Below are positions 1-64,000 of a stretch of DNA of 64,000 nucleotides, piece by piece. The position numbers were made by a program, and so were the translations under genes. The stretch spans positions 1-64,000 of the forward strand of contig NZ_BJEQ01000001.1 of assembly GCF_005405585.1 (NCBI RefSeq), read 5' to 3'. The notes below the pieces were generated by a model. The model was not told the DNA's origin. It did no database searches and saw only the letters and a program-made list of their open reading frames with translations. Source of the stretch: Agarivorans sp. Toyoura001. GTDB taxonomy: Bacteria > Pseudomonadota > Gammaproteobacteria > Enterobacterales > Celerinatantimonadaceae. Every line of letters begins with the position of its first letter. Position 1 is the first letter of the stretch.

Positions 1-631
1 CATCGGCTTGCTCTCGAGTGGCGTAATCCACCAGCAAGTTGCTGCCGTGCTGGGCGGTATAATCGCGCAAGTGTTGGTCTTTACGCTCAATCTCGTTAGG
101 GAGAAAGCTGTTGGCCCAGATTTGGCCATGTGGATGAGGCTGCGAGCAGCCCATGGTTTCGCCCTTGTTCTCAAAGGCTTGTACCCACAGGTAGTCTTTA
201 CCTAATTCTTCAATTTGTTCATTCCAGGTATCAATCACGCCACGAATTGCCGTGGTGGATAACTCCGGCAGAGTTTTACTGTGGTCTGGCGAGAAACAAA
301 TCACCCGGCTTAAACCACGGGCTTCCATGCTGGTAAACAAGGGGTCGGTGGCAGCGGGTACGCTGGGTGAATCGGTCATCAGTGCAGCAAAATCGTTACC
401 AAAGACATAAGTGCCCGTGTAATCCGGGTTTTTATCACCCGATACACGGGTATTGCCAGCACACAAAAAACAGCCAGCATCGTAGCTCGGCAACGTCGCC
501 GTAGACGGTGCTTCATCTTGGCCGCTCCAGGGGCGTTTAGCACGGTGCGGCGACACCAATATCCACTGCCCCGTTAAGGGGTTATAACGGCGATGCGGAT
601 GTTCGGTAGGGTCAAAGTTTGTGTTTAACAT
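1..631 (-). CDS. galT: Galactose-1-phosphate uridylyltransferase, 3' end cut by window edge
   Basis: Leloir-pathway enzyme that swaps UMP between UDP-glucose and galactose-1-phosphate in the cytoplasm. The reading frame starts at the ATG at 629-631 and runs off the left edge after 210 residues of a family that is usually about 350 long. The N-terminus contains the RRYNPL-type opening expected of GalT. The active-site motif HPHGQIW is at residues 166-172, with H168 the equivalent of the uridylylated histidine. The gene is divergent from the acyl-CoA synthetase gene, across a roughly 0.6 kb gap holding two LacI-family-like operators. Family assignment is firm; regulation is inference. Confidence 0.95.
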
Positions 632-800
632 GAAGGCTCCACTAAAATGCTACTACTTGGCGAGTCCGATAGTGCAAAAACCAATACTTGAGCCGCCTCC
701 CGAAAGATCCCTACTTGGCCGCCTAAGGCAAGCCGGGGTAGCCCCAGATTTCAAGTAAAAGTAATTCGCTCTACTCTTTATCTATATATTGAAGCACGAA

Positions 801-817
801 AGGGAAAACGTTTCCAA
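801..817. promoter_or_regulatory. Candidate LacI/GalR-family operator 1
   Basis: The sequence has the core AAACGTTT, a perfect 8-base palindrome, flanked by GG and CC on the two sides. A central CG dyad with A-rich and T-rich arms is typical of LacI/GalR-family operators. It shares the core and flanks with the site at 964-983. It lies about 170 bases upstream of galT, which fits control of galactose genes, but no regulator gene is visible here. Confidence 0.45.
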
Positions 818-963
818 TTTTAATGGTTAAATCATCAACGATAAGTCTAAAAATGGGCTGTCTCTCTATAGTTACTGCCACTTAGTTATTACTCGAGGCT
901 GTTATTCTTTGCGATAAATTGACAACTAGAGTTAAGGGGAGTTTTAGAAAGATAAAAACACAT

Positions 964-983
964 AAAGGATAACGTTTACCTTA
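964..983. promoter_or_regulatory. Candidate LacI/GalR-family operator 2
   Basis: An imperfect palindrome around AACGTT with outer arms AAGG and CCTT, resembling the site at 801-817. The two centres are about 160 bases apart, a spacing that would permit repression by DNA looping between paired operators, as known for gal operons. Function is inferred from pattern only. Confidence 0.4.
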
Positions 984-1234
984 TCTTATAGGGTTCCGTC
1001 CTGTTTTATGTAGCTCGTCATTCATATTCGTTCATCATTAATCAATAAATCCATATAAAGCAGTGTAACTTCAATGAGTTATTAGCAGTTAACAGGCTTT
1101 ATATTCACAGAGTCAGAATAAAGCAAAATATAATTTCAATTATGTTGAGCTTACACTTGTTCGCCCAAGTAAAACTGCCTAAAATAGCCGCCTTATTGTG
1201 GCATCTCGCCCTCATCCGTTTAAAGGTAAAATAC

Positions 1235-3016
1235 ATGCAGCACATCGTTACCTTGCTTAGCGAACAAGTTAAGCAGCAAGCTCAGAATGTAGCGCTAAAA
1301 ATTTGGCGCAACCAAGCTTGGCAGTGCTTTACATGGACAGATTTTTCTCAGCAATGGACGCTAGTCGCAAAAGGTTTAATTGGTTTAGGTCACCAGGAAG
1401 AGCAATGTGTGGCAATTATGTCACCCAATATGCCTGAGTGGACCATAACTGACCTGGGTATTTTGGCTGCTAGAGGTTGTGTGGTGCCTATCTACCCTAC
1501 TAATACCCTGGATCAAAGCCAGTACATTCTAAAAGACGCTGGCTGCAAGATTTTGTTTGTTGGTCAAGCTGAGCAAGTAGAAATAGGTTTAGAACTACTG
1601 AAAAGTGGCCAAATAGAAACCTTAATCTGTTTTGAAGAAAGCGAGCATACTCAACAAGAAAACGTGATGAGCTTGCCGCAATTGCTTGCCTTAGGCGAAA
1701 CTATTGACGTAGATGAACTAGAGCAGCGCCAACAAAACCTAAAAATGGATGACTTAGCCACACTCATCTACACATCGGGCACCACCGGCGAGCCTAAAGG
1801 TGTAATGCTAGATCATGCTAACTTTGCTGCAGCGTTTGCTATGCACGATCAACGTTTAAGTGTGAACAATAAAGATGTGTCGCTTAGCTTTTTACCGCTA
1901 AGCCACGTATTTGAACGCGCTTGGACTTATTACGTACTGTATCGTGGTGCAACCAACGTATATTTGGAAGACCCTGCGCTCATTCAAGACGCCTTGCCAC
2001 GCAGCCAGCCAACCTTAATGTGCAGCGTGCCTCGCTTATACGAAAAAATTCATGCAGCAATTTTGCAAAAAGTTGCCACTGCTTCAGCCTCTAAACAGAA
2101 ACTGTTTCATTGGGCCTTAAAAGTAGCTGAACTTCGGCTAGCCGCTAAGCAACAACAAGTGCAGCCTTCTGCTTGGTTAAACATACGTTATCGTTTAGCC
2201 AACAAGTTAGTACTGTCAAAACTTCGAGCCATCTTTGGCCCTGCACGCCTACTGCCCTGCTCTGGCGCTAGACTGGCAGATGACATAAACCGTTTCTTCC
2301 AAAGTTTGAATGTGCCAATTAATTACGGCTATGGAATGACCGAGTCTACCGCCACTGTTTCTTGTTATAGCGAAACACAGAAAAGCATTAGCACCATTGG
2401 CCACCCCCTAGAGGCCTTGCAGATAAAAATTTCCGAGCAAGGAGAGATTCTAGTCAAAGGCGACACGGTAATGCGCGGCTACTTTAATAAGCCACAAGCC
2501 ACCGCAGAAACCATTATCGACGGCTGGTTACATACGGGTGATGCAGGGAATCTAGATGCTGAAGGTAACCTAGTACTTACCGAGCGCATTAAAGAGTTAA
2601 TGAAAACCTCAGGCGGAAAATACATTGCCCCGCAAAGGGTTGAAGGCGCATTAATTCGCGAGCCCTTGTTTGAACAAGTCGCCATTATTGCTGATGCTCG
2701 TCACTTTGTGTCGGCCTTAATTGTACCTGCTTTTGAAGCGCTAGAACTACATGCCAAACAGCTAGGTATTAAGTGGCAGCACCGCAATGAATTGTTAGAA
2801 AATGCTGAAATTAAGCAGCTAATACAAGCAAGGCTAAAACAAGTGCAAACTAATCTAGCTCGATTTGAACAAGTAAAACAGTTTACCTTATTGCCTAGAG
2901 AGTTCTGCATGAAACAAGGCGAACTAACGCCAACCTTGAAACTACGTAGAGCGGTAATTGAAAGCCGCTTTGCAGAACAAATCAGTGCGATGTACGCAGA
3001 AAAACGGATTGCTTAA
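1235..3016 (+). CDS. AMP-dependent long-chain acyl-CoA synthetase (FadD15-like)
   Basis: Activates a fatty acid with ATP to an acyl-adenylate and then an acyl-CoA. The adenylate-forming motif YTSGTTGEPKG lies about residue 180, and the conserved YGMTE and WLHTGD motifs follow in order. I prefer the ATG at 1235, giving 593 residues, because AAAGG precedes it at good spacing and family members begin near this point. A frame-open ATG at 1142 would add 31 residues of poor quality. The gene is monocistronic and ends at a strong hairpin. Substrate chain length cannot be read from the sequence. Confidence 0.88.
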   Translation: MQHIVTLLSEQVKQQAQNVALKIWRNQAWQCFTWTDFSQQWTLVAKGLIGLGHQEEQCVAIMSPNMPEWTITDLGILAARGCVVPIYPTNTLDQSQYILKDAGCKILFVGQAEQVEIGLELLKSGQIETLICFEESEHTQQENVMSLPQLLALGETIDVDELEQRQQNLKMDDLATLIYTSGTTGEPKGVMLDHANFAAAFAMHDQRLSVNNKDVSLSFLPLSHVFERAWTYYVLYRGATNVYLEDPALIQDALPRSQPTLMCSVPRLYEKIHAAILQKVATASASKQKLFHWALKVAELRLAAKQQQVQPSAWLNIRYRLANKLVLSKLRAIFGPARLLPCSGARLADDINRFFQSLNVPINYGYGMTESTATVSCYSETQKSISTIGHPLEALQIKISEQGEILVKGDTVMRGYFNKPQATAETIIDGWLHTGDAGNLDAEGNLVLTERIKELMKTSGGKYIAPQRVEGALIREPLFEQVAIIADARHFVSALIVPAFEALELHAKQLGIKWQHRNELLENAEIKQLIQARLKQVQTNLARFEQVKQFTLLPREFCMKQGELTPTLKLRRAVIESRFAEQISAMYAEKRIA

Positions 3017-3038
3017 ATCACCCCCTGCAATCAATAAA

Positions 3039-3062
3039 AAAGGCGCTTGAAGCGCCTTTATT
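3039..3062. terminator. Bidirectional rho-independent terminator
   Basis: A 9-base perfect stem AAAGGCGCT/AGCGCCTTT with a 3-base loop lies between two convergent genes. Read leftward it is followed by a run of T, an excellent terminator. Read rightward the T tract is interrupted but still plausible for the acyl-CoA synthetase gene. Confidence 0.85.
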
Positions 3063-3086
3063 ATTGATAATGTACCGTCATAAACT

Positions 3087-3458
3087 TTAGTCTTGCCACT
3101 TCTTGCGCATAGCCTCAATCACTCGCTCATTCACTCCATGCACATTTTGATACTCACCTTTGCAAACTAGTATCTTTAATTCTGCTTGGTATTTGATAGC
3201 TAGATCTCTGTAGCTTTGCATTTCCCATTGCTGAACAAAAGTATTCGCTACCACGACATCATTTCCCAATGCTAACTCTCGCTCAGTTTCTCGCTGGCAC
3301 CATTGATGGGCTTGAGCAATTTGTTCAGCTTGATATAGATACTCGCCATGCTTGTTCACAAAATACATGTCTGCTTCTAATTGCACCGCATCAATAGTTG
3401 CTGCCAAGGTAGATTTTCCGCTACCGGGTAAACCACGAATAAGAGTCAGTGTTGTCAT
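3087..3458 (-). CDS. Small P-loop ATPase/kinase (AAA or zeta-toxin-like fold)
   Basis: A 123-residue protein with a Walker A motif GLPGSGKST at residues 9-17 and an early acidic residue pattern (EADMYF) reminiscent of polynucleotide-kinase or zeta-like P-loop kinases. Such short proteins are commonly annotated as ATP-binding proteins of unknown substrate. It sits 9 bases downstream of the WbpM/PglF-like gene on the same strand and could be the last gene of that transcript, though nothing ties it to polysaccharide synthesis. No antitoxin-like partner is adjacent, so a toxin role is not supported. Confidence 0.7.
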   Translation of the reverse strand: MTTLTLIRGLPGSGKSTLAATIDAVQLEADMYFVNKHGEYLYQAEQIAQAHQWCQRETERELALGNDVVVANTFVQQWEMQSYRDLAIKYQAELKILVCKGEYQNVHGVNERVIEAMRKKWQD

Positions 3459-3467
3459 AAGTCGTTA

Positions 3468-5366
3468 CTAAGAAACCGCTTTTAATTGAGGCTTAACTTG
3501 TTCCTGACAATAAGCTAACGGTGCCTGTTTAAGTAAGGCGATAACGGCATCTTTATCCATGGCTTCGCAGGCATCGTTGAGCTCATCAAATAAAGCCATC
3601 AATTCGTTCCATGGCATAAAGCTCTCATTGGCAGTAAGGATCCTAGGATGATCTGTTGGGCGTTCATCGTCCCCTACCAGTAACTCTTCATATAGCTTTT
3701 CGCCAGGTCTTAAGCCGGTGTATTGAAGCTCAATATCTCCATCGGGGTTTTCATCGTCACGAACTTCCAAGCCTGACAAATGAACCATGCGTTTCGCTAA
3801 TTCAGCTATTTTTACTGGCTCACCCATATCAAGCACAAATACCTCACCACCATTGGCCATTGAACCGGCCTGAATAACCAACTGAGCCGCTTCAGGAATC
3901 GTCATAAAGTAACGAATAATGTCTGGATGAGTAATTGTTAGAGCTTCACCTTTGCGAATTTGATCCTTGAATAATGGGATAACCGAACCTGAAGAACCAA
4001 GCACATTGCCGAAGCGAACCATACTTATGGTAGTGCCAGATTGCTGCTCGGCTAAGCTTTGCATAACCAGTTCAGCCAAGCGTTTGGTTGCCCCCATCAC
4101 ATTAGTTGGGCGCACTGCCTTATCAGTAGACACCAATACAAAGGTTTTGACCTTAGCTTTTATGGCTGCCTGCGCAATATTGTATGAACCGAATACATTG
4201 TTACATACCCCCTCAACCACATTTTGCTCCACCAAAGGAACATGTTTATAAGCTGCGGCATGATAAACAGTATCAACATTACTGGCGTCCATCATTGCAC
4301 TTAAACGGGGTAAATGCTGAACTGAAATCATCAATGGGACTAAATCGATATTTAAAGCCAGTGCTTCACGCATCTCCTTAAGCTCTCGTTCAATTTGATA
4401 CAAAGCGACTTCTGAACGCTCTACTAACAATAAGCGAGCAGGTCTAAATTGTAGGATCTGACGACATAGTTCTGAGCCGATAGAGCCACCAGCACCGCTC
4501 ACCAGCACCGTTTTGTTGCGGATAGAACTTTCCATTAAGTGCGCGTTTGGTGTTACAGACTCCCGGCCGAGCAAATCCTCAACATCCACTTCTTTTATCT
4601 GATCAACTTTTGCATCACCGGTGACTAAGTCATTAAGCCGAGGGACTGTTAATACTTCGGTATTCAAATCCGCCAGTGCTGTTAGTACCTCTGCACGGCG
4701 TTTGGTACCAGCATTAGGAATAGCTAAAAGTACTTTGGTGGCGTGAAAGCGACGAATAAGCATTGGCAACTGCTTAGGTTGGTATACGGTTAAACCATGA
4801 ATCAATGAGTTACGTAGTTCTTCTTTATCATCAATAAACGCTACCGCTTGAAAATCATCGCCTTGGCCAATAGCTTGAAGCAGTTGGCGCCCGCTATCCC
4901 CAGCACCAAAAATAATCACGTTCTGCTTAGTGGCATTTTCCAACCAAACAAACATAAAGCGAATAGCAAAACGCGTACCGCCACAAAATATCACTCCAAA
5001 GGCTAGATAAATAAATGGCGCGGTTCTTGGAATAACGGCTTGTAAATAAAAAGAAGCGACAATCATTAGCAAGGTGGCAATCGCAAAACTAAATAAAATC
5101 GCCTGCAGGTTTTTTTCATTTATGTAGCGCAGTACAGCCCTATATAAACCAAAATACCAAAATCCAGCAAGGGTAGTAACGATCACCGATACGAATGTTA
5201 CCCATGTAGGTACGTCATAAAAATAATGAGCAGACTCAAAACGCACCCACAATGCGCCCCAGAAAGCCAAACTTAGAAAGAGTAAGTCTAAGCCAAAAAC
5301 TATAGCGATTTTTTGTCTTCGAGTCGGTAATTCAAACCAACTCATCGCATTTAACTGAGGTAACAT
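3468..5366 (-). CDS. Membrane-bound UDP-GlcNAc 4,6-dehydratase, PglF/WbpM/CapD family
   Basis: Converts UDP-GlcNAc to the 4-keto-6-deoxy sugar, the first step of bacillosamine-type diamino sugar synthesis. The 632 residues contain four hydrophobic segments in the first 140 or so, a nucleotide-binding motif GAGDSG near residue 150, then the catalytic Rossmann domain starting SGAGGSIGSE near residue 290. The catalytic region reads STDKAVRPTN followed by VMGATK. The Met-x3-Lys replaces the usual Tyr-x3-Lys, as known for this family. AAAGGA precedes the ATG. With the three genes immediately upstream (aminotransferase, acetyltransferase, sugar-phosphate transferase) it forms a set equivalent to PglF-PglE-PglD-PglC. 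Confidence 0.9.
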   Translation of the reverse strand: MLPQLNAMSWFELPTRRQKIAIVFGLDLLFLSLAFWGALWVRFESAHYFYDVPTWVTFVSVIVTTLAGFWYFGLYRAVLRYINEKNLQAILFSFAIATLLMIVASFYLQAVIPRTAPFIYLAFGVIFCGGTRFAIRFMFVWLENATKQNVIIFGAGDSGRQLLQAIGQGDDFQAVAFIDDKEELRNSLIHGLTVYQPKQLPMLIRRFHATKVLLAIPNAGTKRRAEVLTALADLNTEVLTVPRLNDLVTGDAKVDQIKEVDVEDLLGRESVTPNAHLMESSIRNKTVLVSGAGGSIGSELCRQILQFRPARLLLVERSEVALYQIERELKEMREALALNIDLVPLMISVQHLPRLSAMMDASNVDTVYHAAAYKHVPLVEQNVVEGVCNNVFGSYNIAQAAIKAKVKTFVLVSTDKAVRPTNVMGATKRLAELVMQSLAEQQSGTTISMVRFGNVLGSSGSVIPLFKDQIRKGEALTITHPDIIRYFMTIPEAAQLVIQAGSMANGGEVFVLDMGEPVKIAELAKRMVHLSGLEVRDDENPDGDIELQYTGLRPGEKLYEELLVGDDERPTDHPRILTANESFMPWNELMALFDELNDACEAMDKDAVIALLKQAPLAYCQEQVKPQLKAVS

Positions 5367-5400
5367 CTAAATTCCTTTTAGATCATATTTGCGCTAGCAG

Positions 5401-6570
5401 TTATTGGCCAAGCAAGCCTTGTAAACCTAGCGTTATCTTTTTGCACACCGCGAGCATATCCTCACGAGTAATAGTAGGGTGAACCATAAACATCAATGAG
5501 TTAGCCGCTAACTGTTTTGCGTTTTCTAGGGGCTTGCTAGGCAAAACATCTAAACCATCAAATGCTTTCTCAAGGTAAACCTCACTGCAGGTGCCTTGCA
5601 TACAAGGCACGCCCACTTCATTTAAACAGCTTATTAATTGATCTCTAGTTATTCCATTTAACTTTTCTACTTCAATAAATACATAAAATTTATAATAAGC
5701 ATGTTGTATATAATCAGGCACTTGAGGGATTCGGATAAAAGAGAATTCACGCAAGCAGCTAGATAATAGCGTAGCGTTCGCCTCACGTTGTTGTTGCCAA
5801 CTAGGCATACGCTGTAATTGAATACGGCCAATGGCAGCTTGCATTTCGGTCATGCGCCAATTGCTGCCGATGCTTTCATGTAACCATCTAAAACCTGGTG
5901 GGTGTTGTTTATTAAACACCGTGTCATAGGATTTTCCATGGTCTTTGTATGACCACATTTTGTTCCAGAGTGCTCGGCTATTAGTCGTCACCATGCCTCC
6001 TTCACCACCAGTAGTCATAATTTTGTCTTGGCAAAATGACCATGCAGCTATATCACCTAAGCTGCCAACAGATTTGCCTTTATAAAGCGCGCCATGTGCT
6101 TGAGCGCAATCCTCAATAACAAATAAATCATGCTTTTTCGCCAGAGTGTTTATCTGGTCCATCTCGCAAGGCCAGCCAGCCAAATGTACACAAATAATGG
6201 CTTTGGTTTTGCCTGAAGTCACATTTGAGATACTACTAGCAGTAACATTTTGACTGTCTAGATCGACATCAGCAAAAACTGGGGTAGCCCCCACATTAAC
6301 AATACAACTAGCTGATGCTATAAAAGTGCGCGAGGTAACAACAACTTCATCGCCTTCGCCAATGTTCAAAGCCCTTAATGCGAGTTCTAAAGCTAGGGTA
6401 CCGTTGGCAACGGCAATGGCATGCTCAACTCCAGCCCACTCTGAAAACTCTTGCTCAAAGTGTTTACCTTGTTCACCAGTCCAGTAGTTAACTTTATTAG
6501 ATAATAGAACCTTACTTACAGCTTGGGCTTCTTGCTCTGTAAAGCTGGGCCAAGGAGGGAAATCTTGCAT
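5401..6570 (-). CDS. DegT/DnrJ/EryC1/StrS PLP aminotransferase, PglE-like
   Basis: Sugar aminotransferase of 389 residues expected to convert the 4-keto sugar made by the neighbouring dehydratase into the 4-amino sugar, using glutamate and PLP. The PLP-lysine segment reads FCQDKIMTTGGEGG, and the FxDVD, EDCAQAHGA and GSNWRMTEMQAA family motifs are present in order. The position between the dehydratase and the PglD-like acetyltransferase supports a UDP-bacillosamine-type pathway. The exact product (bacillosamine versus another amino sugar) is inferred from context. Confidence 0.88.
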   Translation of the reverse strand: MQDFPPWPSFTEQEAQAVSKVLLSNKVNYWTGEQGKHFEQEFSEWAGVEHAIAVANGTLALELALRALNIGEGDEVVVTSRTFIASASCIVNVGATPVFADVDLDSQNVTASSISNVTSGKTKAIICVHLAGWPCEMDQINTLAKKHDLFVIEDCAQAHGALYKGKSVGSLGDIAAWSFCQDKIMTTGGEGGMVTTNSRALWNKMWSYKDHGKSYDTVFNKQHPPGFRWLHESIGSNWRMTEMQAAIGRIQLQRMPSWQQQREANATLLSSCLREFSFIRIPQVPDYIQHAYYKFYVFIEVEKLNGITRDQLISCLNEVGVPCMQGTCSEVYLEKAFDGLDVLPSKPLENAKQLAANSLMFMVHPTITREDMLAVCKKITLGLQGLLGQ

Positions 6571-6652
6571 ATCTTTTACTATTTTTAATCCTTTAAATTT
6601 GCAGCTCTATAATGCGTTAAAAATAGACAAGCTACAACTTTGGACTAAGTAA

Positions 6653-7273
6653 TTAGTGTGTTTTGGCAGGGTTTCCGTACACTTTTTCAGCAGGCTTCAC
6701 ATCTTTCACCACTACAGAGCCAGCCCCTATGATAGCTCGATCTTTAATGACAATTTGCTGTATAACGGAACTGCCGATTCCAACCATTGTGGCGCAACCC
6801 ACCCTTACCTCACCAGCAAGGTTACAACCAGGTGCTATATGTACGCCATCGGCTAAAATTACGTCATGATCAATGGAGCTATTATGATTTATGATATTTC
6901 CTAATCCAATCTCACATCCTACACTGATCGTTGAGTTTGCCATTACAACACTTCCTTCACCAAGTCGTGCCGAGGCACACACATGGGCTTTAGGGTGAAT
7001 CAGTATCGGTATTTTAAGGCCTAACTGCAGAAGCTGCTGTAAACGGCTCAAGCGTGTGGAATTATTGCCAATAGCAACGTGCACGGCGTAATCGGTATTG
7101 GTGGTAACAAAGGTGAGCATCTCTGCCCACCCGCCTATCACCTGGCAACCTTCGGTTTCGCCAAGCCCTTGCCAGCGCTCATCAAACAAGCAAATAGTTT
7201 GATAACCCAACTGCTTAGCTAGCTCCACAACAACTTTAGCGTGTCCTCCGGCTCCATAAATAGCTAATTTCAT
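6653..7273 (-). CDS. Sugar O/N-acetyltransferase, PglD/NeuD family
   Basis: 206-residue left-handed beta-helix acetyltransferase. An N-terminal Rossmann-like motif (IYGAGGHAKVV, residues 5-15) precedes a series of hexapeptide repeats, the layout of PglD and NeuD. It is expected to acetylate the 4-amino group of the UDP-sugar made by the two neighbouring enzymes. The conserved catalytic histidine is probably within the NHNSSIDHD segment. It overlaps the upstream PglC-like gene by four bases (ATGA), indicating translational coupling. Confidence 0.88.
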   Translation of the reverse strand: MKLAIYGAGGHAKVVVELAKQLGYQTICLFDERWQGLGETEGCQVIGGWAEMLTFVTTNTDYAVHVAIGNNSTRLSRLQQLLQLGLKIPILIHPKAHVCASARLGEGSVVMANSTISVGCEIGLGNIINHNSSIDHDVILADGVHIAPGCNLAGEVRVGCATMVGIGSSVIQQIVIKDRAIIGAGSVVVKDVKPAEKVYGNPAKTH

Positions 7274-7881
7274 GATTCACTGTTCCCAGTAAATTTACTC
7301 ATGGTTGCCTCGCCCTCTGCGCTCACACCATCTTTAACAAACACCTTTTTCACGGTAAGTATCAGTATTTTGATATCCAAGATAAGGGACCGATTATTAA
7401 CGTACCAAACGTCCAGCTCAAATTTTTCCTGCCAGTTTAATGCGTTACGACCATTAATTTGCGCCCAACCAGTTATCCCAGGTTTAACATCATGCCGCTT
7501 TGCCTGTTCAGCCGAGTACAGAGGTAAATACTCCATAAGCAATGGACGTGGCCCTACAAAGCTCATTTCACCTTTTACAATATTCCACAATTCTGGAAGT
7601 TCATCGGCGCTACTTGCTCGAAGTGCACGGCCAAATGAGCCTAGTCGTTCTGCGTCGGAGAGTAAGTTACCTTGAGCATCTTTATCGTCGCGCATGCTGC
7701 GAAACTTAATCATATTAAACGCTTTACCCTGCAAACCAGGGCGCAGCTGAGTGAAAAAAATGGGCTTGCCAAGCTTTGAGGCTACCTGCCAGCAGAGCAA
7801 CAAAAATAACGGAGACAATAACACCAACAAAATTGCCGCAGCGATCCGTTCAAAAAAGTAAAACACCTTGTCCTTAAACAA
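7270..7881 (-). CDS. Initiating sugar-phosphate transferase, PglC/WcaJ-type
   Basis: Polyprenol-phosphate phosphoglycosyltransferase of the small monotopic class, 203 residues. One N-terminal hydrophobic segment (about residues 12-32) is followed by the PGT core: KFRSMRDD, ELPELWNI, FVGPRPLL and the GITGWAQINGR motif. It transfers a sugar phosphate, probably diacetylbacillosamine-phosphate, to undecaprenyl phosphate at the inner membrane. The start is a TTG with GGAGAG just upstream; no other methionine precedes the membrane segment. The stop of the preceding glycosyltransferase abuts this start. It is one of two initiating transferases in the locus (the other is WecA). Confidence 0.92.
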   Translation of the reverse strand: MFKDKVFYFFERIAAAILLVLLSPLFLLLCWQVASKLGKPIFFTQLRPGLQGKAFNMIKFRSMRDDKDAQGNLLSDAERLGSFGRALRASSADELPELWNIVKGEMSFVGPRPLLMEYLPLYSAEQAKRHDVKPGITGWAQINGRNALNWQEKFELDVWYVNNRSLILDIKILILTVKKVFVKDGVSAEGEATMSKFTGNSES

Positions 7882-9051
7882 CTAGCTCTCTCCATCCATG
7901 TATTGCAAGATTTGTTGATTAACCAAACGAACGTCGTATCTCTGCTCTGCAAGCTGACGGCTTTCAGCGGCTTGTTGAGTAAGCAGTTCAGGTTGCTCAA
8001 AATAACGTTTTAGAGCCACAACTAATGAATCTACACTTTGCGGCTGCACGAGATAACCATTCACCCCATCACTCACGGTTTCTCTGCAACCTGGTGCATC
8101 AGTAGTCACTATCGCTCTGCCGCAACTCATGGCTTCTAGCACAGTACGCGGTGTTCCTTCTCTGTAAGAAGGCAATACGTAAACATGGCATTGCGCAATT
8201 AAGCCCGCCACATCCTCTACTCGCCCATGGTACTTGACGATATCGTTAGCAATCCAAGTATCTAAATCTGATTGAGCAATCGCGCTCGGGTTATCATCAA
8301 TCCAACCAGCCAAATGAAAAACACATTGGTAACCTTGCTGTTTAAGCTTTTGGGCAGCAGCGGCGTATTCTTCAACACCTTTATCTTTAAGCAGCCGAGC
8401 AATTAACAAAAAGTGTATTTGGGGCTGCTGGCTATCTATGACTGGTAAACTTAATAGTGGGAAACGAGCTAAATTAATCCCAGAGCCGTTAATTAACTTA
8501 GTTTTTTGCTCTGGTACTAGGCCCTTATCAACAAACAGCTTACGGTCATCTGGGTTTTGAAAAAACACCCCGTTTGAGCAGGCTAAGCCTGATTTATACA
8601 AAAGACTAACTAGGGTATGCAGCACTTTTTGTTTAGTTGTATTCTGCTGAGTAAACACGTAACCCAAACCGGTAATCATCGAGTAAACACTTTTTACACC
8701 AGCAAAGCGCGCAGCAAGCGCACCATAGATAACCGGCTTAATGGTATAAGCAAGTGTTTGCTGAGGCTTTAGTCTGCGAATTAAACGAAACAACGACCAC
8801 ACACTAGCTGCATCTTTTATTGGATTTAAACCAGTACGCTGCAAGGTATAAACATGCGGTGTAATGCCCAATTCAACTAGGGCTTTTTTCTGCTCTAGAG
8901 AAAAGTCTGGCGCTGCAATATGTACTTCTTTACCCTGCTGCTGCATCGCTTTAAGCAAGTCACCACGAAAGCTTAAAATGGAATCAGCAAAGCTGGCGAT
9001 TACCAACACCCTACTTGAATTCAGTTTACTGCTCTTGCTTATCTTGGCCAT
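7882..9051 (-). CDS. Glycosyltransferase family 4
   Basis: 389-residue retaining glycosyltransferase with the GT-B layout. The N-terminal domain carries a GDLLKAMQQQGKEV pattern, and the C-terminal donor domain contains a YREGTPRTVLEAMSCGRA segment with the E-x7-E signature. It resembles PglA-type enzymes that add the second sugar onto undecaprenyl-linked bacillosamine, which fits its place directly upstream of the PglC-like gene, but donor and linkage cannot be read from sequence. No signal peptide; it should be cytoplasmic or peripheral. Confidence 0.85.
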   Translation of the reverse strand: MAKISKSSKLNSSRVLVIASFADSILSFRGDLLKAMQQQGKEVHIAAPDFSLEQKKALVELGITPHVYTLQRTGLNPIKDAASVWSLFRLIRRLKPQQTLAYTIKPVIYGALAARFAGVKSVYSMITGLGYVFTQQNTTKQKVLHTLVSLLYKSGLACSNGVFFQNPDDRKLFVDKGLVPEQKTKLINGSGINLARFPLLSLPVIDSQQPQIHFLLIARLLKDKGVEEYAAAAQKLKQQGYQCVFHLAGWIDDNPSAIAQSDLDTWIANDIVKYHGRVEDVAGLIAQCHVYVLPSYREGTPRTVLEAMSCGRAIVTTDAPGCRETVSDGVNGYLVQPQSVDSLVVALKRYFEQPELLTQQAAESRQLAEQRYDVRLVNQQILQYMDGES

Positions 9052-9069
9052 CTAAGTATTCTGCTCCCC

Positions 9070-10152
9070 TTACTTTGCCCCAGCGACATCCCGCAAAATA
9101 TTAGCTAAAGTAACTTGCTGAACCTGTAAAGAATAATACTCTTCCACCGCCTTACGGCCGTTATTAGCATACCCTTCTCGCTTATCTTTAGACTCAAGCA
9201 AGGCGACTAATGCCTCTTGCCAAGACTCAGGAGTATCAGCCAATAAACCACTATCACTTTCAAGAACAATTTTTTCATTAACGCCTACAGGACTGCCAAC
9301 TACTGATACGCCACAAGCCATATATTGAATCAACTTATAACCACATTTTCCTTTTTCCCATGGACCATCTTTAAGCGGCATAATGCCGATATCTAGATTC
9401 TGAATAAATGGAACTTCACCGGCTTCGCTCCAGGAAAAAATTTCTAGATTAGTGTTCGGCAGATTCGAAATAGCGTCCTCTGTCGCTCCCATTAAATGCA
9501 AACGAACAGAGTACTTTTGCGCAAGCCAAGCTAGCTGCTCTGCAATATCATATAAGTAGACTTGAGTGGTGGGGCTACCTATCCAGCCTATGACTAAAGA
9601 TTGTTCTTCATTCTGTGCTTTAGTGTGATAACGCTGTAAATCTGGAACGGTAGGGATAATTGAAACCGCCTGCGCACCTGAAGATTTTGCATAATCAGCT
9701 AAGTGTTGATTACCAGCACTAACGTGGGAAGATAATTGCATGACTTTTCTGATCTTATGTTTAAGTAAAACTCTTACCAACCAATGCTTAGAAAGCTGAT
9801 AATGGGAGTAGATAGCATCGTCATAATCAACAACATAAGGAATACGAAACATTTTGAACACACGCTCTACCAGCGCCGGACAAAAAGGAAACACCTCCTT
9901 TTCTATCCACACTAAATCGTAGCGAGCAGCGCTAAGCAATACTTTTAACCGTAACAAATAGCGGCTTAAAAAACCTGTTCTTTTACCGGTGGCATATAGC
10001 TTATTCAGATAAGCGTTATCGTATAAGCTGTTTACCTCAACGTTAAAGCCTTGGCCATCTAAGTAAGGAAGGTATTGTAGCGTTCTTAATCGCGAACTAG
10101 CTCCTTGAGAAGAGTACTTAGTTAACGCTAGCACCTTAATTATTTTACTCAC
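9070..10152 (-). CDS. Glycosyltransferase, family 4-like
   Basis: About 360 residues with a GT-B fold pattern: SSRLRTLQYLPYL near the N-terminus, VIGWIGSPTT at the start of the donor domain, and GKCGYKLIQYMACGVSVVGSPVG as the nucleotide-sugar binding region. The frame is open to a TTG at 10164, but a GTG at 10152 leaves a shorter overlap with the preceding gene and has GGGGAG upstream, so I use it; either is possible. It probably extends the repeat unit built on the PglC-primed lipid. Specificity unknown. Confidence 0.8.
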   Translation of the reverse strand: MSKIIKVLALTKYSSQGASSRLRTLQYLPYLDGQGFNVEVNSLYDNAYLNKLYATGKRTGFLSRYLLRLKVLLSAARYDLVWIEKEVFPFCPALVERVFKMFRIPYVVDYDDAIYSHYQLSKHWLVRVLLKHKIRKVMQLSSHVSAGNQHLADYAKSSGAQAVSIIPTVPDLQRYHTKAQNEEQSLVIGWIGSPTTQVYLYDIAEQLAWLAQKYSVRLHLMGATEDAISNLPNTNLEIFSWSEAGEVPFIQNLDIGIMPLKDGPWEKGKCGYKLIQYMACGVSVVGSPVGVNEKIVLESDSGLLADTPESWQEALVALLESKDKREGYANNGRKAVEEYYSLQVQQVTLANILRDVAGAK

Positions 10153-11059
10153 TAGATTGCCCAACTCCCCAAAGTATTAGTTTTTTATACGCGGCAAAGG
10201 TCTCTTTTATACTCTGAATATCGCCACGCATTAAAGCCTTTAACGACCGAACGATAGGTTCAAAGGCCAGCGACGTAAAAGCAACAAAACTCGCTTGAGC
10301 GTAGCCAAAGTGTTTATAAGCATATTGCAAGCGACTACGTAATGAATAAAACAAGCGGCTTGCTTTAACTTGGTCGGAGGTTCCACCTCCTAAGTGATAA
10401 GCACTAACATCTGATAGAAAATAACTTGAATAACCACTTTTAAGTGCTCTGTAAGCAAAGTCAACTTCTTCATAATAAACAAAAAATCGCTCATCAAAAC
10501 CTGACAAATCAGCAAACAGTTTCGCTCTCACGAAGTAAAATGCACCGATGACTTGGTCAACGTTTTGATTACTTAAGTGGTCCCACTCCCTCATGGCCTG
10601 ACCTAGCTTTGGCCAAGGCCTATCCAAACCAATGGAGTGAAAAAATAAGCCTAAAGGAGAGGCTGTTCTCGAGCAGCTTCTAGCAACCTGATTATGCTCA
10701 TCCATTAATTTGACCCCACAAATGCCAACGTTTTGATTACAGGAACGCTGCATAAACTCGACAACCCCGTTAAGCGTACCTTCATATAATGCCGCATCGG
10801 GATTTAGAAAAAGTAAATATTCAGCACTGCATTGCGCAGCCCCTAAATTACAAGCCCTAGCAAAGCCTTTATTGGCAGTAAGTTGTTGTAAGTCTACCTC
10901 AGGATAATCAGCTATAAAGCGCAAAGAGTCATCACTAGAGTGATTATCAACAACCACGATTTTTCCAAGATGTTCGCCACCAAACTTGATGATCGACTCA
11001 ACACATTTTTCTAGTAGTTCTCTAGAGTTCCAATTTACGATAACGATATCTACAGCCAA
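10145..11059 (-). CDS. Glycosyltransferase family 2 (rhamnosyltransferase-like)
   Basis: 304-residue GT-A enzyme. It opens with DIVIVNWNSRELLEKC, has the metal-binding region LNPDAAL, and a later YYEEVDFAYRA motif typical of WbbL-type inverting transferases, many of which use dTDP-rhamnose. Rhamnose use would fit the dTDP-rhamnose operons in the window but is inference. The start is a TTG at 11057-11059 with AAGGA seven bases upstream. It lies 9 bases after the Wzy-like gene. Confidence 0.85.
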   Translation of the reverse strand: MAVDIVIVNWNSRELLEKCVESIIKFGGEHLGKIVVVDNHSSDDSLRFIADYPEVDLQQLTANKGFARACNLGAAQCSAEYLLFLNPDAALYEGTLNGVVEFMQRSCNQNVGICGVKLMDEHNQVARSCSRTASPLGLFFHSIGLDRPWPKLGQAMREWDHLSNQNVDQVIGAFYFVRAKLFADLSGFDERFFVYYEEVDFAYRALKSGYSSYFLSDVSAYHLGGGTSDQVKASRLFYSLRSRLQYAYKHFGYAQASFVAFTSLAFEPIVRSLKALMRGDIQSIKETFAAYKKLILWGVGQSSE

Positions 11060-11068
11060 AACCAGTCC

Positions 11069-12280
11069 TTAGTTCGCGCTTTTTTTAGTCAAGATAAGTG
11101 GCATAGCAAGCAATGCAAAAACAATGAGCCAAGAGGTTAGTAAGGATAAATACTGATCTTGGAACCATTGAATAAACAAAGCGTACACGCTAATTGAGTA
11201 CGCAAGAATATACCCATAGCCTCCGCGTATTGCACCTTTGTATAAAACGGTATGAAAAACACCAAATACAAATTGTGAAATGAGTATGTAACTTAAGCCA
11301 AAGTCCAAATAATACGGATAAAAAACCGTATACACATTAGTAGCATGTGGAATGTATACGTAGTCTTTCACCAACTTAACTGGGTTCCATTCAAAACCTA
11401 ACTTGGCTAACACAGCGTAAAACGTTCTAAATGTGTTTGAACCGTAAGCTAAATCGGGCTGAGAGCTCAATACAACATCTATTGCCGATACGCCACCGAG
11501 CAGATAAACATAAAGCGCTGAAAGAGCACCACCCGACCCTTCACCTACTTTTCCCATAATGGTTCCAATTAAAAAAAAGAAAACAAATATGAGGAAAAAA
11601 CCACTAGCAAAAACTTTTAAGCCAAATTTTTCGGGTTTAATAAACGAAAAAATGAACAGCAGAGTAATAACTAAAAGAAAAAAGTAAGTTCGTCCGGTAC
11701 TCATTAGTACATAGAACAGCGCAACAGGAAGTATCAGTAAAAACCACTGTTTTCCTCGCTTGTTGCCAATATCTAAAGCAACAAGAAATAAGGCCGACAA
11801 AGCCACTAAGCTTAAATATCCCATCCAACCAAAGCTGCCACCAAAGGCTTCGTTATTTAAGCCGAGCCGAAGATTCATCATAAATGAATCGGTGGTGCCA
11901 TGGGCGGCAATAGACCGAGCTCGATTAAACATTAATGGCGAAACCAAGGCTGCCATAACAAAGTAGCCAATATAAAATCGCCTAAAATACGGAACGTCAT
12001 AACGACTCACAATGTCTTCGGTATTTCGGTGCTGAAACAAATAAGCAACAAGAATTGCGCCCCCGGTAAAGCAAGCTAGAGAAAACAAAACCACCGAGAG
12101 AACATGAGGTCCAGCAGGAAACAAACCATGCGGCACAAAGGTATGTAGCACTAAAATAGACGCCCACATAACGGAGTGAATAATGGCAGGGTGTCGAAAG
12201 TCTTTAAATACAACATTATTAAACACCACAAAGGAGCAGGCAATGACACACGCAATGACCGACAGTAAGCTAGGAAACAT
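11069..12280 (-). CDS. O-antigen/oligosaccharide polymerase, Wzy-like
   Basis: Integral membrane protein of 403 residues with about ten hydrophobic segments and a periplasmic loop region after the middle, which is the general form of Wzy or EpsG-like repeat-unit polymerases. Sequence conservation in this group is low, so the call rests on topology plus position between a flippase and glycosyltransferases. It overlaps the flippase gene by 11 bases. Alternative: an O-antigen ligase-like protein. Confidence 0.72.
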   Translation of the reverse strand: MFPSLLSVIACVIACSFVVFNNVVFKDFRHPAIIHSVMWASILVLHTFVPHGLFPAGPHVLSVVLFSLACFTGGAILVAYLFQHRNTEDIVSRYDVPYFRRFYIGYFVMAALVSPLMFNRARSIAAHGTTDSFMMNLRLGLNNEAFGGSFGWMGYLSLVALSALFLVALDIGNKRGKQWFLLILPVALFYVLMSTGRTYFFLLVITLLFIFSFIKPEKFGLKVFASGFFLIFVFFFLIGTIMGKVGEGSGGALSALYVYLLGGVSAIDVVLSSQPDLAYGSNTFRTFYAVLAKLGFEWNPVKLVKDYVYIPHATNVYTVFYPYYLDFGLSYILISQFVFGVFHTVLYKGAIRGGYGYILAYSISVYALFIQWFQDQYLSLLTSWLIVFALLAMPLILTKKSAN

Positions 12281-13589
12281 CTAAAGCATCTTCCGAATTA
12301 GCATTATGCTGTTTTGCCAAACTCAATGTTGCTAAAGACAACAGGCTTGTATCAAGCAACACCCTAATTACCCAAGCAATAGCTGCCCCTACGATGCCCC
12401 ACTGGCTAATAGAAAAATAGAGTAAACCGACAAAAATCGGCAGCTCAATGCAGTGCGCTAACGCAGTAATTTTAGTTTTACCGTTAGCGTGCAACCAAGC
12501 ATATAACATTGCCCCTATCGCATTAAGGTAAACACCCACACACATAATTTGGCCTACCAGAATTGAGCTATCATCAACAAACTGCCCCACCCATAGTCTT
12601 AATAGATAAGGCATTAGCCAAAACAACAAGCCACACACAAAGGCCATACCGATAATTACGATGATTAACCAACGCTTAAAAACAGCGCTAGCTTGCAGCC
12701 TATCAGCCGTAAGCAGCCGACTAATGGTAGGAAAAGCAACTGAACTAATCGCTCCAACCACCACTAAAGATTGAACTGACACCTCATAAGGAATCACATA
12801 AAGCGTGACCGCAGAAGCCGACAACAAAATGCTAATAAAGAAGCGATCTACCTGAACCAGGAACGGCCCAATAACACTACTTAAAGTGACCCAACCGGAA
12901 AACGTAAAGAGTTCTCGTACTAAACTAAGCTCAAAAACAAATACTCGCTGCAAGTTAGCTTCATCCATTTGTTTATTAGCAAAAGCCCGATAAACAAAAA
13001 AAGCGACAAGCCGAGAAACGACCAAGCTAGCAATAAGAAAGCTTAGGTTCTGACTATACATAGAAACGATAAAAGGTAGGCCGAAATTTGCAGCGCCAAG
13101 CAGCATGCGAAGAACACTAATTCCCTTAAAGTTTAGATAAGCCTCGTTAACCCCCTTATAGGTGGCACTTAACGCTTGCAACGGAATAGCTAAAGCAAGT
13201 AAAGCAATCGACCATGTAAGTTCTTCATTAGTGACATCTTCGCGTGGAATGTACTCTTGTAAGCCAGCCGCTAAAAAGACGATCACAGCAAACAGAGAAA
13301 TCACACTAAATATAGAGGTTAAAGTGAGAGCAGTAGATACCAAAGGAGAAATACATTGGTGCTGATTAGCACCAATGTAGCTTGCTACTTTTTGCGTGAC
13401 AGCCCTTCCAATCCCTAAATCTAAAATACTGGCATAGCCAATGGCAGCCCAAGCAAGGGCTATAAACCCAAAGCGCTCTAGGCCAATACTTTCAATTAAA
13501 CTTGGTATGGAAATCGCGGCGACGAGCAGCGGGAACAGCAACCCAAGCATGTTCCAAAGAATATGAGTAACTTTCACGCCATTACCCAT
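12270..13589 (-). CDS. Polysaccharide flippase, Wzx-like (MATE/MOP superfamily)
   Basis: 439 residues with about twelve predicted hydrophobic helices and the RxxA-type glycine-rich start of polysaccharide transporters. It would flip the undecaprenyl-linked repeat unit to the periplasm. It is the promoter-proximal gene of the lower assembly line (3.5-13.6 kb) and is divergent from the glycine-zipper lipoprotein gene, so the 13590-13887 gap should contain its promoter. Confidence 0.85.
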   Translation of the reverse strand: MGNGVKVTHILWNMLGLLFPLLVAAISIPSLIESIGLERFGFIALAWAAIGYASILDLGIGRAVTQKVASYIGANQHQCISPLVSTALTLTSIFSVISLFAVIVFLAAGLQEYIPREDVTNEELTWSIALLALAIPLQALSATYKGVNEAYLNFKGISVLRMLLGAANFGLPFIVSMYSQNLSFLIASLVVSRLVAFFVYRAFANKQMDEANLQRVFVFELSLVRELFTFSGWVTLSSVIGPFLVQVDRFFISILLSASAVTLYVIPYEVSVQSLVVVGAISSVAFPTISRLLTADRLQASAVFKRWLIIVIIGMAFVCGLLFWLMPYLLRLWVGQFVDDSSILVGQIMCVGVYLNAIGAMLYAWLHANGKTKITALAHCIELPIFVGLLYFSISQWGIVGAAIAWVIRVLLDTSLLSLATLSLAKQHNANSEDALDVS

Positions 13590-13887
13590 GATGTTATATA
13601 TCTAATAACTGATCCTTAGCTTTCTTCAGTATCCTTACTGAATATACTTATTAACAAACAAAACAAAAAGTTAATGATTTCGCAGCACAAATGTACCACT
13701 GAACTCGGTTTAGCCCAATATTATGTTTCAGTTATTACCTAAAAAATACTAAACCGTGAGCTAACATCAATTGAGTAAATTAACAGCTTTTCACTTACGC
13801 ATAGTTTACTATTTAGAAAAGAGCTCCCTAATTACCACTGCGGTAAAACGCCTGGATAATCGAACGCTATTACACCAAGGACGTAAA

Positions 13888-14544
13888 ATGGCCATAAGCT
13901 TACTAAAACAAATTATTCCGAACAAAAAGCTATTACTCAAGCTTGCTTCAGCGAGCTTTCTATCCATTAGCCTTTTTAACACTAGTGGCTGCGCAAATAC
14001 CGCAGAAGGCGCTGGAACAGGCGCTTTAGCAGGCGCTGCTGGCGGACTAGTATCGGGATTAATTTGGGGCGGCGATCCTTTGGAATCGGCCGCGAGAGGC
14101 GCAGCCGTAGGTGCAGCATCAGGTGCTGCTGTAGGTGCAGTGCAAGATGCTAAACAAAGCTCTGCAAAGGAAACACCACAACAAGCTAGTGAAAACAGCT
14201 CCAATGAACTACCAAGTAAACAACAGCTTATTGCCGCTATTGGCGAGCCGGCGGTTGATGGCATAGTTGCATTGGCTAAATGTGATTACTCTGGCGCGTT
14301 AAGTAAAGCTAAGTTATCCAAAGCCACCAGCGAGCTACATTACCAAGAGGCTGGTGTATGGCTTGAAGCCCTGAGCTACGCAGAGACTGGGGATGTCGAT
14401 AAACTAAACGCCAGTTATGCCGAAATTATCAAGCTAGATAAACAAGTGAGTAATGTACTTGAAGCCCAAACCGAACTGTCAGAAAGCTTAACTAAACTGA
14501 AACAGATTAGACTTGAGCACAACCTTCCAGAAAGTTGTTCGTAG
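13888..14544 (+). CDS. Glycine-zipper putative lipoprotein
   Basis: Small envelope protein of 218 residues from the ATG at 13888, which has AAGGACG upstream. A basic start and hydrophobic stretch lead to a cysteine at residue 35 (NTSGC), a weak lipobox because -3 is Thr, not Leu. A glycine/alanine zipper with repeated GAxxG and AAxGA motifs covers about residues 39-90, suggesting membrane association of the Rick17kDa type. The C-terminal half is helical with no recognised domain. It is the only intact plus-strand gene inside the polysaccharide locus and may be unrelated to it. The frame is also open from a TTG at 13771. Confidence 0.7.
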   Translation: MAISLLKQIIPNKKLLLKLASASFLSISLFNTSGCANTAEGAGTGALAGAAGGLVSGLIWGGDPLESAARGAAVGAASGAAVGAVQDAKQSSAKETPQQASENSSNELPSKQQLIAAIGEPAVDGIVALAKCDYSGALSKAKLSKATSELHYQEAGVWLEALSYAETGDVDKLNASYAEIIKLDKQVSNVLEAQTELSESLTKLKQIRLEHNLPESCS

Positions 14545-14636
14545 TTCTTTAACACGCTGAAACAATAGCTCTAAAAAATAACTATTCAGCTAACTCTTCA
14601 GGTCTATAGCTTGTAATTGACAAAAAAGCCCGGAGA

Positions 14637-14915
14637 TTAAGTTCGATATAGCACTTTAACCACATGCCAGCCGTGTTTAGTTTTCACTAAGTGTGGCACG
14701 AGTATTTCACCACTAAAGCATACCTTGTCAAACTGCGGCACCATTTGACCGCGCCTAAACTCACCTAAATCGCCACCTTTTTTACCAGAAGGACAAGATG
14801 AGAATTTTCTAGCTAAAGTTTGAAATTTGGCACCATTTTTAAGCTGCTCGATAATGTCTTCAGCTTGTTGTTTATGCTTTACCAAAATGTGTAAGGCGGC
14901 GGCTGTTCTTGCCAT
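14637..14915 (-). CDS. ppiC: Parvulin-type peptidyl-prolyl isomerase
   Basis: 92-residue single-domain parvulin matching PpiC of E. coli in length and layout. It starts AAALHILVK with the conserved catalytic-region histidine, then [16 protein letters not shown] and a GWHVVKV ending. Cytoplasmic prolyl isomerase; no signal peptide. A housekeeping gene lying between ugd and the lipoprotein gene, with no sign of a role in polysaccharide export. Confidence 0.93.
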
Positions 14916-14976
14916 AATGGTTCCTAATTAAATAAAAGCGATTATACGTCAAGCTTATAGTTCAGCTAAATAACTA

Positions 14977-15012
14977 ACTCAAAAGCCAAAGTAAACACCT
15001 CGGCTTTTGAGT
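14977..15012 (-). terminator. Terminator-like hairpin after ugd
   Basis: An 11-base perfect inverted repeat (ACTCAAAAGCC / GGCTTTTGAGT) with a 14-base loop starts about 20 bases past the ugd stop. The following T tract is broken (TAGTTATTT), so termination may be partial. It separates ugd from ppiC. Confidence 0.55.
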
Positions 15013-15031
15013 AAATAGAAAGTGATGAATG

Positions 15032-16198
15032 TTAATCACTACCAAACAAATCGCGGGTATACACTTTATCAGCAACATCTTTAATATCATCTACCATGCG
15101 GTTAGCGATAATGACATCGCAGCTTTTCTTGAACTCTTCTAAATCGCGATATACTTTTGAGTGAAAAAATTCATCTTCTTCCATCACCGGCTCGTAAATG
15201 ACTACCTCAATACCCTTAGCTTTTATACGCTTCATAATGCCTTGAATACTCGATGCCCTAAAATTATCAGACCCCGACTTCATAATAAGACGATATATCC
15301 CTACTCGCTTTGGATTGCGTTTTACAATCGATTCCGCAACGAAGTCTTTACGAGTAGTGTTTGCATCTACAATCGCACCAATAATGTTATTGGGTACGTC
15401 TTTGTAGTTAGCTAGCAACTGCTTTGTATCTTTAGGTAAGCAATAACCGCCATAACCAAAAGACGGATTGTTATAGTGATTACCAATACGCGGGTCTAGG
15501 CCTACGCCTTCAATAATGTGGCGACTGTCTAAGCCATGGGTTTCGGCATAGGTATCGAGCTCATTAAAGTAAGCCACGCGCAGCGCTAGGTAAGTATTTG
15601 CAAATAGTTTAATCGCTTCTGCTTCGGTTGAATCGGTAAGCAGTACATCAATGTTTTCTTTTATTGCCCCCTCTACCAACAAATCGGCAAACACTTGTGC
15701 ACGTTCAGATTCCTCCCCCACTACAATTCGTGATGGATGTAGGTTATCGTGCAGCGCTCTGCCCTCGCGCAAAAATTCAGGCGAGAAAATTACGTTATCA
15801 ACACCAAACTTTTCCCGTACAGATTTGGTGTAACCCACTGGCACAGTTGATTTGATTACCATTACAGCTTGGGGATTAATCTCCAATACATCGGCAATTA
15901 CCGCTTCTACCGATTTAGTATTAAAGTAATTAGTCTCTGGGTCATAGTCGGTAGGCGTAGAGATAATTACGTAGTCAGCATCGGCATAAGCCTGTTGCTT
16001 ATCCAAAGTGGCGGTGAAATTAAGGGTTTTATTGGCTAAAAAGTCTTCAATTTCAACATCTACAATCGGCGATTGTTTGTTGTTCAGTAAGGTTACTTTT
16101 TCAGGAACAATATCTACAGCGACCACTTCGTGATGCTGTGCAATCAACATAGAATTGGACAGTCCTACATAACCTGTACCAGCTACTGCTATCTTCAT
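15032..16198 (-). CDS. ugd: UDP-glucose 6-dehydrogenase
   Basis: Oxidises UDP-glucose to UDP-glucuronate with two NAD. The 388-residue short form is common in Enterobacteria and Vibrios. The NAD-binding motif [10 protein letters not shown] is at residues 7-16, the STVPVGYT loop is near residue 117, and the catalytic cysteine C253 sits in [14 protein letters not shown]. It supplies UDP-glucuronate for surface polysaccharide. It is 81 bases downstream of rfbD copy 1 on the same strand and may be cotranscribed with it. Confidence 0.96.
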
Positions 16199-16279
16199 TA
16201 ACTCTTCTCTACAAAAGTGGGCATAATAATGTTTGCTATGTATGGTGACACTTTATAACTTAAAACATTTGTCACTCAA

Positions 16280-17155
16280 TTATAACTTGGCAATGACGCG
16301 AGATAAGGCGTTGCGCCAGTCACTGGCCCCCACTCCCCAAGCATCAAACATACTGCCACAATCCATTACAGAGTATGCTGGGCGCGGCGCGGGTAAAGGA
16401 TAGTCTTCGGTCTTAATAGCATTTAGTTTCGCCGCCTTGCTTAGCTTACCTTGGGCTAGCCCTTCAGCCAAAATCGCACGGGTAAAGCCATGCCAAGAGG
16501 TAGGTAAATCACCGCAGTGGTGATAAGAGCCCCAAGCGGTGTTGCCGCCTTTTATTTGCGCACAACAATGTAAAATAGCCGCGGCTAAATCCCCTGCATA
16601 GTTGGGGCAGCCATATTGGTCGGCAATGACGCCTAGCTCTTCTCGCTCACCACCTAAGCGCAGCATGGTTTTCACAAAGTTGTTCCCATACTCCGAGAAT
16701 ACCCAGGCGGTGCGAATAATAATATGTTCCGCTAAGGTATTACGCACTGCTTCTTCCCCCTGCCATTTGGTTTCACCATAAATCCCTAAAGGCTTGGCTG
16801 GGTGAGTGGGTAAATAAGGGGTGGTAGCAGTGCCGTCAAACACATAATCGGTAGAGACATGAATGATAGGGATGCCCACTTGCTTGGCAGCCTTAGCCAA
16901 ATATTCAGGGCCCTTGGCGTTTATTGCTGTTGCTAACTCCACTTCTGTTTGCGCTTTATCTACGGCAGTATGCGCAGCGGCATTTACAATAACATCCGGT
17001 TGAGTACTAGCAACAAAATCGATTACGGCCTGCTCATTGGTAATATCCAAATCTTGGAAGTCAGTAGCGATTACCGTAAATTGCGGGTTAGTTTCGGCAA
17101 GGTCTTGCAGACATGAACCTAGTTGCCCATTGGCACCAGTTAGCAATATTTTCAT
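16280..17155 (-). CDS. rfbD: dTDP-4-dehydrorhamnose reductase, copy 1
   Basis: Last step of dTDP-L-rhamnose synthesis: NADPH reduction of dTDP-4-keto-rhamnose. SDR fold of 291 residues, cofactor motif GANGQLG at residues 7-13, catalytic Tyr126 and Lys130 in YGETK. Its start shares one base with the rfbC stop. The last quarter (GKLSKAAKLNA onward) differs from copy 2 at 22647-23522, whereas the first three quarters are identical, so the edge of the repeated block falls inside this gene. Confidence 0.96.
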   Translation of the reverse strand: MKILLTGANGQLGSCLQDLAETNPQFTVIATDFQDLDITNEQAVIDFVASTQPDVIVNAAAHTAVDKAQTEVELATAINAKGPEYLAKAAKQVGIPIIHVSTDYVFDGTATTPYLPTHPAKPLGIYGETKWQGEEAVRNTLAEHIIIRTAWVFSEYGNNFVKTMLRLGGEREELGVIADQYGCPNYAGDLAAAILHCCAQIKGGNTAWGSYHHCGDLPTSWHGFTRAILAEGLAQGKLSKAAKLNAIKTEDYPLPAPRPAYSVMDCGSMFDAWGVGASDWRNALSRVIAKL

Positions 17156-17691
17156 TACGCGAATAGTTCCTTTAAGGCCAAACCTTGCTTATCTTTATCT
17201 GAGAGCAACACATCTTTAAGTGGCCACTGTATACCCACGTCACTATCATCCCAAGCTAAGCAGCCTTCATCACTTGGGTCATAGTAATCGGTACATTTGT
17301 ACTCAAAATCAGCCACTTCACTGGTCACGACAAAGCCATGGGCCAAGCCTGGCGGCACCCAAAACTGGCGTTTGTTTTCTTCACTGAGCACCACCCCAGC
17401 CCAACTGCCAAAAGTGGGAGAGTCAGGGCGGATATCCACAGCCACATCAAACACACTACCGCGTACTACGCGTACTAACTTGCCTTGCGGCTTACTCTTT
17501 TGAAAATGCAGACCGCGTAATACACCTAATCCTGAGCGGGAGTGGTTATCTTGCACAAAATCCATATCAATATTTAGCGCCGTTTTATAACGCTCGGCTT
17601 GGAAGGTCTCTAGAAAAAAGCCGCGCTCATCACCAAACACCTTAGGCTCGATGATTTTTACATCGGCGATACACGTCTCTAACACGTTCAC
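17155..17691 (-). CDS. rfbC: dTDP-4-dehydrorhamnose 3,5-epimerase, copy 1
   Basis: Epimerises C3 and C5 of dTDP-4-keto-6-deoxyglucose. The 178-residue cupin-type enzyme carries the catalytic His62 in LRGLHFQ, the acid/base tyrosine region FEYKCTDYY, and the PPGLAHGF motif. Identical in sequence to the second copy at 23522. It sits between rfbA and rfbD in the usual minus-strand operon order. Confidence 0.96.
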   Translation of the reverse strand: MNVLETCIADVKIIEPKVFGDERGFFLETFQAERYKTALNIDMDFVQDNHSRSGLGVLRGLHFQKSKPQGKLVRVVRGSVFDVAVDIRPDSPTFGSWAGVVLSEENKRQFWVPPGLAHGFVVTSEVADFEYKCTDYYDPSDEGCLAWDDSDVGIQWPLKDVLLSDKDKQGLALKELFA

Positions 17692-17726
17692 TGTTACATT
17701 CCTTAATCTTATTGCTGGCTTGGTGC

Positions 17727-18626
17727 TTACGCGTGCTGCTCGTCTAAAAGCCGTTGTAAGTATTGCCCATAGCCGGTTTTTTTCAGGGCATTAGCCTGAG
17801 CCTGCAAGCCTTGCTCACTCAGCCAACCTTGGTGAAAAGCAATCTCTTCTAAGCACGCGACTTTTAAGCCTTGGCGATGTTCAATGGTTTGTACGTATTG
17901 ACCTGCTTCTAATAAGGAGTCATGCGTGCCGGTATCTAACCACGCAAAACCGCGGCCGAGCAGCTCTACATTCAGCATGCCTTTTTCAAGATACGCCATG
18001 TTCACATCGGTAATCTCTAGCTCACCGCGTGGCGATGGCTTAATGGCTTTAGCAATCTCTACTACGCGGTTATCATAAAAATACAAACCGGTGACTGCGT
18101 AGTTTGATTTAGGCTGTGCTGGCTTCTCTTCAATGCTTAAAGCCTTGCCCTGTTTATCGAACTCCACCACACCAAAGCGCTCTGGGTCGGTAACATGATA
18201 ACCAAATACGGTAGCGCCAGTGGCTTTACCAGTAGCATTTAATAACTTATTACTAAAATGCTGGCCATAAAAAATATTGTCACCCAAAATTAGTGCAACA
18301 TTATCATCACCAATAAATTGCTCACCAATAATAAAGGCTTGGGCTAGGCCATCTGGGCTAGGCTGCTCGGCATAACTCAAGTTAATACCAAATTGGCTAC
18401 CATCGCCCAGCATTTTTTGATAATTGGGTAAATCTTCGGGAGTAGAAATAAGCAAAATATCTTTAATGCCAGAAAGCATTAATACCGAGAGCGGGTAAAA
18501 AATCATCGGCTTATCGTAAATTGGCAATAACTGTTTAGAGGTACCCATAGTAATAGGATGCAAGCGGGTACCACTGCCGCCGGCCAATACAATCCCTTTG
18601 TAGGGTTTAGCACTGATGTTATTCAT
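17727..18626 (-). CDS. rfbA: Glucose-1-phosphate thymidylyltransferase, copy 1
   Basis: Makes dTDP-glucose from dTTP and glucose-1-phosphate, the entry step to dTDP-rhamnose. 299 residues, with the nucleotidyltransferase signature [13 protein letters not shown] near residue 15 and the LGDNIFYG motif near 110. The protein is identical to copy 2. It follows rfbB after nine bases. Confidence 0.96.
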
Positions 18627-18635
18627 AAATGGCTC

Positions 18636-19712
18636 CTAGCCCAATCGCTCTAAACGGTAATCACCACTTAGCACATCTTGCCACCATTGCTGATTGTTTA
18701 AATACCACATAACAGTTTTACGAATGCCTGTTTCAAAGCTTTCTTCTGGCGTCCACCCCAGTTCATTAGCAATTTTAGAAGCATCTATCGCGTAACGCGC
18801 ATCATGTCCTGGGCGATCTTTAACAAAGGTAATGAGGTCTTCAAAGTGACTGTGGCCTGCCGCCGCGAGTTTGGCTTTAGCCTCACTAGGGGCGAGCTCT
18901 TCTAACAAACTACAAATAGTGCGTACTACATCTATATTGGTTTTCTCATTATGGCCACCAATGTTGTAGGTCTCCCCTACCTCACCGGTAGTCACCACTT
19001 TGTAAAGCGCACGAGCGTGGTCTTCGACATACAGCCAATCGCGAATTTGCAAACCATCACCGTATACTGGTAAGGCTTTGGCCTCCAAGGCATTTAAAAT
19101 AACATGCGGGATAAGTTTTTCAGGGAAGTGATAAGGCCCATAATTATTAGAGCAATTAGTGATAACAATCGGCAAGCCGTAGGTACGATGCCAAGCGCGT
19201 ACTAAGTGATCACTTGAGGCTTTAGAGGCTGAATAGGGAGAGCTAGGCGCATAAGGCGTAGTTTCTAAAAATAAACCTTCGGTACCTTCTAAGTCACCAT
19301 ACACCTCATCGGTAGAGATATGATGGAAACGAAAGTCATCTTTAGCCTTCCCCTCTAAACCCGCCCAATACTCGCGCGCTGCTTCTAACAAGGTGTAAGT
19401 ACCAACAATATTGGTTTGAATAAACTCACCTGGGCCATCTATTGAGCGGTCGACATGGCTCTCTGCCGCTAAATGCATTACCGCCGTTGGCTTAAACTCA
19501 GCAAAAGCTTTGGCCATAGCAGCACTGTCACAGATATTGGCCTGTAAAAAGTGATAACGCGGATTAGATTCCACCGCATCTAAAGAGGCCACATTACCGG
19601 CATAAGTCAATGCATCAACGTTTAATACACCATCGTTGGTATTATCTATAATATGGCGCACCACCGCGCTGCCAATAAAACCGGCGCTGCCGGTTATGAG
19701 GATCTTATTCAT
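18636..19712 (-). CDS. rfbB: dTDP-glucose 4,6-dehydratase, copy 1
   Basis: NAD-dependent dehydratase making dTDP-4-keto-6-deoxyglucose, 358 residues. Cofactor motif [12 protein letters not shown] near residue 7, [10 protein letters not shown] active-site segment, and [11 protein letters not shown] with the catalytic Tyr-x3-Lys. Its first eight or so residues (MNKILITGS) differ from copy 2 (MRILVTGG), marking the right edge of the identical block. It is the promoter-proximal gene of this rfb copy; about 210 bases of AT-rich sequence with no gene lie upstream. Confidence 0.96.
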
Positions 19713-19925
19713 TTATAGGGTCACTTAACATTGAAAATAAAGGAATATTTAAAAACTACCGTATAGTAACAAATCATAGGCATTTTTCCCCCATTCGTTA
19801 AACCTTTCTCGATCCACTCCTAAAAACACCTTCCAGATTGCTGTAAACCATAAGCTTCGGCCATTGGTTAAGCAATCTTTTGCCGACTTATTCAAGTTCT
19901 TAGATACCAGATCGCTGTACCTAAT

Positions 19926-20193
19926 TTAGTCGTGGTACCGACACGAAATTGTCGTTATCGCTTGATCATAGACTGCGTAAACAAGCCTAGTCGTGTCACA
20001 AATACGACGAGACCCAAAACCAGATAAATTCTCTTTTAACTGCTTGTTTGCCGATGCCTTCAAATGGAGAGCGCTTAACATCATTGATGAGTTTGTTGAT
20101 GCGCTTGAGTGTTTTCTTATCTCTAGTTTGCCAATATAAGTAGTCATCCCAAGCGTCATCTGTCCACAACAATAAGCGTTGACTACTACTCAT
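19926..20193 (-). pseudogene. YoeB/Txe-family toxin, frameshifted
   Basis: Remnant of a YoeB-type mRNA interferase. The first part reads WDDYLYWQTRDKKTLKRINK and SPFEGIGKQ, matching the YoeB N-terminal two thirds. The rest (KENLSGFGSRRI, then RLVYAVYDQ and the terminal CRYHD) is found only in another frame, so a small indel near 20035-20055 has broken the gene. The family tryptophan in SGFWSRR is also Gly here. It overlaps the end of the degraded antitoxin gene, the normal yefM-yoeB arrangement. Non-functional by inference. Confidence 0.8.
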
Positions 20194-20440
20194 CAATAAA
20201 CTCTCGAGCTGTTGTTTTACCCGCGCGCTACTGTGCTATTGAACGATTTAAGTGTTCCGTGTTTTAAGGAGAGCGTAGCAGGTGAGCTGTCACCATAAGG
20301 CTGTTGTAGTAAGCTAAAGACATAACTACAGCATCTTCAGAGTCACGACCTGTAATGACGGTTGTATCAGCATCATTAACTACACCAACTAAAACAGCTT
20401 TTAGACCATTTCTCGCTTCAGTAAAAGATACGATTTTCAT
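20186..20440 (-). pseudogene. YefM/Phd-family antitoxin, interrupted by two stop codons
   Basis: The frame from the ATG at 20440 encodes a recognisable YefM N-terminal domain (SFTEARNGLKAV, then AVVMSLAYYNSL and LLRSP). A TAA follows LLRSP. Beyond it the same frame continues with NTEHLNRSIAQ, a TAG, then RAGKTTAREFIDE and a stop at 20186-20188 adjoining the toxin start. The full-length family pattern is thus present but cut by two nonsense codons. A short N-terminal DNA-binding fragment of about 58 residues might still be made. Confidence 0.75.
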
Positions 20441-20449
20441 AAGGGTCTT

Positions 20450-20459
20450 TACATGTACA
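20450..20459. promoter_or_regulatory. Possible YefM operator remnant
   Basis: The overlapping palindromes TACATGTA and TGTACA lie about ten bases upstream of the yefM start. E. coli YefM is known to bind TGTACA cores in its own promoter. Only one short core is seen, so this could be chance. Confidence 0.35.
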
Positions 20460-20718
20460 GTTAATGGCACAAGTGTAGCTTTCACACACTAACTTGTAGA
20501 GAAAACCGGACATGAGGTATTAATAAGGCAACGTAAACGCTTAATGAACCAATAAAGCTCTATTCAGAGCCACCGATTTCAGCATTCCTGGGCCTAAGGT
20601 CCGATATCATCAGCTGGGGGGCATATAAGCGCTGGGGATCTGCCTTAATCGTTTGTTGGTTACGTGCCAAAGTGACACAACGGTTGCTAAACTCACACTC
20701 TAAGCCCATAACATTTAG

Positions 20719-20735
20719 TGTGACATTTTGACACA
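20719..20735. promoter_or_regulatory. Candidate autoregulatory operator of the DUF1778/GNAT module
   Basis: Imperfect palindrome TGTGACA-TTT-TGACACA (one mismatch per arm) placed 14 bases before the DUF1778 start codon, just upstream of the GGAG ribosome site. Ribbon-helix-helix antitoxins of this family repress their own promoter by binding such sites. A related half site (GTGACACAAC) lies about 60 bases upstream. Confidence 0.45.
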
Positions 20736-20749
20736 ACTGGAGAATCACT

Positions 20750-21043
20750 ATGGCTACTACATTACCACGCATCACAGCGAGAGTTGATGTGGATACACAA
20801 GATTTGCTAACTAAAGAGGCTGCTATTGCTGGAATGTCTAGCATTAACTCATTCGTTTTAAGCGCTACCGTTGAAAAGGCGAAGCAAGTCATTGAACGTG
20901 AACAAGCACTCAAACTCAGCCAAGCAGACGCAATCCTACTTATGGACGCTCTCGATAAGCCTGCAAGTGTCAATTCAGAACTTAAAGCTGCTGCTAGTCG
21001 TTTGAGAATAAAACTCAATGATGAATACGGTACTTCTCGATAA
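20750..21043 (+). CDS. DUF1778 ribbon-helix-helix antitoxin (TacA-like)
   Basis: 97-residue antitoxin of the DUF1778 family. The N-terminal ribbon-helix-helix region (ITARVDVDTQDLLTKEAAIAG, then SINSFVLSAT) binds DNA and the C-terminal tail normally wraps the GNAT toxin. It has a good GGAG ribosome site and is intact, unlike the toxin gene it overlaps by 26 bases. It may now act only as a solitary repressor. Confidence 0.88.
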   Translation: MATTLPRITARVDVDTQDLLTKEAAIAGMSSINSFVLSATVEKAKQVIEREQALKLSQADAILLMDALDKPASVNSELKAAASRLRIKLNDEYGTSR

Positions 21044-21515
21044 AGCAAAACATGACAGAAACCGATTCAACTGCGGAACTGAAGCATTAAACAATTACTT
21101 AAAAGTAATGGCGAGTCAGCAAGCTAAAAAAGACAACACTAGAACATTTGTTTTGGAAGATGAAAACAATGAACAACATGTCATTGGTTTTTATACGCTA
21201 ACAATGACGCCTATTGACTTGAAAGCGCTACCGGCAAAGCTTCAGAAAAAGCACCAGTCAACCACCTCAGGTGGTTTAATCGCTCGTTTAGCAGTAGATG
21301 ACCGATACAAAGGCAACGGTTACGGCTAATGGCTTTTGATTGATGCCTTGAGAAAACTACTCACAGCGAGTGATAGCGTGGCTTTACCTATCGTAGCTGT
21401 TGACGCCAAAGGTGGTGCTAAACAATTTTACAAACGGTATGGTTTTACTGCGTTTCAGGACGCCGACAACAAGTTATTTATTACAATCGCTGATGTCAGA
21501 GCGAGCTTAGACTAG
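21018..21515 (+). pseudogene. TacT-like GNAT acetyltransferase toxin with in-frame stop
   Basis: The first 103 codons give a GNAT toxin N-terminus (FNCGTEALNNYLK, VIGFYTLT, GLIARLAVDDRYKGNGYG). A TAA at 21327-21329 interrupts it inside the acetyl-CoA binding loop. The same frame continues past the stop with WLLIDALRKLL, then AKGGAKQFYKRYGF and a stop at 21513-21515, giving a family-typical 165-residue length. A single GAA to TAA change would explain it. Without the C-terminal half the enzyme should be inactive. Such toxins acetylate aminoacyl-tRNA. Confidence 0.85.
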
Positions 21516-21586
21516 TCGAGTTTAACCAATGACTTAACAACTTTTTAAAAAATTAGGCCCGAACTCAACTACGAACTGCGACATTG

Positions 21587-21810
21587 TTAATTCTCAAGCG
21601 CCTCCATCATTCCTTTGAAAATGACTGCGGATTGCTTGAACCCCAAACACTTTTTCGGGTGATAGTTTATTCTACGCAGAGCCCTTTCAATATCGTCATC
21701 ACCGACTGCTATTAGGTCTGTTCCTTTTTTAACGTATTGTCTCAATAAGCCATTGGCGTTTTCATTGGATCCTCGCACCCATGTTCTGTAAGGGTAAGAA
21801 GAGTTAATAC
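21587..21810 (-). pseudogene. IS30-family transposase C-terminal remnant
   Basis: The frame reads YPYRTWVRGSNENANGLLRQY then KGTDL and a terminal KCLGFKQSAVIF, matching the conserved C-terminal end of the IS30 DDE transposase (WERGTNENTNG and RKxLGFKTPxEVF in the family). The final catalytic glutamate region is present, but the N-terminal three quarters are absent. No terminal inverted repeats were recognised. It marks past insertion activity between the two rfb copies. Confidence 0.8.
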
Positions 21811-21841
21811 TATTTGGGCACCCCGCCGTATTGAACAGAAA

Positions 21842-22615
21842 TTACAGTAACGTTTTAGGTGTTACCAAACCTATTTTCGACATTAAGAAGCGAACAACAC
21901 TCGATACGTGCCAATAAAAGTGTTTAGAGAATATTTTCCTGTTGGCATGCTTCGCAAGGTGTAACATTCTGATATCTGGATAAAAAGTCAGAGGAACACC
22001 CATTTGTTTACTTCGAAAACAAATATCGATGTCTTCACAGTACATAAAGTAACCCTGATCGAAACCCTTCAACTGTTGATAGAGAGAGCTTTTAAATGCT
22101 AGGAATGAACCTGCTGCCCAATCAACTGATATTGGAGTTAACACCTTGCTTTTATCGATCTGGGTATTATTGCCCAAGCCAAGAAAAGATTTCACTAATT
22201 CGAACAAAGAGGGAAAGTGCCGAATAGAGTTATCTGGAATAGTAAAGTCTTCATCTTTGTAGAGGTTGACCCCTGCTAATTGGCAATTATCCAACTTCAT
22301 CCGTTCCAGAAGTTGTTTAAATACAGCAGAAGTAGACACTACATCTGGGTTAAACACACAAAAAATATCGTCAGGTTTCATACCAAGTTGATGTTGACAA
22401 TAGCGATATACCATATTGTTGTTATGGCCAAAACCTAAGCCATAATCACTATCAATGTAGTGAATACCGTGCCCTTCAAAATAAGGAAGTAACTCAGGCT
22501 CTTTTTTATTTATTTTGACAACAACATGAAAATGCTTGGCAAGCTCAAGTAAGCAGCCTAACTCTTGAATCAATTTCCCATGTCCATGAGATACAACCGA
22601 TATAAAAACCGACAT
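21842..22615 (-). CDS. Glycosyltransferase family 2
   Basis: 257-residue GT-A enzyme. It starts SVFISVVSHGHG, has the metal-binding FNPDVV segment near residue 97, and a MYCEDIDICFRSK motif typical of WbbL-type rhamnosyltransferases. It lies 31 bases downstream of rfbD copy 2, so it probably forms the end of that operon and may use dTDP-rhamnose (inference). Its downstream side is the IS30 remnant, indicating an insertion-damaged edge. Confidence 0.82.
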   Translation of the reverse strand: MSVFISVVSHGHGKLIQELGCLLELAKHFHVVVKINKKEPELLPYFEGHGIHYIDSDYGLGFGHNNNMVYRYCQHQLGMKPDDIFCVFNPDVVSTSAVFKQLLERMKLDNCQLAGVNLYKDEDFTIPDNSIRHFPSLFELVKSFLGLGNNTQIDKSKVLTPISVDWAAGSFLAFKSSLYQQLKGFDQGYFMYCEDIDICFRSKQMGVPLTFYPDIRMLHLAKHANRKIFSKHFYWHVSSVVRFLMSKIGLVTPKTLL

Positions 22616-22646
22616 ATAGAGAATGAATCCTTAATAAACCTGTAAA

Positions 22647-23522
22647 TTACAACGTGGCAACGACCCTAGATAAGGCGCTGCGCCAATCACTGGCTCCCAC
22701 ACCCCAAGCATCAAACATACTGCTACAATCCATCACTGAGTACGCTGGACGTGGCGCCGGTAGTGGGTAGTCTTCGGTCTTAATCGCGTTTAACGTTGCT
22801 GCGTTGGTCAACTTGCCTTGGGCAAGTCCCTCAGCCAAAATCGCTCTGGTAAAACCATGCCAAGAGGTGGGTAAATCCCCACAGTGGTGATAAGAGCCCC
22901 AAGCGGTGTTGCCGCCTTTTATTTGCGCACAACAATGTAAAATAGCCGCGGCTAAATCCCCTGCATAGTTGGGGCAGCCATATTGGTCGGCAATGACGCC
23001 TAGCTCTTCTCGCTCACCACCTAAGCGCAGCATGGTTTTCACAAAGTTGTTCCCATACTCCGAGAATACCCAGGCGGTGCGAATAATAATATGTTCCGCT
23101 AAGGTATTACGCACTGCTTCTTCCCCCTGCCATTTGGTTTCACCATAAATCCCTAAAGGCTTGGCTGGGTGAGTGGGTAAATAAGGGGTGGTAGCAGTGC
23201 CGTCAAACACATAATCGGTAGAGACATGAATGATAGGGATGCCCACTTGCTTGGCAGCCTTAGCCAAATATTCAGGGCCCTTGGCGTTTATTGCTGTTGC
23301 TAACTCCACTTCTGTTTGCGCTTTATCTACGGCAGTATGCGCAGCGGCATTTACAATAACATCCGGTTGAGTACTAGCAACAAAATCGATTACGGCCTGC
23401 TCATTGGTAATATCCAAATCTTGGAAGTCAGTAGCGATTACCGTAAATTGCGGGTTAGTTTCGGCAAGGTCTTGCAGACATGAACCTAGTTGCCCATTGG
23501 CACCAGTTAGCAATATTTTCAT
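22647..23522 (-). CDS. rfbD: dTDP-4-dehydrorhamnose reductase, copy 2
   Basis: Second copy of RfbD, 291 residues, with the same cofactor (GANGQLG) and YGETK motifs. Identical to copy 1 up to about residue 214, then different at about nine positions (GKLTNAATLNA onward). The divergence is at the DNA level too, starting left of 22882. Both copies look catalytically complete. Confidence 0.96.
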   Translation of the reverse strand: MKILLTGANGQLGSCLQDLAETNPQFTVIATDFQDLDITNEQAVIDFVASTQPDVIVNAAAHTAVDKAQTEVELATAINAKGPEYLAKAAKQVGIPIIHVSTDYVFDGTATTPYLPTHPAKPLGIYGETKWQGEEAVRNTLAEHIIIRTAWVFSEYGNNFVKTMLRLGGEREELGVIADQYGCPNYAGDLAAAILHCCAQIKGGNTAWGSYHHCGDLPTSWHGFTRAILAEGLAQGKLTNAATLNAIKTEDYPLPAPRPAYSVMDCSSMFDAWGVGASDWRSALSRVVATL

Positions 23523-24058
23523 TACGCGAATAGTTCCTTTAAGGCCAAACCTTGCTTATCTTTATCTGAGAGCAACACATCTTTAAGTGGCCACTGTATA
23601 CCCACGTCACTATCATCCCAAGCTAAGCAGCCTTCATCACTTGGGTCATAGTAATCGGTACATTTGTACTCAAAATCAGCCACTTCACTGGTCACGACAA
23701 AGCCATGGGCCAAGCCTGGCGGCACCCAAAACTGGCGTTTGTTTTCTTCACTGAGCACCACCCCAGCCCAACTGCCAAAAGTGGGAGAGTCAGGGCGGAT
23801 ATCCACAGCCACATCAAACACACTACCGCGTACTACGCGTACTAACTTGCCTTGCGGCTTACTCTTTTGAAAATGCAGACCGCGTAATACACCTAATCCT
23901 GAGCGGGAGTGGTTATCTTGCACAAAATCCATATCAATATTTAGCGCCGTTTTATAACGCTCGGCTTGGAAGGTCTCTAGAAAAAAGCCGCGCTCATCAC
24001 CAAACACCTTAGGCTCGATGATTTTTACATCGGCGATACACGTCTCTAACACGTTCAC
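23522..24058 (-). CDS. rfbC: dTDP-4-dehydrorhamnose 3,5-epimerase, copy 2
   Basis: 178 residues, identical to the copy at 17155-17691, with His62 in LRGLHFQ and the FEYKCTDYY segment. Same one-base junction with rfbD. Redundant with copy 1 unless the two are expressed differently. Confidence 0.96.
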   Translation of the reverse strand: MNVLETCIADVKIIEPKVFGDERGFFLETFQAERYKTALNIDMDFVQDNHSRSGLGVLRGLHFQKSKPQGKLVRVVRGSVFDVAVDIRPDSPTFGSWAGVVLSEENKRQFWVPPGLAHGFVVTSEVADFEYKCTDYYDPSDEGCLAWDDSDVGIQWPLKDVLLSDKDKQGLALKELFA

Positions 24059-24093
24059 TGTTACATTCCTTAATCTTATTGCTGGCTTGGTGC

Positions 24094-24993
24094 TTACGCG
24101 TGCTGCTCGTCTAAAAGCCGTTGTAAGTATTGCCCATAGCCGGTTTTTTTCAGGGCATTAGCCTGAGCCTGCAAGCCTTGCTCACTCAGCCAACCTTGGT
24201 GAAAAGCAATCTCTTCTAAGCACGCGACTTTTAAGCCTTGGCGATGTTCAATGGTTTGTACGTATTGACCTGCTTCTAATAAGGAGTCATGCGTGCCGGT
24301 ATCTAACCACGCAAAACCGCGGCCGAGCAGCTCTACATTCAGCATGCCTTTTTCAAGATACGCCATGTTCACATCGGTAATCTCTAGCTCACCGCGTGGC
24401 GATGGCTTAATGGCTTTAGCAATCTCTACTACGCGGTTATCATAAAAATACAAACCGGTGACTGCGTAGTTTGATTTAGGCTGTGCTGGCTTCTCTTCAA
24501 TGCTTAAAGCCTTGCCCTGTTTATCGAACTCCACCACACCAAAGCGCTCTGGGTCGGTAACATGATAACCAAATACGGTAGCGCCAGTGGCTTTACCAGT
24601 AGCATTTAATAACTTATTACTAAAATGCTGGCCATAAAAAATATTGTCACCCAAAATTAGTGCAACATTATCATCACCAATAAATTGCTCACCAATAATA
24701 AAGGCTTGGGCTAGGCCATCTGGGCTAGGCTGCTCGGCATAACTCAAGTTAATACCAAATTGGCTACCATCGCCCAGCATTTTTTGATAATTGGGTAAAT
24801 CTTCGGGAGTAGAAATAAGCAAAATATCTTTAATGCCAGAAAGCATTAATACCGAGAGCGGGTAAAAAATCATCGGCTTATCGTAAATTGGCAATAACTG
24901 TTTAGAGGTACCCATAGTAATAGGATGCAAGCGGGTACCACTGCCGCCGGCCAATACAATCCCTTTGTAGGGTTTAGCACTGATGTTATTCAT
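24094..24993 (-). CDS. rfbA: Glucose-1-phosphate thymidylyltransferase, copy 2
   Basis: 299 residues, identical to the copy at 17727-18626, with the GGSGTRLHP signature. Lies wholly inside the repeated block. Confidence 0.96.
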
Positions 24994-25002
24994 AAATGGC
25001 TC

Positions 25003-26076
25003 CTAGCCCAATCGCTCTAAACGGTAATCACCACTTAGCACATCTTGCCACCATTGCTGATTGTTTAAATACCACATAACAGTTTTACGAATGCCTGTTT
25101 CAAAGCTTTCTTCTGGCGTCCACCCCAGTTCATTAGCAATTTTAGAAGCATCTATCGCGTAACGCGCATCATGTCCTGGGCGATCTTTAACAAAGGTAAT
25201 GAGGTCTTCAAAGTGACTGTGGCCTGCCGCCGCGAGTTTGGCTTTAGCCTCACTAGGGGCGAGCTCTTCTAACAAACTACAAATAGTGCGTACTACATCT
25301 ATATTGGTTTTCTCATTATGGCCACCAATGTTGTAGGTCTCCCCTACCTCACCGGTAGTCACCACTTTGTAAAGCGCACGAGCGTGGTCTTCGACATACA
25401 GCCAATCGCGAATTTGCAAACCATCACCGTATACTGGTAAGGCTTTGGCCTCCAAGGCATTTAAAATAACATGCGGGATAAGTTTTTCAGGGAAGTGATA
25501 AGGCCCATAATTATTAGAGCAATTAGTGATAACAATCGGCAAGCCGTAGGTACGATGCCAAGCGCGTACTAAGTGATCACTTGAGGCTTTAGAGGCTGAA
25601 TAGGGAGAGCTAGGCGCATAAGGCGTAGTTTCTAAAAATAAACCTTCGGTACCTTCTAAGTCACCATACACCTCATCGGTAGAGATATGATGGAAACGAA
25701 AGTCATCTTTAGCCTTCCCCTCTAAACCCGCCCAATACTCGCGCGCTGCTTCTAACAAGGTGTAAGTACCAACAATATTGGTTTGAATAAACTCACCTGG
25801 GCCATCTATTGAGCGGTCGACATGGCTCTCTGCCGCTAAATGCATTACCGCCGTTGGCTTAAACTCAGCAAAAGCTTTGGCCATAGCAGCACTGTCACAG
25901 ATATTGGCCTGTAAAAAGTGATAACGCGGATTAGATTCCACCGCATCTAAAGAGGCCACATTACCGGCATAAGTCAATGCATCAACGTTTAATACACCAT
26001 CGTTGGTATTATCTATAATATGGCGCACCACCGCGCTGCCAATAAAACCGGCGCCGCCGGTGACTAATATTCGCAT
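25003..26076 (-). CDS. rfbB: dTDP-glucose 4,6-dehydratase, copy 2
   Basis: 357 residues, the same as copy 1 from about residue 9 onward, with STDEVYG and YSASK active-site motifs. The start region ([13 protein letters not shown]) is the more usual family form, so this copy may be the native one and copy 1 the chimera, or the reverse. The 156 bases upstream hold no gene and separate it from the glycosyltransferase at 26233. Confidence 0.96.
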
Positions 26077-26232
26077 GGTGTAAACCTACATTAAAACAAT
26101 GAGCTTCAAATATAAAAAGCACATATTAACTATCGACCAGATATCAATTGCAATCATTTGAATAATTAGGATTATATTGTGAGCATAAAACCCATTCCAA
26201 TACTAAAACTAACCATCAATATAGTCATCATT

Positions 26233-27069
26233 TTATCTATAATTGACAAATCCGTACCATAAGCCTCTAAAGAATTGATAAAAGTGGCCTTTTTTAAATT
26301 TAGTTTTTAAAAAAATATACTGATATATTTTCTTTAGTACAGCAAGGGTAAGTAAGTTTAGCTTAACGAAAGACAAATCTTTCCTTAGGAAAGCTCCAAG
26401 ACCAGATGCATAGCTATATGTTTTCATCAAGGCTATTTCACTACTTATTGGGTTGGGATGCCAAATATGAAGCTCTGGTGAGTAGACTATATTTTTCCCA
26501 TCTTTAATAAGTCTATAAATAAAATCGGGATCTTCGCAAGAGCCAAATTTGGTTCCTAGACCTAATTTTTCATCAAATGTTAAGTTAGATTGATATCTAA
26601 CAAACATTGTAGCTGATGAGGACACTTGATAAAAATTAAGATAGTTGACTTTCATTGCTTTTAGTGGCCAGTTTTTAAGAATATTCTCATTTTTATCGCG
26701 ATCAAATAACCGACCAATTAGTACATCAACATCTTTATTTTTTTCGAAGAAGTTGGCTACAAAGGTCAAAGTATCTTCATAATATGTACAGTCATCGTCT
26801 GGAAATCCGACCACACCACAGTTTGTCATACTCAAACCCAAATTTCTATTTAATGACAAACCGACATTTGGTGATGATATATGGTTGATCAACGATCCTT
26901 CATCGTAAGAGTGAAGAAAAGATAAAAACGTTGGTTCATTCTGATCGATAATCATAAGCTTTGGCACAACATTATCAGGTAATAGATCAATTGACTTTTT
27001 CATCGAGTCAATATACCTCTTCAACTCTGAATCTCTACCTAAGGTTGCTTGAATTAAAGTTATTTTCAC
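26233..27069 (-). CDS. Glycosyltransferase family 2
   Basis: 278-residue GT-A enzyme starting VKITLIQATLGRDSEL, with a FPDDDCTYY metal-binding motif and a CEDPDFIYRLIKDG segment. The frame is open to 27162, but that extension lies inside the upstream polymerase gene and encodes an odd hydrophobic leader. The GTG at 27069 is preceded by GGAGGGG, so I use it, giving a 35-base overlap with the polymerase gene. AT-rich like its upstream neighbours. Sugar specificity unknown. Confidence 0.82.
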   Translation of the reverse strand: MKITLIQATLGRDSELKRYIDSMKKSIDLLPDNVVPKLMIIDQNEPTFLSFLHSYDEGSLINHISSPNVGLSLNRNLGLSMTNCGVVGFPDDDCTYYEDTLTFVANFFEKNKDVDVLIGRLFDRDKNENILKNWPLKAMKVNYLNFYQVSSSATMFVRYQSNLTFDEKLGLGTKFGSCEDPDFIYRLIKDGKNIVYSPELHIWHPNPISSEIALMKTYSYASGLGAFLRKDLSFVKLNLLTLAVLKKIYQYIFLKTKFKKGHFYQFFRGLWYGFVNYR

Positions 27070-28243
27070 ATCCCCTCCATAAGGATATACGCTCTTGGTA
27101 ATTAATATAAGAAGAATAAAAAAGAGCAACAACATGCATAAACAACGATATAAAGGGGTCAAGTAAAAAGCACGAAAGTACCAAAGCTAAATAGATGGCC
27201 ATAAGTTTCCTTCTATCTCTTGTTTTTTTTGTCCTGAACCTTAATATTTCATAGGAGTAACAAATAATAAACACATTTAGTAAAAAATATACAATGCCGT
27301 GACTAAATATATATTGTAGAAATCCATTATGTAAAGCTAAACCAACCAACTCAATATTTCTTCCGCTTCCATAACCTATAGCCCACCCATAATTGTTTGA
27401 TATCATATCGAGTGCATCAAATTGAACACGCAATCTATGTGATAATGAAACCAGTTTATAAGTAATGAACATACTACTATCATCTGATGGCTTAAAGGCT
27501 TCCAAATAAACCATCATATTTATATAAGCAGCGTTTAAAATTAGTATCAAAAAGTAGAGAAACCATCCATTTAAAATAGGAATAAACCTTGTTTTACTTA
27601 CAATTATATACACAAGCAAACATGCAATTGCCGTAGAAGATAATGATGCGAAGACCATTAAAAAGAAAATATTCTTTAGTCTATAACTATTAATCCTATA
27701 GATATCTAATATAAAATATAATAACAAGCACACTAAACCAAAATAGTTAGCATCAAAATAAATAGCACTAAATCTAATCATTCCTTCATCATAGCCATTG
27801 AATAGAAAATGAATTACTATTCCAGAAAAAAAGATTAGAGTTACATAAGTAATAGAAAGTTTCTTTACCACTCTTTCTGTCATCACTTCTTTGGAGTATG
27901 CAAATAAAATTAAGGTAGTCCAAACGACAATAGTTTGAATGTATTTGACAAAATTAAGAATTAGTGATGCGTCATTCAAGTAAGATAGGAAAATAACGAA
28001 AAATGTTACCATTGAAATAGAAAAAGACACGCTAATAGCTTTCTTTAACCTTAACATCTTAAATTTATCTATAAAGAAAGGAAGCAAAATACCAAACGTA
28101 AGAAACCCAATATTGAACAATGCGCCAAAAAAAGTAATAGGAGCAAAGCAAACAAAAGAGAAAAGAGACACTCTGTTCTTGACATACAATATAATCAAAA
28201 CAAGAGTTAACAAGAAAAATATAAGTGAACTTACCTCTACCAC
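27035..28243 (-). CDS. O-antigen polymerase, Wzy-like (second)
   Basis: 402-residue integral membrane protein with about ten to twelve hydrophobic segments and a large loop around residues 260-300, the expected form of Wzy. The region is AT-rich with few recognisable motifs, also usual for wzy genes. The start is GTG at 28243, overlapping the acyltransferase stop by seven bases. Position beside Wzx and glycosyltransferases supports the call. Confidence 0.75.
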   Translation of the reverse strand: MVEVSSLIFFLLTLVLIILYVKNRVSLFSFVCFAPITFFGALFNIGFLTFGILLPFFIDKFKMLRLKKAISVSFSISMVTFFVIFLSYLNDASLILNFVKYIQTIVVWTTLILFAYSKEVMTERVVKKLSITYVTLIFFSGIVIHFLFNGYDEGMIRFSAIYFDANYFGLVCLLLYFILDIYRINSYRLKNIFFLMVFASLSSTAIACLLVYIIVSKTRFIPILNGWFLYFLILILNAAYINMMVYLEAFKPSDDSSMFITYKLVSLSHRLRVQFDALDMISNNYGWAIGYGSGRNIELVGLALHNGFLQYIFSHGIVYFLLNVFIICYSYEILRFRTKKTRDRRKLMAIYLALVLSCFLLDPFISLFMHVVALFYSSYINYQERISLWRGCENNFNSSNLR

Positions 28244-28776
28244 TTATTTACCTTCCTTACAGACGCTTTAATCACTCTTATAGGAGCGCCGACAGCGATA
28301 CTATTTGATTGTATGTCTTTCGAGACAACTGAATTAGCTCCTACAACCACATTATCACCTATACTTACGCCCTCACAGATAAACACATTTGCGCCTATCC
28401 AACAGTTGTCACCAATACTAACACTCCCAACCTTGACAGTTACTGGGGTCATTCCATGAATGACATCATCTGCGTTTCTATTTGAAGTATATATTCTGAC
28501 ATTGTGAGATAGAGCTGTATTGGCTCCAATTAAAACAGCTGAATTTTGGTCTACATAAATACCACATCTAGCTCCACAGTAGCTTCCTTGTTTAACACTG
28601 AATTTACCTTCTCCATATACATAAGTATCACTACCCTTAAAAAAGTTAGCTTTAGGCTCTATGTCATAACTATCTATATAGAAAGAGTATTTTTGATATC
28701 TCAAATTATCGGTTAGGCTTGATAACCGTGAAAAAACTCCTGAAAGAATTCTATTAAGTGTTTTCCTAAATTGCAT
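28237..28776 (-). CDS. Hexapeptide-repeat acyltransferase
   Basis: 179 residues with a left-handed beta-helix pattern (GDNCWIGANVFICEGVSIGDNVVVGANSVV) and an AVGAPIRVIK ending typical of WbbJ/Maa-type O-acetyltransferases. Probably adds an acetyl group to a sugar of the repeat unit. It overlaps both neighbours by a few bases, so it belongs to the wzx-wzy transcription unit. Confidence 0.82.
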   Translation of the reverse strand: MQFRKTLNRILSGVFSRLSSLTDNLRYQKYSFYIDSYDIEPKANFFKGSDTYVYGEGKFSVKQGSYCGARCGIYVDQNSAVLIGANTALSHNVRIYTSNRNADDVIHGMTPVTVKVGSVSIGDNCWIGANVFICEGVSIGDNVVVGANSVVSKDIQSNSIAVGAPIRVIKASVRKVNKW

Positions 28777-29959
28777 CTTTAAACCCTAACTTATATAAAG
28801 CAATAAACTGACAGAGTGAAATAAATAAAACAATCAACATATAAATAAAGATACTAGAACTTCCAAAGCTATACAGTACGATAATATTAATCAAAAAGAA
28901 AAGAAAATTAACCATCATAAGTACCTTTGTCTTTAGTTTCACTTGATAATATGAAGTCATAAAACTACTAGATACTTGAAATAGGACTGCAACTATAAAA
29001 ACCACGAGAAAGTTGATACTTCCATTGTAGTTCGGGAATAACGCCCCCCTCCCGAAAAGGATAAAAAGAAGTAAACAACAACTAGCAATCAGAACAAATA
29101 TGAGATATTTATAAAAGAGTTTAGCAACTATGCCTCTTTTATCTTCATTTAACCCACCCAAAAGTTCAGGGGTAATTGACTTCACATACGACATAGCGAT
29201 CAACGATACGCCAAGTGAATACTGAAATGCAATAACATAGACCCCTTCCACCTCAGTTCCAAAAAAGTCGCTGATAAAAAACCTATCAACTATGCTTTTT
29301 GCAGGGACCAATAACATACCAGGAATTAAAGGAAAGCCGAACTTAACGACTCTAACGATCAATTTATATGACGTAATCCCAACACTTAAGTACCCTATCG
29401 AGAATAACTTGTAGATCGAGAACATTGAAAATACTAATGTACATACAATGTTTATATTCACTATATGGTTTATATCCCCTAAACTGTAGTAAACTAATAA
29501 CGCTGATAGCACAAGAATAGTTGTCGATTTATATGTATTGAATAAAACGTAACTCTTAGCCTCCCCCTTCACTTGTAAAATAATCAAGTACATCGAGTTA
29601 ATTGAAAACCCACATGATAAAATAAAACTGTAAGTAAATAGAGAGCCTTCAAAGAAGAGCGACAATACCGAAAAAAAAATCAACAACGCCATATTAGACA
29701 TCATTACCATTCTAACTAAAATCTTACATCTTTTAACTGATTTTATATAAGAAATAGGAATATACGCAACAATCCAACCCGTCATCAGCATTTGAATCAC
29801 ATTAGCGTAAATCAGTACATTCGAATAATATGCTGTGTTTGTTAGGCCATAAGCGTTAGATATTAATGGAAGCAGTAAGAAAGGAGATACTTTCGATATA
29901 ACCTCACCAAGCAAGTAATACATTAACGATGAGTTGCTATACCTTTTAAAAATATTCAT
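28766..29959 (-). CDS. Polysaccharide flippase, Wzx-like (second)
   Basis: 397 residues with about twelve hydrophobic helices, of the polysaccharide transporter group. It includes a PLIPGMLLVPAKSIVDRFFI segment resembling the conserved central loop of flippases. It would export the nonulosonate-containing repeat unit, since it overlaps by 14 bases the putative sialyltransferase-like gene. Distinct from the flippase at 12270-13589. Confidence 0.82.
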   Translation of the reverse strand: MNIFKRYSNSSLMYYLLGEVISKVSPFLLLPLISNAYGLTNTAYYSNVLIYANVIQMLMTGWIVAYIPISYIKSVKRCKILVRMVMMSNMALLIFFSVLSLFFEGSLFTYSFILSCGFSINSMYLIILQVKGEAKSYVLFNTYKSTTILVLSALLVYYSLGDINHIVNINIVCTLVFSMFSIYKLFSIGYLSVGITSYKLIVRVVKFGFPLIPGMLLVPAKSIVDRFFISDFFGTEVEGVYVIAFQYSLGVSLIAMSYVKSITPELLGGLNEDKRGIVAKLFYKYLIFVLIASCCLLLFILFGRGALFPNYNGSINFLVVFIVAVLFQVSSSFMTSYYQVKLKTKVLMMVNFLFFLINIIVLYSFGSSSIFIYMLIVLFISLCQFIALYKLGFKDAI

Positions 29960-31034
29960 CTATAGACTTCAACTGGCTAATTGATGTTTTCTTTATCTCG
30001 TCCACATCAAATTTTCGCCATTTCTTTTCATCTTCAATTAAGTTAATAACGGAGGTTAAACGACCAGTTCTAATATAGCTTGAACTTGAAAATAGAGAAA
30101 TAGCAACAGGTTTAGGCTCTAACAAACTGTAAATTTCGAATGGAATTTTCCTATCTTCAATGATAACTTTTTTGCCATATTTAAGCTTAATAAAGTTATA
30201 GTCATCTACAGATTCACTTGGATGAAGTTTTATGCACAAACTATTAACTTCTTTATTTTCTAATATAACCCCGACAACTTCGTCATATATGTTCAACTTA
30301 TCTGCTTTAGAGCACAAGCCAGCGATGTCGAGGCCCTGAGTTAAGAAAACCAACTCACAGTTAAAACGTTCATAGCTGAAAAAACTTAACATTTTTGATT
30401 GCATTGATTTACTGAGCGAATAAATATCTCCAAGTGAACTTGACTTTCCCTTCAGGGTTAACGGTGACTCATCAATATTGCTATAATACACCTTCGATAT
30501 TCGCGGGCTTTCACCTAAGACAAACCACTTAGGGTCTAACCTTAAAAAAAATCGGATTAATGACTTAAGTATGTTGCCCACAGGTTGTTTATAGTAATTA
30601 ACCTTACCATCTTCAATCATTTTCACCTCACTTGTATCACTATAAAGGAAGAACTTTGAAGTAAAGGTTCGGTCATGAAATATATATGCAACATTCAGCT
30701 CTGGAACACCCATTCTCACTAGTTTTTCTTTCAAAAAATCAACTGATAGCTCAAACTTAAGTTCCTTTGTATTTATTTTAATATTTCTTGACAAAAAACC
30801 ACTAAAACTCAATGCGTTATTAGCTCTAAATTCGTTAATTAACTCATTTTCATTATAAAAAATAAACTCTATTTCAGGAAAGGTTTCCTCATAAGAATTC
30901 ATTAAACTGTTGTTTATATTTTGATGATCTATTGCACACAATATAATATTACTTTCACGTTTCAGATACTTGTCAGCAAAAAACAACGCAGTAAAAACAT
31001 GCTTAACAGTCGTGCATAAAAATACATTACCCAT
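29946..31034 (-). CDS. Putative sialyltransferase-like glycosyltransferase (nonulosonate transferase)
   Basis: 362 residues. I see the three short motifs known from bacterial sialyltransferases of families GT38/GT52/GT80: Glu-Asp-Gly at residues 141-143 (IEDGKVNYY), His-Pro at 271-272 (KLHPSE), and a serine cluster at 316-319 (LFSSSSY). These correspond to the D/E-D/E-G, HP and SS motifs that hold the catalytic acid and CMP. No other similarity is recognised. A CMP-nonulosonate synthetase gene three genes upstream fits a role as the legionaminic acid transferase. Function is inferred. Confidence 0.62.
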   Translation of the reverse strand: MGNVFLCTTVKHVFTALFFADKYLKRESNIILCAIDHQNINNSLMNSYEETFPEIEFIFYNENELINEFRANNALSFSGFLSRNIKINTKELKFELSVDFLKEKLVRMGVPELNVAYIFHDRTFTSKFFLYSDTSEVKMIEDGKVNYYKQPVGNILKSLIRFFLRLDPKWFVLGESPRISKVYYSNIDESPLTLKGKSSSLGDIYSLSKSMQSKMLSFFSYERFNCELVFLTQGLDIAGLCSKADKLNIYDEVVGVILENKEVNSLCIKLHPSESVDDYNFIKLKYGKKVIIEDRKIPFEIYSLLEPKPVAISLFSSSSYIRTGRLTSVINLIEDEKKWRKFDVDEIKKTSISQLKSIDEYF

Positions 31035-31570
31035 CAGATTACTCTCGCAGGGTTACCTGCAACCACAGTATTATCTGGTACTGATTTTGTCACAACAGCC
31101 CCTGCACCGACAACGCTTCTCCGTCCAATTGTTACTCCTGGTAGAATAGTAACATTGGCTCCAATCCAAGCCCCTTCCTTAATTTCCACTGGCTTAACAT
31201 CAGCATGACCCTGAAATATAATGTCAACAGAGGGATCTTTATACTGATGATTAGCAGTATAAATATGTACGCAACTACCCAACATAGCATTATCTCCAAT
31301 AACTATGTTTGGCTTATCTCCTCGAGGATCTGCAAATAACATACTACCAGGTCTAATAATCACCTTTGCACCAATTGATATTTTGGAACAATAGATGGCG
31401 TAAGCTCCTGGACGAAAATCAGCACAATCTGCGAAACTTATAAACTTACTTTGGCATAGTCTCTTTTTACTTTTTTTAAAAAACAGTTTCCAATGTGTAA
31501 ATGGGCAGTCAGGACCAAGTCGATCGCTAGAAAAATCAAAATTTCGCTTACTTAAAATATCTTTGATCAT
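31034..31570 (-). CDS. Hexapeptide-repeat acetyltransferase, WcaF/Maa-like
   Basis: 178 residues, with the beta-helix pattern GAWIGANVTILPGVTIGRRSVVGAGAVV, the acceptor histidine in TANHQYKD, and a VAGNPARVI ending. Likely O-acetyltransferase acting on a sugar, possibly the nonulosonic acid, as known for NeuO-like genes beside sialic acid clusters. It overlaps the SDR gene upstream by four bases and the putative sialyltransferase downstream by one. Confidence 0.82.
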   Translation of the reverse strand: MIKDILSKRNFDFSSDRLGPDCPFTHWKLFFKKSKKRLCQSKFISFADCADFRPGAYAIYCSKISIGAKVIIRPGSMLFADPRGDKPNIVIGDNAMLGSCVHIYTANHQYKDPSVDIIFQGHADVKPVEIKEGAWIGANVTILPGVTIGRRSVVGAGAVVTKSVPDNTVVAGNPARVI

Positions 31571-32343
31571 AAACTAAATCCATCATCCACGACAATATTC
31601 TGCCCGGTCACATAACGAGACTGCTCAGAGAGCAAGAAGAGTACAGAACCGACAACTTCTTGTACATCTAGCATGCCTGCTCCATGGGTGTTGTTTTTGT
31701 AAGCCTCTATAAATGCGTCTGGTTGATGATCAAAGATCCCACCAGGGCTTACACAATTTATACGAAAACGGCTGTCATTAACGTAGGCTGCAGCGTACTT
31801 ACTCAAATGCTGGATCGCTGATTTGATCGCGGCATACTCAACTGGCATCGTCATCGGAGTGTTTTCATAAATATCAAACTTCGGAGCGACAACACCATAT
31901 ATCGAGGAAATATTCACTAATGATAATGGATGTTCGGTGCGCTTGAAATAAGCGGCAGCTTGCTGAACAAACAAGAACGCACTCCCTAAATGCAGAGACA
32001 GATTGTCATTGAAACTGTCAAAGCTCACATCAAAGAAATGCTTACCGTAGGTTTTGTTTCTTGGATAAGTCGTGTTTACGGCCCCATCTAACGGCGTATT
32101 ACAACCCTCAAAAAAAGCCTTCACTGAGTGCTCATTGGTCACATCCAGCTCAACTAACGAGAGTGATTCGTTATCCAGTTCAACCCCCACACTCTCTAAA
32201 CGTTCTTTCGTTGCATCAACATTGATATCGGCAGCAATAACTTTTGCTCCCTGAGCAAGCACAGCAGGAACTAAACGAGATCCCAATAGGCCCCCAGCTC
32301 CAGCAATTAAGATCGTCTTACTCTTTAGAAGTTCATTCATCAC
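31567..32343 (-). CDS. Short-chain dehydrogenase/reductase, PtmA-like
   Basis: 258-residue SDR: cofactor motif AGAGGLLGSRL near residue 14, catalytic serines in NISSIYG, Tyr-x3-Lys in YAAIKSA, and a GQNIVVDDGFSL ending. In Campylobacter jejuni an SDR named PtmA sits directly next to the CMP-nonulosonate synthetase, and the order here is the same, so a role in the supply of the legionaminic precursor is plausible. The precise reaction is not established from sequence. Confidence 0.8.
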   Translation of the reverse strand: MMNELLKSKTILIAGAGGLLGSRLVPAVLAQGAKVIAADINVDATKERLESVGVELDNESLSLVELDVTNEHSVKAFFEGCNTPLDGAVNTTYPRNKTYGKHFFDVSFDSFNDNLSLHLGSAFLFVQQAAAYFKRTEHPLSLVNISSIYGVVAPKFDIYENTPMTMPVEYAAIKSAIQHLSKYAAAYVNDSRFRINCVSPGGIFDHQPDAFIEAYKNNTHGAGMLDVQEVVGSVLFLLSEQSRYVTGQNIVVDDGFSL

Positions 32344-33029
32344 TCTTCCCCCATAACAATAGCTTCTGCTAGTTTAAAATCATAAATATCATCGATATCT
32401 ACTGCCCTTTCCTTCGGTACCTCGATGCTCGTCACTTTGCCACTGAACAGTCCATAATTATCCAAGACAAAGCGAGGGGTTGTCGCATACACAACGGTAG
32501 TAATATCAAACACTTCCGGAGCATCTTGTCGTCTCACCACTTCACCGCTTGGCTTATTCACTAATTCAACCAAGCCGTGCTCATTTTTCTTTACCATGTT
32601 AAAAAATGGGCTGCGGCTTGCGGGAGTCACGGAAATACAAATATCCGCAGAATCTTTCTGAAGTTGTAGGATTGACGATTCCACGTCTTCAACACTTCGT
32701 AAAGGGCTCGTTGCTGGCAGACTAATAAAGTGAGCAAATTCGCCACAATTGGCTTGTACCCACTCAACAGCATGACGCCATGAAAGCCACTCTGGGCTTG
32801 TGTCTGTTGCTAGTTCTTGTGGGCGTTCGATCAATGTCGCACCACAACCCACGGCGACTTCGGCAATGTCGGTATCATCAGTTGAAACAAAAACATCGCT
32901 AATCGATGCACAAGCTTTCGCTGTTTCAATCGAATATTGCAGTAGAGGTTTTCCAGCAAGTGGTTTGATGTTCTTGCCAGGTAAGCCTTTTGAGCCCCCG
33001 CGAACAAAAATAAATGCATAGTTTTTCAT
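32340..33029 (-). CDS. CMP-nonulosonate (acylneuraminate) cytidylyltransferase, LegF/NeuA-like
   Basis: Activates a nonulosonic acid with CTP to the CMP-sugar. 229 residues with the family opening FVRGGSKGLPGKNIKPLAGK, and a DIDDIYDFKLAEA ending that matches CMP-NeuAc synthetases. Given LegB, LegC and PtmE in the same operon, CMP-legionaminic acid is the likely product. ATG overlaps the SDR start by four bases. Confidence 0.9.
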   Translation of the reverse strand: MKNYAFIFVRGGSKGLPGKNIKPLAGKPLLQYSIETAKACASISDVFVSTDDTDIAEVAVGCGATLIERPQELATDTSPEWLSWRHAVEWVQANCGEFAHFISLPATSPLRSVEDVESSILQLQKDSADICISVTPASRSPFFNMVKKNEHGLVELVNKPSGEVVRRQDAPEVFDITTVVYATTPRFVLDNYGLFSGKVTSIEVPKERAVDIDDIYDFKLAEAIVMGEE

Positions 33030-33037
33030 TGGGTCAA

Positions 33038-34021
33038 CTAGCCTTTCGTTTGAGTTTTAGCATGCTGCTTCTTAATTGTTTCGATTAACTCGATCGTTTT
33101 ACCAGCCTGCTGAAGGTCGATACAACTATGCTTATTGTCTTTGGTCATATTGATGAAGTCTTGCAACATATTGAGGTACATTTTGTTCTTGTCCCAAGCC
33201 GGGTCGCTATAAACAGTACTTTCACCAGTATGGTTCGTCTGCTTAACTTCATTTTTAATCAGGTCCCATTCAACTATGCCTTTACTGCCTACAAAGCGGC
33301 AACGTCGATAAGCTTGGCGTTGTAAAAAGTCCAAATGAATATTGACCAAAGTACCACTCAGGGTAGTTGTGACAACATCAACCAAATCTTCCACCTCTAA
33401 GCCCAATTCATCTGAAAAGCGCAAGTGAGCGTATTGTAAGGTTAAATCACCAAGAAGCCACTGTGCATAATCTAACTCGTGGCTGAGCTCGAACAGTGCG
33501 CCTCCGCCTAGTTCTGCATTCGCAGATACACTGCTTCGATAATATTTACTTGGGCGCCAATCAGGTAGGTACTGTCCTATTTCAATATACGCATTATAGA
33601 GCTCTCCAATTGCCCCTTTGTCTAATAGTGCTTTTACTTCTAGGCTTGAAGGCAAGTAACGTAAGCAATAACCAACAGCAACAGGAGTTTGCGTTTTATC
33701 AACAACAGTCTGCAAGTGCTGCACATCCTCAACACGTGTCGTCACTGGTTTTTCAATCAATGTTGGAATAGCAGCCTTCAATAGCGGGATTGTATGCCCA
33801 GCGTGGAAAGGGGCAGGAGATGCAACGATAACAAGTTCCGCACCTGAGCGAATGATCTCGTCAACATCATGAACGACTTCGTCACAATCAGATACAGGAT
33901 CTGCTGGAACTCTCCCACTCGCCGACATAGCCAATAGTTTGCACTGTGGGAACAATAGCTTTAAGTTCCTTCTATGTCGGGTAGCAATATTACCCAATCC
34001 GATAACAGCAACGGTTTTCAA
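33038..34021 (-). CDS. Gfo/Idh/MocA-family oxidoreductase
   Basis: 327 residues with an N-terminal NAD(P)-binding motif GLGNIATRHRRNL (residues 8-20), the IEKP active-site motif near residue 90, and a C-terminal alpha/beta domain (GGALFELSHELD). It occupies the place held by ptmF in the C. jejuni legionaminic gene string (ptmE-ptmF-ptmB-ptmA), so I infer a dedicated step in making the GDP-linked amino sugar or in altering the nonulosonate. Reaction unknown. Confidence 0.82.
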   Translation of the reverse strand: MKTVAVIGLGNIATRHRRNLKLLFPQCKLLAMSASGRVPADPVSDCDEVVHDVDEIIRSGAELVIVASPAPFHAGHTIPLLKAAIPTLIEKPVTTRVEDVQHLQTVVDKTQTPVAVGYCLRYLPSSLEVKALLDKGAIGELYNAYIEIGQYLPDWRPSKYYRSSVSANAELGGGALFELSHELDYAQWLLGDLTLQYAHLRFSDELGLEVEDLVDVVTTTLSGTLVNIHLDFLQRQAYRRCRFVGSKGIVEWDLIKNEVKQTNHTGESTVYSDPAWDKNKMYLNMLQDFINMTKDNKHSCIDLQQAGKTIELIETIKKQHAKTQTKG

Positions 34022-34024
34022 AAC

Positions 34025-35086
34025 TTAGTCCAGCCCTAGTGTATGAATATCTGCTTGCGCGCGATTAAAGTCATCCATACGCCCGATATCCAACCAATAT
34101 TCATGAATTGGGAACATTAAAACGTTATCACGCTCATTCATATGCTCTTCAAGCAGCGTCGGCATATCCACTCTATGATTTTTAGGTACCGAAGCAATGA
34201 CTTCAGGTGACACAACATAAATACCCGCGTTGACAAAAAAGCGCTGAACCGGCTTTTCTACCATACTGGTGATTTTGTTGCCTTCGCCATTAATCACGCC
34301 ATATGGGATCTGATAGTCATACTCTCTCACGCACATTGTCGCGTCAGCTCCGTTATCAACGTGAAAATCAAGAAGGCGTTGGAAGTCGACTTTAGTCAGA
34401 ACATCACCGTTCATCATGATCAATGGCAGATTTTTTGGTAAATCCTTAGGTAATAATCCCAACGCACCACCAGTACCTAACGGTTGCTCTTCATGAACAT
34501 AGGTAACGTTCACACCCATTTCACTTCCATCGCCAAAATGCGCTTGAATCTGCTCTGGCATATAGTGCGTCGAGATATAGAAGTTAACAAAGCCTGCTTT
34601 GATAAAACTTCGAATGACGGTTTCTAGAATCGGCTTATTACCGATATGTAGCATAGGTTTGGGACACGTATCGGTAAGCGGCTTAAGGCGTGTGCCAAAC
34701 CCACCAGCCATGATAAACACAGGGTTCTGAAGCGTTGGTTGATGAAGCACTCCATGCAACGTCTCAAGCCCGATGATTCTACCGCTTAGATCTAGCAACG
34801 GGACTGACAAAATGTCTAGCTTTTCCATCAGTCCAATCAGCTCTTCTCGAGAAGAGCCTTCAACCGCAGTTGTTGGATTGGTGCGCATAACCTTAACAAC
34901 AGGGTCGACCAACGCCAGATCATTTAACAAACCACGTCGAATATCTCCATCAGTAACCATGCCAAGAAGCTTCTTATCTTGATCAACAACTATGGCAACG
35001 CGCAATGCTTCGCTGTTGATGACTTCAAGTGCTTGCTTGATCGTGCTTGATGCAGATATCAACGTTTTTTGCCAACAATGACTCAT
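34025..35086 (-). CDS. CBS-domain sugar-phosphate guanylyltransferase, PtmE/LegX-like
   Basis: 353 residues. Two CBS motifs fill about residues 1-115, then a nucleotidyltransferase domain opens with FIMAGGFGTRLKPLTDTCPKPML. This CBS-plus-transferase arrangement is that of PtmE, which makes GDP-glucosamine from glucosamine-1-phosphate in the legionaminic pathway. Presence of this gene argues for the GDP-linked legionaminic route rather than the UDP-linked pseudaminic or sialic routes. The CBS pair may sense adenine nucleotides. Confidence 0.85.
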   Translation of the reverse strand: MSHCWQKTLISASSTIKQALEVINSEALRVAIVVDQDKKLLGMVTDGDIRRGLLNDLALVDPVVKVMRTNPTTAVEGSSREELIGLMEKLDILSVPLLDLSGRIIGLETLHGVLHQPTLQNPVFIMAGGFGTRLKPLTDTCPKPMLHIGNKPILETVIRSFIKAGFVNFYISTHYMPEQIQAHFGDGSEMGVNVTYVHEEQPLGTGGALGLLPKDLPKNLPLIMMNGDVLTKVDFQRLLDFHVDNGADATMCVREYDYQIPYGVINGEGNKITSMVEKPVQRFFVNAGIYVVSPEVIASVPKNHRVDMPTLLEEHMNERDNVLMFPIHEYWLDIGRMDDFNRAQADIHTLGLD

Positions 35087-35103
35087 ATTCTACCTTTTCT
35101 TCT

Positions 35104-35760
35104 TTAAGAGTTTGTTTTAATTACTGCTCTAGCAGGGTATACAACGGAATTTTCTTTTAAAGACTGAGTCAGATTAGCGCCAGCACCCACGATAGCGCCA
35201 CAGCCAATAGATAGCCCTTGAATAACTGTTGAACCAGCCCCGACATAGACATTGTTTTTTGTCTCTACTTGACCACACAAAGTAGCTTTGGGAGCGATAT
35301 GGTTATAAGCACCGATTTTACAGTCATGCTCAACCACAGCTCCGGTGTTAACTATACTATGGCGACCCACTGCAGCCCCTGTCTGAATAATCGCCATAGG
35401 CAAAATCTGAGCACCGGTTTCGATTTTAGAAAACCGTGAAACGAGTGCACTGTCGGCTATAATCGTCTCAAACTGATAACCGAGTGAAAGAAAGCACTCA
35501 TTAATTTTTTGCTTAAAGCCAGATTGGGGCATCATCCCAATACCGTTAACCAAAAGTACCTTTTCTTTGTCAAAATTGAGAATATCTTCATCCTTTTCAA
35601 GGATGGTGATTCCTTTAAATACGGAACGTTGGCTGACATCATCAGGGCTTATCACAGCAAGAATGTCTCTTCCCTGGGTAAGTAGTATTTCAGCAAGAAC
35701 GGAGGCATGGCCACCCCCACCAATTAATACAATTGGCAACTTAGAAGCGGGGTTACTCAA
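35104..35760 (-). CDS. NeuD/PglD-family acetyltransferase (LegH role)
   Basis: 218 residues: N-terminal IGGGGHASVLAEILL binding motif, then hexapeptide repeats with EHDCKIGAYNHIAP carrying the catalytic histidine region. In this operon it is the only candidate for the 4-N-acetylation step (LegH) between LegC and LegG. It overlaps the synthase gene by eight bases. An acetyl donor is usual, but a different acyl donor cannot be excluded given the acyl cassette upstream. Confidence 0.82.
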   Translation of the reverse strand: MSNPASKLPIVLIGGGGHASVLAEILLTQGRDILAVISPDDVSQRSVFKGITILEKDEDILNFDKEKVLLVNGIGMMPQSGFKQKINECFLSLGYQFETIIADSALVSRFSKIETGAQILPMAIIQTGAAVGRHSIVNTGAVVEHDCKIGAYNHIAPKATLCGQVETKNNVYVGAGSTVIQGLSIGCGAIVGAGANLTQSLKENSVVYPARAVIKTNS

Positions 35761-36826
35761 GAATCAGCTCTCCAGCTCTATAAGCCTTTGAAGCAGTGCG
35801 CTCAAGCATGTCCCAATAGCGATAAGGCGACATACCGTCGCCCGGCCTTTTGATAGTCATGTTTTGGGGTGAAAATGCTTCACCTTCGTTAATATCACGA
35901 GCTGCGACCAGACTTTTCCTCGCCACCGCTTTATTTTTCACCTCTGAGACCGTTGGTGTTTTTACACGACTACCTAGTGCTTTCTCGACTTGACGAATAG
36001 CGCTCACCATTGCAGTTAGATCTTGAGGCTCGAGGGAAGCTTTGTGATCTGGCCCTTCCATGTTGTTGTCCAACGTAAAATGTTTTTCAATCAACACAGC
36101 ACCACGAGCAACGGCAGCAATAGGAATAGTGATACCTTGACTGTGATCTGAGTATCCAGCAGGTAAATCAAAAGCACGCCCTAAAGTGTCCATCGCTTTC
36201 AGGTTAATCTCTTCCATCGGCGCTGGATACTCTGTAGTGCAATGTAAGATGGTCACTTTACTCTTTAGAGCCCGCTGACCTTCATCAGAGGCATAAGCCT
36301 CTTGGAATGCTTGCACTGAAGGTACCGCACTGTCATCCGAAGTATAACCGAATGCAATGACCCCCAACGCCGTTTCGATCTCAGACAGCGTCGCCATACC
36401 GGTAGAAACGATCAAATCACACCCGGTACGAGCATGCTCCAGCACAAGAGGCGCGTTGGTTAGCTCACCAGAAGGTAACTTTAAACGAGTTAAACCAAGG
36501 TCATTAACTAAGAAATCCAAGCTCTCAGAATCAAAAGCCGTTGATAAAAACTCTATGCCGAGTTTCACACAGTGTTTTACCAATTCATGGTGGGCATCGT
36601 AAGAGAGCTCCAAGCGACTTAGCATCGCTAGTTGCGACTCTTGCTTTTGTGTATTCGTGACCTGATAGTCTGCTTGCTTAGCTTCTTCAGTAACGAGATT
36701 TTTCGCTTTAAACGTCTGAAACTTAACAATATCAGCCCCCGATTGATACGCAGCGTCGGCCAGCTCAAATGCCAGTTTTTCATCACCATTATGGTTTACG
36801 CCTGCTTCGGCAATAATCAGAGTCAT
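35753..36826 (-). CDS. legI: Nonulosonic acid synthase, LegI/NeuB family
   Basis: Condenses a 6-deoxy-diacetamido hexose with phosphoenolpyruvate to give the nine-carbon acid. 357 residues: TIM-barrel NeuB domain (EAGVNHNGD at residues 7-15, KFQTFKAKNL, YSDHSQGI) then a C-terminal antifreeze-like SAF domain (SLVAARDINEGEAF, IKRPGDGMSP). Substrate is inferred as diacetyl-bacillosamine-like mannose from the neighbouring leg genes. Confidence 0.9.
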   Translation of the reverse strand: MTLIIAEAGVNHNGDEKLAFELADAAYQSGADIVKFQTFKAKNLVTEEAKQADYQVTNTQKQESQLAMLSRLELSYDAHHELVKHCVKLGIEFLSTAFDSESLDFLVNDLGLTRLKLPSGELTNAPLVLEHARTGCDLIVSTGMATLSEIETALGVIAFGYTSDDSAVPSVQAFQEAYASDEGQRALKSKVTILHCTTEYPAPMEEINLKAMDTLGRAFDLPAGYSDHSQGITIPIAAVARGAVLIEKHFTLDNNMEGPDHKASLEPQDLTAMVSAIRQVEKALGSRVKTPTVSEVKNKAVARKSLVAARDINEGEAFSPQNMTIKRPGDGMSPYRYWDMLERTASKAYRAGELILE

Positions 36827-36877
36827 ACCGCTCTCTCTTTAATTTTCAAGTAACTAAAAGCTAAGTTTATAGCTTTG

Positions 36878-38044
36878 TTAGTTCGGTAAATCGTGGAATG
36901 TCTTACATGGATTGAAATCCAATGTTTTGATCATTTCGATGACCTTGCCGCTGGTGTTTCCCTGCCCGTAAGGGTTAGCTATCGCTTCCGTTGGCTCTTT
37001 ATAGTTGCGAGCCACTGCTGAGAACATCGCTCGTTCAATATCGGCTTGGTTTGCTTCACAATGCAAAACGCTCTTCGCGGCCAAACGCCCTTTCTGACGA
37101 GCACCGATATCGACAGTCGGGACTTCAAACGCCGGCACTTCAATAATGCCACTAGAAGAGTTACCAATAACCGCCGTAGCATGCTTCACTGCGCTAAGAT
37201 AGCGCACTTGACCCAGAGAAGGGATTGCCAATACGCGTTCGGGTTGGCTTGCAGCGTAGGCTTCCAGCATTGGAATGATGCGACGCCCACCATCATCGGC
37301 ATTAGGGTAAGTCAGAATAACTTGATGCTCAGGAAAAGCCTCTAAAGCATCTAGCAAAGCTTGAAAGGATGCTTCTGGCGCTTCATCTCCGAGTGTCACC
37401 GGATGGTAAGTCACTAAGAAAAACGGCTTGGTCAGAGTAAAGTTAAGAGACTCAGCTAACTCATTGACCGACATAAATTCAGCTCGTTTAAGATGATCAA
37501 GGCCAATTGCACCGACGTTATGAACGCGTTCCGGCGCTTCACCTAATTGAATAACCCGCTGGCGATATTCGTCCGTCGATGTGCCATGTAAATAGCTCAG
37601 CTTGGTAATCGCATGGCGAATCGCATCATCATAGGCACCTTCGGTGATCTCACCACCATGTAAATGAACTATAGGAATACGCATGATCATCGCTGTTTGA
37701 GCAGCTGCTAAAGCTTCAAAGCGATCGCCCAAAATAACTAATACATCCGGTTGTAAGCGCGCTAATGCATCCGAAAAGCCGAGCACACCAAGCCCCATGC
37801 TTTTCGCTGTTCCTACTGCAGAGTCCGACGAAAGAAGAATCTCGATTTTCTCATCAATCTTAAATCCATCTTTTTCGATTTGCTGGTACGTTTCGCCAAA
37901 TTCAGGTGAAAGGTGCATTCCCGAAACCAGCAACTGCAGTGCTAGGTCAGGATCACTTTGAATATCTTTCAAAAGCCAAAAAAGCAGACCGTACTCTGCT
38001 CTTGTTCCTGTAAAAACAGCGACTTTCTGCGTCTTATTTTCCAT
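36878..38044 (-). CDS. legG: Hydrolysing NDP-sugar 2-epimerase, LegG/NeuC family
   Basis: 388 residues of the UDP-GlcNAc 2-epimerase fold. Opening VAVFTGTRAEYGLL, HLHGGEITEGAYDDAIRHA, and IGNSSSGIIEVPAF motifs are typical of the NeuC branch that removes the nucleotide and inverts C2. In the legionaminic pathway this gives the free mannose-configured diacetamido sugar used by LegI. It begins one base within the legC stop. Confidence 0.9.
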   Translation of the reverse strand: MENKTQKVAVFTGTRAEYGLLFWLLKDIQSDPDLALQLLVSGMHLSPEFGETYQQIEKDGFKIDEKIEILLSSDSAVGTAKSMGLGVLGFSDALARLQPDVLVILGDRFEALAAAQTAMIMRIPIVHLHGGEITEGAYDDAIRHAITKLSYLHGTSTDEYRQRVIQLGEAPERVHNVGAIGLDHLKRAEFMSVNELAESLNFTLTKPFFLVTYHPVTLGDEAPEASFQALLDALEAFPEHQVILTYPNADDGGRRIIPMLEAYAASQPERVLAIPSLGQVRYLSAVKHATAVIGNSSSGIIEVPAFEVPTVDIGARQKGRLAAKSVLHCEANQADIERAMFSAVARNYKEPTEAIANPYGQGNTSGKVIEMIKTLDFNPCKTFHDLPN

Positions 38045-39201
38045 TAAGCGCCCTTGGATAGGTCAATAGGAGTACTTGGGATGTTGATCAAGTGAGCTTC
38101 AATAAACTCAGACTGAGTCAAGTCACCACGCAGTGCATTCTCGAACATAGGAAGACGATGCATCAGTTGCCAAATCGGACGCGTCATAACACCAGCAGAA
38201 TTGGTCTGCTCTAACATATGATCTCGCGATGCGGTATCTGGGCAGATAATCGCGTTTAACCAATAGTTCGAAGTCGCGTACTCTGGCTCTGTCACGAAAG
38301 TAAAGTCTGAAGCCGCGAAAAAGTGTTGGTATTGTTCAGCCAATTGACGCTTTTGAACTAAATAGGATTCCAATACTTCCATTTGCGCGCAGCCCAAAGC
38401 CGCATTCAAATTCGGCATTCGATAGTTAAAGCCTGGCTCATCGTGATAAAACTCAAAAGGGTGTGGAACCTTAGCAGTCGTGGTAACGTGCTTAGTACGT
38501 GCGCCCTGCTCTTGGGTTTTACAAAGGATCATGCCTCCGCCACCAGTCGTAATCACTTTATTACCGTTAAAACTGATCGCCGCATAATCACCCAACGTGC
38601 CTGTGTGTTGCCCTTTGTAGAAAGAACCTAAGCTTTCCGCAGCATCCTCTACCAAGACTAACTGCCACTTTAAACATACCGCAATCAACTCATCAAGTTC
38701 GACAGGGTGACCAAAGGTGTGCATTGGTACGACGGCACGAATGCGTTTGCCCGTTTGTTTATGAATACAACCTTTTTCGGTTACTTCAGCATGCTGTGTT
38801 AGATATTGCTCCACCGCCTTTGGGCACAAACCTAAGCTTACTGGCGATACATCCACAAAAATAGGCTCAGCTCCCATATGATAGAGCGCATTACAGGTTG
38901 CCACAAACGTCAAAGCCTGTGTTACCACTAAGTCACCACGCTCAACACCAGCCATGTAAAGCGCTGCATGCAAAGCCGCCGTGCCATTTACAGCAGCCAC
39001 GGCTTTAGCACTGCCAGTGTATGCTTCAATTTTCTGTTCGAATTCATTGACAAATTTACCAACGCTTGAAACGAAGGTACTTTCAATAGTTTCTGTTACA
39101 TAAGCCTTCTCGTTACCATCAAAGGTAGGCGCATGAAGAGGAATAAACTCGCTGGTCTGATATGTGTCGCGTACAAATTCTACTAACGATGTAGGTTTCA
39201 T
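38044..39201 (-). CDS. legC: PLP-dependent sugar aminotransferase, LegC family
   Basis: 385-residue DegT/DnrJ/EryC1-family aminotransferase. The PLP lysine lies in SFNGNKVITTGGGGMI, and the VEDAAESLGSFYKG motif is present. It should aminate C4 of the sugar produced by LegB. It lies nine bases downstream of legB and abuts legG, in the conserved legB-legC-legG order. Confidence 0.9.
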   Translation of the reverse strand: MKPTSLVEFVRDTYQTSEFIPLHAPTFDGNEKAYVTETIESTFVSSVGKFVNEFEQKIEAYTGSAKAVAAVNGTAALHAALYMAGVERGDLVVTQALTFVATCNALYHMGAEPIFVDVSPVSLGLCPKAVEQYLTQHAEVTEKGCIHKQTGKRIRAVVPMHTFGHPVELDELIAVCLKWQLVLVEDAAESLGSFYKGQHTGTLGDYAAISFNGNKVITTGGGGMILCKTQEQGARTKHVTTTAKVPHPFEFYHDEPGFNYRMPNLNAALGCAQMEVLESYLVQKRQLAEQYQHFFAASDFTFVTEPEYATSNYWLNAIICPDTASRDHMLEQTNSAGVMTRPIWQLMHRLPMFENALRGDLTQSEFIEAHLINIPSTPIDLSKGA

Positions 39202-39209
39202 AGTTGCTC

Positions 39210-40400
39210 CTACATTTTACTGTCTAGGTATTTGCCTGTTTCTTTGTGTCCAAAGTCAGGGATCATGGTAAAGAACAGCTCTACTATTTGCTCTTTTGTC
39301 CAAGCACGGTCAGATTTCATCTGGCCGATTGTATCTTCAAACAGTGACAGCAGTTCTTGCTGATAAAGAGGATCGTTCTTGATGATGCCCAAGTTAGCAA
39401 AACGCGCCATATCGAGTGCTTCTTTGTCGGTAAAGAACTCTTCAAAGTCTTTTTCACCCGTGGTATCACTCGAAGTAAACAAGCAAGGCCACTTACCTTG
39501 AGCAGGCAAAGTCTTAGCCAGTTCACGAGCTTCGTCTTCACTTTCACAAAGGTGAGGTTCGTAACCGCGTTGCTCAAGGTACTTCACCGCAATATCAGCA
39601 AAAGAGATGAGGTGTAGGGCTTCGCTTAACTTAGGGAAGAAGATGTCGCGGTTTTCACCAAAAATACAAGACATTAGACATAGTTCACCAGACTCTTGTG
39701 GCGTAACAAAATAGCGTTTGATGTCATTCGGCGCCACAATAGGCTGATTTTTCAGTAAACGCTGATTAAAACCATGCAACAATGAGCCATCTGAAAATGC
39801 GACGTTTGCGAATCGCGCCGTAGAAATCGCGATATCTTCGCTCTTACGCATTAGGAACATTTCCATAATACGCTTTGATGCACCCATCATGTTGACAGGG
39901 TTTGCTGCTTTATCTGTCGATACACAGAAGTACTTTTTCACCCCTGAATCGATAGATTGTTGAATGGTTTTATCAGTATTAAACACATTCACATCGATCA
40001 TTCGCATTAGTGTGTACGGGTCTTTTTCACTACGAACATGCTTAAGTGCCGATAAGTTCAGTACGTAATCATATTGGCCGTCCGCCTTTATAAAAGCATC
40101 ATACTCAATCGAACCGATATCAAGAGCAAAGGTTTGGAAGTCACCATCGATGTAACCAAATGAGCTACGAATGTCGCGCACGACTTCTACCATGTTGTTC
40201 TCACTGATATCTACAACATGCAGCTTCTTGGGGTTACGTTTAAAAATCTCTTTAGTCACAGCTTGACCAATAGAGCCTGCACCACCAAGTACAAGAAAAC
40301 GGGAGTCAGAGACAATGCGAGATAGCTCAGCTTCATGCTGACCAATGTCCTGAGTAAACAATGCATCGGTGCGACCGATAAGAGGTAGAATAGCGTTCAT
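39210..40400 (-). CDS. legB: NDP-GlcNAc 4,6-dehydratase, LegB family
   Basis: 396 residues from the ATG at 40400, which begins two bases after the deacetylase stop codon; the frame is open to 40454, giving 18 more residues inside that gene. Cofactor motif VLGGAGSIGQAV, then STDKAANPVNMMGASKR with Met-x3-Lys in place of Tyr-x3-Lys, as in soluble dehydratases of this group. It starts the legionaminic pathway, acting on the GDP-linked sugar if PtmE supplies it. No strong ribosome site at either start suggests translational coupling. Confidence 0.88.
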   Translation of the reverse strand: MNAILPLIGRTDALFTQDIGQHEAELSRIVSDSRFLVLGGAGSIGQAVTKEIFKRNPKKLHVVDISENNMVEVVRDIRSSFGYIDGDFQTFALDIGSIEYDAFIKADGQYDYVLNLSALKHVRSEKDPYTLMRMIDVNVFNTDKTIQQSIDSGVKKYFCVSTDKAANPVNMMGASKRIMEMFLMRKSEDIAISTARFANVAFSDGSLLHGFNQRLLKNQPIVAPNDIKRYFVTPQESGELCLMSCIFGENRDIFFPKLSEALHLISFADIAVKYLEQRGYEPHLCESEDEARELAKTLPAQGKWPCLFTSSDTTGEKDFEEFFTDKEALDMARFANLGIIKNDPLYQQELLSLFEDTIGQMKSDRAWTKEQIVELFFTMIPDFGHKETGKYLDSKM

Positions 40401-40401
40401 G

Positions 40402-41373
40402 TTAATTTGTATACCATTGGTTAGTTTTTGCATTTCTTTTTTTAGGTAAGTCATTGGTATCTAGACGAGGTAACAAAAGCGGACCATCCAATGCTAAATC
40501 AGCAACCCTAACTTCTGTGGTAAATGCGACTTTACACCCTTGCTTTTCTAGCTCAACCACAACCTCTTCACTAGAAGAACCGTAAGGATAACAGGCTGTC
40601 CAATTTTGCATGTCACAACCAATTGAGGCTAAAAATTCTTTAGAGCGGGTTAGTTCAACCTCTAAGGATTTTTCATCAAGCTTATTCCACCAATAATGAT
40701 CATAGCCGTGACAACCAACGTGCATTCCGTCTCGAACTAACTGCTCAAGTTGGTACTTATCCATGTACAACTCTCGACAAAACGCCGCTTCATCCATACC
40801 CACATATTGAGCAAAAAGCTTATCAGAAATGATATTTCTGAGTTCTTCTGGCAATGCGTGCTGAAGCATTCTCTTCACAAAAATCACATCTTGGCAATCA
40901 AAGCGATTCGCAACCGCAAACTCAGTGTAGTACTCGTCGAATAACTTTAGATCATAATCGATTTTATAGCGCTCAACCTCTATCTTAAGAGAACCAACAA
41001 GCTGTTGAATATCGGAGGTAGACGCTAAGATGAAATGAATTTTGTTCACATCTAGCACTTTGTGCTCAAGTACTGTTTTTGCTGGCACATAAAAAGAACC
41101 CTGCATACCCATTTTCTTCAAAATAGGATATACGTGAGTAAAGTGCTCGGCATAAGCATCATCAAAAGTAAGTAACAGAGCTTTCTCTGGTAAAGCTTGA
41201 TTACGGTATTTGGCGGCTAACACTTGCTCCATCGTCACAACATTATAATGCTTAGAAAAGAACTCGAGTTGTTCAACAAAGAGTTCGAGTTCTAAGCCTT
41301 TAATTTCTGGGTATCGCGACTCCGCGATTCGACGAACATAGTGGTACATAACAACGGTTAGTGGCTGAGACAT
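40402..41373 (-). CDS. Polysaccharide deacetylase (NodB homology), cytoplasmic
   Basis: 323 residues, CE4 carbohydrate esterase. Motif 1 TFDD has Asp71-Asp72, and motif 2 HGYDH has His222 and His226, the usual metal-binding set. There is no signal peptide, so it acts in the cytoplasm, most likely on a precursor sugar or lipid-linked intermediate. It is sandwiched between the acyl cassette and legB. One idea is removal of an N-acetyl group that is then replaced by another acyl group; this is inference. Confidence 0.85.
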   Translation of the reverse strand: MSQPLTVVMYHYVRRIAESRYPEIKGLELELFVEQLEFFSKHYNVVTMEQVLAAKYRNQALPEKALLLTFDDAYAEHFTHVYPILKKMGMQGSFYVPAKTVLEHKVLDVNKIHFILASTSDIQQLVGSLKIEVERYKIDYDLKLFDEYYTEFAVANRFDCQDVIFVKRMLQHALPEELRNIISDKLFAQYVGMDEAAFCRELYMDKYQLEQLVRDGMHVGCHGYDHYWWNKLDEKSLEVELTRSKEFLASIGCDMQNWTACYPYGSSSEEVVVELEKQGCKVAFTTEVRVADLALDGPLLLPRLDTNDLPKKRNAKTNQWYTN

Positions 41374-41382
41374 GCTGCTCCT

Positions 41383-42372
41383 CTAAATTACATTTGGTCG
41401 ATCTTGGTCGCCATCAGCTTTAAAGATCCTAATTGAAGTAGCTTCGCTGTTATCGTAAGCACACAAAATATCGATAGTTTTCAATTCAAATGGTTCGAAA
41501 TAATTCGGTACAACTACATCCCCATTAACTTTCCTAAAACCGCCAGACTCTAAAACATCTTGAGCTAAGCCAAATGCAATTAGATCAGCATACTCAGCTC
41601 CCCGTTCTTTCAGTAGTTTTTGGATAGATGCAGCAGATCCTGCTAGATAACTATCATCACCAATATAGTCAACAATTCGTATACATTTTGAACTTGGGCC
41701 TTGTTGCTCTCTAATCACCATACAAGCGGCGAGCTTATCTTTTGAGAAAATGCCAATAAAATCATAATCATAGATAGGATGTTCGACAAAGCGATGTTGT
41801 ATGTATTCTCTATCTTTTTTAGGGTACGAGTTAGTAAGAGCTAACAACGAAAACAACTCTTCATTAGGCTCAATAACCTTCAATTGAAAAGAGTCATCCA
41901 GTTCTGGGAATTCAATGTTCATCGTTAACTTAGCTGAACATTGAGCATTGCCAATGTACCACTGAATCATATACCCAACTTCAAAGTTCATGTAACGATA
42001 AATTGAAGAAGAAGTTTCATTAAGCCCTAAAGTTAAGTACCTACCATTAACTTTTTTTCTTAAAAAGCTAAGAAGCTTAAGCCCCAACATTGGTGCTTTA
42101 ACATCATCAGCAACCTTCCAAAGTGCACCAAACACGTCACTTTGCTCGCTTCCATAACTCACAGGAACAAAGCCAAGAATAGCTTTGATTTCTCCATCGC
42201 TATTCTTAGCAACAACCATATTCAGTTCCGATGGAGACAAGTAATTTTGGTATTGAAATAAAAACAATTCTTCGCTTTTGGCTAGGACATGACCTTTTTT
42301 CCAGTAATGGTTAATAAAAGCCATTATCTCTTTGGTATCAACAATCACAGCCATTGAGATTTTGTATTTCAA
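41383..42372 (-). CDS. GNAT-like putative acyltransferase
   Basis: 329 residues. The pattern of strands and helices (IMAFINHYWKKGHVL, IKAILGFVPVSY, then GLNETSSSIYRYMNFEVGYM) resembles the GNAT fold found in sugar N-acyltransferase-like proteins of polysaccharide clusters. I do not recognise a named family. It overlaps the VOC gene by four bases (ATGA), which supports the start. Its place at the end of the acyl cassette makes it the best candidate to transfer the acyl group to the sugar. Confidence 0.6.
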   Translation of the reverse strand: MKYKISMAVIVDTKEIMAFINHYWKKGHVLAKSEELFLFQYQNYLSPSELNMVVAKNSDGEIKAILGFVPVSYGSEQSDVFGALWKVADDVKAPMLGLKLLSFLRKKVNGRYLTLGLNETSSSIYRYMNFEVGYMIQWYIGNAQCSAKLTMNIEFPELDDSFQLKVIEPNEELFSLLALTNSYPKKDREYIQHRFVEHPIYDYDFIGIFSKDKLAACMVIREQQGPSSKCIRIVDYIGDDSYLAGSAASIQKLLKERGAEYADLIAFGLAQDVLESGGFRKVNGDVVVPNYFEPFELKTIDILCAYDNSEATSIRIFKADGDQDRPNVI

Positions 42373-42752
42373 TTTTCCTTCTCCAAGAATTCAACTAAGC
42401 CATAAGGAAAAACTAAAAAAGCCACTAGTCTTTGTTCAAACAACGCTGATGGCTTAGGCATCGATATAATAAATGCTCCGTTTTTTTTCGCCTTTTCAAG
42501 CTCTACATGAATATCTTCAACTTCATAGCACACATGATAGAAACTGACCTTTTTATTAACTAAGCTTTGAATTATCTTTCCAGCTATAAGCTCAAGTCTT
42601 GTCCCGTCACTCAGAGTAACAAGCTGAACGGAAGCTTGTTGCTTTTCATCAAAAACAACCTCAGATACCTCTTGGACATCGTGTAATTTCTTTGTTTTTG
42701 ACAAGGTCTCAGCAATATCTTCGCACGCAATGCCTAAATGATGTAACTTCAT
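42369..42752 (-). CDS. VOC-superfamily protein (methylmalonyl-CoA epimerase-like)
   Basis: 127 residues of the glyoxalase/VOC fold. It opens KLHHLGIACEDIAETL, with candidate metal ligands His4 or His5, a mid-chain glutamate (TRLELIAGK), a FYHVCYEVEDI segment and a terminal GLVEFLEKE. The layout is that of methylmalonyl-CoA epimerase. Within an operon carrying an acyl carrier protein, an epimerase or isomerase of a carrier-bound acyl group is plausible. Substrate unknown. Confidence 0.75.
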   Translation of the reverse strand: MKLHHLGIACEDIAETLSKTKKLHDVQEVSEVVFDEKQQASVQLVTLSDGTRLELIAGKIIQSLVNKKVSFYHVCYEVEDIHVELEKAKKNGAFIISMPKPSALFEQRLVAFLVFPYGLVEFLEKEN

Positions 42753-42771
42753 TCTTTTTCCTAATTATGGC

Positions 42772-45249
42772 TTAAATTGGGCCACCAAGTGATACCCAGC
42801 GAACGAGGCGATCTAACGCAAACAATCCATCCCATGGGGAATCAAAATGCGTCATGTACCCAACATCAGGGCATCTCATCGCGCCTTGCATTAAAATCTC
42901 ATTAGCAAACTGGAGCTTCTTCTCACCATGCATCGCTAAACCAACCGTTTGAATATCCTCATGCACGCTACCAATAACGTCAAAGACATTATCTACGGCT
43001 TTAACAGTAATCACGCGTTGATAGGTTGGTTCAACCAAATCAGTACCTTCATCGAACAATACCGTCCAGCGTAAATGACGGTCATTCCAAGATTCACCAA
43101 TGAAGCCATACTCCGCAATTTTTGAACGTATCTTGTTTGCCTGCCCAATGTCTGGCACTTGAGTCGGTAAGCGAACAAGGGCCTTATCCATTGCTGCGGC
43201 TAGCTTTTCAGCGAATTCTTTCGGGGTTATGTCACCGCCCTTTTCAACAAAGATGGTGTGAGGCGAAGCGCAAGCAAACTGGTCAAATACACTAGAATCC
43301 GTTGCTGCTCGACGTATCAGTTTTCGAATGGCCTTTTCGGAGTCTAAGGCGTCATTACCAATCACCATCATCGACAATTTAGGCCCAAAAAGGATATCTT
43401 GACTGTTATATTTTTTCGGTAAAGCACTTACCGCCTCTATTGCTTCTCGCCCCCCCCAAGCAATACGCACATCGGCATTCGCAGAAAAACGTTCTGCAAT
43501 CTTTGTTTGATGACGGTCAAAGTACACGACAGCCAGTGTTTCCAATAAGTCATCACCATGAATGGTATACCCACCAGGTGTGGTGTAACTGATGCCTTTA
43601 AAAGTACTTAACAACACAGGAAGTGCTTGAGATTCATCTGCCGATACCTTAAGGATATTCGCATTTTTACTCAACATACTCTGAACTAACGCAAACATAC
43701 CAAGCAGTGGCACATTACCAGATAGCCAGTGAGATACGACTCCTCTAGGCATCGCTTTAAGCGAACTGTGGCTGATGTCTTTGCGAGGCATAAAGTTGTC
43801 GAGAAAACCTCGTTGTCCGTGCAACGCCGAATCAAGCAAACTACGTAAGCGATTAGGTTCACACCAATCCGCCAAGAAGTTCAGCCCAGTATGACGATAA
43901 GGGTCTAACCCTGGATTTTCAGCCCAAGTTTTACGTGCGGTATCGAAAAGACCGAGTATCGCTTCAGCAGGCTGTTTCGCTAACCATTGTTGCTTCAATT
44001 TAAGGTGCGCAAGAATCGCATTTAGCTGCTCAGAAGGTGAGTCAGATTCATTCAAATCGACCGGAGTGTGATACACCACCATGTGTTCAGCTTGTTCTGC
44101 AGATTGCTTAGACGTTGGCTTTTGGGTGACTTTTTCAGACATGACATCACCACAGCCACGGACTTCAGCTTTTTTAGCTCGACCAATCACTTTGAAGCGC
44201 TTTCCTGCTCGCCCACATTCACACACTGAGTCTTCGACAACACCAAGATCATCGGTCAAAACAACGTTACCTGGGTAAGAGTGCTGCAGCGGGCTAACAA
44301 ACTCCAATAAGCCCACCACGCCATTCGGACAAGGTGATAGATCAGCTTCATCTCGAATAATCATGTCAGAATAAGCATGTACATGCTTCCAGCCCGCTTT
44401 ACAATCTGGGTAGTTCAACCCCATTTGCTCTGTAAAACCGTAAATATCAATAACATCATCAGGGAAAATACCCAACACGTGCGCGATGTCTTGGTTGAAT
44501 GTTTTCTTATCAACCTTCTCAGATTCCAGTTTCTTCCAGCCACCGATATGGATGACTTGAGAGCCAGCCGGAAGTTTAAAGGACACCCCTTTTTCTTTAA
44601 GGCTCTTGAAAACCGTATGGTACAGAACGAAAGTAAAACCGAAAATGACAAGCGGCTCTTCACTGTCTAACCCATTTAAATGCTCAACAAACTGCTGTTC
44701 TAAAAACTCTAAGGGAGCTGAAGGGCTAGAGGCATTAATAAAGTAATGAGAAGATGACGCAAAGTTCAAATAACCTTTAACGGCTGCAATACGAGCGCCT
44801 AAGTTGCTTGCATTTGGGCTGGTTGGATCGATATCCATGATACAAAACGGGCGCCTTTTCGGTCCTAAAACCTCTTGCATCACGCGAGCCATTGCTCTGG
44901 TTTGACGACGAGCCGTAACCTTATCAAGAAGAACGGTACTTGGTACCCCACTTGTCGCCGAAGATTGAAGCTTAGTCTTAATAGCCGTTTCACTAACCGA
45001 AGCTAATTTATGACCAAGAGCTTTAAAAATATGTACAGGGATCGCCGGTATGTCTTCCAAGCTTCCACTGAACTTTATTGGGTCGAACCCATTTTTCACA
45101 CAAAACTTACGGTACATCTCATTGCTGTTATAGTGATGCACTAGCTCTTCAAGCAAGTTCTGTTTAAATAGGGGTTGCTTTTGAGCTTCAGATAACTCGA
45201 AAGGGCGGGCATCTAATACGCTCGTTAGGCTTTCATTCTTTATAGACAT
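42772..45249 (-). CDS. Fused acyl-protein synthetase (LuxE) and acyl-CoA reductase (LuxC)
   Basis: 825 residues made of two lux-type enzymes. Residues 1 to about 370 match LuxE, ending with CECGRAGKRFKVIGR and a cysteine at 366 in RGCGDVM, which lies where the acyl-accepting cysteine near the LuxE C-terminus (Cys364 in Vibrio harveyi) is known. Residues about 400 to 825 match LuxC, with the catalytic thiol C660 in FDQFACAS. A polar linker of about 30 residues joins them. The pair would activate an acid and reduce it to an aldehyde with NADPH. No luxA, luxB or luxD are present, so light production is not implied. It overlaps the dehydrogenase gene by ten bases. Confidence 0.9.
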   Translation of the reverse strand: MSIKNESLTSVLDARPFELSEAQKQPLFKQNLLEELVHHYNSNEMYRKFCVKNGFDPIKFSGSLEDIPAIPVHIFKALGHKLASVSETAIKTKLQSSATSGVPSTVLLDKVTARRQTRAMARVMQEVLGPKRRPFCIMDIDPTSPNASNLGARIAAVKGYLNFASSSHYFINASSPSAPLEFLEQQFVEHLNGLDSEEPLVIFGFTFVLYHTVFKSLKEKGVSFKLPAGSQVIHIGGWKKLESEKVDKKTFNQDIAHVLGIFPDDVIDIYGFTEQMGLNYPDCKAGWKHVHAYSDMIIRDEADLSPCPNGVVGLLEFVSPLQHSYPGNVVLTDDLGVVEDSVCECGRAGKRFKVIGRAKKAEVRGCGDVMSEKVTQKPTSKQSAEQAEHMVVYHTPVDLNESDSPSEQLNAILAHLKLKQQWLAKQPAEAILGLFDTARKTWAENPGLDPYRHTGLNFLADWCEPNRLRSLLDSALHGQRGFLDNFMPRKDISHSSLKAMPRGVVSHWLSGNVPLLGMFALVQSMLSKNANILKVSADESQALPVLLSTFKGISYTTPGGYTIHGDDLLETLAVVYFDRHQTKIAERFSANADVRIAWGGREAIEAVSALPKKYNSQDILFGPKLSMMVIGNDALDSEKAIRKLIRRAATDSSVFDQFACASPHTIFVEKGGDITPKEFAEKLAAAMDKALVRLPTQVPDIGQANKIRSKIAEYGFIGESWNDRHLRWTVLFDEGTDLVEPTYQRVITVKAVDNVFDVIGSVHEDIQTVGLAMHGEKKLQFANEILMQGAMRCPDVGYMTHFDSPWDGLFALDRLVRWVSLGGPI

Positions 45250-46364
45250 TTCTTTACTATCTCTTTAACGTCATCTTCAGCGAAAGCGACTGGGTTTGTC
45301 GCAGCAGCAGGATCAAGTAATGCGTTCTTTGCAATGCTGTCTAGTTGCTCATTCGATAAATTCAAAGAAACACCTTGCCCCGAGGTTAAGCCCTCAAACA
45401 GGTCAAGAAGAGCCTGTCTACTTGGTAAACCAGCATTCTTAATTAATTGTTCATATTTCTGCTTAACAGCCTTATCTTGAGAATTGAACTCAATAACGGC
45501 TGACATAAGCAACCCATTTGCTAATCCATGCCCGACATTGAAATGTCCTAGTTGGTGGGCGATAGCATGTGAAAGCCCGACAACACAGTGGTTCTGAACC
45601 CAACCAGCAAGCATTGCAGCGTGCTGTAATTCTGAGAGCATGTCGATATGCCACTCATCCTGTTTTAACTGTGACTGATAACGATAAACAATCGATACGG
45701 CTTGTTCCGCAAATGTTTCCATTAATGGGTGAGGGATTTTAGACACATAGCCTTCAATCGCATGTGAGAGCGCATCGGCGACTGTAGTTCTTAAAATATT
45801 TAATGGGACCTCGGAGACAAGGTCAGGATCTAAGATCACTAAGTCAGGAAGGAAATCATGCGTAACGACCGCTTTTTTACTTTGAGTTGCACTATCTAAC
45901 ATGACAGCTGCCGATGACACTTCAGACCCGGCCCCTACCGTGGTAGGAATCGCTGCAAATTTTGCACGTCCACGTAGTGGCGGTATTGCAAATGGTCGGA
46001 ATAAGACATCAGTGTCGATCGTTGGGCATTCATAAAGCAGCCACGCTAGCTTAGCGCCATCAATAATAGAGCCGCCACCAAGTGCGACAATATAATCAGG
46101 TTGGAATGACTCAAGCTCACCAACCACACCTGAAAGTTCATCAACCGTCGGTTCACCTTTCCAAGATTTTTCAATCACACGAACACTTGTCGCGTTGACT
46201 AAACGAACAACTTGTTCAAAAAACTTTGACTTACGAAATGAGGGGCTGATTATTAGTGCGACACGATTTGCCACAAGGCCTTTGAGTGCCATTCTTGCAT
46301 TCTTTCCGTTCGCAATTTCATTAGCATTACGAAATACGGGCAAAGGAAATCGAAGTTTTAACAT
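45240..46364 (-). CDS. Iron-containing (group III) alcohol dehydrogenase
   Basis: 374 residues with an NAD-binding GGGSIIDGAKLAWLL motif near residue 95, an IPTTVGAGSEVSS segment and metal-ligand histidines in SHAIAHQLGHFNVGHGLANG. Interconverts an alcohol and an aldehyde. Being cotranscribed with an aldehyde-forming LuxE-LuxC fusion suggests it handles the same aldehyde, either reducing it to an alcohol or oxidising a hydroxyacyl precursor. Confidence 0.88.
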   Translation of the reverse strand: MLKLRFPLPVFRNANEIANGKNARMALKGLVANRVALIISPSFRKSKFFEQVVRLVNATSVRVIEKSWKGEPTVDELSGVVGELESFQPDYIVALGGGSIIDGAKLAWLLYECPTIDTDVLFRPFAIPPLRGRAKFAAIPTTVGAGSEVSSAAVMLDSATQSKKAVVTHDFLPDLVILDPDLVSEVPLNILRTTVADALSHAIEGYVSKIPHPLMETFAEQAVSIVYRYQSQLKQDEWHIDMLSELQHAAMLAGWVQNHCVVGLSHAIAHQLGHFNVGHGLANGLLMSAVIEFNSQDKAVKQKYEQLIKNAGLPSRQALLDLFEGLTSGQGVSLNLSNEQLDSIAKNALLDPAAATNPVAFAEDDVKEIVKKCL

Positions 46365-46373
46365 GAAGTTCTC

Positions 46374-47795
46374 TTACATTTTAGTCAGATGTAGACGTTG
46401 AATTTTACCTGTTGATGTTTTTGGTAACTCATCAATGACTTTGTACTTTTCAGGGCGCATATGAACAGGAAGTCGTTGTGCAACAGTTTCCCTTAGTCGA
46501 GATTCTAATGTATGAATTTCATCAATCATGGAAGGCTCAACAACGATAAACGCTTGAACGACTTCTCCCATGCTTGCATCTGCGCATGGAACGCAGGCGG
46601 ACTCTATTACACCATCATCAGAATTCAGCACTTCTTCAATTTGGTAAGGGCTTACCTTCTTGCCCCCTACATTGATGATCTCTTTAAGTCGCCCAGTTAA
46701 GAACAAATAATCGCTTTCATATTTGCCCAAATCACCTGTTCGGAAGTAGCCGTTCGAAAACGCTGCAGACGTCAAGTCCTGATTCTGGTAGTACTCTGTT
46801 AGCATCCATGGTGCCTTAAATGCTATTTCACCGATCTCACCTTCAGGTAGATGCAGTCCATCTTCATTAAGAATAGCAAACTTAGCACCTCGCGAGGCAT
46901 GACCTACAGCTTCTAAATTATCAGTATGGAAATGAGTGAATACCGCACGAGAAACTTCTGTCAAACCGTAGTGCATAACAATATGAGTCGATGGGAACCA
47001 TTGCATTAACAGTGCTTTATCCTCAGGGGACAAACGCGCACTTCCAAACTCTATATAGTTTAGCTGAGGACCATATTTACTGATGCGGTCTTTAGACATT
47101 GTAGTGATAAATGCCCAAGCAGATGGAACCAGCCCAAGTCCTGTTACCTTATGACTCTCAATTGCCTTAAAAACACTTTTCAAACGCTGTAACGGATAAC
47201 CTAATACCAACGTACCACCAACAAAAAGAGTGGTTCGCATGCGTCCCATACCAAAAGAGTGGCTAAGAGGCATTAACAAAAGCTCAACATCTTCTGGTGT
47301 GTTGCCTACCTCACCGACAATATGCTGAGTAGCTATCAACAACTGCTCATGATTCAAAGCGACACCTTTAGGCTCGCCAGTTGTCCCACTCGTAAACATG
47401 AGGTCGGCGATACCATTGGAAATATTGCTGCTAACTTCTTTGTCGGCCTCTAAAGGATGAATATCCGCTATGTAGGTTTGACAGTCTTCAATCGATAGAC
47501 TCGGATTAACCTTTTTATCGATAAATTGTTTGTAACTTTCGTCTGCGTCGGCAGCCAAGTTAACCACTTTTGCGCCAATATAATGGATCGCAAAATACAC
47601 AGCTACAAAAGCGTAACTGTTAGATGCCGTCACAACTACAGCATCTCCGGGTTCGACTTCCTTCATTAATTTAGAAGCCGTGCACTTGATAGTCTCAGCG
47701 AGTTGCATGTAAGTAACAGCTGTGTCTTTCTCGTAGAGAGCGACATGCTGAGGACGAGATGCTGCGTGAGCTAGTATTGTTTCGACTACCGACAT
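46374..47795 (-). CDS. AMP-dependent acyl ligase
   Basis: 473 residues of the adenylate-forming superfamily: FTSGTTGEPKG near residue 139, HYGLTEVSRA, YFRTGDLGKYE and a C-terminal PKTSTGKIQR lysine loop. It is shorter than typical acyl-CoA synthetases, like stand-alone adenylation proteins that load an acyl carrier protein. The carrier protein gene six bases upstream makes acyl-ACP ligase the natural reading. Confidence 0.85.
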   Translation of the reverse strand: MSVVETILAHAASRPQHVALYEKDTAVTYMQLAETIKCTASKLMKEVEPGDAVVVTASNSYAFVAVYFAIHYIGAKVVNLAADADESYKQFIDKKVNPSLSIEDCQTYIADIHPLEADKEVSSNISNGIADLMFTSGTTGEPKGVALNHEQLLIATQHIVGEVGNTPEDVELLLMPLSHSFGMGRMRTTLFVGGTLVLGYPLQRLKSVFKAIESHKVTGLGLVPSAWAFITTMSKDRISKYGPQLNYIEFGSARLSPEDKALLMQWFPSTHIVMHYGLTEVSRAVFTHFHTDNLEAVGHASRGAKFAILNEDGLHLPEGEIGEIAFKAPWMLTEYYQNQDLTSAAFSNGYFRTGDLGKYESDYLFLTGRLKEIINVGGKKVSPYQIEEVLNSDDGVIESACVPCADASMGEVVQAFIVVEPSMIDEIHTLESRLRETVAQRLPVHMRPEKYKVIDELPKTSTGKIQRLHLTKM

Positions 47796-47801
47796 AAAAC
47801 G

Positions 47802-48035
47802 TTACTCGTTGTTTAAAACAGCGTCGACAATGTCTTCTACATCTTCGATCTCTAACGTCTGCTCGATGTCTAACACTACGCCTAGATCTGACTCTAATGC
47901 AGCAATGATGCGCATGTGAGCAAGAGAGTCCCACTCTGGGATATCACCAACAGCTAATTCATCAATAATTTTTTCAACTGAAACTTCTAATATATTTGCG
48001 ATAAGTTGTTTAATCGAGTCTTTTGTTATGGACAT
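47802..48035 (-). CDS. Acyl carrier protein
   Basis: 77 residues with the phosphopantetheine attachment serine at residue 37 in EWDSLAHMRI, acidic overall with four-helix character. It is a dedicated carrier, not the fatty-acid AcpP, because it sits in an operon with an adenylating ligase and no ketosynthase. AAAGG precedes the ATG. First gene of the acyl cassette; the 172-base gap upstream should hold a promoter or processing site. Confidence 0.9.
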   Translation of the reverse strand: MSITKDSIKQLIANILEVSVEKIIDELAVGDIPEWDSLAHMRIIAALESDLGVVLDIEQTLEIEDVEDIVDAVLNNE

Positions 48036-48207
48036 TTCTTTACCTTTTCTAATTTAACATCTCAGCCAAAAACATACTCCCTGAGACACTTTTTAATCAT
48101 TTTGAGACAACTGATTTTAGCTATCTCATTGTAATCACTTGGTTTACCTTACTTTTGTAAACCCGCCGCAATAGGCAGCTCTATCTTAATTAATCATTGG
48201 TATTATT

Positions 48208-49329
48208 CTAAGCACTATTTTGCTTAGTTTTAGAAAGTTTTAGTTGGTTAACCCGTCGCATGCGTCTAAATGCTTTCACCCTTCGAAATGCTATTAGCAA
48301 ACGCCACACGTGCTTTAATGCCATTAAATAACCCGCGAACACCACCAAAAACAAACCGAAAGACAACCAATCTGGAGCACTTAAACAGTTAAGTAGGACA
48401 CCGACCATAGATATACTAAAGCTTAACAAGGTAATGCATATAAGGGTTTGCCTAGAAGTAAAACCAGCGCGCATAAAAATATGGTGTAAGTGATCTCGGT
48501 CTGGTTTAAAGGGCGATTGCCCTTTACGCTTGCGTCTAATCATTACGCCAGCCATGTCCATCAACGGTATGGCGATAACCCACAAAGCAGTAACCGGTTT
48601 AAATGCTGGCGCTTCGCCTTGTGAGCCAATCGCTAGCAACCACACCACGCTTAGGCCTACAAACATAGAGCCTGCGTCGCCCATAAATATTTTGCTGCGT
48701 TTAGGGTTATCGGCTCGAGTAAGGTTAAAAATAAGGTAAGGAATTAGCGCAACCACTAAGCAAAGCGCTATCCAAGACTCCAGTACAAAGCCTTCTAATA
48801 TAAACAGCAGAGATAATGAAAGCATACTAGTGAACGTGACGCCGCCAACTAAACCATCTATACCATCTACCATGTTGTAAGCATTAATCGCCCCCATAAT
48901 AGCTAAATAAGTAAAGGGAACTGCAGCCCACCCAAGGTGTATATCACCCATTACCAATAAATTACCGAGGTTTTCTATCCTGTCGCCACTAGCAAACATC
49001 ATTACACTTGCAGCTATAATTTGGCAAAACATACGCAAGCGTACACTAAGGTCGTATTTATCGTCTAACATGCCTACCAGTAAAATACCGCCCGATGCAA
49101 GCAAGAAGTATTTGAACGAAATATCATAACCTTGTGCTATTACCAGTAATGACAATACAAAACCTATGTATACCGCTAACCCACCAATAAGAGGTATAGA
49201 GCCTACATGTAACTTGCGATCATTAGGTTTATCAACCAGTTCATGCTTAATCGCTATGGGCTTTAGTACCCTAATTGCACTGTAGGTGCCTAAAAAGGCT
49301 ACAAGTAAAGATAAAATGAAGGTACTCAT
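48208..49329 (-). CDS. wecA: Undecaprenyl-phosphate GlcNAc-1-phosphate transferase
   Basis: Polytopic PNPT-family initiating transferase, about 373 residues from the ATG at 49329, which has GGGGGAG upstream; the frame is open 27 bases further. About eleven hydrophobic segments, with the catalytic motifs GMLDDKYDL, NAYNMVDGIDGL, GDAGSMFVG and the HLHHIF histidine motif. It loads GlcNAc-1-P onto undecaprenyl phosphate and probably primes the nonulosonate-containing polymer. A 7-base inverted repeat covers the stop codon but lacks a T tract. Confidence 0.92.
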   Translation of the reverse strand: MSTFILSLLVAFLGTYSAIRVLKPIAIKHELVDKPNDRKLHVGSIPLIGGLAVYIGFVLSLLVIAQGYDISFKYFLLASGGILLVGMLDDKYDLSVRLRMFCQIIAASVMMFASGDRIENLGNLLVMGDIHLGWAAVPFTYLAIMGAINAYNMVDGIDGLVGGVTFTSMLSLSLLFILEGFVLESWIALCLVVALIPYLIFNLTRADNPKRSKIFMGDAGSMFVGLSVVWLLAIGSQGEAPAFKPVTALWVIAIPLMDMAGVMIRRKRKGQSPFKPDRDHLHHIFMRAGFTSRQTLICITLLSFSISMVGVLLNCLSAPDWLSFGLFLVVFAGYLMALKHVWRLLIAFRRVKAFRRMRRVNQLKLSKTKQNSA

Positions 49330-49368
49330 ATAATCTCCCCCATACTCACAACCCATACAGCATAGGTA

Positions 49369-50340
49369 TTAAGCATCGGCGGTTCCTTTAGCAAAATGGC
49401 GAATAAGTATGAGCATTACTCCCAACATTCCGCCCAATAAGGTACCCAGTACACAAATTAAAGCGCGCTTCGGTTTTACTTTCTGCTCCGCAACTACGGC
49501 AGGGTCGACCACTTTGAATACAAAGTCACCATTAGCCTCAGCGAGCATTAAGGTTTTCGTTTGCTCTTCGATAAGTTGATAAAAAACGGTTTGCATTTGC
49601 GCTACAGAGGTATTTTCTAACTGTTCTTTTAAATAGTTAATATTAGCTAAAGTTTCTTGCTGAGAGCGTTCGCGCATTACTTGGTTAATATCTTGTATTA
49701 GCCAATTTACCCAATGCTGTGCCACTATAGGCGAAATATGTTCTGCTGCTATAGTGATTAAACCAGTTTCTTTATCGGTAGCCACAGTTAGCACTTCCTT
49801 AATGAACACCTGATGGCTTTCTTGCATTGAAGGCTCGGCTTGTTTAGGCGCATTTACTTCTCTGATCCATTGCTTTTCTGCAACGTCGTAAATTTCCGGG
49901 TCGTAAGTTATTTGACCGCTTACAGGATTCCATTCTTTAGCCGCCATCAAGTCAGCTTTGATTTGATACTTCTCCAAAAATTCTTTAAAAAACTGCCGAG
50001 ACTTTAGTACCTCGATGGCTAAGGTAGTTTGATCAGTTCCACCGCCACCACCAAGGTTAATTCCTGCCAATGAGGCCAAACCACCAAACTGAGAAGCCAT
50101 ACCGCTCAATTTATTGCTTTCTTGATTAGATGCGGCTAAAAGCGCACTCGCTCGATAAATATTGGGTTGATTTATAGCGTATATAACAGCAGCGACCGAA
50201 AACAACACCGTACAAGCAATGATTAACCATTTGCCACGCCAAATAACTGCAAATAACTCGCGCAGATCGATTTCGTCTTCAGCCGCTTGTTCAAAATAAG
50301 CCGGTTGATATGCTTGTTGTTGCTGTACTTGTTGCGTCAT
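49369..50340 (-). CDS. Wzz-family chain-length determinant
   Basis: 323 residues with an N-terminal transmembrane helix about residues 35-54, a helical periplasmic domain, and a C-terminal helix following the proline-rich VKPKRAL motif. The layout is that of Wzz O-antigen chain-length regulators. There is no cytoplasmic tyrosine kinase domain, so it is not a Wzc. It lies between the SLBB exporter and wecA genes. Confidence 0.88.
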   Translation of the reverse strand: MTQQVQQQQAYQPAYFEQAAEDEIDLRELFAVIWRGKWLIIACTVLFSVAAVIYAINQPNIYRASALLAASNQESNKLSGMASQFGGLASLAGINLGGGGGTDQTTLAIEVLKSRQFFKEFLEKYQIKADLMAAKEWNPVSGQITYDPEIYDVAEKQWIREVNAPKQAEPSMQESHQVFIKEVLTVATDKETGLITIAAEHISPIVAQHWVNWLIQDINQVMRERSQQETLANINYLKEQLENTSVAQMQTVFYQLIEEQTKTLMLAEANGDFVFKVVDPAVVAEQKVKPKRALICVLGTLLGGMLGVMLILIRHFAKGTADA

Positions 50341-50398
50341 AAGTCTCTTTATTCTTAATAACTAATGCTATATATGGGCAAGCTTTACGCTTATTTGA

Positions 50399-53206
50399 TT
50401 ACTTATTAATCGCGTTATACGCCACACCAATTTGATACAAAATTTGAGTAGCTGCAGTCCAAGTACTTAAAGCATCTCTGTAGTCAGTATCAATTGGTAC
50501 CACAATTGTGTCACCGGGCTCTAAAGGCTGCTTGTTATTTTTGAACCAAAACCCAGATTCAGGCTTATAGACAGAACCATTCGCTCTGACTACGAATACC
50601 CGATCTTCGTCGGCTTGCTTCTTAGCGCCACCAGCAAAGTTTATATAATCTTTAAAGTTATATTCGTCATTCAACAAGTACGAAGTAGAAATTTGTACTT
50701 CGCCCATTATAGTTACCGTGTTGCGGTATTGCGGTACGTAAAGCAAATCTTGATCTTCTAACATAAAGTCTTTAGAAGAGTCACTTAATAAGATAGCTGG
50801 AAGATCCACTACCATACGTCCAAGCGCTTGGGTTCCGCTCATCTCTTGAATTAGCTCAAGCTGTTCTGCTGGGCTAGAAGACGATGTAAAACTACCCGGG
50901 CCACTTTGGCGTAAGCTTTTCTTAGCAACTTCTTGGCGAATACCTTCAGCGTAAGAGTCCAGTTGTTTTTGCTCCCTTACACGCAGTGCTTCACGGGTAA
51001 ATACAGCGCCATCTTGATGAGCATACTCAGTTAATCCGCCAGCTCTTTCTACCAAATCACCAAGTGTTTCACCTCGTTTAATCACATACGTGCCTGGGAA
51101 TCTAACTTCGCCCTGTAAGCTAATGGTTCGTTGTTTTCTAAGATTTGGAATAGCAAGAACATTAAGGCGATCTCGCGCTTGTAAGACTAGGTTTTGTTCC
51201 GGGTTATTTTGAAGAACATCGTTTAGATCTAAGCGAAGTAAGGTGACATCCGCATTTGCATCATGAACAATAGTACGAGTTAACTCACTATGCAGAGCAT
51301 AAGCGCCATTTTTTAGGCCGCCAGCCGCTTCAATAAGGTCTTTTAGCGTATTTTTGTTGGTGATAGGGTAGATACCAGGAAACTTAACTTCACCAAAGAC
51401 TTCTACAACATTTAGCTCTCTGTTAGCACTAGACTGTTCTTGCAACATGATTAGTACAGGAGCTAATAATTTCTCGCGCGTAGAATTAAGAACCTTTTCT
51501 ATTTCTTCTACTGTGGTATCAGTAATTCTGGCAATTCGCTCTATTTCAGTTTCAACCTTTGGTTGGTTGCTTCTAGATTGCATACCTTGAACTGAGCTTG
51601 ATTGCTCACCTGGCACCTGCTGAGTAGAATTTTGCTGTTGATTATGTTGTTGAAGTTGAACATTCTGATTTTGAGCTATTGATTGGTTTGGTACAAATCC
51701 GACCGCCTGTCCGCCAACCGTTTGGTTAGCTACCTGTTCTGCATTTTCCATTTTTGCATTAAAGCTTGCGGCATCAGCACTGAGTAAATCCTTTTCTTTT
51801 GCACCAATTTGAAAAGCTTCACTAAATAACTCTAAATCATATTTGGTAAATACCAATATTTCGTCTTCTGGTTTTAACAAAATATTATCAATTGAATGCT
51901 TTTCGGTAATAGCTTGTTCTAGGTTAACTTGAAGTACAGAAATAGTTCTGTCATCTGCTTTGCGAATAATTAAGCTGTAATTTAAATCACTACTGTTATT
52001 TAAGCTTCGATGAATACTAGGAAACAAGTCAGCTATTCGCTGTCCTTTACGCCACTGGTAACGGCCATCACGAGCTACATTACCTTTAATGGATACATAG
52101 TTTTGAGTACGCTTTGCAACTTGCTCAACCGTTAAAAAATCACCATTTTGTAGATTTTTTGACAAATCAGCTTTAGCATTCAAATCCAGTGTTACTAAGT
52201 CAATTAAACCTTCGTGAGTAATACGCTCAAATCGCGCTGATTTTTTGTAAGCCTTAGTCGTATAACCACCAGCTAGCTTTATTAACCCATCTACATTTTC
52301 AGAACCCGAAAGCTCATAAATAGCAGGCCTCACCACTTCACCTTCTACACTTACCGTATCACCAAGTGGACCTACGAAAATCACATCGCCATTGCGCAGT
52401 TGCAAATCATTACTAGTGTCACCTTTAATAAGGAGGTCGTATACATCAAATCGGCTGATCAGTTGCCCATCACGTAGCAGTCGGATATCACGAAGACTAC
52501 CTTGTTGATTAATACCGCCACTCGCATAAAGAGCATGGGTAATGGTAGACAAAGAACTCACTAAATACTTGCCAGGTTGGTAAGCATCACCCAGTACAAA
52601 TACTTCTACCGTGCGTAGCTCACCCATAGTGATATTGCTACGAACGCCAATCTTCTTTTCTTTGACTTGCTGGCTAAGTAATTCTTTTACTTCATCAAAA
52701 GTTAAACCAGCTACATAAACGGGCCCTAACTCCGGGAAACTGATGCTGCCATGGCGATTAACTCTAAACTCAAATGTACTGTTTTCTTTACCAAATAGTT
52801 GAACATTAAGAGAGTCACCAGGGCCAAGCCGATAGTTGTCGGTAACTGGGATATTGTTTAGGGGAGCAAAGGTGGTAGGCTGGGTAGCAAATACGTCTAA
52901 ACCAAAGCGCTGTAACTCTTTAGTTTCTCCAGCACTATTTTTATCTGCCAGAGCCTGTTGTTCAGCTTGCAAGTCTCGCTTTTGAGGAAGCTGAGGAGTA
53001 ACCACCTGATTGGCTTGATTTTGCGAAGCGCCACCAGATGAAAATTGGGAAATATCTACGCCATACTGACGAGCTAATGCAGCCTGTTGGTCAGCCGGTA
53101 GATTCTTCAACATTTGCATTTGATCTGGGCTAAGGTTCATAGCGACGACAATATTAGATAAGCCTAACAAGCAAACAACAATGAGACGTCTTAGTCCAAA
53201 TTTCAT
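50399..53206 (-). CDS. Large polysaccharide export outer-membrane protein with multiple SLBB domains
   Basis: About 935 residues from the ATG at 53206; the frame is open 27 bases further. A signal peptide (residues 1-22 or so, ending VVAM) leads a Q-rich segment, then the poly-export domain YRLGPGDSLNVQLFGKEN, followed by several SLBB repeats (VEGEVVRPAIYEL, VFGEVKFPGIYPI, LQGEVRFPGTYVI, IMGEVQISTSYLL). A Gln/Asn-rich linker of about 60 residues divides them. Similar to long Wza-like proteins of marine gammaproteobacteria, about twice the size of E. coli Wza. First gene of the locus; its promoter should be in 53207-53395. Confidence 0.88.
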   Translation of the reverse strand: MKFGLRRLIVVCLLGLSNIVVAMNLSPDQMQMLKNLPADQQAALARQYGVDISQFSSGGASQNQANQVVTPQLPQKRDLQAEQQALADKNSAGETKELQRFGLDVFATQPTTFAPLNNIPVTDNYRLGPGDSLNVQLFGKENSTFEFRVNRHGSISFPELGPVYVAGLTFDEVKELLSQQVKEKKIGVRSNITMGELRTVEVFVLGDAYQPGKYLVSSLSTITHALYASGGINQQGSLRDIRLLRDGQLISRFDVYDLLIKGDTSNDLQLRNGDVIFVGPLGDTVSVEGEVVRPAIYELSGSENVDGLIKLAGGYTTKAYKKSARFERITHEGLIDLVTLDLNAKADLSKNLQNGDFLTVEQVAKRTQNYVSIKGNVARDGRYQWRKGQRIADLFPSIHRSLNNSSDLNYSLIIRKADDRTISVLQVNLEQAITEKHSIDNILLKPEDEILVFTKYDLELFSEAFQIGAKEKDLLSADAASFNAKMENAEQVANQTVGGQAVGFVPNQSIAQNQNVQLQQHNQQQNSTQQVPGEQSSSVQGMQSRSNQPKVETEIERIARITDTTVEEIEKVLNSTREKLLAPVLIMLQEQSSANRELNVVEVFGEVKFPGIYPITNKNTLKDLIEAAGGLKNGAYALHSELTRTIVHDANADVTLLRLDLNDVLQNNPEQNLVLQARDRLNVLAIPNLRKQRTISLQGEVRFPGTYVIKRGETLGDLVERAGGLTEYAHQDGAVFTREALRVREQKQLDSYAEGIRQEVAKKSLRQSGPGSFTSSSSPAEQLELIQEMSGTQALGRMVVDLPAILLSDSSKDFMLEDQDLLYVPQYRNTVTIMGEVQISTSYLLNDEYNFKDYINFAGGAKKQADEDRVFVVRANGSVYKPESGFWFKNNKQPLEPGDTIVVPIDTDYRDALSTWTAATQILYQIGVAYNAINK

Positions 53207-53395
53207 TCCGAATTCTTCTCTTTCTTTTAGCAAAAATTTTAGATTATTGTATCGTTCTTAATGACAAGTGCGATAATACTTCAAATAGCATCTTTACGTA
53301 AACTTACATTTGGCATTCAGCCTTCTAAAAGCCAATTAATAAACAAAATGTATGTTATCTGTTCACTTATGCTAAACACATGCACTCGTTAGAAA

Positions 53396-53911
53396 CTAAA
53401 AGCGATATTGAAAGGCCATATTCACTCCACCAATTTTTGCATTGTCACTGTTCAAACTACTTAGATACTCTAAAGTGATGGCGCTACTTTTACTCAAGGC
53501 ATAATGACCACCTAAACCAAAACTCATCCCAGATTCTGTACTAGAACCGACATTCTGTTGATCGAGTTTAGCGCTTGAGCCGCCCAGTAAGCCGTACATA
53601 GCTATTTGCTCTGTTAGCGGAATATTCCCCTTAACCAATAATGAGGCCAGCCCGTCTATTGATATACCGCCGGAACGACCAGTAGATACACCATAACGAC
53701 CTTCTACAGCTAAGTAATCGTTGAAGTAATGGCCGACTTGAGCTTGTAATACCCACGGCTTGCCTTCTTGACTAGAAGCACCTTCAGCGGTGTATTCTGC
53801 GGAGGTATACGAGAAAATGGCTCCAGCATATGTATTAGCTTGAGCGCTAGTGCTGATAGATAGAAAAGCGAAGATTGAAAATAGAATTTTTATACATTTC
53901 GACGTAAACAC
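53396..53911 (-). CDS. Small outer-membrane beta-barrel protein
   Basis: About 171 residues from the GTG at 53911, which has AGGG upstream. A signal peptide of about 25 residues ends STSAQA, followed by alternating hydrophobic strands such as WVLQAQVGHYF and GMSFGLGGHYA and a terminal aromatic residue (FQYRF), the signature of OmpX/OmpA-like barrels. It may serve with the exporter gene downstream, but a general envelope role is equally likely. Confidence 0.78.
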   Translation of the reverse strand: MFTSKCIKILFSIFAFLSISTSAQANTYAGAIFSYTSAEYTAEGASSQEGKPWVLQAQVGHYFNDYLAVEGRYGVSTGRSGGISIDGLASLLVKGNIPLTEQIAMYGLLGGSSAKLDQQNVGSSTESGMSFGLGGHYALSKSSAITLEYLSSLNSDNAKIGGVNMAFQYRF

Positions 53912-54139
53912 GAGCTTATCCCTACACTCAGCTAATAACCGGGCGAGAGTATAACACAGCAAAATTTACGTTAAACCGAAGAAGGCAGCTGTTACTTTAG
54001 ATGGAATCTCAATCAAGCCTAATAATTCAACTATTATTCATTGTTAAAACAATAAATTACATAACGGTACAGCTTTACGAGGCGGTAGGTTTAATTGATT
54101 TAAATTTGATACAAAGCAAGTATAAAGAGTATCGATAGG

Positions 54140-55129
54140 TTAAATATTAGTCTTTTTATCCAACGATTTAACGCAGTAGAAACTTTCTATATCAGACACA
54201 AGTGAATTGAGTGACGCTAATGGGAAGCTATTTATACCCGCCGACGATTCGCGTCCCCCACCCGTATCGTACTTTGCACAAATGTCACCAGCGCCATACT
54301 TTTTACTAATTGGAGACCGCAGGCTAACCACTGAAGTATCACTATTGCGTTTTGTTAATATTAAATGTGCTCTAGATGAGTCAGAATTTGCTAGTTCATT
54401 GCCCAAAACACCACTTACCCTTCTAGCCCAGCTTGAATTGGGTAAAATAACTACTTTTAAACTAGAAGACTGATAATGAGGAGAGACACTCTTAGCTAAA
54501 GACATGTCTTGTTCATAGGCTTTTTTAAGCTCACGAAAAGGCGAGTTTGGATCAGTTATTACGTCAAATGGAGAGCAATATGAGCTTAACAGACTAAACA
54601 GCTCCGCCGGCGCAAAGTGAAGGTCTTCAATACTTGAACCATAGCCATTATAGTTAACCAATACACCAAGTTCTTTTAGTTGATTTCGCTGCTCTTTATT
54701 TAAGCCCTCTGCCTCGGCAAGCTCATTAGCTTTAGCAATCAAATTGTCGCCGTAAGCTGCCGCAATGGCCCAATGGCGATACTTACCTTTTAGCTTTGCA
54801 TCCACCAGCAATGCAGTACACATGTCAGCGCTGGTATCTATTTGAGCAGAAAGATTATCGTGCTGAGGAATATCACCAGCACGGTGATGATCGAAATACT
54901 CAACCTTCGCGCCAAGGTCTAAAGCTTTCTTTAGGCCAGCTTGGTTTTTCTCCATGGATATATCTAATACGGTCACTTGATCAGCTGTTTTAAACTCGAA
55001 GTCATTCATCAACTGATTATCTCGTTTAACTCCAGTGACCAAAATACTGTCTTTAGGCTCATTCAAGCGCAGTTGAATCAGAGAGATAATCCCGTCCGCA
55101 TCACCATTAAATATATCTATATGTCTCAA
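54140..55129 (-). CDS. DHH-family phosphoesterase
   Basis: 329 residues with the DHH motif YFDHHRAGD near residue 79, an N-terminal NGDADGIISL motif holding metal-binding aspartates, and a C-terminal GGGRESSAG segment of the DHHA1 type. Such proteins hydrolyse small nucleotides or oligonucleotides; in a sulfate assimilation neighbourhood a role in removing PAP is conceivable but unproven. The start is a TTG with AGGAG six bases upstream. Confidence 0.82.
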   Translation of the reverse strand: MRHIDIFNGDADGIISLIQLRLNEPKDSILVTGVKRDNQLMNDFEFKTADQVTVLDISMEKNQAGLKKALDLGAKVEYFDHHRAGDIPQHDNLSAQIDTSADMCTALLVDAKLKGKYRHWAIAAAYGDNLIAKANELAEAEGLNKEQRNQLKELGVLVNYNGYGSSIEDLHFAPAELFSLLSSYCSPFDVITDPNSPFRELKKAYEQDMSLAKSVSPHYQSSSLKVVILPNSSWARRVSGVLGNELANSDSSRAHLILTKRNSDTSVVSLRSPISKKYGAGDICAKYDTGGGRESSAGINSFPLASLNSLVSDIESFYCVKSLDKKTNI

Positions 55130-55157
55130 CAGAAGCTCCTTACAATCAGCCTGTAGC

Positions 55158-55766
55158 TTAGGCTTTAATAATGCCAGCGCTTACTAATGCGGCAACAACA
55201 TACTCGGCGCACTGTTCTATAGACTTGCCATCTGTGTTTACATGCACATCCGCCAGCTCTGGCGCTTCGTAGGTGGAACTTATACCGGTGAAGTTTTTGA
55301 TCTCACCACTGCGCGCTTTTTTGTACAGACCTTTTGGGTCTCTTTGCTCGCACACTTCTAAAGGTGTATCAATAAATACTTCGAAGAACTCACCAGCATC
55401 GAGCTGGTTTCGAACTAAGCTACGATCAGCCTTAAAAGGGGAAATAAAAGCAGTAGAAACCACTAAACCCGCATCAACAAAGAGCTTAGCCACTTCACCA
55501 ATTCGGCGAATATTTTCAACTCTGTCAGTATCAGAGAAACCTAAGTCTCCATTTAAACCATGTCGAACGTTATCACCATCAAGCACGTAGGTATGAACAC
55601 CACGTTGATACAACAAATAATCTACGGCATTAGCAATGGTTGATTTGCCAGAGCCACTTAAGCCAGTAAACCAAAGCACGCAAGGTTTGTGGCCTTTTTT
55701 CATTACACGCAGCTCACGATTAACGCTATGGTTATGCCAAACTACATTTTCACTTTTGATGTCCAT
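55158..55766 (-). CDS. cysC: Adenylylsulfate kinase
   Basis: Phosphorylates APS to PAPS. 202 residues from the ATG at 55766, which has AGGGTG upstream; a TTG at 55781 is also in frame. Walker [10 protein letters not shown] near residue 35, [16 protein letters not shown] and FISPF motifs are all present. Last gene of the cysDN-SLC13-cysC string. Confidence 0.95.
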
Positions 55767-55799
55767 GTTCACCCTACTCAATTCTATATAACTAACGGC

Positions 55800-57527
55800 C
55801 TATAATGGAAAGACCATTGGAACCAATGTTAATACTACTGCGCCATATACAACAGCCACAGGAAAACCTAATTTTACAAAGTCTCGCAGGCTATAGCGCC
55901 CTGCGTTGTATACCATCAAATTTGTTTGATAGCCGTAAGGACTCACGAAGCTGGCACTAGCCGCAAACGCTACTGTCATTACAAAGGTCATGGGGTTAGC
56001 GCCTAAGGCATTAGCTAAGCCATAAGCCACAGGAAACATCAAAGCAGCCGCTGCGTTGTTAGTCACCAGTTCGGTGAATATCCACGTAAGCAGATACAAC
56101 ATAAACAAGCTAATAAAGATCCACTGGCCGTCTATACCACCATTAAAAGCGCTTTCTAAAAGCTCTACCAAACCTGCGTTATGCATCGCTTGCGATAACG
56201 CCAAGGCTGAGGCGACTATCAACCAAATTTCTTTAGGGAAACGCCTCACTAATTCGCTAGGCGTTAAACACCTAAAAAAAATCAAACCACCGAGCAACAG
56301 CACCATAGCTTTAAACAAACTAATTAAACCTAGAGCAGCACTGCCAACAGCAAGTATAAAGCCACCAATGGCTATAATTTCAGAGAGCCCATTTAAGCGA
56401 GTATCAGGCTCAACGCCACTCACTACAATAAAGTTCTTCGCTAAATTGGTTCTCGATTTAAAATCGCCACCCACCGCCAATACTAAAAAATCACCCGCTT
56501 GAAGCGTAGCTTCACCAAGCTTACCGGATACTCGCTCTCCATCACGCTTGATAGCCACTACAGCAGCATCGAACCGCGCTCGAAAACCCGCACCTTTTAA
56601 ACTTTTACCTACCAACATACTTTCCGGTCGAATAACCACTTCAGTTAGATTCGACCCTAATAAGCCGTTTGAATCAGCAAAAGTTTGAAGCCCCGAGAAT
56701 TGGTTAAGTTGCATCACTTTAGTCACGTCGCCACTAAAGATTAAACGATCGCTTTGTTGCATCACTTCGCTAGGAGCTACTGGGCTAATTAATTTTCCAT
56801 CTCGAACGATTTCGACTAAGAATAATGACTCTAAGTGGCGTAGGCCGTTCTCTTCAACACTTTTACCAATGAGTGTTGAATCTGCTTGAATTTTTGCGTC
56901 AATAAAATAACGATGGTAATGATTTTCTTCTCGTTTATGGTCAGGCAAATAACGCGAGAAAAAGGCTAAGGTGATGCCGCAGAAAACCACTGCCACTAAG
57001 CCAATTAAGGTAAAATCAAAAAAACCCAAGCTTTCGCCAGTGCTCTCAATTAACAGACTATTTACGATGAGATTCGTCGAAGTACCAATCAGAGTTAGTG
57101 TGCCACCCAGGATAGCTGCGTAAGACAAAGGTAACAATAAGCGACTGGCGCTGTGATAAGGGTTGTTACGAATAGGGGCTAATAGCGTTGCTACAACGGC
57201 AGTATTATTAAGCGCGGCTGATGACAACACCGTGGTTGAGAACAGCCTTATCCAAGTAACACGTAGTGAAGGTTTAATAATGGATGCGGCCAACACCCTC
57301 AGTAAACGGGTTTTTTCCAAGGCAATAGAACACAGCATCAATAGTACCAAGGTCATTAAGCCTTGATTAGATACGCTATCAAGAAGTTGCTCGGTACTGA
57401 CTAAGTCCAGTACAAACAGCAACAGCATTACCCCACCAAATATTTTAGCGGGGTACTGCTGATAGCGTATTAAAGACGCAATGGTGCCAACGAAAATCAC
57501 CGCCACCATTATTGCCTGAATGCTCAT
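55800..57527 (-). CDS. SLC13-family transporter with two TrkA-C domains, probable sulfate permease
   Basis: 575 residues. Two blocks of hydrophobic helices (about 1-185 and 385-575) are separated by two cytoplasmic TrkA-C/RCK-C domains, e.g. DSTLIGKSVEENGLRHL and ESMLVGKSLKGAGFRARF. SLC13 signature segments such as GTSTNLIVNSLL and FVSPYGYQTNLMVYN are present. Its place between cysN and cysC supports sulfate import. Confidence 0.88.
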   Translation of the reverse strand: MSIQAIMVAVIFVGTIASLIRYQQYPAKIFGGVMLLLFVLDLVSTEQLLDSVSNQGLMTLVLLMLCSIALEKTRLLRVLAASIIKPSLRVTWIRLFSTTVLSSAALNNTAVVATLLAPIRNNPYHSASRLLLPLSYAAILGGTLTLIGTSTNLIVNSLLIESTGESLGFFDFTLIGLVAVVFCGITLAFFSRYLPDHKREENHYHRYFIDAKIQADSTLIGKSVEENGLRHLESLFLVEIVRDGKLISPVAPSEVMQQSDRLIFSGDVTKVMQLNQFSGLQTFADSNGLLGSNLTEVVIRPESMLVGKSLKGAGFRARFDAAVVAIKRDGERVSGKLGEATLQAGDFLVLAVGGDFKSRTNLAKNFIVVSGVEPDTRLNGLSEIIAIGGFILAVGSAALGLISLFKAMVLLLGGLIFFRCLTPSELVRRFPKEIWLIVASALALSQAMHNAGLVELLESAFNGGIDGQWIFISLFMLYLLTWIFTELVTNNAAAALMFPVAYGLANALGANPMTFVMTVAFAASASFVSPYGYQTNLMVYNAGRYSLRDFVKLGFPVAVVYGAVVLTLVPMVFPL

Positions 57528-58948
57528 TACTTAAGTAAATCGCTTAAGTCTTTAGCATCCCAATGTGGGAAGTGTTTGCGAACCAAGGCGTTAAGCTCTA
57601 GTTCAAAAGCAGAGAACTCATGCTGTTGGCTTGCTTCTTCTAAGTTACCTTTGGCTTTTATTACACCAGCACCCACAGTTACATTAGAAATACGGTCGAT
57701 AATAATGAAGGAACCCGTCCCTTTAGCCACATTGTAAGCGTCAAAAGCGACCTGTTGGCTGAATTGGATTTGACATACACCAATCTCATTCAAACCTAAA
57801 CGCACAGCTTCCTGTTCATCTAAGGTATTTACGTCAATTTGGTGTTCAATTTTAGCCACAGAGCCAGACGTTGTTTTAGATGCTAGTTTAAAATCATACT
57901 GTTTGTTAGCGATAAGCGGCTCTTCAGCCATCCACACTATGGTAGCTTCTGCACTGCTCGCTACCCAAGGTTTATTATTGCTATGCACCAGCATGTTACC
58001 GCGGCTAGCATCAATTTCATCTTCTAGGGTAAGCGTTACCGCCATTGGCGCATATGCTTCTTCTAACTCGCCGTCAAAAGTAACAATGCTTTTAACTTTT
58101 GAGGTCTTACCCGATGGCAGCGATGTTACTTCGTCACCTTTGCGAACAACACCCGAACTGATTGTTCCGCAAAAACCACGGAAATCTAAATTAGGGCGAT
58201 TGACATATTGCACAGGGAAACGGAAATCATCGAAGTTTTGGCCCGCGCTAATAGGTGCCGACTCCAACATGCCCATCAAGGTTTCGCCATGATACCAAGC
58301 ACTTTGCTCACTACGCTCAACTACGTTATCGCCATTAAGCGCCGAAATAGGCACGAACTTAATGTGCTCTATGTTTAGGTTTTCTGCAAACTTTTGATAT
58401 TCGGCTTTAATTTCTTCAAAACGCGCTTCTGAAAACTCAACCAAGTCCATTTTGTTAATAGCTACAATGACTTGCTTAATGCCAAGAGTTGAAACAATAA
58501 AGCTATGACGACGAGTTTGAACCTGCACACCGTAGCGAGCGTCAATCATCACAATAGCTAAATCACAGTTAGACGCACCCGTAGCCATGTTGCGCGTGTA
58601 TTGCTCGTGCCCTGGAGTGTCGGCAATAATAAACTTGCGTTTATCAGTAGAAAAATAGCGATAAGCAACGTCGATAGTAATGCCCTGCTCTCGCTCAGAC
58701 TGCAAGCCATCAACCAATAGCGCTAAATCAAACTCACCATCAGTGGTATTAAACCGCTTAGAGTCATTTTTAATGGTGGCTAGTTGGTCTTCAAAGATCA
58801 TCTTTGAATCATGCAACAAGCGACCAATTAAGGTGCTTTTACCGTCGTCTACGCTACCGCAAGTTAATAAACGCAGTAGTTGCTTTTGTTCGTGCTGTTG
58901 TAAATACTCTTCAATATCTGAAGCAATCAGTGCTGATTGATGAGACAT
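57527..58948 (-). CDS. cysN: Sulfate adenylyltransferase GTPase subunit
   Basis: GTPase subunit of ATP sulfurylase, 473 residues, lacking the C-terminal APS kinase extension seen in fused CysNC proteins, consistent with a separate cysC. Walker [16 protein letters not shown] near residue 31, switch motif [12 protein letters not shown], and NKMDLV guanine motif. One-base overlap with the transporter start. Confidence 0.95.
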
Positions 58949-59057
58949 GTTTCCCTCACTTTCCTAGTTATTTACTAGGCTCATAAATTCTGTTCTAAAC
59001 ACGCCAAACGTTTGCTTGGCAAAAATGCTGCTTGGTACGATTAACTAGACAATTACG

Positions 59058-59963
59058 TTAAAAGTAACCTTCCATCTTTTTCTTCTCCATTGAGCCAGCA
59101 CTATCGTGATCAATCACACGGCCTTGTCGCTCAGAGGTTTTGGTCAGCAGCATTTCTTGAATAACTTCTTGCAAAGTGGTGGCTTCAGACTCAACCGCGC
59201 CGGTTAATGGGTAACAGCCTAAAGTACGGAAACGCACCATTTTGTGCTGTATTTCACCCTCTTCTACTGGCATACGGTCATCATCAACCATAATCAAGGT
59301 GCCATCACGCTCTACAACGGGACGCTTTTGAGAAAGGTAAAGAGGCACAATGTCGATATTTTCTAAGAAAATATATTGCCAAATATCCAGCTCAGTCCAG
59401 TTAGATAGTGGGAATACACGAATACTCTCGCCCTTATTCACTTTTGAGTTATAGGTGTTCCATAGCTCTGGTCGTTGTGACTTTGGATCCCAGCGATGGT
59501 TTTTATCGCGGAATGAATAAACACGTTCTTTAGCGCGAGATTTCTCTTCATCGCGGCGTGCGCCACCAAAGGCTGCATCAAACTGGTATTTATTGAGGGC
59601 TTGCTTCAAGCCTTGAGTTTTCATCACATCGGTATGCACAGCACTACCATGCGTAAATGGACCAATGCCCATTTCCATACCCTCAGGGTTTTTATGCACT
59701 AACAATTCAAAATCGTATTTTTTTGCCATGTGGTCGCGAAACTGGATCATTTCTTTAAATTTCCAGTCGGTATCCACGTGCAGCAATGGGAAAGGTATTT
59801 TTCCTGGGTAAAAAGCCTTGCGCGCTAAATGAAGCATTACCGCGGAGTCTTTACCCACAGAATAGAGCATTACCGGGTTGTCAAATTCAGCCGCTACTTC
59901 GCGAATGATATGGATACTCTCGGCTTCTAATGCTTTTAGATGAGTTAAATTATAATTTTCCAT
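59058..59963 (-). CDS. cysD: Sulfate adenylyltransferase catalytic subunit
   Basis: Catalytic subunit making APS from sulfate and ATP, 301 residues. PP-loop [13 protein letters not shown] near residue 36, [15 protein letters not shown] and the [11 protein letters not shown] ending identify CysD. Promoter-proximal gene of the sulfate operon, with 109 bases before cysN. A 236-base gap upstream separates it from the response regulator; I see no clear CysB box. Confidence 0.95.
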
Positions 59964-60199
59964 TTAGTCTTCAGCTCTTAGTTCGTTATATCGTAATCGA
60001 ATATAAAACAAGCTCAGACTAACTGATAAAGCTAGCCACTACTAGTAACCGCTCTATAACATTATGCTACTTTTAATAACCTTGTATTCTAAGCGAACTC
60101 CTTAAACTGGCTAATCACGCTTAGGAAATATGCAAATGAGGTAGAATTGATGAGTAACTTGGCCGTGTAGGAAACCGATAAATCTAGAACTTGTTGACT

Positions 60200-61201
60200 C
60201 TAGCTTACCGGAAACAATTTTAGGTTTATTCGATCATCAGCGAGGTTTTTGAAACGTAAGCTAAAGCCGATATCAGAAAGTTTACTAATCGACTCCAGAT
60301 AGTGAGCCTCGGCATTCAAGCCTAAAGCTAAACCGGGGTGGGCGGTATTAAACGGCGCTGGTGCGTCTAACAAACCAGCATTGGCAAACAATACTTGGTC
60401 ATGTCCAATAATGCCGTACAAACAGGCGACAGGAGCGCGTAAATCTGCCGCTTTAATGATTCGATTTAAGTTACTTAAGGCTTCACTGGGTTGTAACGCT
60501 GTGGGGTCGTTGACTAAAAAGCGATTCCACATGTCTTGGAAAAAGCCATTAATGATCACGGCAGCGACTACGCCTTCATCGCCCAATAAACAAATATCTA
60601 CCACCAAAAAGCCTACGTGGTTTTCATCAATTTGCTTAATAATCGGGAATAAGGTTTGGCCTTTTAAGCGGTAATGGCAGAAAAAACCAATCACTTCCTG
60701 AGTCGCTTCTGGCAAAATCTCTCGTAACACTAAACTCGCTTGAGCATCATTGGTTTTGAAATGAACTTTATGTTCATCGAACTCAGCAAACTCCATTTGC
60801 AAACTATGGTCATCAGCCATTGAGAGATTAGAGAGAATGGTATGAGTAAGTTCGTTAAAGTCAGTTAAGGGTTTAACTAGAAAATCACAGGCTCCCAATT
60901 GCAGTACCTTTCGCAAATCGGCCATGGAGCTTTTTCCAGAAATAACCACAACGCTACCGTTGTAATTATCTAAGCGCTGCAGTAGCTCAACCCCATTCAT
61001 ACGGGGCATCATGAGATCCATCAAGATAATATCGTAGTGCTGCTGAGCAATTGCGTCTAAAGCTTGTAGACCATCTTCAACAACCCCAACCATTGCACCC
61101 TGCTGGGTTAAAAAGGCAAGCAGCTGCTGACGAAAAACAACTTCATCCTCAACAACCAAAATAGAAATCCCATACAGTGGATTATCGTCCCGCTGTTGCA
61201 T
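60200..61201 (-). CDS. RssB-like response regulator with degenerate PP2C domain
   Basis: 333 residues. A receiver domain occupies about residues 12-130, with the acidic pair VVEDE, phospho-acceptor Asp62 in LMDLMMP, and the KPL lysine. The C-terminal half looks like a PP2C-type phosphatase fold. RssB, which delivers sigma S to ClpXP, has this arrangement, but other two-domain regulators do too. The gene stands alone. Confidence 0.8.
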   Translation of the reverse strand: MQQRDDNPLYGISILVVEDEVVFRQQLLAFLTQQGAMVGVVEDGLQALDAIAQQHYDIILMDLMMPRMNGVELLQRLDNYNGSVVVISGKSSMADLRKVLQLGACDFLVKPLTDFNELTHTILSNLSMADDHSLQMEFAEFDEHKVHFKTNDAQASLVLREILPEATQEVIGFFCHYRLKGQTLFPIIKQIDENHVGFLVVDICLLGDEGVVAAVIINGFFQDMWNRFLVNDPTALQPSEALSNLNRIIKAADLRAPVACLYGIIGHDQVLFANAGLLDAPAPFNTAHPGLALGLNAEAHYLESISKLSDIGFSLRFKNLADDRINLKLFPVS

Positions 61202-61241
61202 TCCCCGTAAACTTCCCTTTATTAATTAATAAGTTAGTAAG

Positions 61242-61254
61242 AGACCAATGGTCT
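61242..61254. promoter_or_regulatory. Short palindrome upstream of the response regulator gene
   Basis: AGACCA-A-TGGTCT, perfect six-base arms around one central base, 40 bases upstream of the regulator start. Possible operator; no regulator can be named. Confidence 0.3.
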
Positions 61255-61417
61255 AATCAGTTGACTATATAAGTAAATTGTAAATAACGCTAGTTAGCGA
61301 GTTCAAAATTTATAACTTATCGAGAGAAACCATGAGCCATCAAATAAAGGTAAACACTAACACCCAGCATAGATCGCTTTCTCTGTAACTAAGCAACTGG
61401 TTGATACCATAGCTTAG

Positions 61418-62191
61418 TTAATATTCTTCGATCTCATCCAAATAATCTTCTAAAGCTGAATCTATGTCTTCTTTAGAACTGGTAGGCGGTTTACCGTTAT
61501 AAAAACGATATAAACGATATTGCAGGTAGGCATCTTTTACGAAAGTATAGCTGTCGAGGGAGTTGTCTAGCAAAGGTTCTTGTTCAATGACCGATGCACG
61601 TTTATAGAGACCATCTAAGCCCCATTTAATCACTTGTTCTGCAAAAGTTAGGTTAGTCAGCGGCGACGCAAATGCATCAACCCAATCACCCACTTCTTTC
61701 CGCACAGTGGTAGGCCCGAGCACTGGCAACATCACGTAGGGGCCTTCAGGCACTCCATAAAAGCCCATCACATCGCCAAATTCTTCGATGTCACGCTTTA
61801 CTCCTGAGCGGCCCATCAAGTCAAAAACACCAAAAATACCAAAGCTAGAATTAAACAAAAAGCGAACTAGATTATTAGAGGCGCGTTCAACTTTGCCTTG
61901 CAATAAATGGTTGGCAAAACTAGCGGGTTCTTCCAGGTTTCGAATAACGTTATTCATCGCTTCGCGTAACCCAAAAGGAATATACTCTGCGTAAACGTGA
62001 GTTACGGGTCGGTAAAGCGGTTTGTCTAAATAGTTATAATTGAAGTTCCACATGCTTCGATTGAAGCTTTCAAAGGGGTCGGAAAAATCTTGATAAGGTT
62101 CCGGAAGCTCTTCAACTTCATTTGCTGATGTTGAGAATGCAGTTGAAAAAATAGCGCTAAACATCGCAAAAGCTATAACAACACTACGCAC
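61418..62191 (-). CDS. mlaA: MlaA/VacJ-family outer-membrane phospholipid-trafficking protein
   Basis: 257 residues with the MlaA core: DPFESFNRSMWNFNYNYLDK, NHLLQG, GFYGVPEGPYVMLPVLGP. MlaA removes misplaced phospholipids from the outer leaflet of the outer membrane in partnership with porins. The start of the mature protein is unusual: the signal peptide ends STSANE with no cysteine, so the usual lipoprotein modification appears absent and the protein may be released by signal peptidase I instead. Confidence 0.9.
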   Translation of the reverse strand: MRSVVIAFAMFSAIFSTAFSTSANEVEELPEPYQDFSDPFESFNRSMWNFNYNYLDKPLYRPVTHVYAEYIPFGLREAMNNVIRNLEEPASFANHLLQGKVERASNNLVRFLFNSSFGIFGVFDLMGRSGVKRDIEEFGDVMGFYGVPEGPYVMLPVLGPTTVRKEVGDWVDAFASPLTNLTFAEQVIKWGLDGLYKRASVIEQEPLLDNSLDSYTFVKDAYLQYRLYRFYNGKPPTSSKEDIDSALEDYLDEIEEY

Positions 62192-62258
62192 CCAGTGCCC
62201 CTTCCTTGGTCTTGTACTACTCGCAAAACTAAACAGTGATAGCTAGTCGCGACACAAA

Positions 62259-62282
62259 TAAAAAAAGGTTGCTAAGCAACCT
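62259..62282 (-). terminator. Rho-independent terminator after ccmI
   Basis: Read leftward, an AGGTTGC / GCAACCT hairpin with a 3-base loop is followed by seven T. It ends the cytochrome c maturation transcript about 70 bases past ccmI. Confidence 0.85.
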
Positions 62283-62353
62283 AAGTTTATTATGGCACTG
62301 ATAGTCTAATGTGAATAGTAAAAACTATTATTGCTTACAGTATTAATACAAAG

Positions 62354-63610
62354 TTATAGCTGGGTATCAATGACTAACTGTATTGGGCTATCACCACCTT
62401 GAGATATAGCAGAAGATTTTCCTTCCCAATCACCATCTGTAGTTTGTACATTATTGTCATACGACAAACGCGCGGTAATGTAGAAGTCCCCTTGCTGCGA
62501 CAACTTCAACCCTTCCATCATGCTATCACTGTCGGATAAGTTCACCGTAACAGGGAAGCGAGGGTGAGCAACCTTCTTAGCCGCTAAAGGCATCGGCGGG
62601 CCATTTACCGATTTAGCAAACACAAACAAAAAGCTAGAGTCTGGAACTGCTAAACCATCTTTAACATCAACGGTTATACTGTAACTAGGTCCATTTGGAA
62701 CTACTGGGTCAACACTTACAACTTCAGCTGGCTCAGCTTGCTGCTGGGCGGCAATTTGTCCCTTAGCAAACTCGATGCTTTGTGCAAGCATTTGGTAGCG
62801 TTCAGAGTCTACATCAACCAAACCTTGCATTGTTTGCCAGCGATCTATCGCTAACTGAAACTGTTGCTGCTCTAAAGCCATAAATGCATATAACGACCAT
62901 AACTCTAACTGGCTCGAGTCTTTTTGTAAGGCTAGCACCAAAATTCGCTCTGCTCTTGCCGCTTGATTTGGCTCGCCGCTGTAGAACAAAGACTGAACAT
63001 ACACCGCTACGATATTGGCGCTGTTAGAGTCACGCATATAAGCTTGTTCTGCAGCGTCCATCATAATATCTAAACGATTAAGTGCTTGGCCAACTTTTGC
63101 TAACAAAAACCAACCACGAGTATCTGAAGGATCGTTATGCAATTTAGTTCGCAAGCCCAGTGCGAAATTCGACAAGTCTTGCTCGGTTACTTCCCCTCCC
63201 TCACCAAGTAACACTTTATTACTTAGTTCGGGCATTTGTTGAACAATGTCTTGCCAATCTTGAACTTGTTTTGAACCGCCCAGGCTTGCATACATGCCAA
63301 TAGATAAAGCGATAATAAACACCACACCAGGAATTGCTACCCAAGCTGATACATGAGATTGCTCTTTGGCTGTTTCCTCAGGAATATCGTCTAACAAATT
63401 GTGCTGTAGTTCACTCACTAGCACGTCACTGTCTTCGGCTAAACCTTGTTGGTTTTCTTGCTCAATTTCAACTAAGCGGTCTTTATAGAGAGTTTTATTT
63501 AACTCAGTTTGGGTGACCGACTTCGATTGTCTTTGCTTCCAAAGCGGCAACACTATTATTGCTAAGGCTACAATAGTAAGAACGGTGGCAGCTAACCAGA
63601 ATACTGTCAT
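62354..63610 (-). CDS. ccmI: Cytochrome c biogenesis protein CcmI
   Basis: Apocytochrome c chaperone of 418 residues. Two transmembrane segments (about 3-22 and 92-110) flank a cytoplasmic loop with a leucine-zipper-like stretch, followed by a periplasmic TPR region (ARGWFLLAKVGQ-type repeats) and a C-terminal domain. The start shares one base with the ccmH stop (TAATG). Confidence 0.92.
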   Translation of the reverse strand: MTVFWLAATVLTIVALAIIVLPLWKQRQSKSVTQTELNKTLYKDRLVEIEQENQQGLAEDSDVLVSELQHNLLDDIPEETAKEQSHVSAWVAIPGVVFIIALSIGMYASLGGSKQVQDWQDIVQQMPELSNKVLLGEGGEVTEQDLSNFALGLRTKLHNDPSDTRGWFLLAKVGQALNRLDIMMDAAEQAYMRDSNSANIVAVYVQSLFYSGEPNQAARAERILVLALQKDSSQLELWSLYAFMALEQQQFQLAIDRWQTMQGLVDVDSERYQMLAQSIEFAKGQIAAQQQAEPAEVVSVDPVVPNGPSYSITVDVKDGLAVPDSSFLFVFAKSVNGPPMPLAAKKVAHPRFPVTVNLSDSDSMMEGLKLSQQGDFYITARLSYDNNVQTTDGDWEGKSSAISQGGDSPIQLVIDTQL

Positions 63611-64000
63611 TATTTCTTTTGCTCCGTTTGTTTAAGCAACTCTGCTAGGCGTTGTTGTTCTTGTGAATCTAACTCTGGCTGAGCGCTTTTTTTACGCCTG
63701 GCTAAGCGCCAAACCGTAAAGCCACCAATAAAAATAATGCCAATAGGAGCTAACCAAAGCGTTAGTACTGCAGGTGTTAGTGGTGGGTCGTAACGAACAA
63801 AATTGCCATAACGCGCCACCATATAATCTAATACTTGCTGTTTATCACTACCCGACTTCACCATTTGATAGGTCTTTTCTCTTAAGTCTTGGGCTAAACC
63901 AGCATTTGAATCAGAGATATTATTGTTCTGGCACTTAGGACAACGTAGCTCACGGGTTAATTCCCTAAAAAGCTCTTCTTGCTCTGGAGAATCAAACTCA
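63610..64000 (-). CDS. ccmH: Cytochrome c biogenesis protein CcmH, 5' end cut by window edge
   Basis: The frame runs off the right edge. The visible part has the redox motif RCPKCQNNNISDSNAGLAQD (CxxC), one C-terminal transmembrane helix (VLTLWLAPIGIIFIGGF) and a charged tail. It reduces apocytochrome c or its partner CcmG at the periplasmic face of the membrane. An ATG at 63864 is internal, not the start. Confidence 0.93.
   Translation of the reverse strand, partial: EFDSPEQEELFRELTRELRCPKCQNNNISDSNAGLAQDLREKTYQMVKSGSDKQQVLDYMVARYGNFVRYDPPLTPAVLTLWLAPIGIIFIGGFTVWRLARRKKSAQPELDSQEQQRLAELLKQTEQKK

Follow-up and report, generated by a model that had tools for sequence, protein, structure and literature searches.

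At positions 41,383 to 48,035 of the window (the whole 64,000-nucleotide stretch of Agarivorans sp. Toyoura001 DNA that was analysed), six genes and an adjoining deacetylase gene form what is, on balance and by a modest measure, probably an N-acyl exchange module, built around a carrier protein and attached to the legionaminic acid pathway, with a C4 omega-hydroxyacyl group as our choice of substituent. Among bacteria, serotype is shaped by uncommon N-acyl substituents of sialic-acid-like sugars, yet searches of the open-access literature gave nothing on the making and installing of groups such as 4-hydroxybutanoyl.

Organization of the cassette and the adjoining legionaminic operon

The six genes lie consecutively on the minus strand, as the initial annotation had placed them, and five of the six have Pfam support. 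Read along that strand, they encode a dedicated acyl carrier protein (ACP; 47802..48035; PF00550, PP-binding, 22.2 bits against a cut-off of 20.8, with a DSL phosphopantetheine motif recognized by eye), a candidate AMP-dependent acid:ACP ligase (46374..47795; PF00501, 1.2e-52; PF13193, 6.3e-14), an iron-type alcohol dehydrogenase (Fe-ADH; 45240..46364; PF00465, 1.2e-31), an 825-residue LuxE-LuxC fusion of an acyl-protein synthetase and an acyl reductase (LuxEC; 42772..45249; PF04443 LuxE, 5.5e-179; PF05893 LuxC, 2.1e-128), a VOC (Glyoxalase_4) protein (42369..42752; PF13669, 1.9e-14) and GNAT2, a candidate tandem-GNAT N-acyltransferase with no Pfam match of its own (41383..42372). The genes had been described as mostly overlapping; only two of the five junctions do so, ADH/LuxEC by 10 nt and VOC/GNAT2 by 4 nt, the other three being gaps of 6, 9 and 19 nt. 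The NodB/PgaB-type N-deacetylase gene that follows on the same strand (40402..41373; PF01522, 1.2e-19; no signal peptide apparent by eye) had been left outside the cassette, but it was counted here within the unit, since only 9 nt separate it from GNAT2 and it recurs with GNAT2 in other loci. The fusion of LuxE to LuxC is not an assembly error, because the identical single-ORF arrangement is found in Vibrio fortis, in a near-copy (G734) and in Vibrio sp. 99-8-1. A promoter and terminator scan returned 10 promoter-like sites, against 17.2 in shuffled sequence, and 13 terminator-like sites, against 6.7.

A ptmE-type legionaminic operon is defined by legB, legC, neuC, neuB, neuD/pglD, ptmE, ptmF, legF and ptmA, and the set in the window is complete. 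All nine genes are on the minus strand: a LegB-type 4,6-dehydratase (39210..40454; PF02719, 1.9e-44), the LegC aminotransferase (38044..39201; TIGR04181), a NeuC/LegG hydrolysing 2-epimerase (36878..38044; TIGR03568), the NeuB/LegI synthase (35753..36826; TIGR03569) and a NeuD/PglD-type sugar N-acetyltransferase for the ordinary acetylation step (35104..35760; TIGR03570), the last four each above the cut-off of the family named, followed by PtmE-like (34025-35086), PtmF-like (33038-34021), LegF (32340-33029) and PtmA-like (31567-32343) proteins with Pfam and NCBIfam support, among which the names PtmE, PtmF and LegF are those we presume to apply.

Relatives of the individual enzymes

The ACP is 84-86% identical to those of two Vibrio loci, and none of the best 25 of the 107 NCBIfam matches of the ligase reaches its own cut-off. 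Fe-ADH is nearest to the alcohol-dehydrogenase domain of AdhE (best PDB match 3zdr, 5.8e-45), and AdhE-type iron ADHs are a class of enzyme acting on aldehydes and alcohols. None of its 18 NCBIfam matches is at cut-off, which, like the ligase result, was counted among the points against an exchange module; the 4-hydroxybutyrate dehydrogenase family NF058672 gave 123.4 bits against a cut-off of 500. The VOC protein bears a weak likeness to methylmalonyl-CoA epimerase (TIGR03081, 32.6 bits against a cut-off of 114.95).

The LuxE-LuxC fusion aligns with 7xc6, a fatty-acid reductase complex, over both of its chains, and one cysteine is kept in each half, at the positions which we take to be catalytic. 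Both families are thus common to the window and the LuxCE reductase of bioluminescence; the window differs in its separate ACP and ligase and its sugar context, and neither the luciferase LuxAB nor the thioesterase LuxD was found among the 15 proteins of 31567-48035 scanned with Pfam or the two scanned with NCBIfam only.

A member of the GNAT2 family (L189) matches Acetyltransf_1 above cut-off. When the predicted model of GNAT2 (pLDDT 54.7) was searched with Foldseek, two GNAT-like halves were returned (TM about 0.3, rmsd about 16), the top 50 matches of this low-confidence model being enzymes that we take to be two-GNAT-domain proteins; the model suggests a candidate protein of two GNAT-like halves, and nothing finer is read from the fold.

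Recurrence of the cassette beside legionaminic genes

In a scan of genome contigs, the combination of ACP, ligase, Fe-ADH, LuxEC, GNAT2 and NodB with legionaminic genes was refound only in V. fortis Dalian14 (L084) and Vibrio sp. 99-8-1 (L085). These two stretches start inside neuC and legC, and legB was observed instead in the near-copy G734, which carries the whole legB-ptmA operon. Joint recurrence of the six genes in two Vibrio species is beyond chance; VOC is excluded from this statement. The two Vibrio loci share this gene set with the window and differ from it in a diverged GNAT2 (33-34% identical only), in reordered gene blocks and in the VOC protein, for which neither gave a match. 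Of the string whose co-occurrence beside leg genes the initial annotation proposed to search for, the ACP, ligase and LuxE-LuxC fusion do so in both species and VOC does not, its lack of conservation being another of the points counted against an exchange module. At the DNA level the V. fortis copy is about 95% identical to that of the window; the two are not independent, which also weighs against the module.

None of 27 other ptmE-type operons had GNAT2 or NodB nearby, where nearby means mostly 10-15 kb on each side and less at contig ends (in G935, legB and legC are beyond reach); this sample took in 20 of the 24 other loci of one search and 7 of the 9 of another, and profile searches over loci 4,300 bases or longer gave the same absence. 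The absence of ACP and ligase from other legionaminic operons is weak evidence, because single-protein phmmer can miss diverged homologues, as it did the ACP of L188; a string may also lie remote from its operon, as in the Yersinia-like genome described below. E. coli gave no LuxEC match by blastn and no legionaminic-gene match by megablast.

LuxE-LuxC cassettes in other glycan loci

The usual order in 52 other LuxE loci is ACP, short-chain reductase (SDR), ligase, LuxE, LuxC. ACP, ligase and LuxC lie within 8 kb in 49 of them, and the window string has all three, with LuxE. An SDR match is present in 46 of the 52 and Fe-ADH in none, whereas the window has Fe-ADH in the place of the SDR; a GNAT-like protein and NodB are likewise nearby in none of the 52, which was also counted against an exchange module. 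A NeuB homologue above 80 bits is found in the fetched stretch of 32 loci, and the remaining 20 comprise 14 that match another sugar-gene query (LegF, PtmE, LegC or PglD) and six that match none; the pattern named at the outset as refuting, in which the string would be common outside glycan loci, was thus not seen. LuxE-LuxC matches on plasmids came from 80 records, every one below 60% identity.

That no named set brings these parts together proved too strong a claim, since passages of PMC7874193, PMC4875605 and PMC5552943 describe related sets. Those of PMC7874193 give ACP, AMP synthetase, ketoacyl reductase, LuxE and LuxC for flagellin glycosylation islands of Aeromonas, those of PMC4875605 give the same set for flagellin islands of Enterobacteriaceae, and both guess at a 'liposugar' product. 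ACP, AMP ligase, LuxE and LuxC are shared between the window and these islands (in Aeromonas Group II and the enterobacteria: ACP, FabG, AMP synthetase/CaiC, LuxE, LuxC). The Aeromonas LuxE set adjoins pse nonulosonic genes, according to passages of PMC7874193, whereas the window has legionaminic genes. The window further differs in the iron ADH replacing the SDR, the fusion of LuxE to LuxC, the additional GNAT2, NodB and VOC, and its setting in a polysaccharide rather than a flagellin locus; its cassette is a rare variant of an already known LuxE-LuxC glycan cassette.

A 376-Da Pse derivative of Aeromonas is reportedly also found in a strain without the LuxE cassette. It was rejected as a product of the cassette, having been seen in both the wild type and an fgi-1 mutant, in which the LuxE cassette is intact (passages of PMC7874193). 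A 236-Da group that S. oneidensis carries in addition to a nonulosonic acid of 274 Da (passages of PMC3765264) was likewise set aside, being not tied to the cassette.

A parallel in a Yersinia-like genome

The Yersinia-like genome G1108, which fits Yersinia ruckeri O1, carries an ACP-ligase-SDR-GNAT2-NodB string (GNAT2 31%, NodB 63% and ligase only 24% identical to the window) about 1.45 Mb from its legB-ptmA operon. The Y. ruckeri O1 sugar bears a 5-(4-hydroxybutyramido) group. Passages of PMC5552943 list O1-exclusive genes, BI323_13885-13905, among them those for an ACP, an AMP synthetase, a reductase and a deacetylase, as in the window; G1108 differs from the window in having an SDR for the iron ADH, in the remoteness of its string, in the absence of LuxE at E up to 1 and in the absence of a VOC match. 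The legionaminic operon of G1108 had stood as plain counter-evidence until this gene list pointed to the remote GNAT2-NodB string, which reversed that reading. Because G1108 is without LuxE, LuxE-LuxC is not required for a Yersinia-like route, which counts against the exchange module, as does the low identity of its ligase. The proposition that every 4-hydroxybutanoyl sugar needs LuxE-LuxC was rejected on the same ground, provided that the Y. ruckeri sugar structure is right. Passages in the literature cite 4-hydroxybutanoyl sugars for Idiomarina abyssalis and Pseudoalteromonas nigrifaciens.

The GNAT2-NodB pair

GNAT2 was found in eight kinds of locus (the window, V. fortis, Vibrio sp. 99-8-1, G1108, Sinorhizobium, Escherichia albertii, E. 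coli and Subdoligranulum), and NodB adjoins it or lies one ORF away in seven; the exception is Subdoligranulum, where GNAT2 comes after FkbH, ACP, MaoC and SDR genes. In Sinorhizobium the NodB-type gene, one ORF from GNAT2 in a NeuB-NeuC locus, is 20% identical to that of the window. The two genes adjoin on the two plasmids examined, of 7, in E. albertii, and in an E. coli prophage, at its tailspike end. The host of this prophage carries a locus of O8 type, and the stretch seen there shows no annotated nonulosonic gene. This host, the low identity of the Sinorhizobium NodB and the poor GNAT2 model were also counted against an exchange module. NodB without a GNAT2 match occurs in Paracoccus and Halorussus, a further point against the module, and an archaeal nonulosonic locus has a NodB-type gene together with formyltransferases. 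No match to the GNAT2 protein was found in phages, and a three-row GNAT2 profile matched 1 of 148 genomes, that of the window itself.

Proposed pathway and alternatives

Gene content suggests each reaction, the identity of the acid and the position on the sugar. The ligase would charge the dedicated ACP with a short acid, and the LuxE half would then activate a carboxyl group and hand it to the LuxC half, yielding an aldehyde, which the iron ADH may reduce to an alcohol, leaving a hydroxyacyl group on the ACP. The favoured acyl is an omega-hydroxyacyl derived from a dicarboxylic acid, in the simplest case 4-hydroxybutanoyl from succinate. NodB would strip one N-acetyl from a legionaminic intermediate, most likely at the nitrogen becoming N-5, because the NeuD/PglD acetyltransferase serving the other nitrogen is kept, and the tandem GNAT2 is predicted to acylate the freed amine with the hydroxyacyl carried by the ACP. 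An optional tailoring step may be the work of the VOC protein, perhaps as an epimerase. An acyl cassette for the legionaminic-type sugar had been proposed from the start, and the loading of an acid, the step from thioester to aldehyde and the transfer of an acyl group all stand, as far as gene content goes; the notion of an added decoration gives way to replacement of an acetyl as the likelier outcome, because NodB belongs to the unit.

A 3-hydroxyacyl group such as 3-hydroxybutanoyl, or another short hydroxyacyl, might instead be made on the ACP, with LuxE-LuxC supplying the starting aldehyde or acid and NodB and GNAT2 still performing the exchange. In the related cassettes, as in the Yersinia-like string, the reductase is usually a FabG-kind SDR, and passages of PMC3210612 report several N-(3-hydroxybutyryl) sugars from marine polysaccharides; in the window, however, the SDR is replaced by an AdhE-like iron ADH, a better fit for an aldehyde than for a 3-oxoacyl substrate, and we regard such a product as unlikely. 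The acyl group may also be placed on a different amino sugar of the repeat unit, as the window encodes, read from translations, a further aminotransferase (5401-6570) and PglD-like protein (6653-7273). This is a rather improbable destination, given that two Vibrio species have the unit together with legionaminic genes and that GNAT2 and a NodB-type gene lie near NeuB and NeuC in Sinorhizobium; the tie to a legionaminic-type sugar is strengthened by these two Vibrio species and by the separate GNAT-NodB pairs.

The match of LuxE and LuxC to a solved bioluminescence-type fatty-acid reductase would also suit the reduction of a long-chain fatty acid and the placing of a lipid-like group on the sugar, the 'liposugar' proposed in print for the flagellin islands (passages of PMC7874193 and PMC4875605). 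No lipid-modified nonulosonic acid was found in the literature passages, and a second activation by ligase and ACP would be superfluous for a long chain. The Y. ruckeri acyl group, moreover, is short, and a long-chain product is decidedly improbable. Least probable is that the aldehyde enters a carbon-carbon bond, or stays an aldehyde with the ADH merely protecting the cell: a two-subunit transketolase lies near LuxE-LuxC in two other loci (L098, L062) and a TPP enzyme in a third (L061), yet no TPP enzyme is among the window genes scanned and each of the three copies, those of the window, V. fortis and Vibrio sp. 99-8-1, has the Fe-ADH.

To the preferred exchange module we add, tentatively and as the more doubtful proposal, that the system is mobile: NodB would strip the N-5 acetyl and a new tandem-GNAT family would install the ACP-built acyl, the LuxE-LuxC fusion and iron ADH turning a dicarboxylic acid bound to the carrier into an omega-hydroxyacyl group (4-hydroxybutanoyl) by reducing one of its carboxyls; the acyltransferase/VOC slot would be swapped between copies otherwise about 95% identical, and the GNAT-NodB pair alone, on plasmids and a prophage, would act as a serotype switch. 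If true, LuxE-LuxC genes annotated 'fatty acid synthesis' in glycan islands would gain a job, the enzymes would form a set each open to separate testing, and the deacetylase-acyltransferase pair could serve in predicting acyl patterns from sequence data.

Genes of the cassette and its surroundings

The six genes of the cassette (41383-48035) all lie on the minus strand, exactly where the initial annotation had placed them, and five are named by Pfam; the product of the sixth, a candidate tandem-GNAT N-acyltransferase (41383-42372; hereafter GNAT2), had no match in the Pfam scan. Its predicted model is poor (pLDDT 54.7), but the 50 structure matches listed for that model are all proteins with two GNAT-type domains: N-myristoyltransferases, Eis2, glucosamine N-acetyltransferase, 2hv2 and VipF. 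The LuxE-LuxC fusion aligns with both chains of 7xc6, a fatty-acid reductase complex of solved structure, and one cysteine, presumably the catalytic one of LuxE or LuxC, is retained in each of the two alignments. The iron-type alcohol dehydrogenase (Fe-ADH) most resembles the alcohol-dehydrogenase domain of AdhE (PDB 3zdr, 5.8e-45); none of its 18 NCBIfam matches reaches cut-off, PRK13805 scoring 197.3 bits, nor does any of the best 25 of 107 for the AMP-dependent ligase. The VOC protein weakly resembles methylmalonyl-CoA epimerase. Downstream of the cassette follow a candidate deacetylase gene (NodB, 40402-41373), LegB, LegC, NeuC, NeuB and a NeuD/PglD acetyltransferase, then a PtmE-like nucleotidyltransferase, an oxidoreductase, LegF and a PtmA-like SDR. 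The window also carries two copies of a rhamnose block (16280-19712 and 22647-26076; 98.8% identical over 3418 nt), rmlBACD-like by our reading of the translations.

A LuxE-LuxC core module in other genomes

Genomes with a match to the LuxE-LuxC protein numbered 13 among 99 relatives, 4 among 369 members of the class, 41 among 394 members of the order and 12 among 392 from one other family; these samples overlap, and the first three count the window's own genome. Every genome match except the window and G734, a near-copy of the Vibrio fortis locus, was retained for comparison, giving 52 loci. Same-strand neighbours no more than 8 kb from LuxE were then counted. LuxC was present in 52/52, the ligase in 51/52, ACP in 50/52 and an SDR in 46/52; Fe-ADH, GNAT2, NodB and VOC each occurred in none by this count. 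A NeuB homologue above 80 bits lay somewhere in the stretch at 32 of the 52, and the other 20 comprised 14 matching another sugar-gene query and six matching none. Because of these neighbour counts, ACP, SDR, ligase, LuxE and LuxC are regarded as a standing core module, mostly of sugar loci. Near LuxE-LuxC, loci L098 (11975-13893) and L062 (3170-5113) hold a two-subunit transketolase and locus L061 (4444-6309) a TPP enzyme, which suggests that some cassettes use the aldehyde to form carbon-carbon bonds. The same core is already in print for Aeromonas and Enterobacteriaceae flagellin islands, where its product is guessed to be a 'liposugar' (PMC7874193, PMC4875605).

GNAT2 is a family that goes with NodB

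Members of GNAT2 were found in the window, V. fortis, Vibrio sp. 99-8-1, a Yersinia-like genome (G1108), Sinorhizobium americanum, Subdoligranulum variabile, Escherichia albertii plasmids and an E. coli prophage, the last recognised because its DNA resembles that of the E. albertii pair. The terminal D-x-D-x-D-R-P motif is kept in six aligned members; the E. albertii protein exceeds a Pfam GNAT cut-off, and that of G1108 falls just under it (19.6 vs 20.7 bits). NodB adjoins GNAT2 in every member locus except those of Subdoligranulum and Sinorhizobium; in the latter one ORF intervenes, both genes sit among LegF-, NeuB- and NeuC-like genes, and NodB is only 20% identical to that of the window. 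In Subdoligranulum (L184, 4479-8951), which lies outside Proteobacteria, FkbH, ACP, MaoC, SDR and GNAT2 stand in one row as a set for building acyl groups on ACP. NodB without a GNAT2 match occurred in Paracoccus and in an archaeal nonulosonic locus on a Halorussus plasmid (L192), where one NodB-type gene accompanies two formyltransferases, possibly a deacetylate-then-formylate analogue.

Two 62-64-kb E. albertii plasmids carry a stand-alone GNAT2-NodB pair of overlapping genes (L189, 8928-10957; L190, 825-2855, with the GNAT split into two ORFs); NodB is present on seven such plasmids, the GNAT2 context being drawn from these two. In E. coli (L193, NZ_CP070103.1 4255881-4282599), GNAT, interrupted by IS1, and NodB lie at a prophage end directly after a tailspike-domain gene, in a host with an O8-type O-antigen locus; 2 of 5426 E. 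coli genomes gave a match, with 79% of the query covered. This pair looks like receptor-modifying (seroconversion) cargo.

Among 27 other ptmE-type legionaminic acid (Leg) loci (20 of 24 from one search, seven of nine from another), none had GNAT2, NodB, Fe-ADH, LuxE-LuxC or ACP nearby, that is, mostly within 10-15 kb per side and less at contig ends; the single ligase match, in G1108, was weak (42 bits) and outside the operon. Profile searches for GNAT2 (E <=10) and NodB (E <=1) in those collected loci that were 4,300 bases or longer returned only the loci named here.

The window arrangement in Vibrio

Outside the window, its arrangement turned up only in V. fortis (L084), in the near-copy G734 and in Vibrio sp. 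99-8-1 (L085). Both L084 and L085 contain ACP, ligase, Fe-ADH, the LuxE-LuxC fusion, GNAT2 and NodB, together with those Leg genes that the stretches cover (neuC or legC onward); the blocks are ordered differently from the window. G734 holds the whole legB-ptmA operon, and since it belongs to a different family from the window genome, the block was probably transferred from one family to another. Ligase, ADH, LuxE-LuxC and NodB are 94.7-98.6% identical to their V. fortis counterparts, GNAT2 34% and PglD 60%, and V. fortis, unlike the window, lacks VOC. Two sharply bounded acyltransferase-gene swaps relative to L084 (35104-35760 and 41425-42771) lie in a block of mostly 92-96% DNA identity; 41425-42771 has no DNA match in L084, while both its flanks match at ~95%. 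The acyltransferase/VOC slot has been swapped between the two copies.

A proposed N-acyl exchange

A table of genes exclusive to Yersinia ruckeri serotype O1 includes, besides Leg genes, a phosphopantetheine protein, an AMP-dependent synthetase, a 3-oxoacyl-ACP reductase and, after one skipped locus tag, a polysaccharide deacetylase (PMC5552943). The Leg operon and neighbouring genes of G1108 (3.8 Mb) fit Y. ruckeri O1, and its string is exactly ACP, ligase, SDR, GNAT2 and NodB (GNAT2 31% and NodB 63% identical to the window), flanked by ORFs that by eye resemble transposases. Because GNAT2 stands there between SDR and NodB, the tag skipped in the table is probably GNAT2. The O1 sugar is, we believe, a 7-acetamido-5-(4-hydroxybutyramido) nonulosonic acid; if so, the GNAT2-NodB pair accompanies a non-acetyl group at N-5. 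An amide of 4-hydroxybutyric acid is described on Pse, another nonulosonic acid (PMC9912281).

The initial annotation had read the cassette as making an unusual acyl decoration for the sugar; that reading is partly supported, and we infer instead that the unit is an N-acyl exchanger, in which NodB would free an amine and GNAT2 would re-acylate it from ACP. NeuD/PglD is kept in all three copies and would serve ordinary acetylation, so the new group would probably sit at N-5, given the order of the Leg pathway. As ADH occupies the usual place of SDR, the step common to both is suggested to be aldehyde reduction. One acid with two carboxyls, one tethered through ligase and ACP and the other reduced through the LuxE/LuxC/ADH chain, would need both the ligase/ACP pair and the separate reductase chain; the simplest such acid would be succinate, yielding 4-hydroxybutanoyl. 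VOC, together with the swapped GNAT2, may set a stereocentre.
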